A stretch of DNA of 64,000 nt from Pomacea canaliculata (taxonomy: Eukaryota; Mollusca; Gastropoda; Architaenioglossa; Ampullariidae): the NCBI RefSeq assembly GCF_003073045.1, contig NC_037592.1, positions 4,577,924 through 4,641,923 of the forward strand, written 5' to 3'. Of this stretch, positions 1 through 64,000 are shown piece by piece (positions within the stretch are counted from its first letter, which is position 1; each line of letters opens with the position of its first letter). The position numbers were made by a program, and so were the translations under genes. Under the pieces are notes generated by a model that saw nothing but the letters and a program-made list of their open reading frames with translations, ran no database searches and was not told where the DNA came from.

Positions 1-104
1 TGTTGTAGCTAGCACAGTGTCCCTTTCAGAGAAACAGGATATATAAGATTCTATGAGACATTTGAAACAAATTGCACCAATCTGTACAAATCTTTGTGTT
101 GTAG

Positions 105-1802
105 GTATTGAAGGTGCTTTCAGCGGAAGCGGTCAAAAGACGGTGATCCCACGGAAGGTCGTTGGCAAATTCTCAATTCGACTTGTGCCTGACCAGGAGC
201 CAGAAGTCATTGAGCAGCAGGTGCGCACCTACCTGGAAAATATCCACAAAGAAAGGGGCAGCCCAAACACAGTCAGGTAGGTAGTTGTACCCACCTGTGC
301 AGCTCAACCACTTAAGCTTTAAAGCCAAAGTGACTTAAAAACTAATTTATTGTGTTAAATAGCACAGTATCTCAGCAGATCTATATCCAATAGAAAGAAA
401 ATAGGCAGAGTATGCAACTGGAGTTTTCAGAGTGTAATTCATCTACTCTCTGTTCAGAGTATTGATGCCTCATGGAGCACGAGCTTGGGTCAGTGACTTT
501 AATGACCCTAACTACCGGGCTGGACGAGCAGCCATGAAGAAAGGTATGGTAAAAACAGTTTTGCACTTCCAGCAATGAGCAGAATAAAAAGTTAACCACC
601 CCCAAGTTGTCTTATCAGTGATACAATTGTTGCTTAGGACAACTGCAATTTCTTTTTTAACATGGATTCATTTATCGCCTGTTAACTCCTTACTTTCAGT
701 GTTTGGTGTTGAACCAGACATGACAAGAGAAGGTGGAAGCATTCCTGTGACCTTGACCTTTCAGGAGGTGACCCAGAAGAACGTCATGCTGCTTCCTGTT
801 GGTTCTAGCGATGATGGTGCCCACTCCCAAAATGAGAAAATTAATCTCGTTAATTACATCAATGGGGTGAGTTGTACAGATGACTAATATGATAGTTGTG
901 TAAAGTTTGCAAGGCACTGTAAACATCAAGAATTACCATTGGGAGGTAAAGAACTTTTTGTTTTGGCATGTTGCATTTTATACTTTTGCATGTTCAGAAG
1001 TTTTAAAGGGATACTCAAGGCTTGTGATAAGGCTGTGGCAACGGTCAAATGTTTCAAAAATATATTTAGTTACAATGACAGAGCACGAGAGCAATACAGG
1101 AGAAATAAAGGATTCGTTTCTCACTTAATTACCACTTATTAGCACTATTTCGGTTGCCGATGTTTATAAAAATTGAAAAAATCCAGTGAAATCGACCCTT
1201 GTGTCCTTCCGCCGAGTAACCACAATATCTTCCCAAGATGGTTAAGCAGACGAGTCTCCTTGTGACGTCACACTCACAGGAAGTGTCTGAGGTCATTGAG
1301 AAGATTTGACGTCATTTTATTCGTATGACGCACTGTGTGTAAGGCTTGTAAGGCTCTGTCTTTCGGAAACTGATGAAAAGAAAATTTTGAATCTTTTTCC
1401 ATCTTTTCGTGGCAATTGGGTGCAGGACATTCTCGAGGCATGGTTCTCACTATGGAAACCACACGTCATAGCGTCACGTGACGGAGAACAAGACTTCGTG
1501 GAAGCAAAAAAAGAGTTCCGTGTAATTTCTCTTATTAAACATTACATTCTACTAAAAACCTTCAACGTTTTCCACATGAACACACATATAAATAGACGAG
1601 ATTCAAATTTATCCTGCTCTTTACACAATTCTAAGCAGTTTTATTTTGCCTTTAGAATCCCTTTAAGCAGTTGGTGTAAACCATAGACATCTGATATTTG
1701 CATGTTTTGGTACCTGAGCTACAGTTATCAGTTGCTATTTATTTTTTCCTTTCACAGGTCAAGTTGCTAGCCACCTACATGGATGAGTTGTCCAGGTTGT
1801 AA
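105..1802 (+). CDS. CNDP2: Cytosolic non-specific dipeptidase (CNDP2-like), last four exons
   Basis: This is the C-terminal part (about 156 residues) of an M20-family metallodipeptidase, a cytosolic Zn/Mn-dependent enzyme that hydrolyses dipeptides. Exons are 105-276, 458-543, 700-866 and 1758-1802. Each has AG/GT borders and the phases join without a break (AG|A, G|TG, GGG|GTC), ending at TAA 1800-1802. Recognisable stretches are [45 protein letters not shown] and the metal-site region [15 protein letters not shown], where the histidine of GAHSQNE is expected to bind metal. These match animal CNDP2 nearly residue for residue in my memory of the family. The N-terminal exons lie left of the window. 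The last intron (867-1757) contains a THAP/TTAA transposon. The reading frame is intact, so the gene looks functional. CNDP1 is the alternative paralogue in vertebrates, but invertebrate single genes are usually named CNDP2. Confidence 0.95.
1003..1666 (-). mobile_element. TTAA-flanked Kolobok-like DNA element with a THAP-domain remnant
   Basis: The element occupies 1007-1662 and is flanked by TTAA at 1003-1006 and 1663-1666. Its ends are imperfect inverted repeats: AGGGATACTCAAGGC on the left, and AGGGATTCTAAAGGC on the right when read on the opposite strand. A minus-strand ORF inside (1274-1462) starts near [10 protein letters not shown] and continues SFHQFPKDR, which is the start of a THAP (C2CH) zinc finger. 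The second half of the finger (C-x2-H) is not found. Kolobok transposases carry THAP domains and insert at TTAA, so this is most likely a non-autonomous or decayed Kolobok copy. piggyBac also uses TTAA but has no THAP domain. Confidence 0.65.
1274..1462 (-). pseudogene. THAP zinc-finger fragment
   Basis: This short ORF encodes an N-terminal THAP-like segment with the first Cys pair (C-x4-C spacing, in ECPAPNC) and the typical SFHxFPKD motif. It stops after about 62 residues, before the second Cys/His pair. It sits in the last intron of the dipeptidase gene, inside the TTAA-flanked element. It is best read as a transposase remnant and not a host gene. Confidence 0.55.
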
Positions 1803-4285
1803 ATGTGGTTAACTGTGACCTTCCCAGCATTTATTTATTCCATTGCTATTTTACAAGTAAAGGCAATTTCCATACATTGCTAAGAATGTCTGCAAGGTCC
1901 GTTATTCACAAGTGAAGTGTTTACTTTGAGACAAGTATATTTTAATTTCACATTTGAGACTTGTTGCCTTTTATCCAGATTTCATAATATTTGATTTTGA
2001 CAAGGCTGTTGTCAGGATACTATTTAAACACATTCATTTGAGCGTACTTTTACAATTCATTGAATTGTGAATGTTGCCCCCCCTTTTTTTTTAACTCTTG
2101 CATAAATTGTTTTGAGGGACTCAAGTTTTCTTGTAAAGAAAGCATAGTTTTGCAGAGGAGAAAAATCCAGTGGGAACAAGGGAATGGATAGAAGAGCTTT
2201 AAGAAAGCTGATGTGTTTAAAATAAACTGGACTTCCCAGGATATTTAAAAATAAATTTTTTTGTTGTGAAGTATTTTCAACTTTTTTTCCTAATGAATAC
2301 TGTAATAAGCTTTTTGGCCAGTTCAGAATGAACAAATACAGAAGATTAATAACTGTTATCTTAGTAATGTTTTGATAAACTGGTAAAACATCAAGTGCAA
2401 AGTTTGGATCTTTCTGTGAACGCACTAAAAAATTTTTATGAACAACTCAATGACATTAAATGTTTTATTAATGTTCACTGTGTTCTTTGACCTCGCAGAG
2501 AACAGAAATAAAATCATGCAAAACAGTCACAATCCAATTTTCTGGAATACTCTTTGTGGAATATTTAACTGCTTGCATCTAGTGACCAAGGAAAATAAAA
2601 GATGGAAAGACACTTATTTTGACAGACACAACAGGTCTCGTCTTCCAAGTGCATTATCACGGATGGATTAAGCAGAGAGGAAGACGTCCCTGAGCAGATC
2701 TTTGGTTTGTTGCAACCTGCACTTCCAACAAAACCAAACATTTCATCACCACAGAAACAGACCCTTACTTTCCAAATACAACAAACTATTACATGTATGG
2801 CAACCTAAAAAAAAAATAAAATAAAATAAAATTAAATACACTCTTTGGGGACCGGTCACACTGACATTTTGACTTCACCAGCAGCAGTTCCAATAGTTGT
2901 CTGCATGCTATCAGCAAGTGTGTATATAATGCATTTCTAGTGCTCCAATAAAATTACAACCTAGTGCTAATCCAAAACAATGTAGCCAAGAAGAAGACTG
3001 AGGCAGCTGTTGTACATCAAGGGACAACTAAACATTCCACTTTTCTCTGCTCCTTGTGAAAAAACAAGTGAGTTTTTTTTTCTCAGTGGACTTTCAAATG
3101 GCACCAGACAAAAAACATTCACACTGGCATTGTCCAAATGTTAAGCTTGTGCATTCTTTACAGATAAATTGTTGTGCATTTTGAAGATCCATTTGCTTTT
3201 AAATAGGTTTGAAAACGAATGTTTACAACCATTTGATACACTTGAGAGATCTAGCATTAGCGTTTCAGACATTAATTTTGCAAGCACACAATTATGGTAC
3301 CAACAGGTGACCTGCACAAAATTCTGTAGCCCCCAGAGAGTAGTTTACAGGGTTCTGCAACTTTCAGATGAAGGATATCAAAATAAGTGGAATTATTTTG
3401 AAAGGAGGTGCAAAGATAATCTACAAATCCATAGAAACACATCAGTGCACATATGCAAGTGTGGATTTACAACTAGATAAAATCTAAAAATGCAACTGCT
3501 CATGGCCCTTCCCCCAGCTACCATTCTCACACAAAAAATCCCCAAATATGACAAGGTAGGGATACAGGCATGGAGAATGTTGAACTATATACAAAGCAAA
3601 ATGTAACTTGTGACGTTTGTGGACTTAACCAAAGATTTTTTTTGGTGCAAGTGTAGGGTTAAGTGGGTTGGGAGATGCTGCTAAAAGAAAAAAATGTTAA
3701 TTTTGCTCTACACAGTGACAAGTGATCAAAAACAATCAGTAAATATTGGTTTAATATGCCTGGTGGATCTCCACTTCCCTGCTAAAAGAGAGTAAAATGA
3801 CTATTCTGTATTATAAACTTGACAAATGCTTCTGCTTCAAACATGCCTCACACTATTTACAAATATAGAGTCTCACACAGTGAAACTAAAACTAATGGTG
3901 TCTTATTTTTAAGCCAGGTGCTGACAAATCAGAAAAGTTTTTTCATAATAATTAACAAAATGTGACGATATCTATACTTCTCTTTTTGCGGGCAATACTG
4001 TATCAAGTTCATAATGGCAGGTACTTCTTAAAATGTTTGAGATGCTTTTGACTAGTTTACAGAAATTGTCAAGGATGCTGCTTTGCAGATCAAGAACTTT
4101 CAGGGAAACCTAATGCTCTAACCCATAGATGGGAAATGTCCCTCCTGTGGGCCATAAAAGGCCCAGGACATCATTTGGTCTGGCAACCGCAAACAGGACT
4201 TGAAAGTCATAAAATCGAACTTTTTACATAGCAACATTATATTAAGTAAATTATAATAAGAACATAAATGCTGAAGGACAAGCAA
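1803..4285. other. Gene-free stretch: dipeptidase 3' UTR and intergenic DNA
   Basis: No exon-like reading frame with good splice signals was found. AT-rich sequence includes several AATAAA-type signals downstream of the dipeptidase stop (for example near 2505 and an A-rich run near 2810-2835) that could end its 3' UTR. Confidence 0.5.
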
Positions 4286-4475
4286 AGGTGGGTGGGAGGA
4301 ATTGGTGTTTTACGCCGTGCCAGCAGCTATGGCTATATCATGGCAAGGCAGCCAGCCCTGTTAACATATGCCACGTGCAGAGAAAGAACAGTGTGCCCAA
4401 GACGAGAGTTGAACCCAGGACAGCCAACCTTAACTGTATTGGTGACAGTGCCAACCGTTGCGCCACCGGACCGCC
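4286..4475 (-). mobile_element. tRNA-derived SINE with 13-bp target-site duplication
   Basis: A SINE of about 190 bp in minus orientation. Read on the minus strand it starts with a tRNA-like head: an A-box-like part around GGCGCAACGGTTGGC and a B-box-like GGGTTCAACTCTCG. It is flanked by perfect direct repeats GAAGGACAAGCAA at 4273-4285 and 4476-4488, the mark of LINE-assisted retroposition. A second copy of the same family lies near 13,056-13,235. Confidence 0.75.
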
Positions 4476-4488
4476 GAAGGACAAGCAA

Positions 4489-7129
4489 GGAATGTCCATC
4501 ATGGGACATGACAGTAAAATATGACAGGACTGACACATTTGCTTCTTGTCAGCTGCCTGTATCTTGTGACAAAAAGAACAAGCTGGTGCAAGGCAGCCAG
4601 GAGTGTACATGCTGTAAAAGTTTACTGTGAAGAAACTATTGCCTGACAAAATATATCAGGCTAATTTCTAAGTTGATAATTTTGTATTGTCTGCAAATGG
4701 ATGTTGCATTTCTGTGATTCCCATATTCCAGTCAAAACCATCTCAAACCAGCAGGCTAAGGATTCTTGGGCATTGCTTCCTTTATCGGAAATTTGACATA
4801 GGTTTTTAAAAACAAGCGACACTTACCTGATACACTTGCACCCATAAAAAGATACAGATTTTTATTTGATTTAGTGCACATGTACACAATACACACACTC
4901 TCTCTCTTTAATGAATATCTTTTCAACTCACCATGCACAGGAAACGTTTTTGAAACTTGCAACAATCTAGTGCTTTTTAGAGAGTATACATGCATAATGG
5001 CATTGTGATGGTCGGTTCCTGCCAGCCTGTCTGACTTGGCACACTGTTGTGTTCAGGCTCTTCGCACTATATGCTTTGTTTTATCATGGACCAGTCAAAG
5101 TATATATATATAAGTTTTACTGCCTACATGAAGTTCAGCAGATGATATGTGTTTTTAACAGAAATCATGATGCATTACAAAAATATAGGTCAGAGAAACA
5201 ATATTCTGATGACTGAGCTTTTCTGGTGGGGGCAATACTAGGTAGGACTATTATGCAGGGACTACTTGTTCCCATAGTGAATTGGTCGACTCTTTATCCT
5301 ACTGTATTTGTTACTTTTGTTTTGCTTGATGTTTGCAAAATATGGCATCAAAATAAAGACATCTGCTGACCAATAAACTATTTAATATTTAGCAATAGGT
5401 TTCATGGGAATTACTTAAAGCCTGACCATTACTCCTTAAAAATGATGTATATAAGCAATGATACATTAAATATCATCTGTACACCAAGTTTATGAGATAA
5501 GCAAAAATAATATACAATTATAATTGTATCATAAATTGTATCAGCTCCGAGTTAAAGAGATAAAGTAAACCAATTCAAAACTGTGCTAGAAGGTACTCAA
5601 ACCACCGATACTACTTTAAACATTACATATTTTGAGTACTTTTGAATACTACAGACTACTATTTAAATTTGAATTATTCTTAATTTAGTGTTTCCTTATT
5701 AAAAGAAAAAAAAAATTTTTTGCAAAACAAGTTTAACAGCAGGGATATAAGAGAACGGTCAGGCAGAAAAATTCCTTAAACCTGCTTACATTTTTTTCTT
5801 CAAGCTACCATTGAATGTACTTTGATACAAAATTGTGTAAAATATTGCATCATCTGTACAAAACCATAGGGGAAATGAGGCAACCTACTAGCGAAAGAGC
5901 AAATAGTTCTCATCAAGTTACTACTCTACTCATAAATTATTGCTCTATTTTACCACCAAAATAGCTCAATGCAAAAATACTGAGGTCTCACACAAAAGGG
6001 AATGATCAGAGACAGGTGTCCCAATTTTCTAGCAATTTTCTTTGCACTCTCTGGACATAACATCATCAGACAAACAATTTCAAACTCAAAAGCCACTATT
6101 TGGATGCATTTTTTTCTTTGGTTCTAAAATTTTTTTGGAAGGGAATATACTCGTGTTTGAATGTAAAAAGGCTATCATTTGAAATGATGGTTTACTTTCT
6201 CACTATGGAAACCACACGTCATAGCGTCACGTGACGGAGAACAAGACTTCGTGGAAGCAAAAAAAGAGTTCCGTGTAATTTCTCTTATTATCATGTCACT
6301 GTCACTTGTCACTGAAAGGTAACTGGAGAATTAATGATTCTCTTACATTCATCTTCTGTTAAGGTTCAATACTTTGGGTTTAGTATTTATATCTGTCAAG
6401 GAATAATTTATTCTATACTGATAAGGTATACTACTGTATGTCAACTTTGAATTATATTCTGTCATTTTCTAGAATGTCATTATGATGAATTTGTGAGCTC
6501 TGATCATATGTCAGCTATAGAACAAATGCATGTCCAGTTACAGTAACAAAAACAAAAAGATCTAAAGGTCATGTGGAATATTTTCTAGTTTTATACATAT
6601 AAGCACACAAAATCACTCCTTTATCATTGAACAAAAGTACTCAATTGTCTTCCCTTTCTAGAAAAATTGTTAACTATTCTTCCTAGACTGCAAGAATATT
6701 ATTGCCATAAAACATGCCCACAAGATAAGCAAATAAATACATAAAAGATGTCATGGAATTCTTCAGTCTGTGTTCAAATGGCCACCTAAATGATCAAAGT
6801 GTGGAGTGAATGCAAAGTAAAAAGGTGTTTACCACAAGATATAAACAGAAGTGGTTTCTGAAAGTGGTTACCTATTTAAAAAAGGACAAGCAAACAAATG
6901 AATAGCTTCTTACAAATAACAAAAATTATGCACTTGAGAAATTATCTAAATATGTGTGATCATCACTGTCAATTTCCTAGGCAGAGGTACACACCTAGCC
7001 TCATCATTAAAAAATTAACATTTACCACATAATAGTGATCTCCATCCCATTACCACTTGAAATTCACATAGCTATATATGTGCACATGCATACACGCGAA
7101 CACACACACACTCTCCTTGCTAACAGAAA
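4489..7129. other. Gene-free AT-rich intergenic stretch
   Basis: No supported gene. It contains a short TA run near 5101-5112 and a 95-bp fragment of the THAP element (listed separately). It lies between the convergent dipeptidase and CEPT1 genes. Confidence 0.5.
6198..6292. repeat. 95-bp fragment of the Kolobok-like element
   Basis: This stretch is identical over about 95 bp to 1448-1542 in the THAP-bearing element, including the palindromic GTCACGTGAC. Neither inverted terminus is present here, so it is a solo internal fragment, or a transfer by gene conversion or deletion. Confidence 0.7.
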
Positions 7130-10100
7130 CTATTGGCTGCCATTGCTTGTTGATGATAACAAATTGTTCCTGGTGGAGTTTTTCGTGGGACGGGATGGTT
7201 TAGATGTAATTACAAAGCAGTAGATACCCAAGAAGTCACATATCTCCTGGCAAACAGCCAGGGAATATCGGCACATATCTGCAACCACAAATAACTACAT
7301 GCACACACCCACATGCACACACCCACATACACCACAGAGATAAAGAAATGTTAATGGTATTACAAATGGCAAAAAAATATAAACAAATCTGTTACACTGA
7401 ATAATTATAATGAAACAGTGGCATACTTTGAAACAATTAAGAGACCAAAGTCATTACCATTTCCAGAATCTCTTGTACTTGTTAGAAGATTTAAAAAAAA
7501 CAAAAAAACCAACAGTTGTTGTGACAAGGTCACACTACTCACAAGACAAAGCCACAGGACCAGGTACTCATTACAGCAACAGTCAAAGTACTGATTGATG
7601 ACAAGCAGCGCTGGACCAAATAAACTGCTGTCCCACAAGTCCATCTCACTCTTGGTCATGTGTGCAACCTGTCCACAAAAATCAGAGACTGCTAAAAGGC
7701 CTCGTTGAAAGCTCTATCTTGCTTCTCCTCCATCACTGTGAGGGACATGCTCTTGTCATCTTTCTTACTATTGCTTCTCCTACTGCTTCTCTAATTGTTG
7801 TGTCTTTGGTAGCAAGCTTAACAAGAAAAGCCTAAGTATGTCTTAGTCTAAAACAACTTATTCAGAAGGGCAGTTACAGAGGATTGCTTGAAGAATGAAT
7901 GGGGTAACAATTGGTGAAAACTGAATGCAAGTTACATTGCTCTGCAGAAGGAGATGAGCAGGCGGACAAGTTATTAGACATCAATAAAGTGAGAGAAAGG
8001 TTAATAATTGGACTAGTATTACGTAGACTGTTGTTAGGAGTAATGCTTGTGGAAGAAATGTATTATTAATGCACACTTTGAGGATTTGATGGTGGGTGAG
8101 TGGTGGATGTGAAAGGGAGATGGTTCCATTGTTTTGTTGCACAGCAGCTAAAAAGCCAGTATTTAATGACAGGGATAGCATAGAATTATCAGTCAAAGAG
8201 TGGAGTTATCTATCTAGGATGTTACAGTTGATAACATTATTTTAACTACAGCATTAAGTAAAACTGAAGTTAACACTATAAGAACAACCTGCAGAGTTGA
8301 TAAAGTCACAAGTTTACAGTAAAATATCAGACATCTCCTTTATACACTATACCCTAACCAGATGTAAGAATACTAAACGGAAGCATTTTTCACAAGTTAA
8401 AATCTTTGTTGTAAATAAATATTATTAACATAAATATTGGTAGATTATTTAAATTTTCTGAAAGACATAAGCCAAGAAAAGGAACAAGAAACAAGTTTGT
8501 TTCAAAGTATTTAAAAGTACAATACACACCACCAATCTGTTGGTAACTTTGGCAACCACAATGCCAAAGGCCAGTATGTAAAGACAAGGATGATTTTCAT
8601 AAACAGATGATGGAGATTTATATGCTACCATCAGTGTCAGACCAATCACTGCTGCCATTGGAAAAAGTGGAAAAATTGTGCTTGTACCCTGGAAAAAAAA
8701 AATCAAAAGCTATTGCATATACTGATATCAACTGTTAAAGTGAAAACAAAACCATAAACAAATGGCTCATACATTTCAACTGTAAATAAAAACATGCACT
8801 ATTTACTAAATAACTGCAAGTATTCATAAACAGCACATTAATAACTTCTGGGGGTATCACAGTCTAAAAGCTTTTCCAAGAACCCAAAAAAGTATCTTAC
8901 GAAATAAGAAGTGTCAAACAAATGCACACACACTTTAATGACTATGGATTCCATCAGGTGCATTTATAGACGTATAATCATACTTTTCCAGACTAGAGTT
9001 AAAACAACTGCTTATCATACCAGCTAAGCATGCAGCTTAGTGGAAATATTAACAGTGTACATTATGAGAAAAATATTACTAACTGCAACAGTAGACCCGT
9101 TCTTCCCTACACCACCTTCCATAAAGATGACACCAAAATTTGATCGTAGCTGTACTATGCAACCAAAAATGCTGAAGTAGACTGGAAGCATCTTCATTTT
9201 TAAACAAAGGACAGGCAACTGCAGATGTCATAAAAAGGTGGCATTTTTATAGCATGTGTAAGTCTACATAGTATTAGACTGTAAAGAAATAAACATCAAC
9301 TCTCACTTTCAAATATTCATTCTTCCATTCTTGTGCTCTATATAAGTGCACATATATATAGGCATGCAGTTTTCATTTTACTCCCAGGCCCTGACAGAGC
9401 TAACCTCCAATTCTCACCATCACAATGTCGCGCAGCTACTATGCTCTGATAAAAATTAGCTTACATTTTCCATGCCATAACATTTCCATTGCAATTCGAA
9501 ACATGCTCTAATCCAACTAAACTTCAATTGAACCTATGTTCTGATGCCACTAACCTGCATTTCCCAAAAGCCTGAGCCAAAGATTGCGGTGAATATGTAA
9601 ATTAACATCACAGACATCTGACCTTCTGTAACGTCCAGCCTGAAAATAATATAACAAAAGTTGTGCAAATTTCAACCAGAAACTGGAAATGCTTGATTGT
9701 TTTTTCCTTATTTGCGAGATGATAAAAATTCACTGCCAATGCCCAATGTGAATCCAAGAATTACAGTAAAACAAAACTTGTCAGGAAAGATAACATGGTA
9801 AGCATAACTTTTGAATGAGTCTCTGACCGTGAAAATTAAATGTTCTTTTAACTGTTTCTATTTTTTAAAGAAACATAAAAAAATTATAAAATTAATAATT
9901 TAATACTTAAATAAAAATGATTTGTATAATATTTTGAATACAGTATGACATTTAATTTGTAATACTGATTACCTCTTATTTTTCAAATGTTTTAACAATT
10001 AAATGGTCTCTCCAAAATGTTGTCTTGGAAGTACTTTGTACAATATGTTAGAAAAATTTATACAACTGACAATGATGCAACAAATAACATTTTTTTCAAA

Positions 10101-13100
10101 CTATTTTCATTATACATGTAAAACAGACCTATTCTTTAAAAAAAAAAAAACTTACTTGTAAAATCTAAGGGTGCCAGACACATATGTCTGCCAATGGGCA
10201 CAGTAAAATAGAAAGTAACCCATTAAATTTTCAAACATCATCCAGTTGGTTTCTTTCCCCAGGTTAAGTGCCACAGTGGCTCCCAGTGTGACAAACACTG
10301 TGCAGACATACAAGTGAAAACTAACATGCTTTATTGAACAGACCGTTAGTCATTCAAACAGCACAAAGGCTGCAGTAAAACCAATTTTGGAAACAGATTT
10401 TGGACTTGTTTCAGAAAACTTTTCAAGAATTGTGTGTAATATTGCTGCATGTCAATTGGAATGGAAAATTAATTTAAAAAAAAAAAGAAAATGTGTGAAC
10501 CCTTGGAACCTTTCTCACCCAGACAGACAGCTGTACATGAGGGAACAAAACACTCTTCATAACTAAAAACAAATGAACCAACAAAATATTCTGGCACATG
10601 TAGCAAGGCAAAATACAAATATGAATAAGAAACAGAGGTAGAAACAGGAAAAAGGTGTGGAAAAGAAACTGACAATTCCATTAAAGTATAAACCTCAATG
10701 GCAACTGCAAAGACATTAAATCTGTATGCAATTTAACAACTTTCTTACAAAGCATGTGCTCGTCAATGCATATCATCAGTTTCTTTTTCTAAAAGTATGA
10801 TTGCACTCTTTAAAAATGTTTGAACTTTGCTGTGTGCTCAACTGGATGTTGCACCATACTGCTAGACCACACTTAGTGACATGGAATCACAGCCATACCC
10901 ATAGATACAGAATCACAGCCATGATCGAAAAGTTCTCCAAGTGAACTGCTGGAGTTGGTGCGTCGTGCCTGCTTTCCATCAATGGCATCTAGAGACTGGT
11001 AGATGAAAAGCCCCAAAGCTGCACCTGCAAATGGCCACCAGCTTACCTGCAAAAGTCAAATGGACAAGACTTTAGCTAACAGTGTTTGCAATAATCAAAA
11101 GAGGAAGCAGCAGCAAATCACTACATGGCTTGCTTCACAAACTTTTTTATGTGATAAAAAGCATCAATTAATCATAATTAATGATTGACACCATTGATTT
11201 GATGGGTTTGACACTCCAGAGACACAAATTAAAGACAGCAGAGATCATGGGGAAGTGTGTACTATAATACATGGCATGACACACATCACTTATCCCATGA
11301 TACAACTAAAGCTGCTTTTAAGGTACCGGATAGAAGAATATTTTAAGCATATGAAGGGACTAAAGCAAGGTTTTGTTTTAAGTCCTTTGCTATTCTGTAT
11401 TTTTCCTATCTGAACGTAAGACTGAACATAATGTGGAGAATATGATATTGACATTTTAGAGGAGCCGCTGGGCATTTTACTTTTGATGTGTGCCAACAAC
11501 ATTGCCACTGTTGTTTATTCCCTTGTTGGCCTTCAATATAAAATTAACTGTCTTCAAATGTTTTGTAACAAAATGAGGTCTTACAGTTGACACGAATAAA
11601 ACAAACATATAAATATTTTAAAATGTTTTTTTTTTATTTAAGGATTGTGAAAAATGGATCTATGCTGGAAAACAAATTACTATAGAACCTTGTTGCTTTT
11701 ATTTAGGTGTTATCTTCACATCAACATTAATGTGGGCTAATTGTACAGACAATTCATCTGGAAAAGCATTAAAAAATCTTTGCAGGAATCAGGAAGCTAT
11801 ATTTAAAGAACATCCCAGCAGACATAATCTTTAAAATAATTGATATGAAGATAAAACCTGTTCTTCTCTAGGGGTCAAGAGTTTTGAGAATGGAAACAGT
11901 AGGAGAATACAGAGGACGTGCACATAGCGTTTTGTAAGTAGAAACAAAACAGCGGAAAGAACGTTAAAAATGACACTGCCTAAGGTAAATGTGGCAGATT
12001 CCCTCTTGTAATGGAATTGTTAACATGAATTATCAAATACTGCTGAATGAATTATCAAATAACATTATCACAACAGAGACAATGCAATGTTACAACATAC
12101 TGTATTTGCAATGTAGGGCTGGCAGGTCTAACTGGGTCTTTCAGGTTAGAACTTTACTGTGTAGTCATAGCTTTGGATATACATAGATGGGAAATGCAGA
12201 TGGTTGGCAATCTTCCCCTGTTCATAACTACAGTGATAAAAAAATTTATGGATTGCTTTCATCAAAAATGGCGAAGCTCATTATTGTCTTTTCATGAATA
12301 GGGTGATCATCACCCTGACTTAATTAGAGCATCATATAAAAACCAGGTGTATCTTCTGAGATGTAACTGTTTACCCCTTAACAGAATCACTCATTTTAAC
12401 CAAACGATCCTGAAACTAAAACTTCTGAATATGTGATTGCAGAAGCATGAAAGACCTGTACCACTTTCTGTTTCTACATCCTAAATACTCACCTCTAGGT
12501 AACAGATATGTTCCACTTTTTTAAAAAACCATTTTACGCTACCCTTTTAAGGTTCACCTTCTGCATAAGAACCTAAAGGGTAGTGTAGCCATTAAAGTTG
12601 CCCTATACATAACAGAATGCTCAAGAACAAGATCTCCATGACTATGTACTCCACATAAGGTTTATGCAGCGTATGATGCCAAAATCTTGCTTTATTATGC
12701 TGTAGACCCCAAAGGATATTAGTTAAATGATGAACAAAATAAACATAAAACGGTCACCATATGCTAATATTATTCTGAGCGAATTTTGATTAGAAACTAG
12801 GAAAGACAAGAGTAACAATATCAGATAGTGTTGTCACAGTCTTCTATTTCAAGCAGCTGAATTCATTCACACATGTTTTGAGCTATAGCATGCACAAGCA
12901 GGGTACTTGAAAGATGAGAACAGGTATCTTTCTGCAGCTTTGGTGCATGCATCATTTAACTGTTAAATCTGTGAATTATTAAATGCTTCTTTTACAATCA
13001 ATATAGAAAGTTTCAGGGGGTGGGAGTGGAAGAAGGGTCAGAAGAAGGGGGGGGGGATTGGTGTTTTACGCCGTGCCAGCAACTAAGGCTACATGACGGC

Positions 13101-15852
13101 AAAGAAGCCAGCCCTGTAAACAGATGCCACGTGCAGAGAAAGAACAGCGTGCCTGAGACGAGAGCTGAACCCAGGACAGCTAACCTTCACTGTATTGGTG
13201 ACAGGCGCTAACCGTTGCTCCACCGGAGCGCCTCAGGGAGGGTCAGAGGAGACCAAGTGTAAATTATATAAGTGCATCACCAAAATAAATATCAAAAGTG
13301 GCTAATAAGGATTTAATAATCTTAAATCAGAACTTATAAACAAAACAAAAGAATTAATAAATCACAAACACAAGGTGAAATGCTTTTAGAACAAAATAAT
13401 CTGCAAAAGAACTAAGACCTTCAAAATGATAATAAATGAGTAAAAACTCTGCATCATATTGACAGACATCAAATGACAGGATTGATTTTACAAAATCAGG
13501 TGATGAAATGGTCTGTCATAAGTGAAGAGGAAGGATGCTAGGCTATCAGCATGACACAGAGATAGCGAAAATCTCACAAGATAATTTATAGTTCAGATAC
13601 ACACACTGGCCCTGACTAACTAGTCATAGCGATAGATCCTGCATCTTCACTGGCCACCACATATTAGCCTTCTAAAGGTCTGATGGGTTGCCAGTATCGA
13701 GTCCCATATTCAACCCACCATATAAAAAGACTAATGAGTATTAAAGGCAGTTTAGCTCTCATTACAGCTACAACTATGCATGCCAGTAATTTAGTAAAAA
13801 TTCATGGAAATTTGGGAAAAAAGGCAGTCAGTGGTGGCAAAATCAAGACTCCCTTTACAACAACAACAAAAATCTGATTAACTGAACAATATCAAACAGG
13901 CATATCATGTTATAAAATAAGTAAAAATCCCAACTGATTATTTTAATGACTATATCTGCTATGATAAAAGGTCAGAGAGTTTATCTCTGTGAGTGTAATG
14001 GTCATTTTCTTGAGACAATGAATTGTCTAGATTTCTTGAAATGTTCTAATTCGGTTTCAAGTTGGAATTAATTAAAAATAAATTAAAGGCTATCCTGAGT
14101 GCAAATTTATTTAAAATGAGGGGATTCATTAAAAAAAATAATATTCAAAAATTCTGGGCGAAAAAAAAAATGTCCTGTTCATGGGATGTAGGTCTTTGAA
14201 CTGAACATTGCTGTTCTCACCTGGGTTTTAGAAAGGGGACAAGACTTTATTTCCCTTAGCACCACACCTCAGCACTCTGAATGAGCAACATCTCATTAGC
14301 GCATGCTAGAACTAATGAACTTCAATGACAAGGTAGTAGTCTTCAGCAATGTCAGAAGCACAAATCTAGAAGCACAATAACTAAATTGACATTTCCTACA
14401 AAAAAAGGAGGTCTTAACCTCTTTCCAAAACTTTGAATTTGATAAGAACTGTAATGCTAAAGGAGCAGCATCTCATAAACAGAATTTAGTGCTTGAGACA
14501 AAAATGAGACATAGACAGCATAAGAAGGACATAAGGGTAAACAACAGCACTGATAACTAATGAAAGATAAATATAAAAGACTACAAGAGGAATCGGGAAA
14601 CAAACAGTACAAACTGAGAGTTTAGTGAATCTTCAGAGGAAGACATGAAGTGGACTAGTGCACATTTAAATGATTTGATTGTGGGTAGGCGAAGATATAG
14701 AAGGGAAGAGAGTTACACTGTTTTGCTGCACACTGTGTACGAACGAATGTAGATCATATGTAAGCCTGAACGATGATTGTATGAGAGTATGTACAAAAAT
14801 ATAAAAATATACATAATGAGCACATTTTAAACTTACTTCATATATTGCATCATAGAAAAAGTTAAGTCATGAAGTTAACTACATTTTTAGGCAAATTAGT
14901 AGCTCATGTACAGCTTTTCCAAAAAGTAAGTTTGTTAATCTAAATAATATCCAGCAGTGTGTTCTGAAAAATGGGGCAAAAGTGAAGCATATCTGCTGCT
15001 TGTCAGAATGCAAAGTAGTGGTGTGAATAACCTATGCGCCATAGTCTCTATGAGTGCATGCATAACAACTGTAAAAATATTTTGACTTGTTGGTGAATTC
15101 AACTTTAAGCTACACTTCAACATTTACTGTCTTAATGCTATGATTCTTGTTATATTGCTGCAATTTTATTTTGCCTAATGAAAATAGTGGGAAATAAAAT
15201 GTAACAAAGCTCATAAAATAAGTGCATGTGTACTGACCTACATATGTTTGTTGGGGGCCGATCTAGGTGCCAACCAACTGATGTGTTGTGTAAGTATTTG
15301 TCACGCATGAAATACAGTGCTTAGTGAAGTAATTATGAAGCTGTTTTCAACTCAAGAAGAAGTGAACACTACATTCTTCAAATGGTAGATTTTATTATGT
15401 GAACTGCTTACTCAAATCTGAAACAGCATTACCATACAATGAAAACTGAAAACACGTTAAGTGTTGAATGCTCCTTTTAGATTGTATTTTCCCCTTCTTC
15501 TTCTTCTCTCTATCTCTCACACACATTTGTCCCCACCACAACACGTCTATTTATCATTACTAATAGCAATACTAACCTCAGATTTCGCATCGGGGCTGTA
15601 GTATATGATGATTAACGTTGATACAATGTTTACAACGAGTCCAGCTATGGTAAGGAGATTTGGAGCTACCCATAATGGTATCTGCTCCACAAGCCATCTC
15701 CAAAACGGCTGTAGAAAAGGTTCCAACAACGACTGTCCTCCAGCACTGTACTTGTGTTCTGATAGTCGCTTTAGCTGCTGTTCGCTAAGTATCCGACCGG
15801 ACCTCATCTCCGAACCCGTAAACAGGTCGGGGTTCAGTTTTAATTCCTTCAT
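7130..15852 (-). CDS. CEPT1: Choline/ethanolaminephosphotransferase (CEPT1-like), eight exons
   Basis: An integral membrane enzyme of the ER/nuclear envelope that transfers phosphocholine or phosphoethanolamine from the CDP-alcohol to diacylglycerol, the last step of the Kennedy pathway. Exons on the minus strand are 15577-15852 (start ATG 15850-15852, with an in-frame stop upstream), 10899-11046, 10156-10297, 9555-9639, 9084-9218, 8530-8688, 7543-7668 and 7130-7278 (stop TAG 7130-7132). Phases chain through the first seven exons. Residues 115-137 hold the complete CDP-alcohol phosphotransferase signature D-G-x2-A-R-x8-G-x3-D-x3-D (DGKQAR ... GELFDHGCD). Later hallmarks are [37 protein letters not shown] and [13 protein letters not shown]. 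The encoded total is about 406 aa, against about 416 for human CEPT1. Between the last two exons the protein lacks about eight residues and the phase does not match, so a small exon of about 22-25 nt is probably unannotated there. CHPT1/EPT1 are alternative paralogues, but identity to CEPT1 looks closest. Confidence 0.95.
7855..8165. repeat. Old diverged interspersed repeat (partner near 14,390-14,740)
   Basis: The end of this stretch (tttgatggtgggtgagtgg followed by ccattgttttgttgcaca) resembles 14,670-14,735 (tttgattgtgggtaggcg, then cactgttttgctgcaca). Both lie at the edges of or inside CEPT1 introns in the same orientation. Similarity is patchy and no termini are clear, so the family is unknown. 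Confidence 0.3.
11047..15576. other. CEPT1: Large first intron of the CEPT1-like gene
   Basis: This intron of about 4.5 kb separates the first coding exon from the catalytic-motif exon. It has a SINE near 13,056-13,235 and the repeat near 14,390-14,740. I see no other gene in it. Confidence 0.6.
13056..13235 (-). mobile_element. tRNA-derived SINE, second copy of the 4286-4475 family
   Basis: It shares the stretch GTGTTTTACGCCGTGCCAGC and the whole body with the copy at 4286-4475, in the same minus orientation. The tRNA-like head read on the minus strand includes GGTGGAGCAACGGTTAGCGC. Flanks show an imperfect target duplication (agggtcagaagaa on the left, agggtcagaggag on the right). A run of ten G bases lies just outside its plus-strand left edge. 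Confidence 0.7.
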
Positions 15853-16912
15853 AGAACAGCAAGGCAGCTACTATATGACATGAAGTGAGGTTGCCTGAAC
15901 AGAGGTGTTGTGCGAGCAAAGTCATATACTCCTCAGAGAGCCAGTCCGGTGTCAGCTGTGAGATTGGTTTCACCTCACGTCATCCACTACTTTGTGACAA
16001 ACCGGATATGACAACCACGCATGCTCAGTCATCAGGTCACCGACTACCTGTCTTCTTGTTCCCACGTCGACGAGAAGAAATCGTCAAGTAAATCCACTGC
16101 TTTCATGCGACAATACCAACAGAGATTAGACAATTATTGAAATGCATAATTCGGATTTCGGATTTTGTATGACATACAAACCCTTACTCACGATGAATCA
16201 GTGTCTGGTGATTTGGCAATTTGGAAAGCTCGGATGATACACTATCTGACTTCTTCGCTACCAACATATATTCCGCGTCTCCTGTTTCAGCAAGTTCATG
16301 GTTTCGGAAACGATACACTTCACGAGTTATTCATTAAAAAAGGGACAAATCTCGAACCAGGAATTATGGCTATAGTTGCGGCCTCGATTTTCATTTAGTA
16401 TTTTATTTATTATTTTTGTCTTTTTTTATAGTTTCATTCAGGATTTTTAATTTCTGAAATAATTTTATTAATTTTGAACATTATTACTTTTATTGTTCTT
16501 GTGTTTTCGTTTGTTTTTTTTTTGTGTTTTTTTTATTACGAGTAATGTTAGTAATTACAGTGCGAGATTTGACCTAAACTAAGGGCAAACCACTCTTGGA
16601 CAGTGTGACTAGTGTATTGTCTGCCCTGACAACTTGGTGATGGTTGTGTTTGCGTGTACGTGCATCGCATTTACCTGACGGAAAAGTCACATGACTTCAA
16701 GGCGAAATGTTTCTTATCTATTGCTTGAAGTAGGCGTAAACATGATGTTGAACGTTATAGAAAATGAGTGGTTGCAGCTCAGCTCTTGTAGTCCAACCTT
16801 TTAAAGAAAATGGACAACTATTAATCATTAATCTGGAGATCACGCGATGATAACTCGAAGTTTTGTGTACAACAGTTGAAGGCAATTCAAATTTTAGAAA
16901 GTGCGGATAAAC
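15853..16912. other. Upstream region of CEPT1-like gene and intergenic DNA
   Basis: The first 250 bases upstream of the CEPT1 start are richer in CpG than the surroundings and probably contain its promoter and 5' UTR. The rest is AT-rich with long T runs near 16,380-16,545. No other gene is supported. Confidence 0.4.
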
Positions 16913-17070
16913 GGTATACGCTGATCGAGAGTTAAAAACACTTTACTACTGTTCCTTCAATGTTGGATCTACATGTATGTTCAAAGACTGAAACCACGAA
17001 CTAATATCCCTGGACTACTGGCAGAAGATTTTTTCCCAGTTAACTGCTAAAACGAGGCATAAGACGACAT

Positions 17071-18091
17071 ATCTATCTATTCCTCTTCGTGCATCAGGTT
17101 GCACATAAGGCCTCAACCAGAGTCCGCCACCGATGTCGATCGGCTGAAACCCGCTCTAGGTGACCCCATGTCCAGCCCTTTCCCTTCATCTCCCTTTCCA
17201 CTGTTCTTCTCCAAGTTTCCTTTGGGCGGCCTCGTTTTCTTCGGCCGTCTGGAGTCCATCATAGGGCGACTTTGGAAAGGTCTGCTGTCTGCTGGCGGAG
17301 CACATGTCCAATCCATCGCCAACGCCTTCGTTGAACCTGCGAGGTGATGGACTCGGTTTCAGTTCTTCGGTGGAGTTCTTCGTTGGTGATGGTGTTTGGC
17401 CAAAAGATGTTAAGTATGCGCCTGATGCATCTGTTTTGGAAGACGTCAAGCTTGTTACTGATGGTTTTGGTCATCTTCCAAGATTCTGATCCGTAAAGGA
17501 GGGTGCTGATCACATTTGACTTGAAGATTCTCAGCTTGATCTTCTGGCTGATGTTTTTTGCCTTCCATGTGCTCCTGAGTGAGGCGAAGGCCTGGCTGGC
17601 TTTCGCCAGTTGGGCTCGAATCTCCACCTCCGCATCCCCGGTGTTTGACATTTTGGACCCAAGATAGGTGAAACTGTTAACTTCCTCAATCTCTTCTCCA
17701 TTTAGTTTGATGCTGTCTTGGACTCTGGCGTTCACTCTCATACTTTTCGTTTTCTTTGTGCTGACCTTCAAGCCAAGGTTTTCAGCTGTTTCTGAGAAGG
17801 CCTTTGTTTTTTCCTGCATGTCTTGGTGGCGGTGTGACAGCAGGGCAATGTCATCAGCAAAGTCTAAGTCTTCCAGCGCTGTTGTTGCTGTCATAGTCAT
17901 GGTCCATCTGATCCCTCTCCTCTCACTGTCGGTGGAAGTCTTCATGATCCAGTCCATGGCCAGGATGAAGAGGAACGGCGACAGAATGCAGCCCTGCTTC
18001 ACCCCGCCGGTACTGACGTTGAAGGGGTCTGTGAGCTCCGTGTCACAGACAACCTGGGATTTGAAATCGCTGTACAGCATTGCAATGACCT
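17071..18091 (-). mobile_element. 5'-truncated non-LTR retrotransposon (LINE) with reverse-transcriptase fragment
   Basis: A LINE piece of about 1.02 kb inserted on the minus strand into copy A. Copy B keeps the empty site (aagacgacatagcttccg near 49,304), and the insert is flanked by a short duplication, gacat, at 17,066-17,070 and 18,092-18,096. The 5' part (endonuclease and N-terminal RT) is missing. The 3' end carries an ATAGATAGAT-type microsatellite tail. An RTE-like or related clade is possible, but I cannot classify it firmly. Confidence 0.85.
17259..18091 (-). pseudogene. Reverse transcriptase C-terminal fragment of a LINE
   Basis: The reading frame carries RT motifs in order: GVKQGCILSPFLF (motif B region), LDFADDIALLSH with the catalytic FADD, FTYLGSKMS, LLYGSESW, and RRRWRWIGHVLR near the C-terminus. 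The apparent Met and first residues of the open frame come from flanking host DNA (18,092-18,113), so that start is false. After the RRWRWIGH motif the frame breaks. The usual tail (TPDGRRKRGRPKG) continues in another minus frame around 17,190-17,270. The protein is therefore 5'-truncated and frameshifted, and dead. Confidence 0.85.
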
Positions 18092-18419
18092 GACATAGCT
18101 TCCGTTTATTCACAGTTCAGATTAACTACTAAAACGAAGTATTAGACATCTTCTGGTTTATTCACATTCTTTGTTACGGCTCGCCAAGCTAACAGCGGAT
18201 CACTTCGCAAGAGGCCATTCTGAAACGAACTGGAGAAAATTTCTCTGCAAGTGACATAAGAAGTTAGACTACAAGGTATCTTTAATTACAGAGCCAGCCT
18301 GTTGGGACAGTTCTGTAGTATGTGCTAGCGAAGGCGCGAAAGAGAAATACACTACAGGCTTCACTGTTTCAGAATACAATAATACAAATATTAATTGCGA
18401 CGGTCAGCCATGTAGTACA

Positions 18420-19446
18420 GCAATGTTAGTCCTATATACATGTATATTGGACTGAAATGGGCGATCGTCTGGCAGTGTAAACTGGTACAAAGTGGAAACG
18501 CAAATTATCACAATATTGGTATTAAATTGGAGATCAATGCAAGATTTGACAGTGGTAATAAAATTTGTTACCGTCCTGTAGAATACGGACCAATATGCGA
18601 ACTGTGGATAGAGTCTTTATTAGAGCGATATTGGATTGAAGGTAGCAGCCGTGTCTATCAATGTCTTTCCCTTCTCCCCCAGCGACAAGTACCAGTCAAG
18701 GGACAACTGACTGGATTGAACATCAGTTTGAAGTTGGATCCATGCAGGATTCAATGTTAACAAAATCTTGGTGCCGTGTTGTCCCAGTATATGCATTCAT
18801 CTGTGTCATGACTTGCTATATACCCGGCACAGGATTTGTTAATTAGCGCTTCTGGCACTAGTATCAAGTATACGCCAGTGAACCATTGTCACCTATCACA
18901 ACCAATCAGTGGATAGAACAAAAGTACATACTCCACGCCAAACGACAGCGTCTACAGACAACACGAGCACAATCCACAGACCAAATATCAAACATGTCAT
19001 ACAAGCCGGTATACACTCCCTGGAGAATATAGTTCTAGTCAAACGAATAAACACCACTCAGGTTGTGTTCAATAAGCGAGTTTTTTTTTGTTTGTTTTGT
19101 TTTTTGTTTTTTTTGTTTGTTTGTTTGTTTTTTTTTTGGTGGGGGGTGGGGGACTCAGAAAATGAAACCGATGATTTTGGAATACAGCCCTACATTATTT
19201 AGAAGGCGCGCAAGATCAAGCCCAAGCTTCGATTGTGTTAAAAAATTAAATTAAAAGGTCCAAACGAATTCATTCCACAGGCAGCTTGCTGAGTAAATCT
19301 TCACAAAATGTAATGGGTAGCAGTCACAGTCTACACTGTATTATTTTTGATTCTCTGTTAAGAAGTGGGTGCACCTGAGTTAATTTTTCCACGTGTATTA
19401 CTGTTAATAAAATATAAACTCATTTCAAATGTGGGATTATCTAAGA
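18420..19446. other. Non-coding part of duplicate copy A
   Basis: No exon is supported. Includes a T/G low-complexity run (19,081-19,150). The same stretch is found in copy B at about 49,700-50,694. Confidence 0.5.
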
Positions 19447-19608
19447 CAGACCTGGGCAAAGGCCGGCCCGCCCGCTGGCCCGCCCACCAGTATATATATA
19501 CTATACATACAGTATTGGGTAAAACTGAGTTAACTATATTAGTCCGGCCCTCTAAAATCCTCCCAGTTTCTCATGTGGCCCCTTGGGAAAATTAATTGCC
19601 CACCCCTG
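19447..19608. mobile_element. hAT-type MITE with 8-bp TSD (copy A)
   Basis: A 162-bp element starting CAGACCTGGGCAAAGG and ending TTGCCCACCCCTG (imperfect inverted ends), flanked by the 8-bp direct repeat ATCTAAGA at 19,439-19,446 and 19,609-19,616. The 8-bp duplication and CAG/CTG ends fit the hAT superfamily. It is also present in copy B, so it was there before the segmental duplication. Confidence 0.8.
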
Positions 19609-20254
19609 ATCTAAGATAATGTTTTGTGTGAGCTTCTGGGAATTTTGGTTCCATTTTTGAGCCTCGTCAGGCATACAGGTAAGTGATCGCCACAGCCTGT
19701 CGGGGGTACACAGACTTAATTGTCATGTTGGTTACTGACATAGATAAGGTCAATAAGTGTATGTGACGTGTTAGTGACCTTTGTTGAAGTGGTAACGGTA
19801 AAAGTCTCGGTCCGAAGATCCGCAAGTCAACGGGAACTGTCGTGTGGCAGCGGAAGTTTAAATATTTATCTGTTCCTTCCACCCAACACCATCTGCATGT
19901 GCGTTTCATCCGGGCAGCCATGGACTTCAACTATACTTACTCTTCAGTGTTGGGTTCAAATTACAAGTGTTGTACGCGCTCTACCTGCTTGAGCTCATCT
20001 AGCTATTGTTTACTACATCAGGAGCATTCAAACCACTTGTATCCCCACTACATAGAACGAACACGAGTTGTGGTTGTGACAGGAGGCACAATGCGCTGGA
20101 TGGAGCTGGAGTAGTGAGCTTCAGGGACAGTTTGTTAGTTGCTTTGTTTGTTTGTTGCATCGCAACCTCCTGTCGCATCTGAGTCTCTTAGTAGGTCAAC
20201 CTACTAGGTGTGAGGAGGGATGTACTAGACTGGATTTTCTATGGCACCAATTCG

Positions 20255-20262
20255 GCCACGAC
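20255..20262. other. Empty target site of the nested transposon found in copy B
   Basis: The 8-bp sequence gccacgac is single here. In copy B it is duplicated at 51,496-51,503 and 58,538-58,545 around a 7.03-kb insertion. This gives direct evidence for the borders of that insertion. Confidence 0.85.
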
Positions 20263-20480
20263 GACAGTGAAAGGAACCTAATCATGGACATTGCTGTCTT
20301 ACCTAAGTCCCAGAGTTGACAATCATGAATACTTACTGGTCTTCAATAAGTTGAGTCTGGGTTTAGTAGGAAAGTGCTTATACCCTAAGGTGATTTCGTG
20401 CTATGGGGAAGGGGTAAGGAAACCGGAGTACCCGGAGAAAACCCGTGACGGTTTAGCCCTGCGAACATTTGTCACATACA

Positions 20481-20706
20481 TAAGGTGACCAGACGTTTCG
20501 GGGGCGAAAGCGGGACACGTGCCGATGATGGTGTCGTCACCGTCAAAGAACGCCAAAAAAAGTGATTTTTAAAGACAATCGGGACATTTGATGGACTTGC
20601 CAGAAAGCCAGAAAGCGGGACATTAGGCGTTCCGCCCGATGAGCAGGCGGGACACGAGGTCAAAAGCGGGACTGTCCCGCCTAATGCGGGACGTCTGGTC
20701 ACCTTA
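20481..20706. mobile_element. 226-bp MITE, internal-deletion relative of the 6.56-kb TIR element
   Basis: Ends are inverted repeats TAAGGTGACCAGACGT and ACGTCTGGTCACCTTA, and CATACA is duplicated at 20,475-20,480 and 20,707-20,712. Copy B has the empty site (cacatacagaaagtg near 58,756). Its two halves match the two ends of the element at 51,597-58,153 on the opposite strand, so it is probably an internally deleted derivative. The body is rich in GCGGGAC/GTCCCGC motifs. A 6-bp duplication is unusual, and I do not assign a superfamily. Confidence 0.85.
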
Positions 20707-21061
20707 CATACAGAAAGTGTGTCTCTAGACGAGATATGATAGAGGACCTCTCCGTGCAATGGTGATAGACGAGTGTCTTCATCACTACGCTACCGAATGT
20801 CCCTCTCCAATAAGTGCTTTTATAAGACCATATCTTATAGTAGCCTTTCCGAATGAGGTAGACAGGCAATTTATTTTCATCAATATCCTTCACCAAGTCG
20901 GCGGACATTTGTCATACATTTTCTGTATGTATGAGTGTGAGCGCACACGTGCCGCTTCTGGGAGATGTGCATGAGTGTCATTTCTTGTAACGTGAGATTT
21001 TCTCCAGAACATCGGCATTCAAATCCAGAACCACAACGTTTGCACAGGTTGTGTTGAGGTA

Positions 21062-21235
21062 TCGGTTCTATAAACCTTCAATAGTTTCGGCGGTATAAAT
21101 AAATGATAATAATAAATGCAACATTTGTACAGCGCATACTCACACTCCTAAGGAGCAAACCTGTCTGTAAAGTCCATTGAGCTTGCCTCCATGTGGGAAA
21201 TGCACTATAAAAATCCTATTATTATTATTTGTGCA
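21062..21235. repeat. SINE-like tail with ATT microsatellite (copy A)
   Basis: The stretch from the ataataataaatg run through gtgggaaatgcactataaaa to the ATTATTATTATT tail looks like the 3' end of an invertebrate SINE/LINE. The counterpart in copy B is near 59,105-59,281. Confidence 0.4.
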
Positions 21236-21459
21236 TGCACCCACTCGTCCACATGAGAGAGAGAGAGTGAGGAAAAGATGAAAACACTAACAGGTATCCA
21301 TGCAGTCTTTCGAACATAAATATAACTTATATAATGCAGTAAAGAATGTGTTTCTGGGGTATTAATTATATCTGACAGTCCAAGCAATCATTCATTGAAA
21401 GCTTCCTGCATCACACAAACTCAGCTGACTGTTCGATGTGTTATCTTTATTTTCTTCAG

Positions 21460-21568
21460 TGAACTACATAAGGCAGAGCTAACAAGTGACTATACTAGGG
21501 ACATCTTACAAAAGCAAGTAACAGTTATTTTGTGCAGATCAAGAGTCGAGTCCCAGGTCTATGTTGAG
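21460..21568 (+). CDS. Exon-like segment of unknown gene (copy A)
   Basis: A 109-nt segment with a strong acceptor (TTTATTTTCTTCAG) and donor (GAG|GTACG). Read in the one open phase it gives ELHKAELTSDYTRDILQKQV and then VTVILCRSRVESQVYVE in part. The same segment with the same splice sites and an open frame exists in copy B (59,507-59,615), differing by Arg versus Ser near the middle. No partner exons could be found on either side, and I do not recognise the protein. Confidence 0.4.
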
Positions 21569-22362
21569 GTACGATGTTTCAAAATTTTTTTACTTTACAA
21601 ATATATGGGCAAATAAATGACATTGAAAACAAAACAAAGAAACACCAGCTAATTGATGGTGTGGTTCATTCAAAGCTTTAGATTGTTCAGTTAATTTGCA
21701 AGTGTGATCTCACACAAAAAAAAAGACACAGACATGATTAGTTTGTGCTGCTCATTAAGAAAAATGCAGCAAACAATTAAAAAACATACATTTTTTCATT
21801 AAAAGAGAAACACCTTAGCTCCAAGCTTGCACACAAACTGAACTGCATGAAGTATTACCAACTGCTTGCAGCAAACAGGTGCCTAACCATTCAGTATTAA
21901 GAAGACTACATGTTACCTACAAAGAGAACAATACAGAAGACTGGCCATTCTAAGCATAACAAGAGACATGACTCTTCTAGAGAACAGGAAGCATTATTAG
22001 TCGACCCCCTCCCGCTCTCCCTCTGTCATGTGACTGTCACCCGGCCAGCAACCACCCCCCATCTCCAGCCTCCACCCTCCCTGTGTGCGTGGTGCTAGGT
22101 TCCATCCACCTAACTGCAATGTCCCACACTACCATAGAGTATAATAATCGAGCACTGCGTGGAATTTCACAACTTGTGCTTTTTAACAATCACAAAAAAG
22201 TGGCATAGTAGCGAGAGTTGGTGGTGGCATAGTAAATTTTTTTTTACATTGAATTTATAGTCGGGACCGAGCAAAAGTGGCATAGTAGCTGGGTGGCATA
22301 GTAGCGAGATTTGACTGTAGATGCCAAAGATATTAATTTTATTTTCATTTAGAAACAAATGA

Positions 22363-23064
22363 GCAAAATAGCTCAAGGCCTTAGACTGATGACAGGTCAA
22401 GGTAAAATCACTGAGGGCCCATCCAACACAAGCGAGACGATGTTTCTACAAGTACTTTAGATTGCAATGCTTCGTAAGCTTCGCCTCTGTAGTCTAGTGG
22501 ATAGGTGTGAGGCCTGATGTTTGAAAGTAGGTATGATCGAAACTTGGGGTGGCGATCGTTTTCATTTTGCTTTGGAATGTTTTTCGTTCTCTAATATGAT
22601 CAATTTTTTATCAAGCCTTTCATTAAAACCTGTTGATTGCCCAGAGAAGTCATGTAATCTAGCTGCGTATAGTTTTAAAAGTGATATAATGTTCTCAAAT
22701 GTTCTTTACTCAATTTTGTTGAAGATTCAACAGCATTAAATAATTGCTGATGAACCACTATGGTATTCCGCCTAAATTCATAAATAAATAAATTTTACTT
22801 TCATAAGTTTTAAATTCAGAAATATAAGTATCACATCAAACGAAAAACATTTCAAAGCAAAATATAAACGATCCCCACCCCAAGTTTCGAACACACCTAC
22901 TCTCAAACATAAGGCCTCAGATGTAACCATTAGACTACAGAGGAAAAGCTAACGAAGCATTGCAATCTAACGTACTTGTAGAAACATCGTCTCGCTTGTG
23001 TTGGATGGGCCCTCAGTGATTTTACCTTGACCTGTCATCAGTTTAAGGCCTTGAGCTATTTTGC
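22363..23064. mobile_element. Fold-back element: tRNA-like SINE in head-to-head inverted copies
   Basis: The arms at 22,363-22,597 and 22,839-23,064 are inverted copies of each other (with scattered mismatches), separated by about 240 bp of AT-rich DNA. Each arm contains a tRNA-like unit. In the left arm, 22,484-22,556 has an A-box-like TAGTCTAGTGGATAGG and a B-box-like GATCGAAACTTGG. This can be two SINE copies in opposite orientation or one long-TIR fold-back transposon. A stable hairpin RNA would form if it is transcribed. Confidence 0.6.
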
Positions 23065-23082
23065 CTGTCATAATTCACTTTA

Positions 23083-23367
23083 TGTCACCCTTCACAGTAT
23101 TTAAAAGTTGTAGAATTAGTCCCCAAGAACAAGTTTCATAGCTGTCAAAGAGTGAAGCGGAGGTTGGCTTAGAAGGGAAGTGTGCAAGGTCGCTGACGTC
23201 ACGCTTCCCGAAGGCTTCCGAAGTTCCGAAGGCTTCCGAAGCTGCTTCACTGTTCAAGAAAAAAAGATACGCGGGCGGGAGCCGACATGAAGCTGTCTCT
23301 TGTGTGTTTTCTATCTGGACAGTTTAATGAGTGCCACCACTAATACCCACAAACCAATAACACAACA
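23083..23367 (+). mobile_element. Probable 5' LTR remnant of a Ty3/gypsy element
   Basis: This stretch ends in ACAACA directly before a primer-binding site (23,368-23,381). It holds a GACGTCAC motif and a tandem aggcttccgaag repeat. The 5' border is uncertain because no second LTR is in the window to align. Confidence 0.45.
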
Positions 23368-23381
23368 TGGTGTCAGAAGTG
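23368..23381 (+). other. Retrotransposon primer-binding site (tRNA-Leu type)
   Basis: TGGTGTCAGAAGTG is complementary to the 3' end of many tRNA-Leu molecules (…CACTTCTGACACCA). It lies immediately after an LTR-like CA end, as expected for minus-strand priming in Ty3/gypsy elements. Confidence 0.65.
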
Positions 23382-23488
23382 AGCAGCAAAGTGCTAGCTG
23401 TGTGATTTCTCCAGAAACTTTCAGGTGGGCACGTTTTTCTCATTTTGAAATATTGCCCCGTCAGTTGCAAAGTGACATTTCTCGCAAG

Positions 23489-23578
23489 ATGGCAGAGACA
23501 CATCAGAGAAAACACTTCACTGCAAACGTTCCGGTTCCCTCAAAGCTGGATTTGTCTTCTAACATTGAAGTAAATTGA
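23489..23578 (+). pseudogene. Ty3/gypsy gag N-terminal remnant, interrupted
   Basis: About 30 codons beginning at ATG 23,489 (MAETHQRKH, then PVPSKLDLSSNIEVN) read like the start of a gypsy Gag, where a Trp-Lys-Lys-Phe motif normally follows. Here TGA stands in place of the tryptophan codon and the frame is lost afterwards. No protease, RT or integrase was found downstream, so this is a 5' fragment of a dead element. Confidence 0.55.
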
Positions 23579-24728
23579 AAAAAATTTCTTCGTGCAGTTT
23601 TCCTCTGTTTTGTGATTTCATCATTTCTCTATTCTGCGTTGCTACTGTATGATGACACTATGGCTTTCCAAGCTGTAGATCTGAATTCAGGGCCGTTGAG
23701 ATCCAGTACGGGCCCAGGGCAGACGACTTGCTAAACTGCCTGATTGTACACCAGCAAGTCAGCCTTACCATCGACATCACTTGTATTTCAGATACAAGAG
23801 CTTTTCTCGGAGTTTGCTTCTATGGCGGACACTAACAGTACTTTGCGCAGCTGCTACTAACACTGGCAGCTGAGAGTCTCAGCCGTTCCACGAGAAAGAA
23901 GTGCAAACTATTTGTAGTTTTGTGGTTATTTGTGGTTAATAGGGGCGATCACTGTAGATCTAACGGCGACGACTCCAGATAACAAGGATCGATGACATCG
24001 GAAAAATATTGAGAATATACCAAGACCATCTTAAGACTATGAAGGAATCTTATCATATTATACAATGACAAAGGGGATCGTCGCTTCACTTTCTTTACTG
24101 CAACTCAAGTTCGCTGTGACAGTGAGTGAAGCACGTGAGAGCGATCGACATCCAGCCTGTAGATCCAGTCAGTTTGCAGAATGCAACACAAAGACACTTA
24201 CATCATGCGGCTTGTAGATGTTGATCACAATCATCAGAGGGGGTCATCGTGCAGTTTGACAGTGTGGCCTGTATCGATCAGCTATATACAGGTCACAGAG
24301 ATACGACCACAGTGCATGTAGCTCAGCACTCGTCAAGAGGACTGAGGACTGTACTGCTGGGCCAAGCACCTGATGATCTTACCCTTCCTTTTTCCTACAA
24401 GGCCCATGTGAACATCTGTTTTTCTTTCTTCTGCTTTGTGGACCTATGTTTGTGAGTAGTGTTCATGCGCGTAAGGTAGGCCTTTTCATGTTCTTGTATT
24501 GCAGTCCTTAGTTGTAATGAGATGTATGGGAGCTGGAAGATGATGACCAGGACTTTAGAAAATAAATAATCAATATGCAAAAGAGTATATACTTACTAGC
24601 ACACTATGGTTACAAGTTTTACTGTTATCATTAGTGTAAATACCAAGGGTTGCTAAAAGACCATGTAACAACCCCAGACAACCATAATCTTTGCAAATGA
24701 TTAGGCACAATTGCAACTTACTTCATCT
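23579..24728. other. Gene-free stretch after the gypsy remnant
   Basis: No conserved domain, splice-supported exon or repeat terminus was recognised in this stretch. Confidence 0.4.
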
Positions 24729-25066
24729 TTATTGAGCATCCTTTTCATCCACATATCGCCGGATTAAGTCCATCACTTGGTGAAAAAGGCCTCTGAACTC
24801 TTCATCATTTAACGTAGAGGTTGAAAACATGAAGAAATATGTCAGTGCTTCATAAGCTGAAGCTCTATAACTCGAGGTCCTGATTTCTCTTGAAAGTCGA
24901 AAGACTGAAAAAAAAAATCGCTTGATATGATCATTAAGTTCATGAAAAAGAATATCGAAGTCATCCTCCTTTAATTTGTTTGTTGTAAACATGAAGAAAT
25001 GTGTTAACGCTTCTGCTGCTAACCATCTAGAATTTGAGGTCCTAATCTCTCTTGAAAGTCGAAAGA
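24729..25066 (-). CDS. Fused two-domain terminal exon of the microexon gene family
   Basis: A minus-strand exon with acceptor TTTTTTCAG at 25,067 and stop TAA at 24,729-24,731. It holds two tandem copies of the 59-residue domain seen in the cassettes to the right. The first is FRLSREIRTSNSRWLAAEAL to NDHIKRF and the second is VFRLSREIRTSSYRAS to RRYVDEKDAQ. The junction encodes FFFS. At DNA level this is a run of T followed by CAG, the polypyrimidine tract and acceptor of what must once have been a separate exon. An intron deletion has fused the two, and the old splice site is now read as protein or may still be used. Phase (two bases before the first codon) matches that of the 182-nt cassette exons. 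Function unknown. Confidence 0.6.
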
Positions 25067-25265
25067 CTGAAAAAACAAAAAAAAAAAAAAAAGATGCAAA
25101 AAGACTTAATAATTTATGTCATCAATACAGGCATTCTGAAAATTTCCTTTAAAAAGTTAAAAAAATGTTCTGTATTGTACGTACTGTTCGTATCATTGCT
25201 GTAGGTCAAATCACAACTTCCTTCAGAAACCACTCTGTAGAACAAAAATTGGAACTTACTTCAAT

Positions 25266-25604
25266 TTATTGATAGGGAGCCTCCTTTTCCTCCACATATC
25301 GCTTAATGTGATCATTCAGTTGGTGATCAAGAATATTAAAATCCTCCTCCTGTAATTGGACTGTTGTAAACATGAAGTTATAAGTTAATGCTTCAGCTGC
25401 CAGCCATCTGGTGTTAGACGTTCTAATGTCTCTTGAAAGTCTCATGGCTGAAAAAAAAAATATGCAAAAAGACTTAATAATTTATGTCATCAATACAGGC
25501 ATTCTGAAAATTTCCTTTAAAAAGTTAAAAAAATGTTCTGTATTGTACGTACTGTTTGTATCATCACTGAAATTGTAGCTGGAACTTGCTTCTGTGTTGT
25601 CATG
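25266..25604 (-). CDS. Cassette 1 (most 3', divergent): exons N5 and N6 of the microexon gene
   Basis: Exons 25,553-25,604 (52 nt) and 25,266-25,447 (182 nt, stop 25,266-25,268). N5 is identical to the other copies. N6 is identical only in its 5' third. The 3' part differs at many positions (FTTVQLQEEDFNILDHQLN and the ending EEKEAPYQ). The identity break inside N6 marks the point of unequal exchange that built the array. AATAAA overlaps the stop codon. Confidence 0.6.
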
Positions 25605-25774
25605 CTGCAAATAATTAAAAAAAGTTTTAATTAATGTGTCTAGGCATGCATATTTTTTTTTGGGGGGGGGGTTTACATTAAATTAACTTAACCTAAACCT
25701 AAAGGAAAAATTGTTCCACTAGGCTTGTACTTACTTTAAACGCTACACCAAGCACTCAAAGTAAACCCAGCCTG

Positions 25775-26115
25775 CAAGAGTTAAACGGGCCCGTTTCGGG
25801 CTGAGAAATGGGGCCGTTAAGGGAAGTTACACTCCCAGCCCGCCGTATTATGGGAGCCTAAAGTGCATCGGCCCCTTGCGGGTTTGGGAGAAATAACTCC
25901 CTCAGCCCTTCAAAGCCCCACCCTAAAAACACCTCGCAGCCCTTCCATAGTCCCTCAGCCCTCCATAGCCCCACCCTAAAAACACCTCGCAGCCCTTCCA
26001 TAGTCCCTCAGCCCTCCAAAGCCCCACCCTAAAAACACCTCGCAGCCCTTCAAAGCCCCTCTCAGCCCTCCAAAGCCCATCCTAAAAAACACCTTTCAGC
26101 CCTTCAAAGCACTTG
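25775..26115. repeat. GC-rich block and 53-bp minisatellite (unit 1; repeated in each unit)
   Basis: After a GC-rich segment with the perfect palindrome AAACGGGCCCGTTT come about three to four copies of a period of about 53 bp built on CTCGCAGCCCTTCCATAG and AGCCCCACCCTAAAAACA. Equivalent blocks begin near 28,548, 31,318, 34,085 and 36,854. Confidence 0.85.
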
Positions 26116-26139
26116 GTAAATACCAGCAGACAAAAAATA

Positions 26140-26812
26140 GACATGATTCAACAATTTATTAAATACAAGCAGATACACAAGGTTTTCATATTAATTTACA
26201 ACAAAGAATTTTTCACAAATGCCTGACCAAAAAATATTCATTGCAATTTATCATATACATATACAAGCAAAAAAAAAATAAAGGGTTTTAATATTTATTA
26301 CAACAAAGAATTTGAGTCTTCAAAAACTTCAGGCTAATTGTTGCGAATACCTGACCCCCCAAAAAAGAAAAAAAAAATCATTACAATCTTCAAAACAATT
26401 TATCATATACAAGCAAAAGATAAACAAGGATTGAATATTTATTTACAACAAAGAATTTGTCACAAATGCCTGACCCCCACCTCCAAAAAAAGAAAAAAGT
26501 CATTACAATCTTCAAAAACAACTTATCATATACATATACAAGCAAAAAATATACATGGTTTTAACATTATTTACAACCAAGAATTTGAGTCTTTACAGTC
26601 TTCAGGCTAGATGTCGTGAATACCTGACCAAAAAAAAACAAAAATCCTTACAATCTTCACAATCTTCACAACAATGTACTACATACAACACAAAAAGGAG
26701 AGAAGAAATTTATTATATACAAGCCAAAACTAAACATGGTTTTAACATTTATTTACAACAAAGAATTTGAGTCTTCAAAGTCTTCAGGCTAGTTGTTGCG
26801 AAAAAAGCTTTA
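26140..26812. repeat. AT-rich minisatellite (unit 1; repeated in each unit)
   Basis: Five or so diverged copies of a motif of about 110-140 bp with the core ACAACAAAGAATTTGAGTCT and TTCAGGCTAGTTGTTGCGA, separated by A runs. Apparent ORFs of 60-120 codons in this block are low-complexity and change frame between units, so they are not genes. Confidence 0.85.
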
Positions 26813-26949
26813 ATTAGATTTCACAACAGCCACTTTCCCCCCTAAATTCTCTACACACAGATTCCTCTTCCAGCCTATCAAATTTCTCACCTGAAACATG
26901 GGATTGCTGCTGGAGTCATTCCTTGTTCACCTACATTTCGTAACTTAAT

Positions 26950-27546
26950 TCATATGTGGAGCAAGCTTCGAAACATTTCTCTGTGCTCCTCAACAGCATG
27001 ACCCATCTGCAATCAAAATATTAGTCCTTTAATGATAAGCAAAAAACAAGGCATTTCAATTTATTCACTTCTTACCGATGTGCCATTCAGTTGAAGTAAA
27101 ACGTATTTCTGTTTCTTACTATTTATGAGCTTTAAAGCAGCTAGGAGGCAACAGGAAGTTGATGGCCAACACCACTTATGTAAATAGATTCATGTAGGCT
27201 TGCTTCTAGTGTTGATTACTATTTGTGGATTAGAAAGGAAAACTAATAAGAGGTAGAATCACTAGAACCATATCACATCAAAGCAGTTGCACTTGTAAAC
27301 AGGTGTACAACATGCAGAGATTACCCAGAACAGGGTAATAGGCAGGGTTAACTTTCTTCATAAACAAATCATGAATGATAAAGCCATGCTTACATTGATA
27401 AATTAAACACATGCATGGTTATTTTCTTTGATTTCTTATTTCACTGACCATCAGATGGCTTTGTCCTTGGACTTGTTCCTCCATTCTTGCCTGTTACTTC
27501 CAAACTATTTGTAAGCAGTGGCAGATATAATATCCCCAGGCTGCTG
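26950..27546 (-). CDS. Exon chain X1-X2-X3 (unit 1), unknown gene inside the tandem unit
   Basis: Three exon-like segments on the minus strand join in phase: X1 27,449-27,546 (acceptor TTTGTGCACAG, donor GATG|GTCAGT), X2 27,076-27,140 (acceptor CCTCCTAG, donor TCG|GTAAGA) and X3 26,950-27,006 (acceptor TTGATTGCAG, stop TGA 26,950-26,952). The 72-residue product reads SSLGILYLPLLTNSLEV, a polar stretch with SPRTKPSD, KLINSKKQKYVLLQLNGTS, then a helix MGHAVEEHREMFRSLLHI. No 5' exon with the required phase was found, so the start is missing. A related chain occurs in units 2-5. Function unknown. Confidence 0.4.
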
Positions 27547-28038
27547 CTGTGCACAAAGGGAAATTGTGATGGTTAAAAGTCAAATACAAATGTTTCATTG
27601 TAATACATTTGTACATGAAACTACAGTCTACTTCAGGGTCATATGCAACCCAAACAGGAAAACATATTGACTTGCAAAAACAAAACAAAAACAATCAAGT
27701 ATGCTCTCAGTATCCCAACCTTTGCCCTACATAACTAGCACCACAATTTCTACCTGCCTGCCCCACTATTTCTATCAAAGAAGCATTTTGACTAAAAGAG
27801 CCTGCTCTGTAGTAACAATTATCTCGTTATGAGTAGCAACATCTTTCATGTATTGATGAAATGTCAGTGGTTTTCAGTGTATGGTTAGATATGCTATCAC
27901 TCTCTTTGTGGTGTCAGTTTTGGCAATAAAAACACTGAATCAGTGACAAAAGAACACAAGGATATGCTGTGCATGATGACTTTGTTTTCACCTTTATCGT
28001 GAAAAAATTACTTTATTTTATTTATTACTTACTTCAAT

Positions 28039-28379
28039 TTATTGATTGTGAGGCTCCTTCGACTCCACATATTGCTTAATGTGATTGTTTAATTCATGGT
28101 ATAAAATATTAAAGTCGTCTTCCTGTAGCCTTCCTGTTGAGAACATAAAGTTGTAACTTAAGGCTTCAGCTGCCAGCCATCTGGTGTTAGACGTTCTAAT
28201 GTCTCTTGAAAGTCTCATGGCTGAAAAAAAAAAATATGCAAAAAGACTTAATAATTTATGTCATCAATACAGGCATTCTGAAAATTTCCTTTAAAAAGTT
28301 AAAAAAAATGTTCTGTATTGTACGTACTGTTTGTATCATCACTGAAATTGTAGCTGGAACTTGCTTCTGTGTTGTCATG
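28039..28379 (-). CDS. Cassette 2: exons N5 and N6 of the microexon gene
   Basis: Exons 28,328-28,379 and 28,039-28,220 (stop 28,039-28,041). The coding sequence is identical to cassette 6, with the AATAAA overlapping the stop and two more AATAAA-type signals just downstream. Confidence 0.6.
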
Positions 28380-30989
28380 CTGCAAATAATTAAAAAAAGT
28401 TTTAATTAATGTGTCTAGGCATGCATATTTTTTTTTTGGGGGGGGGGTTTACATTAAATTAACTTAACCTAAACCTAAAGAAAAATTGTTCCACTAGGCT
28501 TGTACTTACTTTAAACGCTACACCCAAGCACTCAAAGTAAACCCAGCCTGCAAGAGTTAAACGGGCCCGTTTCGGGCTGAGAAATGGGGCCGTTAAGGGA
28601 AGTTACACTCCCAGCCCGCCGTATTATGGGAGCCTAAAGTGCATCGGCCCCTTGCGGGTTTGGGAGAAATAACTCCCTCAGCCCTTCAAAGCCCCACCCT
28701 AAAAACACCTCGCAGCCCTTCCATAGTCCCTCAGCCCTCCATAGCCCCACCCTAAAAACACCTCGCAGCCCTTCCATAGTCCCTCAGCCCTCCAAAGCCC
28801 CACCCTAAAAACACCTCGCAGCCCTTCAAAGCCCCTCTCAGCCCTCCAAAGCCCCATCCTAAAAAACACCTTTCAGCCCTTCAAAGCACTTGGTAAATAC
28901 CAGCAGACAAAAAATAGACATGATTCAACAATTTATTAAATACAAGCAGATACACAAGGTTTTCATATTAATTTACAACAAAGAATTTTTCACAAATGCC
29001 TGACCAAAAAATATTCATTGCAATTTATCATATACATATACAAGCAAAAAAAAAAAATATAGGGTTTTAATATTTATTACAACAAAGAATTTGAGTCTTC
29101 AAAAACTTCAGGCTAATTGTTGCGAATACCTGACCCCCCAAAAAAGAAAAAAAAATCATTACAATCTTCAAAACAATTTATCATATACAAGCAAAAGATA
29201 AACAAGGATTGAATATTTATTTACAACAAAGAATTTGTCACAAATGCCTGACCCCCACCTCCAAAAAAAGAAAAAAGTCATTACAATCTTCAAAAACAAC
29301 TTATCATATACATATACAAGCAAAAAATATACATGGTTTTAACATTATTTACAACCAAGAATTTGAGTCTTTACAGTCTTCAGGCTAGATGTCGTGAATA
29401 CCTGACAAAAAAAAAACAAAAATCCTTACAATCTTCACAATCTTCACAACAATGTACTACATACAACACAAAAAGGAGAGAAGAAATTTATTATATACAA
29501 GCCAAAACTAAACATGGTTTTAACATTTATTTACAACAAAGAATTTGAGTCTTCAAAGTCTTCAGGCTAGTTGTTGCGAAAAAAGCTTTAATTAGATTTC
29601 ACAACAGCCACTTTCCCCCTAAATTCTCTACACACAGATTCCTCTTCCAGCCTATCAAATTTCTCACCTGAAACATGGGATTGCTGCTGGAGTCATTCCT
29701 TGTTCACCTACATTTCGTAACTTAATTCATATGTGGAGCAAGCTTCGAAACATTTCTCTGTGCTCCTCAACAGCATGACCCATCTGCAATCAAAATATTA
29801 GTCCTTTAATGATAAGCAAAAACAAGGCATTTCAATTTATTCACTTCTTACCGATGTGCCATTCAGTTGAAGTAAAACGTATTTCTGTTTCTTACTATTT
29901 ATGAGCTTTAAAGCAGCTAGGAGGCAACAGGAAGTTGATGGCCAACACCACTTATGTAAATAGATTCATGTAGGCTTGCTTCTAGTGTTGATTACTATTT
30001 GTGGATTAGAAAGGAAAACTAATAAGAGGTAGAATCACTAGAACCATATCACATCAAAGCAGTTGCACTTGTAAACAGGTGTACAACATGCAGAGATTAC
30101 CCAGAACAGGGTAATAGGCAGGGTTAACTTTCTTCATAAACAAATCATGAATGATAAAGCCATGCTTACATTGATAAATTAAACACATGCATGGTTATTT
30201 TCTTTGATTTCTTATTTCACTGACCATCAGATGGCTTTGTCCTTGGACTTGTTCCTCCATTCTTGCCTGTTACTTCCAAACTATTTGTAAGCAGTGGCAG
30301 ATATAATATCCCCAGGCTGCTGCTGTGCACAAAGGGAAATTGTGATGGTTAAAAGTCAAATACAAATGTTTCATTGTAATACATTTGTACATGAAACTAC
30401 AGTCTACTTCAGGGTCATATGCAACCCAAACAGGAAAACATATTGACTTGCAAAAACAAAACAAAAACAATCAAGTATGCTCTCAGTATCCCAACCTTTG
30501 CCCTACATAACTAGCACCACAATTTCTACCTGCCTGCCCCACTATTTCTATCAAAGAAGCATTTTGACTAAAAGAGCCTGCTCTGTAGTAACAATTATCT
30601 CGTTATGAGTAGCAACATCTTTCATGTATTGATGAAATGTCAGTGGTTTTCAGTGTATGGTTAGATATGCTATCACTCTCTTTGTGGTGTCAGTTTTGGC
30701 AATAAAAACACTGAATCAGTGACAAAAGAACACAAGGATATGCTGTGCATGATGACTTTGTTTTCACCTTTATCGTGAAAAAATTACTTTATTTTATTTA
30801 TTACTTACTTCAATTTATTGATTGTGAGGCTCCTTCGACTCCACATATTGCTTAATGTGATTGTTTAATTCATGGTATAAAATATTAAAGTCGTCTTCCT
30901 GTAGCCTTCCTGTTGAGAACATAAAGTTGTAACTTAAGGCTTCAGCTGCCAGCCATCTGGTGTTAGACGTTCTAATGTCTCTTGAAAGT
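28214..30989. repeat. Tandem 2.77-kb unit 2
   Basis: Second unit of the array. Same content and order as unit 1, with homopolymer-length differences, for example in the T/G run near 28,430. Confidence 0.95.
29727..30322 (-). CDS. Exon chain X1-X2-X3 (unit 2)
   Basis: Second copy of the 72-residue chain. All three splice pairs and frames are preserved as in unit 1. Confidence 0.35.
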
Positions 30990-31153
30990 CTCATGGCTGA
31001 AAAAAAAAAGATGCAAAAAGACTTAATAATTTATGTCATCAATACAGGCATTCTGAAAATTTCCTTTAAAAAGTTAAAAAAATGTTCTGTATTGTACGTA
31101 CTGTTTGTATCATCACTGAAATTGTAGCTGGAACTTGCTTCTGTGTTGTCATG
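30815..31153 (-). CDS. Cassette 3: exons N5 and N6 of the microexon gene
   Basis: Exons 31,102-31,153 and 30,815-30,996 (stop 30,815-30,817). Coding sequence identical to cassette 6. Confidence 0.6.
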
Positions 31154-33758
31154 CTGCAAATAATTAAAAAAAGTTTTAATTAATGTGTCTAGGCATGCAT
31201 ATTTTTTTTTTTTGGGGGGGGGGGTTTACATTAAATTAACTTAACCTAAACCTAAAGAAAAATTGTTCCACTAGGCTTGTACTTACTTTAAACGCTACAC
31301 CCAAGCACTCAAAGTAAACCCAGCCTGCAAGAGTTAAACGGGCCCGTTTCGGGCTGAGAAATGGGGCCGTTAAGGGAAGTTACACTCCCAGCCCGCCGTA
31401 TTATGGGAGCCTAAAGTGCATCGGCCCCTTGCGGGTTTGGGAGAAATAACTCCCTCAGCCCTTCAAAGCCCCACCCTAAAAACACCTCGCAGCCCTTCCA
31501 TAGTCCCTCAGCCCTCCATAGCCCCACCCTAAAAACACCTCGCAGCCCTTCCATAGTCCCTCAGCCCTCCAAAGCCCCACCCTAAAAACACCTCGCAGCC
31601 CTTCAAAGCCCCTCTCAGCCCTCCAAAGCCCCATCCTAAAAAACACCTTTCAGCCCTTCAAAGCACTTGGTAAATACCAGCAGACAAAAAATAGACATGA
31701 TTCAACAATTTATTAAATACAAGCAGATACACAAGGTTTTCATATTAATTTACAACAAAGAATTTTTCACAAATGCCTGACCAAAAAATATTCATTGCAA
31801 TTTATCATATACATATACAAGCAAAAAAAAAATAAAGGGTTTTAATATTTATTACAACAAAGAATTTGAGTCTTCAAAAACTTCAGGCTAATTGTTGCGA
31901 ATACCTGACCCCCCAAAAAAGAAAAAAAAATCATTACAATCTTCAAAACAATTTATCATATACAAGCAAAAGATAAACAAGGATTGAATATTTATTTACA
32001 ACAAAGAATTTGTCACAAATGCCTGACCCCCACCTCCAAAAAAAGAAAAAAGTCATTACAATCTTCAAAAACAACTTATCATATACATATACAAGCAAAA
32101 ATATACATGGTTTTAACATTATTTACAACCAAGAATTTGAGTCTTTACAGTCTTCAGGCTAGATGTCGTGAATACCTGACAAAAAAAAACAAAAATCCTT
32201 ACAATCTTCACAATCTTCACAACAATGTACTACATACAACACAAAAAGGAGAGAAGAAATTTATTATATACAAGCCAAAACTAAACATGGTTTTAACATT
32301 TATTTACAACAAAGAATTTGAGTCTTCAAAGTCTTCAGGCTAGTTGTTGCGAAAAAAGCTTTAATTAGATTTCACAACAGCCACTTTCCCCCTAAATTCT
32401 CTACACACAGATTCCTCTTCCAGCCTATCAAATTTCTCACCTGAAACATGGGATTGCTGCTGGAGTCATTCCTTGTTCACCTACATTTCGTAACTTAATT
32501 CATATGTGGAGCAAGCTTCGAAACATTTCTCTGTGCTCCTCAACAGCATGACCATCTGCAATCAAAATATTAGTCCTTTAATGATAAGCAAAAACAAGGC
32601 ATTTCAATTTATTCACTTCTTACCGATGTGCCATTCAGTTGAAGTAAAACGTATTTCTGTTTCTTACTATTTATGAGCTTTAAAGCAGCTAGGAGGCAAC
32701 AGGAAGTTGATGGCCAACACCACTTATGTAAATAGATTCATGTAGGCTTGCTTCTAGTGTTGATTACTATTTGTGGATTAGAAAGGAAAACTAATAAGAG
32801 GTAGAATCACTAGAACCATATCACATCAAAGCAGTTGCACTTGTAAACAGGTGTACAACATGCAGAGATTACCCAGAACAGGGTAATAGGCAGGGTTAAC
32901 TTTCTTCATAAACAAATCATGAATGATAAAGCCATGCTTACATTGATAAATTAAACACATGCATGGTTATTTTCTTTGATTTCTTATTTCACTGACCATC
33001 AGATGGCTTTGTCCTTGGACTTGTTCCTCCATTCTTGCCTGTTACTTCCAACTATTTGTAAGCAGTGGCAGATATAATATCCCCAGGCTGCTGCTGTGCA
33101 CAAAGGGAAATTGTGATGGTTAAAAGTCAAATACAAATGTTTCATTGTAATACATTTGTACATGAAACTACAGTCTACTTCAGGGTCATATGCAACCCAA
33201 ACAGGAAAACATATTGACTTGCAAAAACAAAACAAAACAATCAAGTATGCTCTCAGTATCCCAACCTTTGCCCTACATAACTAGCACCACAATTTCTACC
33301 TGCCTGCCCACTATTTCTATCAAAGAAGCATTTTGACTAAAAGAGCCTGCTCTGTAGTAACAATTATCTCGTTATGAGTAGCAACATCTTTCATGTATTG
33401 ATGAAATGTCAGTGGTTTTCAGTGTATGGTTAGATATGCTATCACTCTCTTTGTGGTGTCAGTTTTGGCAATAAAAACACTGAATCAGTGACAAAAGAAC
33501 ACAAGGATATGCTGTGCATGATGACTTTGTTTTCACCTTTATCGTGAAAAAATTACTTTATTTTATTTATTACTTACTTCAATTTATTGATTGTGAGGCT
33601 CCTTCGACTCCACATATTGCTTAATGTGATTGTTTAATTCATGGTATAAAATATTAAAGTCGTCTTCCTGTAGCCTTCCTGTTGAGAACATAAAGTTGTA
33701 ACTTAAGGCTTCAGCTGCCAGCCATCTGGTGTTAGACGTTCTAATGTCTCTTGAAAGT
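30990..33758. repeat. Tandem 2.77-kb unit 3
   Basis: Third unit of the array. It carries single-base losses inside X1 and X3 that break that chain in this copy. Confidence 0.95.
32500..33093 (-). pseudogene. Exon chain X1-X2-X3 (unit 3), frame broken
   Basis: Compared with units 1, 2, 4 and 5, this copy lacks one base in an A run of X1 (near 33,050) and one C at the start of X3 (near 32,552). Both shift the frame. Either the copy is decaying or these are consensus errors in homopolymers. Confidence 0.4.
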
Positions 33759-33922
33759 CTCATGGCTGAAAAAAAAAATATGCAAAAAGACTTAATAATT
33801 TATGTCATCAATACAGGCATTCTGAAAATTTCCTTTAAAAAGTTAAAAAAATGTTCTGTATTGTACGTACTGTTTGTATCATCACTGAAATTGTAGCTGG
33901 AACTTGCTTCTGTGTTGTCATG
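33584..33922 (-). CDS. Cassette 4: exons N5 and N6 of the microexon gene
   Basis: Exons 33,871-33,922 and 33,584-33,765 (stop 33,584-33,586). Coding sequence identical to cassette 6. Confidence 0.6.
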
Positions 33923-36526
33923 CTGCAAATAATTAAAAAAGTTTTAATTAATGTGTCTAGGCATGCATATTTTTTTTTGGGGGGGGGGGTTTACATTAAA
34001 TTAACTTAACCTAAACCTAAAGAAAAATTGTTCCACTAGGCTTGTACTTACTTTAAACGCTACACCCAAGCACTCAAAGTAAACCCAGCCTGCAAGAGTT
34101 AAACGGGCCCGTTTCGGGCTGAGAAATGGGGCCGTTAAGGGAAGTTACACTCCCAGCCCGCCGTATTATGGGAGCCTAAAGTGCATCGGCCCCTTGCGGG
34201 TTTGGGAGAAATAACTCCCTCAGCCCTTCAAAGCCCCACCCTAAAAACACCTCGCAGCCCTTCCATAGTCCCTCAGCCCTCCATAGCCCCACCCTAAAAA
34301 CACCTCGCAGCCCTTCCATAGTCCCTCAGCCCTCCAAAGCCCCACCCTAAAAACACCTCGCAGCCCTTCAAAGCCCCTCTCAGCCCTCCAAAGCCCCATC
34401 CTAAAAAACACCTTTCAGCCCTTCAAAGCACTTGGTAAATACCAGCAGACAAAAAATAGACATGATTCAACAATTTATTAAATACAAGCAGATACACAAG
34501 GTTTTCATATTAATTTACAACAAAGAATTTTTTCACAAATGCCTGACCAAAAAATATTCATTGCAATTTATCATATACATATACAAGCAAAAAAAAATAA
34601 AGGGTTTTAATATTTATTACAACAAAGAATTTGAGTCTTCAAAAACTTCAGGCTAATTGTTGCGAATACCTGACCCCCCAAAAAAGAAAAAAAAATCATT
34701 ACAATCTTCAAAACAATTTATCATATACAAGCAAAAGATAAACAAGGATTGAATATTTATTTACAACAAAGAATTTGTCACAAATGCCTGACCCCCACCT
34801 CCAAAAAAGAAAAAAGTCATTACAATCTTCAAAAACAACTTATCATATACATATACAAGCAAAAATATACATGGTTTTAACATTATTTACAACCAAGAAT
34901 TTGAGTCTTTACAGTCTTCAGGCTAGATGTCGTGAATACCTGACCAAAAAAAAAAAAAATCCTTACAATCTTCACAATCTTCACAACAATGTACTACATA
35001 CAACACAAAAAGGAGAGAAGAAATTTATTATATACAAGCCAAAACTAAACATGGTTTTAACATTTATTTACAACAAAGAATTTGAGTCTTCAAAGTCTTC
35101 AGGCTAGTTGTTGCGAAAAAAGCTTTAATTAGATTTCACAACAGCCACTTTCCCCCCTAAATTCTCTACACACAGATTCCTCTTCCAGCCTATCAAATTT
35201 CTCACCTGAAACATGGGATTGCTGCTGGAGTCATTCCTTGTTCACCTACATTTCGTAACTTAATTCATATGTGGAGCAAGCTTCGAAACATTTCTCTGTG
35301 CTCCTCAACAGCATGACCCATCTGCAATCAAAATATTAGTCCTTTAATGATAAGCAAAAACAAGGCATTTCAATTTATTCACTTCTTACCGATGTGCCAT
35401 TCAGTTGAAGTAAAACGTATTTCTGTTTCTTACTATTTATGAGCTTTAAAGCAGCTAGGAGGCAACAGGAAGTTGATGGCCAACACCACTTATGTAAATA
35501 GATTCATGTAGGCTTGCTTCTAGTGTTGATTACTATTTGTGGATTAGAAAGGAAAACTAATAAGAGGTAGAATCACTAGAACCATATCACATCAAAGCAG
35601 TTGCACTTGTAAACAGGTGTACAACATGCAGAGATTACCCAGAACAGGGTAATAGGCAGGGTTAACTTTCTTCATAAACAAATCATGAATGATAAAGCCA
35701 TGCTTACATTGATAAATTAAACACATGCATGGTTATTTTCTTTGATTTCTTATTTCACTGACCATCAGATGGCTTTGTCCTTGGACTTGTTCCTCCATTC
35801 TTGCCTGTTACTTCCAAACTATTTGTAAGCAGTGGCAGATATAATATCCCCAGGCTGCTGCTGTGCACAAAGGGAAATTGTGATGGTTAAAAGTCAAATA
35901 CAAATGTTTCATTGTAATACATTTGTACATGAAACTACAGTCTACTTCAGGGTCATATGCAACCCAAACAGGAAAACATATTGACTTGCAAAAACAAAAC
36001 AAAAACAATCAAGTATGCTCTCAGTATCCCAACCTTTGCCCTACATAACTAGCACCACAATTTCTACCTGCCTGCCCACTATTTCTATCAAAGAAGCATT
36101 TTGACTAAAAGAGCCTGCTCTGTAGTAACAATTATCTCGTTATGAGTAGCAACATCTTTCATGTATTGATGAAATGTCAGTGGTTTTCAGTGTATGGTTA
36201 GATATGCTATCACTCTCTTTGTGGTGTCAGTTTTGGCAATAAAAACACTGAATCAGTGACAAAAGAACACAAGGATATGCTGTGCATGATGACTTTGTTT
36301 TCACCTTTATCGTGAAAAAATTTCTTTATTTTATTTATTACTTACTTCAATTTATTGATTGTGAGGCTCCTTCGACTCCACATATTGCTTAATGTGATTG
36401 TTTAATTCATGGTATAAAATATTAAAGTCGTCTTCCTGTAGCCTTCCTGTTGAGAACATAAAGTTGTAACTTAAGGCTTCAGCTGCCAGCCATCTGGTGT
36501 TAGACGTTCTAATGTCTCTTGAAAGT
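33759..36526. repeat. Tandem 2.77-kb unit 4
   Basis: Fourth unit of the array, same content and order. Confidence 0.95.
35265..35860 (-). CDS. Exon chain X1-X2-X3 (unit 4)
   Basis: Fourth copy of the chain. Splice sites and frames as in unit 1. Confidence 0.35.
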
Positions 36527-36691
36527 CTCATGGCTGAAAAAAAAAAATATGCAAAAAGACTTAATAATTTATGTCATCAATACAGGCATTCTGAAAATTT
36601 CCTTTAAAAAGTTAAAAAAATGTTCTGTATTGTACGTACTGTTTGTATCATCACTGAAATTGTAGCTGGAACTTGCTTCTGTGTTGTCATG
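36352..36691 (-). CDS. Cassette 5: exons N5 and N6 of the microexon gene
   Basis: Exons 36,640-36,691 and 36,352-36,533 (stop 36,352-36,354). Coding sequence identical to cassette 6. Confidence 0.6.
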
Positions 36692-39301
36692 CTGCAAATA
36701 ATTAAAAAAAGTTTTAATTAATGTGTCTAGGCATGCATATTTTTTTTTTGGGGGGGGGGTTTACATTAAATTAACTTAACCTAAACCTAAAAGAAAAATT
36801 GTTCCACTAGGCTTGTACTTACTTTAAACGCTACACCCAAGCACTCAAAGTAAACCCAGCCTGCAAGAGTTAAACGGGCCCGTTTCGGGCTGAGAAATGG
36901 GCCGTTAAGGGAAGTTACACTCCCAGCCCGCCGTATTATGGGAGCCTAAAGTGCATCGGCCCCTTGCGGGTTTGGGAGAAATAACTCCCTCAGCCTTCAA
37001 AGCCCCACCCTAAAAACACCTCGCAGCCCTTCCATAGTCCCTCAGCCCTCCATAGCCCCACCCTAAAAACACCTCGCAGCCCTTCCATAGTCCCTCAGCC
37101 CTCCAAAGCCCCACCCTAAAAACACCTCGCAGCCCTTCAAAGCCCCTCTCAGCCCTCCAAAGCCCCATCCTAAAAAACACCTTTCAGCCCTTCAAAGCAC
37201 TTGGTAAATACCAGCAGACAAAAAATAGACATGATTCAACAATTTATTAAATACAAGCAGATACACAAGGTTTTCATATTAATTTACAACAAAGAATTTT
37301 TCACAAATGCCTGACCAAAAAATATTCATTGCAATTTATCATATACATATACAAGCAAAAAAAAAAATAAAGGGTTTTAATATTTATTACAACAAAGAAT
37401 TTGAGTCTTCAAAAACTTCAGGCTAATTGTTGCGAATACCTGACCCCCCAAAAAAGAAAAAAAAAATCATTACAATCTTCAAAACAATTTATCATATACA
37501 AGCAAAAAGATAAACAAGGATTGAATATTTATTTACAACAAAGAATTTGTCACAAATGCCTGACCCCCACCTCCAAAAAAAGAAAAAAAGTCATTACAAT
37601 CTTCAAAAACAACTTATCATATACATATACAAGCAAAAAATATACATGGTTTTAACATTATTTACAACCAAGAATTTGAGTCTTTACAGTCTTCAGGCTA
37701 GATGTCGTGAATACCTGACAAAAAAAAAAAAAATCCTTACAATCTTCACAATCTTCACAACAATGTACTACATACAACACAAAAAGGAGAGAAGAAATTT
37801 ATTATATACAAGCCAAAACTAAACATGGTTTTAACATTTATTTACAACAAAGAATTTGAGTCTTCAAAGTCTTCAGGCTAGTTGTTGCGAAAAAAGCTTT
37901 AATTAGATTTCACAACAGCCACTTTCCCCCCTAAATTCTCTACACACAGATTCCTCTTCCAGCCTATCAAATTTCTCACCTGAAACATGGGATTGCTGCT
38001 GGAGTCATTCCTTGTTCACCTACATTTCGTAACTTAATTCATATGTGGAGCAAGCTTCGAAACATTTCTCTGTGCTCCTCAACAGCATGACCCATCTGCA
38101 ATCAAAATATTAGTCCTTTAATGATAAGCAAAAAACAAGGCATTTCAATTTATTCACTTCTTACCGATGTGCCATTCAGTTGAAGTAAAACGTATTTCTG
38201 TTTCTTACTATTTATGAGCTTTAAAGCAGCTAGGAGGCAACAGGAAGTTGATGGCCAACACCACTTATGTAAATAGATTCATGTAGGCTTGCTTCTAGTG
38301 TTGATTACTATTTGTGGATTAGAAAGGAAAACTAATAAGAGGTAGAATCACTAGAACCATATCACATCAAAGCAGTTGCACTTGTAAACAGGTGTACAAC
38401 ATGCAGAGATTACCCAGAACAGGGTAATAGGCAGGGTTAACTTTCTTCATAAACAAATCATGAATGATAAAGCCATGCTTACATTGATAAATTAAACACA
38501 TGCATGGTTATTTTCTTTGATTTCTTATTTCACTGACCATCAGATGGCTTTGTCCTTGGACTTGTTCCTCCATTCTTGCCTGTTACTTCCAAACTATTTG
38601 TAAGCAGTGGCAGATATAATATCCCCAGGCTGCTGCTGTGCACAAAGGAAATTGTGATGGTTAAAAGTCAAATACAAATGTTTCATTGTAATACATTTGT
38701 ACATGAAACTACAGTCTACTTCAGGGTCATATGCAACCCAAACAGGAAAACATATTGACTTGCAAAAACAAAACAAAAACAATCAAGTATGCTCTCAGTA
38801 TCCCAACCTTTGCCCTACATAACTAGCACCACAATTTCTACCTGCCTGCCCCACTATTTCTATCAAAGAAGCATTTTGACTAAAAGAGCCTGCTCTGTAG
38901 TAACAATTATCTCGTTATGAGTAGCAACATCTTTCATGTATTGATGAAATGTCAGTGGTTTTCAGTGTATGGTTAGATATGCTATCACTCTCTTTGTGGT
39001 GTCAGTTTTGGCAATAAAAACACTGAATCAGTGACAAAAGAACACAAGGATATGCTGTGCATGATGACTTTGTTTTCACCTTTATCGTGAAAAAATTACT
39101 TTATTTTATTTATTACTTACTTCAATTTATTGATTGTGAGGCTCCTTCGACTCCACATATTGCTTAATGTGATTGTTTAATTCATGGTATAAAATATTAA
39201 AGTCGTCTTCCTGTAGCCTTCCTGTTGAGAACATAAAGTTGTAACTTAAGGCTTCAGCTGCCAGCCATCTGGTGTTAGACGTTCTAATGTCTCTTGAAAG
39301 T
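36527..39301. repeat. Tandem 2.77-kb unit 5
   Basis: Fifth full unit. A sixth, partial unit (39,302 to about 39,628) follows and stops at the sequence agtaaac, where unique DNA carrying leader exon N4 begins. Confidence 0.95.
38039..38635 (-). CDS. Exon chain X1-X2-X3 (unit 5)
   Basis: Fifth copy of the chain. X1 to X3 frames are kept. One G is missing in the intronic tract just upstream of X1. Confidence 0.35.
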
Positions 39302-40440
39302 CTCATGGCTGAAAAAAAAAAATATGCAAAAAGACTTAATAATTTATGTCATCAATACAGGCATTCTGAAAATTTCCTTTAAAAAGTTAAAAAAATGTTC
39401 TGTATTGTACGTACTGTTTGTATCATCACTGAAATTGTAGCTGGAACTTGCTTCTGTGTTGTCATGCTGCAAATAATTAAAAAAAGTTTTAATTAATGTG
39501 TCTAGGCATGCATATTTTTTTTTTTGGGGGGGGGTTACATTAAATTAACTTAACCTAAACCTAAAGAAAAATTGTTCCACTAGGCTTGTACTTACTTTAA
39601 ACGCTACACCCAAGCACTCAAAGTAAACATGGCAGTCATGTTTTAAATAAAATCAGAGGGACTTACTTGTGATGGGGGTTTTTTCTTGTCTGCTGCTGTT
39701 TTGAAAAAAAAAAACAAACAGAAAAAAGTCATTTCAAAATTATAAAACATTACATCTGAAACATTTAAGAATCTTTTTTCCCTCCAAGTTCATTTTGAAT
39801 TAAATTAATTAATAAATAATATATTTACTTTAGTTATATAAAAGTTCTGTATTGTACTTACAACTTGTTCCAGGCACGGGTATTATCGTCTGAGACTGCA
39901 AATAATTTAAAAAAGTCTTAATTAATGTGTCTAGGCATGCATGTGTGTGTGGGGGAACATTAAATTAACTTAACCTGATCCTAAAGAAAGATTGTTGCTT
40001 TATACTGACCAGAAGCCAAGCTTCTATTTTTTTTAAAAAAAGACATTATAAATATGCATATTTCAACCTATTAGTATAAGAATACCTATATAACACAATG
40101 ATTTGAGAGTGAGTCAAGGGGGCGTAACTAAGATATTGTAATAGAAAATAAGATTAACCAAATAAAGGGACTTACATCTGATTTACTCCTTTTCTTTTGC
40201 TGCGCCTCTGTTGGTGACTGCAAATAATTTAAAAAAGTCTTAGGCATGCATATTTTGGGGGTGTATATTAAATTAACTTAAACTGATCCTAAAGAAAAAT
40301 TGCTGCACTTGGCTTTTACTTTAAGCATACCAGAAGCCAAGCTTTTTTTTTTTAAAAAAAAGAAAGACATTATACATGTAAATATTTAACCATGAGGGAC
40401 TTACGGTTTGGGCCCGCTTCCCAGATTCTTTGGATTCCAT
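39127..40440 (-). CDS. Microexon gene, 124 aa, unknown function (leader plus cassette 6)
   Basis: Six coding exons on the minus strand: N1 40,405-40,440 (ATG at 40,438-40,440), N2 40,176-40,217, N3 39,862-39,895, N4 39,667-39,695, N5 39,415-39,466 and N6 39,127-39,308 (stop 39,127-39,129). Every exon has AG and GTAAG/GTAC borders, and the lengths 36+42+34+29+52+182 = 375 nt close exactly into one frame. The product begins MESKESGKRAQT, then SPTEAQQKKRSKSD (basic, NLS-like), SQTIIPVPGTS, ADKKKPPSQ and HDNTEASSSYNFSDDTN. It ends in a 59-residue mostly helical domain (RLSRDIRTSNTRWLAAEAL ... YHELNNHIKQYVESKEPHNQ). There is no signal peptide or membrane segment. N4 has a CAGCAG double acceptor that would add or drop one residue. 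N1 is preceded by an acceptor, so a 5' UTR exon lies further right. I do not recognise the family. Confidence 0.7.
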
Positions 40441-40600
40441 ATTTTTTATCTGAAAAAAAAAACGAGAAAAAAGTCATTTCAAAATTATAAAACATTACAT
40501 CTGAAACATTTAAGAATTTTTTCTCCCTCCAAGGTCATTTTGAAATCTATAATGTCATAGCTAATTAAAGATTTTGTCATTTTATTTTGAAGGAAGTGAG

Positions 40601-42154
40601 TGGTATCGCCCGTGCGAGGGAAGGTAGAAGTACACGCCGTGCGGAATCCTAGCGGCCAGTCGTCTTCAATTACTACCCGTACAAAAGGCGTCGCCGAGTA
40701 GCCTGGCCATAAAACCCGACCATTTGCACTTGCCGTAGGGTCTGAGCGCTGAGGCGAAACGACTTCTATCTGAACATTCTGTCGGGGTTAGGACTGAGTG
40801 TATTCTCCACAAACAAGCAAAACTAGAATATATGAAGGAGAGAAGAATGAACAGAGCAACTGACAAACATAAAAACAACTGAATTTTCAAACTTCAATTT
40901 TATTGCTTTTTTTATCTGTCTTTTTATCTCTTATCTTTCTTTCCTCATTAGCGGGGATATCAATATTCGGCTTGCCAAGTTTTGAGTGCGACGTGCATGT
41001 ACACTAGTGTTCACACTGTAGTATTATTATTTTATTTTCCGGTTTCTATGTACACATTGTTTCTTACACTCTCCATCTGGAAAATGACAGTCGTGTCCAT
41101 CTCATAAATTCCATGTCCTTTCTACTACACCATTTTCTTTGCCCCCCGGACCAGACGCCACACCTGAATGTCCACATTGCTTCCAAGCACCTTGCATAAC
41201 AGCAGGAGGTCTCGACGTCGAGTTCATCGGGAAGGGACAGGCGGCTTGTCCTCAAAATCGAGCAATTCGGAATAGCATATATACGAGGTACTGGAAAATG
41301 CTAGACTTTGTAGGACTCTGGAGGGACAGGAGATATCTGGATAGAAAAATCGCTTTGGCAGAAGGTGAATGGATGCTGTGCCACAGGCGTGAAGTGATGC
41401 CCACTTGTGTCGTGCAAAAAGTACGAACACTGTACCCAAACCCAGATGCAGTGCCGTATGTCGGTCACCAATGGGAATAAAAAAAAACTAAACAAGACGA
41501 ATAAAATCTAAGTTTAAAAATTCCATTGCCTTTTTGTTTGTGTTATTTGGGTTGTTTGCCTTTGTCTCCTTTCCTGTCCACTCTCTCTTACAAGGGAGAA
41601 AATACAAACAAAACCAGGGTGCTAAACTGGTCCTAACCCTTTTGATTATACAAGTCTTCTCCGCGTCCAGTTCTCGTTTTGTGACTCAGAAGACGCAAGC
41701 ACCGATGACCTCCCCCCGGCACAATGGTCGGGTTAATAAGAAGAGAAAGACCGTGGTCACTAGTTGCAGTCGTAATTGTTGCCATTTGTAAAAAAGTTCG
41801 AACATGCATTCAAACCGAGGTGTACTTTAGGTCAGTCATCAGGAGTAATGAACTGAAAGTATTAAATATTATATCCCCTCTTATGAGTAAAGAAAGATGT
41901 AAGGAAAGACAGTATGTTCAGATAGAAGCCGTTTCGCCTCACTTTGTCTGGTAGGACAACCCTAACCCTGACAGTATGTTCAGTTGCAACCCGTTTCACT
42001 TCAGCTTTCTAACCGCCAACACCAAGTACTCGGCTGAGAAACACGTTTTATCGCCTGCGATCTCCACCCTCCTCGGGGCCAGGGTAGCAATTAGGGAAGA
42101 CTGACCGCTGGTACACCACCGTGTACTCCTACCTTCCCTCGCACGGGCGAAACC
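40601..42154. mobile_element. DNA element with about 200-bp inverted repeats carrying a 113-aa ORF
   Basis: The left arm (40,601 to about 40,800) starts TGGTATCGCCCGTGCGAGGG. The right arm (about 41,950-42,154), read on the minus strand, starts TGGTTTCGCCCGTGCGAGGG, and similarity continues through GGTTAGG(G/A). Arms are imperfect, about 75-80% by eye. No clear target duplication was found. It sits between the microexon gene's leader and a solo LTR. Confidence 0.7.
41139..41480 (+). CDS. 113-aa Cys-containing protein inside the long-TIR element
   Basis: A single-exon ORF starting near a Pro-rich MPPGPDATPECPHC. It contains the CPHCFQAPC knuckle (C-x2-C-x4-C), an aromatic/basic middle (TRYWKMLDFVGLWRDRRYLD) and a C-terminal block CHRREVMPTCVV and NPDAVPYVGHQWE. 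The Cys/His pairs could bind zinc. From memory, similar uncharacterised proteins (Cys knuckle, W-x-D-x-RYL-x-K, RRE-x-MP-x-CV, GH-x-W) are expanded in some aquatic invertebrate genomes. Its position in a TIR element suggests transposon-borne spread. No DDE or nuclease motif is visible, so it is not a transposase I can recognise. Confidence 0.5.
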   Translation: MPPGPDATPECPHCFQAPCITAGGLDVEFIGKGQAACPQNRAIRNSIYTRYWKMLDFVGLWRDRRYLDRKIALAEGEWMLCHRREVMPTCVVQKVRTLYPNPDAVPYVGHQWE

Positions 42155-42418
42155 ATTTGAAAACACGCCCATTTCGACTTCGGCCTTTAAAACACTTTCG
42201 CCCATTGACGAAAGATTCAAGGAATGCAGGCAGCACATCGCGCACAATGTTTATCTTTTGAAAATTCTGGATCGATCAATGATTTAGCTAGGACAAAAAA
42301 TTAACTTATCTTTAAAAACAAGCAAACAAAAAAAATTGAGTTTTTATTTCTCTCCCTCTGATTCATGCTCTTCTTGCTATCACAAACCGTCATTTGATCA
42401 CCTATATAGACAGACCTA

Positions 42419-42779
42419 TGTAACCGAGTGGTGCGTGGTGAGGGGAGTAGAACAGTGACCACAACAGTCCAGCACCCAAATCAGAAAGGCAGGAGCCTGT
42501 CAGCAGTTACACAACTCTTTTAATGCCAATAGATCTACAGTCACGGCTGCGTCGCTTGTCTCGCACCTTCTCTGCGGAGTTTTCTCCCCTGTCCTTACGT
42601 CTCAGCCCTGCCCTTATATACCTCGCGGGTTGGTCCCTTTTCGCGCTCTTTTGCATCAGGGTTGTTTTCGCGCTCTTTTGCATCAGCGTTGTTTTCGCGC
42701 TCTTTTACAATCGTACCTTTACTTACTGGCATGCATCAGCAGATCTATCTAACAAGCGCTGGACTACCGGCCCTCTACA
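42419..42779 (-). mobile_element. Solo LTR with 4-bp target duplication
   Basis: A 361-bp block beginning TGTAGAGGGCCGG and ending CTCGGTTACA on the minus strand, flanked by CCTA at 42,415-42,418 and 42,780-42,783. A TATA box (TATATAAGG) lies at about 42,612-42,620 on the minus strand. Upstream of it are three tandem copies of a unit of about 27 bp containing AAAAGAGCGCGAAAA (42,638-42,718), likely enhancer repeats. No internal retroviral-type genes are next to it. Confidence 0.75.
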
Positions 42780-42783
42780 CCTA

Positions 42784-43794
42784 TAAGGGGAAAAACTGTC
42801 TACAGTTGTAGCCATGCACACCTTTAATATAAGCTGATTTATTTCAGCATGATTATAGCAGTGTATGTGAAGAAATAAGAATCACCAATAAGAGTTCCAA
42901 ATAAAGCACATGGGCAAAATGTTTCTCATTGTGCCATTGTGTATGTCTGCGTGAAAATTCTGGAAACGCTGATGACTGGTAGGTGACGAAGCAAAGACCA
43001 TTAACTGACGATACACGATGGTAAACAAATGTTATGATGCTTTCTTTATAAGATAAGATGCTTTCTTTATAAGATAAGAAATTACTTACTGTACAGAGCA
43101 AAACGATACGTAGCCCTTTCACTTTCGGTTATGACGTGCAACAAGTGTCCAATCAAAACATTTAAATGGCGTCAGCTGCTAAGCAACGCAACGCTCAACA
43201 ACTCTGATGTGATCAGACGTCCGGTTAAATCGTTAGTTGAAAGCGTACAAAGACGTGATATTAAAGTGCTAGTAAAACGAAGGAATATGAAAGAACTCAA
43301 GACTCCACTTTCTGAAAGAAAGGAGAATCAGGGAAGACCTTATTAAGATATTTATAAAATATTTCACGAATACGACGACATATATTGGTATGCATGTATT
43401 GTTGTCCTTACCACAAACTAACATTAATAAAAATTCAAAAGGAAGCAATTTTATCAGACACTGTAGTAACTTGTGACAAGAAGAAATGTTCCATTCATGA
43501 ACGTGTATTTATTAGTTCGTGGGCGACTTCTGTGTGGAGAAAGATAACTCTCGGTGGAAATTGCTACTTCCTTTTCGGCATCGTTTGAGAGAAGAAAGGT
43601 TAGTCAATTTGATCCTGCTGAAATCAGCTCATCTAACACATAAAAACCTCCTTGACAGTCATCATGTGGGGAAGGAATAGGGGAGCAGAGATGATAGGTG
43701 TGCAAATATCATTATATCAGCCAAGAATCTTTGAGCTGGAGAAATGCACAATGCTGCTTGATATGAGTCTCACATCAGATGGTGAATGTGTCAG
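42784..43794. other. No supported gene; short tandem repeat
   Basis: A 21-bp unit (agatgctttctttataagata) is repeated twice at about 43,037-43,079. Open frames here lack splice support and resemblance to known proteins. Confidence 0.4.
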
Positions 43795-44873
43795 GTATCT
43801 ACGAAATAGAGAATCTGGAACGAATACACGGGACTCAAGTGTCTGTGGCTGGAGCACAATGGCATCAGGTTCATTGAGAACCTACAGCACCAGAAGGAAC
43901 TGCACTGCCTGTACTTGCAGCACAACCTCATTGAGCATCTGGAGAATCTGGAACCACTGGAGAAGCTTGATACTCTTAATGTCTGCAACAACCAGATTTC
44001 ACAGATTGAAAACATAGGTATGTGTTTATTAGACTGAAGCATTTTCCTCGAATGATATGCTCCATAAATGATTATTATAAGGGGAATGAAAAGCAAAGGT
44101 ATGGTTGTAACATTTGAAAGCAGCAGTAGATTATTGTTATTGCCTGGATTTAAACCATTTGTCTTGTTTGATAAGCTGATGAATCAGTTCAAAGTTATTG
44201 GTTCCTGGAGATTTTCATTGAAACCAGAAGATTCCTTTAAAATATAACTTTTCCAGCCTCACAATACCAGCAAAATTTGTCAACTTCCTGCTTTGTATGG
44301 TTAGGATATTCCCTCCTAGTATTCCTAAATCAACCTCCACCATACCAACCTCTACCTAAAAACCCAAACCCAACCAATTATAATTTACAATTAGTCAAGC
44401 ATTTCCTCAGTTTCACATATACATACACACTGATAAATGAGAGTTTTCAGTGCCATATAAAGATTATAAAGTCTGCCACTGAAAGTGTCTGAGTAATAGT
44501 ATTATGTATGTCCATACTGTGCACCAAGTCTTTATATCATGGACTTCATAAAAACTGGTTTCTAGGATTGAAGTCCTAATGATGCAATTAAGAAAATCTT
44601 TAGTATAGGTGTAAGGAACTTGAGTATAGGTGTATATAGTATATAGTGTATAGTTAGTATAGTAGAGGCCCTCGAGATATGGTGCTGAACCATGATGAGC
44701 ACATGTTGCAGCGTGTTTAAAGTTCTGCACACTCCAATCTCCCACAACAAACTTCAGACAGTACAAGACATTGAGCATTTAAAGTACTGTGATGAACTTG
44801 TGTACTGGACCTTTCGTACAACAGACTGGATGACCCAGGCGTCTTGGATGTCTTTGAACAGATGAAGAATCTG
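43795..44873 (+). pseudogene. DNAAF1 (LRRC50)-like leucine-rich-repeat exons with frame breaks
   Basis: Two plus-strand exons, 43,795-44,017 and 44,712-44,873, spell the LRR core of a dynein axonemal assembly factor 1-like protein: [64 protein letters not shown], and in the second exon QDIEHLKYC and VLDLSYNRLDDPGVLDVFEQ. The frame is broken by an extra G in a GGG run (near 43,829), a missing A in an AAA run (near 44,721) and a missing T before LCVLDL (near 44,795). All are in homopolymers. The N-terminal and later exons were not found. It may be a partial pseudogene or a real gene with consensus errors. DNAAF1 is needed to preassemble ciliary dynein arms. Confidence 0.65.
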
Positions 44874-47800
44874 GTGAGCTGTACAAAATTCGTTTTTTCT
44901 CTGAACTTGTTGGCCTTGGTTTGATCTTGTATGGGATTATGGAAACTGATTTGTGCCATTTGACTTAGAAGACCATTACAGTTTGGCTGCTGAATCTGTC
45001 CACTGGGACTCTTACTGTTCCCATGGAGTGTGATGGATCTATGTATGTGTATCAATGCATGCAAGCATGTGTGGAATATTGCACTGTACATTTTGTCAGG
45101 AGAAAAGAATCTGACTTCACACACAGGATAATTATCATGAGTTAATAACCCTATTCTGCAATTATACTATGGATGGTTGTTCTTTTCAAAATTGTAGTCA
45201 TTATTTATTTGTCCCTTGACTGGTATTGGTCATTAAGGGAACATGGATAAATGTAGCAGCTGACATGGCCCATCACTCACACCTGTCTTGGTGATAGTCA
45301 CGTGTTCAGCACATTGTAAGAATTTTTAAAGGATGGCAGAGGTGTCTGTGTTTAAACACATGTGACTGCTATGGCCCCACTGCCATGTGGCAATCTTGGG
45401 AAAGAGAAAGGCTAAGGAGTGAACCCCTACAAAAATTATACACTTCTTACAGTGTTTGTGCTGAATAATAATAATATGATGATGATTCATACTGTGCTTT
45501 ACCCTTCCATCAAAGACAGGAGGAAAGCACTCGACAAGAATAAAAACAGAAATAATAATGATAATAATGGAAGCTGAAAGAAAAGTGCTCATTACAGGCT
45601 CTGTCAGACTAGCCCTTTATGTCGAGAAGGTGAATGCCATCAGTTTGGATGTGGACTGCAGCCTCATTGCATAGAATACATGACAAACCAATGAAGTTTT
45701 CTTCTGAAAATAGCTGAAATTTATGAGGTTTGCACTGAAGCTCAATTCAGTCTTTGGTGCAGTGCCTGGCAGAAATATTGCTACATCAGCATAGCTCTTG
45801 TTAAAAGCATCATGTCAATGGTTGATATGTTTCTTGTTCCTATTTACCTTAAGTGGAGCATAATTTTTTCCTCTCTTGTATAGGTGATCAATATTTTGGT
45901 AGATGATTTCAGAAACTGATGAAAGGCAACAAAACATCGAAGGTTGGTCTTTTTTGCTTACCTGTGTAGACTTTTTTTACGTCTGTGTCATCCGCAGAAA
46001 GCTCTAGATACCCGAGAGAATGTAAATGCAAAGCCTATGGTCAGCACACAACAGGGACGGTTGGAAAATAAGTATTTCCATCCGAAATACATTTATTTAA
46101 AATAACTAGATACATTTTACATTTCTGATTTAGTTTTTGTTACAGGTGGTGAATCATTTACGCTGGTTCCTCCAGAAGTCTTTCATGATAGGGGAGAGTA
46201 ATAAAATAATAATATTGACATATATAGGAGGTGAAATATAGAACACTCCAGTTCAATCTTCTAATTCAACAATGGAAATGCTTTTGTTAGAAGTAAATGC
46301 AGATTTATTATTTTCATGCATAACAACAATGAATTGAACATTTCAGATGATGATGTTTTCAAATGGGAAATTTTAAAAATGTACTTATATCACAGATATT
46401 CCTGATGGTATTTTTGAACAAAAACATGAAATATTAAGGAAAGCCACCAAGGTTTTTGTACTTTAGAGAGGACAGCTACATATAATTTTCCACAGCTGGC
46501 TTAAAAATTATAAATTGTTTAATTCAAATGCCAAAACACAGACTATGACATAATTTGGAGATGTACACAGCAGGTTTGTCTTTAATCCACAGTCAGTTTG
46601 GACATTTAACAAGTTTTAACTACACAGTCTAATACATGTTACAAGTACCAGTGTTCTACAGTTAAGATTCCAGTAGACACTAGCTTCTGAATGACATGGA
46701 TTCAGTGTCTACATTCTTAAACAGTTGCAAATAAGATGTTATGAAGTTCTCAATTGGCTACACTGAGTCCAGTGAAAAGTGCTAAATATTAACTCTAAAG
46801 AGAGAAACATGCCCTTCACAAGCCATTAGCAGCATGTAGTAAATATCAACATAACTGCTTTTTACAGTTACTTGGCATCACAAAGAATAACAAGCAACAC
46901 AATAATCTATTTTATAGAGAAACCTTACACAGAAGTAATTCAAGCAATACCTTTACATAACCTAATGCAATGGTAAGTACTCAGTGCTCCAAAGTAGAAG
47001 TGTCATGATCAATTGTTCTAAGAAACATTCTTTCGTGCAGCATCAAGACCACACAGAGAGCCACACAGCAATATTCAAAGCCATTCAAACGCGGCTTAGG
47101 CCTAGACAGCTGCACATATCTGAAAAAATCTTTTTGACTGTCAGATAAAAACACCAGTGATGTACAAGCAGCAGAATTCCATCCGTCAACTGGGTCACCC
47201 GAAGAAAGCAAAATACCTGATGATACAAAAGAATGTACAACAAAGATAAGAGAACGAAAAACTTTGTAGCTCCTGGACAGTGAACTTGAATCTTGTTAAA
47301 AAAGAATTGCAAATTCATGGAAATCAAAATAAATCTGGCACAGGCTGAGGTAACAAATACTAGACAGAAAAACAGATGAAAATGAATTGGTAATGCCAGC
47401 TGCTGAAAGTGTTCACCAACTGATTGGGGTGGATGTTGCTATTCAGCCAAAGTCAAATTGAATAATAATGTGAACATTCAGTTAGAAATTATGACAGCAC
47501 TATGGAAACACCTGATGATTTTGCTGCTTTGGCAGGATGTATCTGAAGTCACACAATATATTCTGAAGCATATGATATTAAAGGGGAGGAGTTCTTTTCC
47601 TTGTCTGCATTTAAAAAAAAGGGAAACTAAGCCAGTCCCTCAGCGGGTAGCGCACTGTCTCCCATATTTCATCCCATGTCAATGCCACTACAACTTGATT
47701 GTGCTTGTAGCATATAAATTGTAATGCCGCCATCACCTGCAAAAGACATAGGAAATATTATTGACCTCAATGATTTAAATATTTTAAATATTCACATCTA

Positions 47801-48305
47801 AACAAAACTGTCCATTTTTTAGTTAAAAAGGACGATGGAACATTAAACCTATTATGATTATCTATCTCTTGAGCCACATGTTTACAACTTGAGACATACT
47901 GCAAGGAACTGCCTGTCAAATTGATAAACATGTATTAAATCAAACTATATAAGAGATTCTGGGTGCTACTGCCTAATTTATTCTGTGTTGTTTTACTTAA
48001 ATACACTGCCATCAATTTTTTAATAATGTTTACATACTCTAAACAACACTTGGAGCACAGTGATGGGCCAGAATTGTGCGTCTGCTCATATGAGCCAAGT
48101 ATAGCAAACTGAATTTTTTTGGATTATTGCTGTCACCAGAGTGAAAGTAGAAAATGTTCATTACTTTTATTGCAAAGTTCAAGTATTTTCCTTTCCAAAT
48201 ATGTATAATTTTTGTGGTCTCATGTTTACCTGAGAGCAGCAATAATAACAACAAACATCACCCACTGTCGTCAACACCATCTTAAGTTATACGCCATTGT
48301 TTTAT
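44874..48305. other. Gene-free stretch
   Basis: I looked for downstream DNAAF1 exons and for the missing dehydrogenase exons and found neither. The sequence is AT-rich, with an AAT/ATG microsatellite near 45,460-45,570. Confidence 0.45.
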
Positions 48306-48478
48306 CAGGGCTTCTGCTAAGGTTAAATTCTTTGGGGTCCCAGGGAACCCTTCTTCAGATTTTTAAGGGGTCCCTGTTCTTTGCCCAAATTTGAAGGGAT
48401 CCATGGACGAAAATTGAAGGGGTCCTCCGAACTTTTAATGCGTACTGTACGCAATTTTTTGCGTAAGCAGAAGCCCTG
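48306..48478. mobile_element. 173-bp MITE with CAGGGCTTCTGCT inverted ends
   Basis: It starts CAGGGCTTCTGCT and ends AGCAGAAGCCCTG, a perfect 13-bp inverted pair. The flanks show GTTTTAT on both sides (7 bp; an 8-bp duplication is possible). The inside contains degenerate repeats around AGGGGTCC. The CAG...CTG ends and a duplication of about 8 bp suggest an hAT-type MITE. Confidence 0.75.
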
Positions 48479-49111
48479 GTTTTATTATGTAATTATATTT
48501 TGAAGTCATTCTAACATTATTAAATATTTTTAACGTAATGCTGTCAATTCACACTTATTTAATTATATATTTATGTAGTGGCGGTGACTATATAGTCTTA
48601 CCTGCCGAACAAAGGCGAATAGATCGGCCTTTTCGTTGAAAATGATGGTCGAAATCATTTTCCAGTAAGTTATGTTCGCTCCACGTAATCAAAAACGATG
48701 AAACAAATCGACATCATACATTTCAAATGGATTTGATGGATCGCTGAAGTAGCCTAGTCCCTGGCAGAAGGCCATGACCAGACAGTGCGGGGTGGGGGCA
48801 TAGGAACGACCGATGACTGCTGCTAATGGCATATTTATGGACTATTTGAGAAGCTGAACGTTGTGAATACGTCTCTGCAAGGGAAAGACACCACCATATT
48901 ACAAACATTTGACAAGATGATGCTTTCGTCCGAAAAATTTGTTCGTTTGGACGCAAAATATACGCAAGAAAATATTTTTGATGTTTCCTTGCAGATACGA
49001 CTTTGTTCTTCGTTGTTGATTTCCTCGACGCGGCTTCGAGGTTAGCTGAAGGCTCCCCTCCTTCTTCCACCGACCGAGCTGGCTAAAGGGTCGCGGAGTA
49101 CCGGTGTTCTC

Positions 49112-49160
49112 GGGGGGGGGGGGGGGGGGGGCGTCAAAGTAAAAAGGTTGAGAACCGCTG
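49112..49160. mobile_element. hAT-like terminus at the left edge of duplicate copy B
   Basis: The segment ends AAGGTTGAGAACCGCTG, the typical reverse complement of CAGCGGTTCTCAACC hAT termini, directly after a run of about 20 G. The matching other end was not found nearby. Copy B begins at the next base. Confidence 0.45.
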
Positions 49161-50694
49161 GTATACGCTGATCGAGTGTCAAAAATACACTTTACTACTG
49201 TTCCTTCAATGTTGGATCCATGTTCAAACACTGAAACCACAACTAATATCCCTGGACGCTGGCAGACCGATTTGTTCCCAGTTAACTGCTAAGACGAGGC
49301 ATTAAGACGACATAGCTTCCGTTTATTCACATTTCAGATTAACTGTTAAAACGAAGCGTTAGACGACATCTTCTGGTTTTATTCGCATTCTTTGTTACGG
49401 CTCTCCAAGCTAACAGCGGATCACTTCGCAAGAGACCAAGATCGAGTGAGTCTCGGCATACAGACATCAAGTCCATAAATACAAATCCACGCTGAACGAA
49501 CTGGAGAAAATTTTCTCTGCATGTGACATAAGAAGTTAGGACTACAACACGTCTTTATTACAGAAACCAGCATGTTGACATTCTGTAGTATGTGATAGCG
49601 AAGCGCGAAAGAGAAAATACAGTACAGGCTTTATCTATTTCAGAATTATGAATTAATACAAATATTAATTGCGACGGTCAGCCATGTAGTACAGCAATGT
49701 TAGACCTATATAATATTGGACTGAAAAATGGGCGATCGTTTCTGGCAGTGTAAACTGGTACAAAATGGAAGCGCAAATGATCACAATATTGGTATTAAAT
49801 TGGATCAATGCAAGATTTGACAGTGGTGAAATTTATGTTACCGTCCGGTAGAAATACAGACCAATATGCGAACTGTGGATAGAGTCCTTATTAGAGTGAC
49901 ATTGGATTGAAGTTAGCTACCGTTGTCTATCAATGTGTCTCCCCCAACGACAAGTACCAGTCAAGGGACAACTGACTGGATTGAACATCAGTTTGATTGG
50001 ATTCAATGTTAACAAAATCTTGGTGCCATGTTGTCCCAGTATATGCATTTCATCTGTGTCCTGATTGCTATATACCGGCACAGGATTTGTTAATTAGCGC
50101 TTCTGGCCACTAGTGTTTTATCAATGTATACGCCAGTGAACCATTGTCACCTATCACAACCAATTCAGTGGATAGAACAAAAGTACATACTCCACGCCAA
50201 ACGACAGCGTCTACAGACAACACGAGACACAATCCACAGACCAAATATAAACATGTCATACAAGCCGGTATACACTCCCTGGAGAATATAGTTCTAGTCA
50301 ACGAATAACACCACTCAGGTTGTGTTCAAGAAGCGAGTTTTTTTTTGTTTGTTTTGTTTTTTGTTTTTTTTGTTTGTTTGTTTTTTGGTCGGGGGTGGGG
50401 GACTCAGAAAATGAAACCGATGATTATGGAATACAGCCCTACATTATTAGAAGGCGCGCAAGATCAAGCCCAAGCTTCGATTGTGTTAAAAAATTAAAAT
50501 TAAAAGGTCCAAACGAATTCATTCCACAGGCAGCTTGCTGAGTAAATCTTCACAAAATGTAATGGGTAGCATCACAGTCTACACTGTATTATTTTTGATT
50601 CTCTGTTAAGAAGTGGGTGCACCTGAGTTAATTTTTCCACGTGTATTACTGTTAATAAAATATAAACTCATTTCAAATGTGGGATTATCTAAGA

Positions 50695-50875
50695 CAGACC
50701 TGGGCAAAGGCCGGCCCGCCTCCTGTCTCTGACCGGCCCGCCCGCTGGCCCGCCCACCAGTATATATATATACATACAGTATTGGGTAAAACTGAGTTAC
50801 CTATATTAGTCCGGCCCTCTAAAATCATCCCAGTTTCTCATGTGGCCCCTTGGGAAAATTAATTGCCCACCCCTG
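50695..50875. mobile_element. hAT-type MITE with 8-bp TSD (copy B)
   Basis: Orthologue-like copy of the element at 19,447-19,608, with ATCTAAGA at 50,687-50,694 and 50,876-50,883. An extra segment of about 20 bp (gcctcctgtctctgaccggc) is present here near the left end. Confidence 0.8.
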
Positions 50876-51668
50876 ATCTAAGATAATGTTTTGTGTGAGC
50901 TTCTGGGAATTTTGGTTCCATTTTTGAGCTACGTCAGGCATACAGGTAAGTGATCGCCACAGCCTGTCGTGTTGGTTACTGACATAGATAAGGTCAATAA
51001 GTGTATGTGACGTGTTAGTGACCTTTGTTGAAGTGGTAACGGTAAAAGTCTCGGTCCGAAGATCCGCAAGTCAACTGTCGTGTGGCAGCGGAAGTTTAAA
51101 TTTTTATCTGTTCCTTCCACCCAACACCATCTGCATGTGCGTTTCATCCGGGCAGCCATGAACTTCAACTATACTTACTCTTCCAGTGTTGGGTTCAAAT
51201 TACAAGTGCTGTACCGCTCTATTACCTGCTTGAGCTCATCTAGCTATTGTTTACTACATCAGGAGCATTCAAACCACTTGTATCCCCACTACATAGAACG
51301 AACACGAGTTGTGGTTGTGACAGGAGGCACAATGCGCTGGATGGAGCTGGAGTAGTGAGCTTCAGGGACAGTTTGTTAGTTGCTTTGTTTGTTTGTTGCA
51401 TCGCAACCTTCTGTCGCATCTGAGTCTCTTAGTAGGTCAACCTACTAGGTGTGAGGAGGGATGTACTAGACTGGATTTTCTATGGCACCAATTCGGCCAC
51501 GACCAGCGGCGGCGTTTGGGGGTGGCAAATGGGGCGGCCGCCCCAGGCCCCGCTCTCGAAGGGCCCCGCGCTTCAGCCCCGTGAGGTAAGGTGACCAGAC
51601 GCTTTTGACCTCGTGTCCCGCCTGCTCATAAAATGTCCCGCTTTGTGGCAAGTCCATCATGTCCCGCT

Positions 51669-52134
51669 TGTCTTTAACAATACCGTACACTGATTCTCAT
51701 CCGCGCCTTTGGTTTTGGCTTTTGCCTTTTTGGCGGTGTCTTGTTGATCCTTATTTCTTTTTCGTTGCTCTGCGGGCTCCGGTGTTTGACCCGTGACGAT
51801 GATGACCTGCCGGCCGATATCTTATTGCACGCGCCGGTGGTCGTCTGCTCGTCCATCGTAAGGTGTCAGCTTCTTTGGTTAATGTTGTCGAGTTCCCCCA
51901 CTTCCCAGTGGCAACCCACGCCAACAGCTGACTTCACACCAAACCTAGTGATAATGGAATGGACAACAAATGAGTACATAACGGCTTTCACCTGCCGACT
52001 TTGTTGTGTAAAGTGAAGCTGTTGGAAGTCGCTCGCTTTCCTTTGAAGGCAGCCTCTAACGACTCCATCAGACATGTCAGTTATTTTTTTTTCTTTTTAC
52101 TGTCTCTGTGTTGGAATGCTACGGACTGCTGATT
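51669..52134. repeat. Internal direct repeat A (left)
   Basis: About 460 bp beginning TGTCTTTAA and ending GACTGCTGATT. It matches 57,493-57,944 in the same orientation, including CTGCGGGCTCCGG and GTGATAATGGAATGGACAAC, with substitutions and small indels. These repeats flank the unit of about 5.36 kb that holds the 442-aa ORF. Confidence 0.85.
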
Positions 52135-52140
52135 AAGGCA

Positions 52141-52771
52141 TGTAGAGCTCACCCCGTGTGGAGGGTGACAGAGGGTGTATATATAGAGGAGCGTAGAAAC
52201 GCCAAGGGGGGAATTGTGTTTGGATTAACACAGAGCGTGTGTAAGTGAAGAAGCTGTCTGGAAGTGCGAGCGAGGTGTGTCGTGTACCGGAGACGTTGGA
52301 CAGTCTCCAAGTCAACTGCTGTGTGCGGGGGAGTGAGGCGCCGGGGGGAGGGGAGCGACTAATTCGGCGTGAGAAAGTCAGAAGAGACTTGACTAGTGTG
52401 AGCAGGTGCCCAGAGACTTGGTACCCTCGGCACCCACGTGGAAGGGACAATGTGACGTTCATGCTGTTTAAAGGAGGATCAGGGTAAAAGCTGTTTGAAC
52501 TGTTTTTAAAAAACTGAGACCCTTCGAGAAGCGAACTGAAAGACTTAGTCATTTGTAATAAGTAGCGGTGCATGTGCACCCTTAGTCTGTGAAGTGCACC
52601 CTTAGTGATTAATGTGAATCCTGAGCATTGATTTAAACTGTTCTGTTTGAAAGTTGTGTGCATTGCTATGTATTGTGAAGTTTTGGTGTATATTAACTAA
52701 CGGACGTCCCAACCTGAAAGTGATCTCGTGTTTTCATTTGCAAGAATTTGTCAGACTGCCGGTCCGTGACA
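52141..52771 (+). promoter_or_regulatory. Probable promoter and 5' leader region upstream of the 442-aa ORF
   Basis: A strong TATA-like sequence, GTATATATAG, lies at about 52,177-52,186, with GC-rich DNA after it. It points toward the 442-aa ORF about 1.5 kb downstream. The block starts TGTAGAG and ends GTGACA, so it also resembles an LTR, but no second copy is present. Possible 5' UTR splice sites (acceptor near 52,985, donor AAG|GTAGG near 53,213) are visible. Confidence 0.35.
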
Positions 52772-52799
52772 GTTGTAGACTAATGTAGTTTGCTTGGTG

Positions 52800-52946
52800 A
52801 TGGAAAAACGAGAAGAGAAAGTTTCTCGGTGTCGTGAAGTAACTACGAAACAAGCTCCTTTGACATCTCTCACTTCGGGCTTAGAGGTTGCAGTGCCAGC
52901 GGCGGGCCCCATCCTCTCCATTCACAGAGTGGCCATACATCAGTAA
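52800..52946 (+). CDS. Short ORF (about 48 aa) upstream of the orphan ORF
   Basis: ATG at about 52,800 opens MEKREEKVSRCREVTTKQ and the frame ends at TAA after about 48 codons. It follows the LTR-like block directly. No similarity was recognised. It could be an upstream ORF, a small element protein or chance. Confidence 0.2.
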   Translation: MEKREEKVSRCREVTTKQAPLTSLTSGLEVAVPAAGPILSIHRVAIHQ

Positions 52947-53719
52947 CATATCCACCTCTTTACTGTCGATTCCAACTTGCTTGCAGGTCCCCCAAGTGGC
53001 ACATTAATCCAGCGACCTCAGTGCACGAACGTTCTTGTAAACGGTTCATGCGCGATAAATCCTGGGTGTCCAGCGGCCCTCTGACACTTGGCCCGCTACC
53101 CCGACGGCCCCGCCTACCTTCGGCCTGGAAATTGTATACTGCAGACTTGAAACTTAACATCTGCAGGTGCTCCTTCTTCAGACCAGAAAAAGAAGATGGA
53201 AAACAAGATAAGGTAGGAATATTTATATTTTAATTTTAAAAAAAACGTTTTTCTTTTTAAAATGGAATACTATAGTGGCGTGGACAGATCTGCCCTTGAA
53301 AACCTCACTACTCGGCAGAGTCAGAGGAAAGGTTTCCCCCCCCCCCCCCCCTTAATACTTCTGAATTGTGATTTGTTATGACACCAGACACCCGCTACAA
53401 ACAGCGTCTAACAAGCGCGAAACATTTTTGAAAAAAAAAAAGCAGTTAGGCTATGCCTGCCTCCTCATGACAGCCAGAGATGTGAAAACCAGCGGGCACT
53501 ACTGCATGCATCCTTCTTTTGGATTGGTCTATTTTTTGATGACGTCACACGGTTTGCTGCGCTTTCCCCGAGAGCTCCGCCCGTGTCCCCATTGCACGCT
53601 GAGCAGCGACAGAGAAAGGTTCAAAGAGCAAGGCATTAGAGAACGATAACTATTTTCTCCACACAAAACGAAGAAAATAAAAGATTTGTGTATCAGGACT
53701 TTACAAAAATTCCATTAAG

Positions 53720-55048
53720 ATGAGTAACCAGCTGCCAATCAAGGTCTGTAAAGAAGCCTTCCTCCGCTGTGCGCCGTGGACACCAGTTACCTTCAGACTG
53801 CAACGGAACAGGATAATACAATCAAAACCAAGCTACAATAGACAATATATTGAAGCTATTAACTGTTTGGAGGCTTTTGGTATTCGCAGTGATATTGACT
53901 CTGTGTGCGCACATCTGACAACTTTTAAAGATTCTGAAATCGCCAAGAGAGTGTTCTGCAATATTCGTGAATGGCCACGACGACAGCCTTGGAGCTTAAC
54001 TGCTGCTGTCGACCTTTCTGTTTCCGTGGAGGTAGGAGACCCCTTGGCGTACCAAGCTAGAAAGCTCTTTAAGGAGCTCCTGCGTGTCTTCCTTGGTCTC
54101 TGCCAGAACCTCATTGAAGATAACCAGTCTCTTGAGCAGAGATTGAAAGACGCTTTCATTGATGTTTTCGAAGGACTGACAGATTCTAATTTCAGTCTTG
54201 AGCCTCACTGGAACGAAAAATCGTTACCCAAGCAAAGCTCTATTTGTTATGCAATACATCTCGTCCATCGCACCAAAAGAATATTTCCAGAGTATTACGA
54301 AACGATGATCAGTGATCTGGCCATCCTTGCTCCTAAAAACTGGGGAATGTACCGGCGAGGAAATGCGTATACAGGAGTCTACACAAAGTGGTGTATACCT
54401 GAAACATTTAGAGGATTTGAATTGGACACCGAATCTGACACACCAAGGGACTGGGATGCCATGCAGAGAGAAAGGATAGTTTATGCTGAGAGGCCTACAT
54501 TACTGTGTCATGAAAAACGTACAAGACTGGCGGGTTCGTCGAGTTCGGAGGAAGAAGGATCGTCCTTACCTGAGATGAGGCGCACAGAGCGCTCAAACTT
54601 GACATTGCGACAATCTACACCACCTGACATTGTCGATGACACTTCTTCCTCTTCTCCAGTGTCATCACCATCAGAGGGAGAAGCATCTAACTATGAAGGA
54701 CTTGACAGAGAAAGTGGCAATACCGAGGACGACGTGGTGACGAGAAATACAGCAAACATGGACACGGCTAGAGCGCTGAGCTTTAGTCCTCAGCCTTCCA
54801 CCTCTCGCGAAGAGGAACAACCGTCGACTTCTAGACAAGCAGACGTCAGGGCCGTGGACACAACCGTCTCCTCTGGTTCTTCTACAGGAGGATTCAGACA
54901 AGCATCTTATGCAATGGATAATGCTGGAACATTGAACAAAGCAACACAGACACCTGCTGTTTCCTGGTTTGTTCTTGAAGAACGGCTTTGTCAGAAATGC
55001 AAGAATATACTAGGGAAACCTGGCCAAACTGACGATTTCACAGAATGA
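53720..55048 (+). CDS. Orphan 442-aa protein encoded by the TIR element
   Basis: An uninterrupted single-exon ORF from MSNQLPIKVCKEAFLRCAP to LGKPGQTDDFTE. Residues 1-240 look globular and mostly helical, with motifs such as APWTPVTFRLQRNRI, REWPRRQPWSLTAAVDLSV, LAPKNWGMYRRGNAYTGVY and KWCIPETFRGFELDTES. Residues about 270-400 are a disordered Ser/Glu/Thr-rich tail with SSSSEEEGSS and two PSTSR repeats. Close to the end is LCQKCKNILGKPG, a single Cys pair. No signal peptide or membrane segment is apparent. The long intact frame in an otherwise non-coding transposon implies recent selection or a young insertion. I do not recognise the family. It has no visible transposase, gag-knuckle or polymerase motif. 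Confidence 0.7.
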   Translation: MSNQLPIKVCKEAFLRCAPWTPVTFRLQRNRIIQSKPSYNRQYIEAINCLEAFGIRSDIDSVCAHLTTFKDSEIAKRVFCNIREWPRRQPWSLTAAVDLSVSVEVGDPLAYQARKLFKELLRVFLGLCQNLIEDNQSLEQRLKDAFIDVFEGLTDSNFSLEPHWNEKSLPKQSSICYAIHLVHRTKRIFPEYYETMISDLAILAPKNWGMYRRGNAYTGVYTKWCIPETFRGFELDTESDTPRDWDAMQRERIVYAERPTLLCHEKRTRLAGSSSSEEEGSSLPEMRRTERSNLTLRQSTPPDIVDDTSSSSPVSSPSEGEASNYEGLDRESGNTEDDVVTRNTANMDTARALSFSPQPSTSREEEQPSTSRQADVRAVDTTVSSGSSTGGFRQASYAMDNAGTLNKATQTPAVSWFVLEERLCQKCKNILGKPGQTDDFTE

Positions 55049-57492
55049 CTTTAACAAAGTTCATATTGTAACTGATGACTTTCGTGTAATTCAAAACTTA
55101 TAGAGGCCGTTTTTACTTTTACATTTTTGTCTTCTTCATATATTTGGTACTGTTGTGGCTATTTCACAACTTTCAATCATTTTTTTAATATTCGATCTTG
55201 TTCAATAGTCTCTTGCAATAATCTCTCGTAAGCACTGATTTGTGCTCTGATCTTTCATTCTTTCTCTGCCTGTGTTTATTATGTGCCTGTAACCTTGACA
55301 TATTTATCATATGCTTTTTGGTTTTTTTTTCCTTCTAAAATGAGGGTTCAAGTAACGGACCAAAACACATTATAGCATCTCTTAAAATGTGTATTCTTCT
55401 CTCATTCTGTTTTCACACACACATACATAGAGTTTTTCCTGCAAAGGAACTGATTAGCATAATGATAATGTATAACTTACAATATTTTGCTATTTTTCTA
55501 TATTTTGCTACTTTGTATACGGCTACTGTGTAAAGGTATTGACAAAGTGCGTGAAGCTTTTCCTGTTTGTTGATCACAAATAGAAGCTCAATCCACCATT
55601 TCAGTTGCCTGCAATGAGGTTTTCTTAACGGCACAAAAATTATCCATTGTGTAACCCCAAAATTATGATGAAATATGACTCAGACAGTATCATCTACCAC
55701 TGAAGCACATATTACCAAGATATTACCAGTTGATTTGTTTTATCTTTTATATCTAAGTCGTTTCCCGATACACCCTATCTTGGTCTATTTAATACTTTAA
55801 GCTTTCTTCATTTTGATTACAATAAGAACAATTATCTAGATGTTTAATAGCTGTTACCTAATAACCGTCTTTATTTAATCAGTTCCTCTAAATAGATTTT
55901 TCATGTTAGCAATATTTTTGTTTTTCACTTAAAATCCACTATTTACTATTTTTCTTCTTCAACTTAATTCACGTGTCTTAGTAATTCGTCCTGCTAGGGT
56001 AACTACTGTGAGGATGTAATGCCCAGATGTCTGATGATCTTGTGATGTTTGAAAGTCCGATAAGATAAGCAACCATGTCTCTCTTCTCTAAAAGCGTCTG
56101 TTGAAGCTTAAGTTGAAAGAAATTCGTTTTAATTGACACATTAAAAATACTATATACCACAAAGAGATCAAAAAGTTTCATTTGTGTGTGATAAATACTC
56201 TGTGTTGCTCATCCGTGAACCGTTCAAAGGTTTATAAATCTCTATGAAATCCATTATTTAAAAGTCTTCGTGTTGACGAATATAAACTTTCAATTTGTTG
56301 ACCTTGCAGCCTACGCAATGAGACTAAACAAACAAACAACTAAACAACAACAGCTGTTGGGTCTGTGACTACCGGTCAAAAAATATTGGATGCATTTGGC
56401 ATTTATGGGCACCAAGAGGGATTTAAAAAAATTCCCATCATCTTTCTCCATCTAGACAACTCATTCTACTTATACAACTCTTTTTCATAGCCAAACAATT
56501 CATTTCACACGGACGTATTTGTGATTTCGTAACTACAGAATACATTAAGATGCGCATGCGAGCGGGTGTGTGTGTTGATTGCAGTGCCAGAGGTTGTCGC
56601 GTAACGCGATCGGGCGTTGTGGGACTCGCTCTCTCACAGACACACTCGCAATCACACAGACAAACCTCCGCGCACCCGACGCGAGCAGCGAAGCCAGTCA
56701 CTCCTCAGTGAAGACCAAATGCGCACACGAAAACTAAAGTTTATTGGCGGTCGCACTATACGACCGCCAGCTCAAAGAAAAATAAAATAAAAATATGGAA
56801 GAACGGAAAGAAAAAAGAAAACAAAATCCCTTTCATACAGGTGGCCAAACAAAACAAATAGGGGAGAGCCCCACCATAACACGCACGCACAAAAAAAAAA
56901 ATCAGACACACACTCAACAACTGTCACCACAGTTCAAAACGTTATTCCCCCTTCCAGGCCACTGCCTGAGTCACCCGCCGTTGACAGCGACGGACTAATC
57001 ACAGTGTCACACCCTCTGCTCTTGTGAGGAACACAGTTCGTCCTCGCGACTCGGGTGTCGAGGCTTGACCAACGGTCTGGTCACATGCAGGTGGTCAACG
57101 GCACTCCGTCCTCAGTTTGCTGACTGTTGATCCTTTGTGCGGTAACTTTTCACTCCGATTGATCAAGTGTGGCGACTGAGTCTGCAGAAAGTGATGTACA
57201 TCAGCAATACACTCTACGGCCATGCATGTAGAATCACAAGCGTCTCTTGTTCCCTTCCAACAACAGCGTCGTCAGCCCCGACAGACACCAAACCTTATCT
57301 ACACAAAGAGAATTCCCTAACATTGTCTTAGACGCTAAGCGCATATCATAACTACACAAATAAAAATCCCCCAAAATACAGATTCAGCACATGTCCCCCC
57401 CCCCCCCACACACACACGTCTATACACAAATCTCTCAGCCTCAGTCGCTCAATCACTTTGCACACTTGCGCACCGGCTGGCCAGCCACCGCA
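55049..57492. other. 3' region of the TIR element: no gene seen, one perfect hairpin
   Basis: AT-rich DNA follows the 442-aa ORF. At 56,746-56,768 there is GGCGGTCG, a 7-base loop and CGACCGCC, an 8-bp perfect stem, next to AAAATAAAATAAAAAT. A run of C occurs near 57,392-57,406. No second ORF with recognisable motifs exists. Confidence 0.5.
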
Positions 57493-57944
57493 TGTCTTTA
57501 AAAATCGGATTCGCATTCGCACCTTTGGTTTTGGTTTGTCTTGTTGATCCCGATTATTTTTCGTTGCTCTGCGGGCTCCGGGGTTTGACCCGTGACGACA
57601 ATGACCTGCCGGCCGACATCTTATTGCACGCGCCGCTGGTACATCGCCGGCGGTCGTCTGCTCGTCCCTCTTTAAGGTGTCAGCTTCTTTGGTTACGGTT
57701 GTTCCCCCACTTCCCAGTGGCAACCCACGCCAACAGCTGACTACACCCCAAACCTAGTGATAATGGAATGGACAACAAATGAGTACATAATGGCTTTCAC
57801 CTGCCGACTTTGTTGTGTAAAGTGAAGCTGTTGGAAGTCGCTCGCTTTCCTTTGAAGGCAGCCTCTAACGACTCCAACAGACATGTCAGTCTGTTATTAT
57901 TATCTTTTACTTTGTCTGTGTTGGAATGCTACAGACTGCCGATT
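57493..57944. repeat. Internal direct repeat A' (right)
   Basis: Second copy of repeat A. Its left border (TGTCTTTAAAAATC) matches the middle of the short MITE, which suggests the repeat is a duplicated piece of the element's own left end. Confidence 0.85.
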
Positions 57945-59104
57945 TCTAACTCTGTTATACTGATAAATAATTTTTTAGGAAATTAACCTAGGTTGATTAA
58001 AAAAAATGAAAACAAGTGCATTTTACATTTTGGCAGACGATGCCGATCCAAAGGCATCCACTTTCGGTAAACCTTTTCTGTCAGTACGGATCAGTGACGA
58101 CACCATCATCGGCACGCGTCCCGCTTTCGCCCCCGAAACGTCTGACCACCTTACCCGAGGTCATCTTTATGACTTATTGCTAGCTGTGTTATACAAGTTG
58201 TGACAAAAAAATGACATCCAGAAAACACTTCTAAGTTCTAATTAAGCAAATTATTGAACCCATGTCTTCACGTTAAACCCGACAATAACAACAAGCAGTT
58301 TATTAAGTTATCGTCACCATATTATTTCGCTACAGTCACAAACGGTGGGAAAGGTTACGAACAATTAAAACACTAAATTCGTGTATTATTTCGCGAAATT
58401 AATCCAACCTATCTAACTGTATATAAATCAGTGCTTCCGGCATCATATCAATAGGGATGTTGATACACGTACTCCATGACCCCGGCCCCGCGATGATGGT
58501 CGGCCCCAGGCCCCGCGAGTTGCTAACGCCGCCTCTGGCCACGACGACAGTGAAAGGAACCTAATCATGGACATTGCTGTCTTACCTAAGTCCCAGAGTT
58601 GACAATCATGAATACTTACTGGCCTACAATAAGTTGAGTCTGGGTTTAGTAGGAAAGTGCTTATACCCTAAGGTGATTTCGTGCTATGGGGAAGGGGTAA
58701 GGAAACCGGTGTACCCGGAGAAAACCCGTGACGGTTTAGCCCTGCGAACATTTGTCACATACAGAAAGTGTGTCTCTAGACGAGATATGATAGAGGACCT
58801 CTCCGTGCAATGGTGATAGACGAGTGTCTTCATCACTACGCTACCGAGTGTCCCTCTCCAATAAGTGCTTTTATAAGACCATATCTTATAGTAGCCTTTC
58901 CGAATGAGGTAGACAGGCAATTTATTTTCATCAATATCCTTCACCAAGTCGGCGGACATTTGTCATACATTTTCTGTATGTATGAGTGTGAGCGCGCACG
59001 TGCCGCATCTGGGAGATGTGCATGAGTGTCCTTTCTTGTAACGTGAGATTTTCTCCAGAACATCGGCATTCAAATCCAGAACCACAACGTTTGCACAGGT
59101 TGTG

Positions 59105-59281
59105 TTGAGGTATCGGTTCTATAAACCTTCAATAGTTTCGGCGGTATAAATAAATGATAATAATAAATGCAACATTTGTACAGCACATACTCACACTCCT
59201 AAGGAGCATGACTGTTTGTAAAGTGCATTGAGCTTGCCTCCATGTGGGAAATGCATTATAAAAATCCTATTATAATTATTT
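59105..59281. repeat. SINE-like tail with ATT microsatellite (copy B)
   Basis: Counterpart of 21,062-21,235, with the same order (ataataataaatg, gtgggaaatgcattataaaa, tattataatt). Confidence 0.4.
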
Positions 59282-59506
59282 GTGCATGCACACACACGTC
59301 CCCATGAGAGAGAGAGAGTGAGGAAAAGATGAAAACACTAACAGGTATCCAGTCTTTCGAACATAAATATAACTTATATAATGCAGTAAAGAATGTGTTT
59401 CTGGGGTATTAATTATATCTGACAGTCCAAGCAATCATTCATTGCAAGCTTCCTGCATCACACAAACTCAACTGACTGCTCGATGTGTTATCTTTATTTT
59501 CTTCAG

Positions 59507-59615
59507 TGAACTACATAAGGCAGAGCTAACAAGTGACTATACTAGTGACATCTTACAAAAGCAAGTAACAGTTATTTTGTGCAGATCAAGAGTCGAGTCC
59601 CAGGTCTATGTTGAG
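59507..59615 (+). CDS. Exon-like segment of unknown gene (copy B)
   Basis: Same 109-nt exon as 21,460-21,568, with acceptor TTTTCTTCAG, donor GAG|GTACG and an open frame. One residue differs from copy A (Ser for Arg). Conservation of both splice sites and frame after the duplication argues that it is, or recently was, coding. Confidence 0.4.
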
Positions 59616-60044
59616 GTACGATGTTTCAAAATTCTGTTACTTTACAAATATATGGGCAAATAAATGACATTGAAAACAAAACAAAGAAACACCAGCTAAC
59701 TGATGGTGTGGTTCATTCAAAGCTTTAGATTGTTCAGTTAATTTGCAAGTGTGATCTCACACACAAAAAAGACACAGACATGATTAGTTTGTGCTGCTCA
59801 TTAAGAAAAATGCAGCAAACAATTAAAAACATACATTTTTTCATTAAAAGAGAAACACCTTAGCTCCAAGCTTGCACACAAACTGAACTGCATGAAGTAT
59901 TACCAACTGCTTGCAGCAAACAGGTGCCTAACCATTCAGTATTAAGAAGACTACATGTTACCTACAAAGAGAACAATACAGAAGACTGGCCATTCTAAGC
60001 ATAACAAGAGACATGACTCTTCTAGAGAACAGGAAGCATTATTA

Positions 60045-61036
60045 CAAAATGTACTTTAGGCATCACACACACTTTATACTACTGTCAAGACTTTGCACTA
60101 AAACAAGTAATGATGAATGGCACATCAGCATTTATAAAGCAAAAGTCCTTAAGTGGTTTGATGCTCAGTAAGCATAGAGACATGGTCCTGGTGAATTTTC
60201 ACACAGAAAATAGCACATGTGGAGGCAAAGCTATTCTCGTTTTATGTTAAGAGTAATGAGTGTTGATGTCATGCTCAAGAATGTTAGCTTAAAGAAAAAA
60301 AACCCAACAGCAATTACATTATTTAGCAGAAGTACATAAACTTCTGACAAGCCCCTCTACCAAATAAGCTAGCAATATTGTATAAACAATTTAGGACCAG
60401 TACATTTACTAAAAAAAATGATAGTCTTACAGCCAAGTAGGTGGTGTAAGGGGCAGTAAATGTAAGTGATTCATCATAAAAGCCCGAGCCCAAGCCTCTC
60501 CTGCCACCTTTTACCTTCTGTGATAAAACAGTTCCACATTTCTGCTGAATACCTGCAGGTGGGTGAGTTTCCACACATTGACTTAAACAGACTTTGAACT
60601 TGTGACCTATTCCAGGTTAATTATAACTTGTTTCTTCAGTGCCCCCTAACGGGTATAATGCCAAGCTAGCCATAGCTTTGTCTGTGTCCTGTGTTGGCTG
60701 CAATGGTAGAGACGGTTGGTGAAATATAGTTTGGAGAGGTATCATCCACTATTCTATGAATAAAAATTCTCACATCACATGATAACACGCCTAATTAACA
60801 TCTTTCATTGGCTGAGGCCTTCACAGCGTGAAGGTATCCATGTGCAATGCTGAGGTCAAGAATGTGAACCTCTTTCCGTGCATGGTTATGTTTAGGCGCG
60901 TGTGTCTCAAGAACAGAAATGTTGTTTCACAAGACTTGGGGAAACACTGTCTTACACAAAGCTTTACAGTAAGCATTTGGAAAAAAAACAAATGTTTGCA
61001 CCCTGCAAGTCCTTTACAAAAAGCAGGAGAGCTCAC
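60045..61036. other. No exon found between duplicate B and the dehydrogenase exons
   Basis: The C-terminal exons of the Ldh_2 gene (glycine/tyrosine-rich GYKGYGL region and beyond) should lie here or further left. I did not find them. Confidence 0.4.
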
Positions 61037-63299
61037 TTTGCCGTCACTGTCCAATGACCAGCCAGCCGGAAGTGGTTGCTGAAGTGTGTGCTTCATTTCC
61101 ACCTAAAAAAAAGAGCAATGCAGGACACAGGCAAAACTCTTAAACTCTTACATTCCCACAAAAATGGTGATATGGCATTACAATATGATCTCGGTCATGT
61201 AGAAAGGGTCAAATAAACGAAAGTAAAGTTCGATAAGCTTCTTCATTCCCTCAAGCCCGAGTTATTTTTAACAACCATCTATAAAGGTATAGGAATCTCA
61301 AGAATTTCACGGAAATTGTACTATGTTATTAGAGTATCAAGCAGAGTGACAGAATTGCCAGAACTATCCTGTTGACGGCGGTCCACATTGGACTCCAGGG
61401 TGGCAGAGGTGACTCACCTTTCCTATCGCCGCCACAGTCGTCGCCATGTCCAAGACGAAGCTGTCGCCATCCTTAGCAGGGGCCGCAACCGAGATTGGAT
61501 TTGTCCCAAGTGCTTTCTAAAGTTAAATTCAGAACAAGTGACTTCGAAATCCTGCAATCATTCTCAATCCGTTCTTGATATTAGTGTCTGTAACTGTAAA
61601 TCTGACTTGCAACGAAATTATTTACAAGCCAACCTCGTCAAACATAAAAATAAGCTACACGTTGCAAGCGAGTCGAAGAAATGCATGCGGCTGTTCTTAG
61701 TTGTTTACCAAAAAGGCATTGTTTCTTAAAAAGTGCTTAGTGAACTTAATATCTGTGAATTGACCTAAACTCCTACTTCTGATGTTACTGAGGTCATAAG
61801 CAGTACAAGAGCTTGGAGCTTATGTTAATGATTCCCCTTTTGGAACACGTGACTGACTGCGTGTTACCGTCATATTTCATATGTAATAATTAAAAAGGGT
61901 GCAGATGATAAAATTTTGTGCATCTGTAAATCTTTAAAGATCATATTTTCAAGGTGGACTAACCCCAAACAATTGTTACATCATGGCTGGTTATAAAGGT
62001 ATTGTATCGGTCAATTAAAAATATCGCACTCTTGTTAGTCTTTAAGGATGTTTGGAAGGTGCTAACACTGGCTTTGCTGGGAGAGTTTGGAACTCACCTG
62101 TCTGGCGCGGGTTGGAACCAGGCATGGCGATGTATTTGTGAAAGCCATTCCCTGTAAATATCTCAGATCATATTTATCTACGGCACATTAATTGTGACTG
62201 ACTTCTTGTTAATATCATATTTTATATGGAATATTAAAAAATAATATGCAGATCATACAAATGTGCACACTTACAATTCTCTCTAAATACTATTTTCAAT
62301 ATAGACCAGTCTGATTATCAAAATGTTTCACGGAGGCTGTTTTTGTACACAATCAAAGATACGTTAATTAAGTGCGCAGCGATTCCTCCGCCAATCCCTG
62401 GTCACGGCATTGAATAAAAATCGTGAAGGCTTACTATGAGCTCTTGTTCCACGGCCCTCATGCTGTACCAACCAGCAATACCGAAGTGGTTCGATCCTTT
62501 CCAACATAAAGTGTAGAAAAAAGATAATACTATAAAGTAACATTGTGGTGTAAGGATTAAAAGATGAATACTCGATTCGGTGAAGCTGGTGCAGTCTTGC
62601 AAACTTCATGCTGAATTCTTATAAAGTCACACTGGTTACAGGTGATATTGATGATGATGGGTTGAAATTGTTGATGACAGTGACATCGCACCTACTGGTG
62701 ATCGAGCATATCAAAATGTGTCAAACCATAATTGATCAGGTACAATATCATAGTTAAAGAAACGTGTTGTGTAATCTTAGTTCTATACTCGAAGAGAAGA
62801 GTTTGCGCAAAGAAGACAAATAATTTGCTCTTTCTCTGCTCACGTGGGAGCTACTGACCTTTGACACTGACCCACCCAATGCCGGCATGCTTGGCCTTGC
62901 GTATGGCGAGATCCATGGCGAAGGTGCCCACCACGGGACCTGTAACATGTCAGGTACACACAGGTAAGGATTGCATCTCAACATCTACAGGTAAACAGAA
63001 AATCAGAACGCGCTTGTTGACAGGTCCTGGAATAAGATTACACTTTCCCCCTAACTTCATTCCGTAACTGGTTCTTTAAGGGAATCCAAAAACTAAATCT
63101 TAATATTTTAGTTAGTTATTAAGAATTTTAAAAAATAAGAAAACTTTGATTAGTTATCAAGATAGAACTGATACAGGTGACTGACCCATGAGGTTGTTGC
63201 CGTCTACCAAAGCAGTAGCCACTGTTTCCTTCACAATAGTTGGGTGCACTTCAGGTTTAGAGATGACTTGTCCACTGCGGAGGTCTTCCATATAAAAAC
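61037..63299 (-). CDS. Malate/L-lactate dehydrogenase family (Ldh_2) protein, six internal exons
   Basis: An NAD(P)-dependent 2-hydroxyacid oxidoreductase of the bacterial-type YlbC/AllD/Ldh_2 fold, not the Rossmann-type LDH. Exons on the minus strand are 63,186-63,299, 62,859-62,939, 62,435-62,496, 62,098-62,151, 61,418-61,516 and 61,037-61,102. All phases join. They spell YMEDLRSGQVISKPEV, TIVKETVATALVDGNNLMG, PVVGTFAMDLAIRKAKHAG, IGWVSVKGSNHFGIAGWYS, GMAFTNTSPCLVPTRARQ, KALGTNPISVAAPAKDGDSF, VLDMATTVAAIGK and VEMKHTLQQPLPAGWSLDSD. The nucleotide-binding core (GSNHFGIAGWY, LGTNPIS) is intact. The N-terminal exon(s) with the catalytic SHG motif and the C-terminal exons were not found in the window, so the gene is partial. 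Duplicate B and its transposon lie directly downstream. Confidence 0.9.
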
Positions 63300-63366
63300 C
63301 TACAATCATCGAATTCATGCTTTCTTGACCATCGTAAGTTCCATCGTACATCATGATGCTTGTTAC

Positions 63367-63432
63367 ATGCTACATATATCAAGTGCTCTTAATATTAACC
63401 CATGCTACATATATCAAGTGCTCTTAATATTT
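63367..63432. repeat. Tandem 35-bp duplication
   Basis: The unit catgctacatatatcaagtg...ctcttaatatt occurs twice with a 35-bp period and no mismatch in the first 31 bases. It lies just upstream of the first visible dehydrogenase exon, in an intron. Confidence 0.8.
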
Positions 63433-64000
63433 CTGATTCGAACAGACTAGAAGTGCCTAGCGATAAATTCCAAGCTTTGTTGTGTTTATGTTTGCCCCGT
63501 GAAGCTGGCCCCGAAAAAAAGGAAGTCTTTAACACCTCATCCCCCGCCCTAGCGATCTGAAAATATTGCAATTTTCTCCCATCTCGAGTAGGCGTAAGAA
63601 ACTAAATGGGAATTTTGAGGCTCTGTTGCAGAAGCCGCAGCAGACACGCGAAGGCTGGCAGACGATGCAGGAAAGTTAAGAAACTCAGAAATAGCCAAAA
63701 GATATTGTATACACATATTCTATCCTTTAATACCACAGATATGCCCAGTTTGACGATCAGTTATCGTAAACATTACCTAAAGGAAAAAGAAAAAAATACC
63801 AGATTTCTTTTCGGATAGGAAGGGGGGATCAAAATATTTTACCGGAATTGTCGGTGGCGTCCCTATAATTCCCCACGATATGGAAGAGATAGCTGTAGTT
63901 ATCGAACAGATGAAGAAATTTTTTTAAAAGATCCATCATCGTCCTGAGAGGATAAAAGTTGCTCAAACTGAAAGGCAGACAGGAGATCGTCAAACCTGAA
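63433..64000. other. Right end of window: no supported gene
   Basis: Upstream exons of the dehydrogenase were looked for and not found. The open frame at 63,606-63,818 is basic and low-complexity, with no recognised motif or splice support. Confidence 0.35.

Follow-up and report, generated by a model that had tools for sequence, protein, structure and literature searches.

A small gene of the snail Pomacea canaliculata has probably grown by repeated duplication of an internal module, with a recent amplification of the last, terminal copy and use of the tail nearest to the head of the gene. The gene lies on the minus strand of the window, by which we mean the whole 64,000-nt stretch of DNA analysed here (contig NC_037592.1). 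As assembled, it has four leader exons (N1 to N4) once each, then six copies of exon N5, six of exon N6 and a fused, N6-like double exon. The five near-indistinguishable copies are more suggestive of a recently amplified tail than of a means to produce a variety of proteins.

Layout of the locus

The exons were found in a search of both strands that tolerated up to 33% substitutions; GT and AG stand at the borders of those examined, and the joined frames are open. A preliminary description of this DNA had claimed a single set of N1-N4, and that claim holds, as do its orientation, coordinates and exon model. The leader exons, placed by the exon search and, for N2 to N4, by joined translation, are as follows.

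40405..40440, minus strand: N1, exon with the start codon, 36 nt coding, phase 0 out, with an acceptor-like tttttttttcag before it
40176..40217, minus strand: N2, 42-nt microexon, phase 0-0
39862..39895, minus strand: N3, 34-nt microexon, phase 0-1
39667..39695, minus strand: N4, 29-nt microexon, phase 1-0

The sequence before N1 and intron 3-4 are homologous (E 6e-36), the 92 bp upstream of N1 being 94.6% identical to part of that intron. Because the acceptor-like tttttttttcag stands in this homologous stretch, an additional 5′ exon further upstream is likely. The position of N1 behind an acceptor also led us to consider a trans-spliced leader, which was set aside because such leaders are not known to be established in gastropods. 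At N4, whose acceptor reads CAGCAG, a 3-nt splice variant is possible. N4 also gives three plus-strand matches with nine substitutions each, which we take for chance A-rich matches. By eye, the leader is rich in lysine.

The gene is flanked on one side by a choline/ethanolaminephosphotransferase gene on the minus strand (exon 10876-11055, PDB 8gyw match at 2.5e-20) and on the other by a leucine-rich-repeat gene (plus strand; 43810-44034, Pfam LRR_4, 3.1e-9), which we take to be DNAAF1. A 455-aa open frame at 53681-55048 has four matches at E ≤0.01 among 8,000 candidates scored, all to uncharacterised Pomacea canaliculata proteins (identity 69-80%, covering 35-97% of the frame), which by itself probably points to an apple snail or a near relative. 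We do not regard as coding the remaining open frames in the units, namely, plus-strand frames over the repeats and a 93-aa frame on the minus strand at 32999-33280. Sequence comparison yielded no further N6-like exon elsewhere in the window (next-best E 0.15), and neither a known structured RNA at the gathering threshold nor a tRNA (ARAGORN, bacterial code) was found there.

The array of terminal exons

Downstream of the leader, a homologous segment runs from 39,628 to 25,390 (14,239 bp; BLAST borders, rechecked). It is made up of five units, delimited by the exon search and BLAST borders, plus a 377-bp partial sixth unit.

36856..39628, minus strand: unit C6 (2,773 bp), adjoining the leader, with part of the N4-N5 intron, N5 (39415-39466), N6 (39127-39308) and 3′ flank
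34085..36855, minus strand: unit C5 (2,771 bp), with N5 (36640-36691) and N6 (36352-36533)
31320..34084, minus strand: unit C4 (2,765 bp), with N5 (33871-33922) and N6 (33584-33765)
28543..31319, minus strand: unit C3 (2,777 bp), with N5 (31102-31153) and N6 (30815-30996)
25767..28542, minus strand: unit C2 (2,776 bp), with N5 (28328-28379) and N6 (28039-28220)

The N5-to-N5 spacing of units C6-C2 is 2,769-2,775 bp, and a repetition of this kind cannot be due to chance. The 52-bp N5 is identical in all six copies, which share an AG acceptor and a GTACGT donor, and the 182-bp N6 is identical in five of six, the remaining copy (25266-25447) differing at 32 positions. Both exons do occur six times in one orientation, as was first described. 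At all five unit starts after the first (36855, 34084, 31319, 28542, and 25766), the border reads GCTGGG followed by TTTACTTTGAG; on the leader side of the first unit, it is GCCATG that precedes TTTACTTTGAG.

Beyond the full units, the array passes into diverged sequence.

25266..25766, minus strand: partial unit C1, with N5 (25553-25604) and a chimaeric N6 (25266-25447); array-type down to 25390, diverged (N6b) from 25389
25185..25234, minus strand: N5c, a degenerate N5-like exon placed by sequence comparison; the intron after it is almost the same as the N5-N6 intron
24729..25066, minus strand: fused terminal exon holding two diverged copies of the N6 domain, N6c1 from 25066 and N6c2 with its acceptor at 24904 and stop at 24731-24729

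After homopolymer compression, which sets run lengths apart, C1 equals C6 and C2 down to 25,390. It diverges from 25,389, 58 nt into N6, with 32 differences in the remaining 124 nt of the exon. Since the homology ends inside N6, C1 is a chimaera. The cassettes had earlier been called near-identical; this is right for C2-C6, but C1 matches the units only to the point just given. Counted by eye from the N6b GTAAGT, N5c starts 25 nt after the end of N6b, and, likewise by eye, it is not frame-compatible with N4, neither nearby acceptor giving the needed frame. N6c1 is without an end of its own; it runs into the pyrimidine tract and acceptor of N6c2, both of which are read in frame.

Coding potential and predicted products

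The predicted joined-exon products are 124 aa through C6, 124 aa through C1, 176 aa through the fused N6c1-N6c2 and 122 aa through N6c2 alone, and all are open. With exon phases of 0-0 for N1 and N2, 0-1 for N3, 1-0 for N4, 0-1 for N5 and 1-stop for N6, none of the six phase-compatible exon paths from N1 to N6 meets an internal stop on translation. Between N6 paralogues, pS and pN are 0.74 and 0.16 for the second half of a/b, 0.89 and 0.15 for a/c1, 0.48 and 0.17 for b/c1, 0.98 and 0.32 for a/c2, and 0.57 and 0.26 for c1/c2; the stretches are short (29-47 codons) and some sequences are common to several comparisons, all five of which agree. Given a protein conserved over strongly diverged synonymous sites, the N6 domain is most likely protein-coding and constrained.

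For the protein of this gene, Pfam gave only sub-threshold matches, and N6 alone, used as a query, found no relative among PDB sequences. Nor did a relative emerge from 5.8 billion proteins (6 and 877 candidates, all with E above 10), in searches that reach relatives of similar length sharing exact 5-residue words. A viral origin was considered and rejected, since no relative is encoded at any of the 184 pattern matches in viral contigs. With no relative in the protein searches, no function can be named from the sequence. AlphaFold2, run from four N6 paralogues, gives three helices with a mean pLDDT of 71.8 and a pTM of 0.41, a model of moderate confidence that is too weak for a fold name to be assigned.

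The tails of C2-C6 give one protein (five of five identical), and only C1 and the fused exon differ; joined translations bear out the earlier statement that these two would provide different C termini. The same description had seen in the identical proteins of cassettes 2-6 a sign of dosage or 3′-end choice. The protein is indeed the same, but dosage or 3′-end choice among these units is putative, the units being almost indistinguishable and their number itself provisional.

Differences between units and copy number

Compared with their majority consensus, the five units show 36 indels and 7 substitutions. Thirty-three of these indels fall in runs of at least three bases, one falls in a run of two, one involves a single base, and one is mixed; the substitutions are located, by eye, in or beside runs. 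Elsewhere in the window, two duplicates of 1,294 and 234 columns have 23 and 5 substitutions with 3 and 0 gaps, i.e., 28 substitutions versus 3 gaps, a contrast with the array for which the Fisher p is 1e-10, the array events not being independent. After homopolymer compression, any two units disagree in 0-6 of some 1,850 columns. The sole candidate for a unit-specific SNP outside run-length change is an A to C at 31010 in C3; the same C is found at the matching place in the intron before N6c1 (25093). This substitution may be real, and the shared C at 31010 and 25093 suggests that some units may carry true differences or conversion. That candidate aside, the differences look like sequencing error. 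They are thus no basis for trusting any unit-specific SNP except 31010, or the count of five, and with a single candidate SNP, it would be hard to count N4-N5 junctions per cassette by unit SNPs.

These data bear on whether the array has been over-expanded or miscounted by the assembler, with fewer or more identical units in the animal, which we regard as possible if rather doubtful. The excess of indels over substitutions would fit it, and so would the variants common to pairs of units, which conflict with one another (C4/C5, C4/C3, and C6/C2, two each). A leucine-rich-repeat exon outside the array also seems to shift frame at a short run. According to the genome description (PMC6129957), the published data consist of PacBio reads with a mean of 10.1 kb, base-corrected by Pilon with Illumina reads; the array spans 14.2 kb. 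However, an indel-heavy pattern would be equally expected of uncorrected long-read error in a true multi-copy array, and at least one unit-to-unit type junction must exist, because at the last border unit sequence abuts C1, and C1 is continuous with the unique N6b sequence. That the animal has five units is what we infer from one assembly with homopolymer noise. The recent tail amplification that we favor overlaps with a miscounted array and does not depend on the number five.

Introns and growth of the gene

Introns 1-2, 2-3 and 4-5 form one family (E 5e-19 to 1e-27), all of phase 0, while introns 3-4 and 5-6, both of phase 1, are alike over their first 30 nt (87%, E 5e-5). Intron family and intron phase (0 and 1) therefore coincide, which makes the gene look like a ladder of a frame-neutral two-exon module. 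On this pattern, N2 may be a fused exon pair, with the acceptor of one intron class and the donor of the other.

When N5-N6a is compared with N5c-N6c1, the intron agrees at 105 of 106 aligned positions and the exons agree at 127 of 193 (p 7.6e-14; a run-length difference was set aside as gaps). Four other block comparisons point the same way, with introns at 133/162, 115/146, 132/159 and 92/106 versus exons at 15/27, 15/30, 20/33 and 26/39 (p 0.002-0.008); these blocks overlap and so are not independent. Fast protein change does not explain why introns are more alike than exons, as many of the N6 exon differences are synonymous. In our reading, the N5-N6 intron would have undergone recent conversion, with conversion of the exons disfavored. 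Mobile introns (introners) were rejected for N5-N6, since the flanking exons are themselves homologous.

We envision that frame-neutral intron-exon modules were duplicated repeatedly inside the gene, with the phases keeping the frame. In the latest event, the terminal module, comprising part of intron 4, N5, N6 and 3′ flank, would have been amplified into five 2.77-kb units, probably by unequal recombination between older terminal modules, and C1 marks where homogenisation stopped, 58 nt into N6. If old units have been kept identical by conversion, the amplification would not be recent. Most likely, splicing joins the leader to the closest N5-N6, that of C6, where the RNA would end. C2-C5 would then be redundant spare tails, yielding the same protein if used.

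Other readings of expression

AATAAA overlaps the stop in all seven ends, and all three types (N6a, N6b, and N6c2) carry a donor-like GAAGTAAGT starting 3-4 nt downstream of the stop. N6 could therefore act as a composite terminal exon, at which the RNA is either cleaved or spliced onward. Together with the open, constrained domains retained by C1 and the fused exon, this is consistent with a working alternative-3′-end locus of the lola type, in which regulated cis (or trans) splicing would join the leader to any cassette and C1 and the fused exon would be functional alternatives. We find this unlikely, given that C2-C6 encode the same protein and most of the array would add no diversity. A very unlikely reading is a position-counted 3′-end switch. 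Here, the poly(A) signal of a composite N6 would compete with the conserved donor-like site, and the RNA would either end or continue by splicing into the next identical N5-N6. Cassette number would set 3′-end length and how much of the one protein is made, with the differing tails at the end of the series reached only when early ends are suppressed; ongoing homogenisation of the introns, with the exons staying distinct, would keep the switch in place.

The preliminary description had cassettes 1-5, unless silent, expressed only via the shared leader, read-through or chimaeric splicing. This is too strong, as an in-frame ATG lies two bases downstream of the N6a acceptor and could, on paper, start a 59-aa product lacking the leader. 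Each unit might, on that basis, be a small transcription unit of its own, making the N6 domain alone. The ATG is missing from N6c1 and N6c2, however, and is therefore probably not a normal start. No TATAWAWR motif occurs on either strand from 21,334 to 39,834, although many promoters have none, and independent units of this sort seem extremely improbable. Splicing of the leader to C6 remains the reading that we prefer.

Comparison with known systems

In mod(mdg4), common 5′ exons are joined to alternative 3′ exons. Schistosome micro-exon genes have very short symmetric exons in tandem and encode a secreted protein with a signal peptide. The snail gene resembles the latter in its several very short, phase-compatible exons in tandem but differs in its repeated terminal exons, its two exon phases and its occurrence in a snail; its phases are mixed (0-0, 0-1, and 1-0), and by eye no signal peptide is evident at the predicted N terminus.

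It had been said that no named system has this design, but Drosophila lola has a constant head and several tails, its common amino-terminal exons being joined to unique carboxy-terminal exons (PMC1947980). The snail locus likewise combines a constant set of N-terminal exons with several terminal exons that lie downstream and share the frame. By that account, lola tails are unique and mostly carry zinc fingers, whereas here five of six N5-N6 tails are identical, different C-terminal domains come from C1 and the fused exon only, and use of the tails is putative. The layout itself is thus a known one, and the five identical tails are its unusual form. Among the matches listed for open-licence PMC papers, we recognised no report of this gene or of an array of identical terminal exons.

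Partial (intragenic) tandem duplication repeats a gene segment without its 5′ end; partial duplicates are reviewed in PMC3449122. The repeated segment here also lacks a 5′ end, with one consistent internal junction at five of five borders. What differs is that a single intact leader stands upstream of all the copies, which share its orientation, and any of them therefore remains a possible last exon of the gene. Conotoxin genes, from what the consulted extract of PMC3862624 states, are gastropod genes in which the introns are conserved and the coding exons diverge, and here too introns are more alike than exons between duplicated parts. In the snail gene, by comparison with that extract, many of the differences in N6 are synonymous and the protein is constrained, so that old divergence, and not rapid protein change, stands beside a near-identical intron. 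We make no claim that the gene encodes a toxin.

Significance

Should the array prove an effect of assembly, the locus would be a good example of how identical units and homopolymer noise can mimic a multi-cassette gene. The near-identical intron between diverged N5-N6 exons offers a concrete test of how gene conversion and selection split a locus at exon borders. If real, the array would clearly exemplify a gene that has amplified its tail alone behind a single head, and it would show how a frame-neutral two-exon module can serve to build a gene.

Variation among the array units

Five copies carry A at a position where C is common to 31010, in unit C3 of the tandem array, and 25093, in the intron before N6c1 (the first half of the fused terminal exon); the C at 31010 is the sole candidate for a true variant among the units. 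Assembly noise seems to be present outside the array too, since a leucine-rich-repeat exon at 44689-44921 appears to shift frame at a short run.

Sequences flanking the gene

Duplicated sequence is dispersed on either side of the gene, at 18092-21999 and 49309-60044.

Dispersed duplicates and reverse transcriptase fragment
18092-20262 versus 49309-51503: duplicate pair, 89%
20254-20487 and 20706-21999 versus 58537-58770 and 58757-60044: duplicate pairs, 98%
17259-18116, minus strand: reverse transcriptase fragment (RVT_1, 5.3e-14)

The reverse transcriptase fragment probably derives from a LINE. There is also a long open frame of 455 aa at 53681-55048, for which a Pfam search gave no match; its four protein matches are all from Pomacea canaliculata and of unknown function.

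Upstream of the start-codon exon N1, at a distance of 160 bp, lies an element (40601-42155) that spans about 1.55 kb and carries long, nested inverted repeats, the 36-nt outer arms of which are 94% complementary. An open frame within it (41088-41480) has a weak, subthreshold profile match to P2RX7_C. At 42419-42779, on the strand of the gene, is a 361-bp solo-LTR-like sequence with TG...CA ends and TAGG at either side. It contains TATATAAG at 42613-42620, and it might serve as a promoter of the gene.
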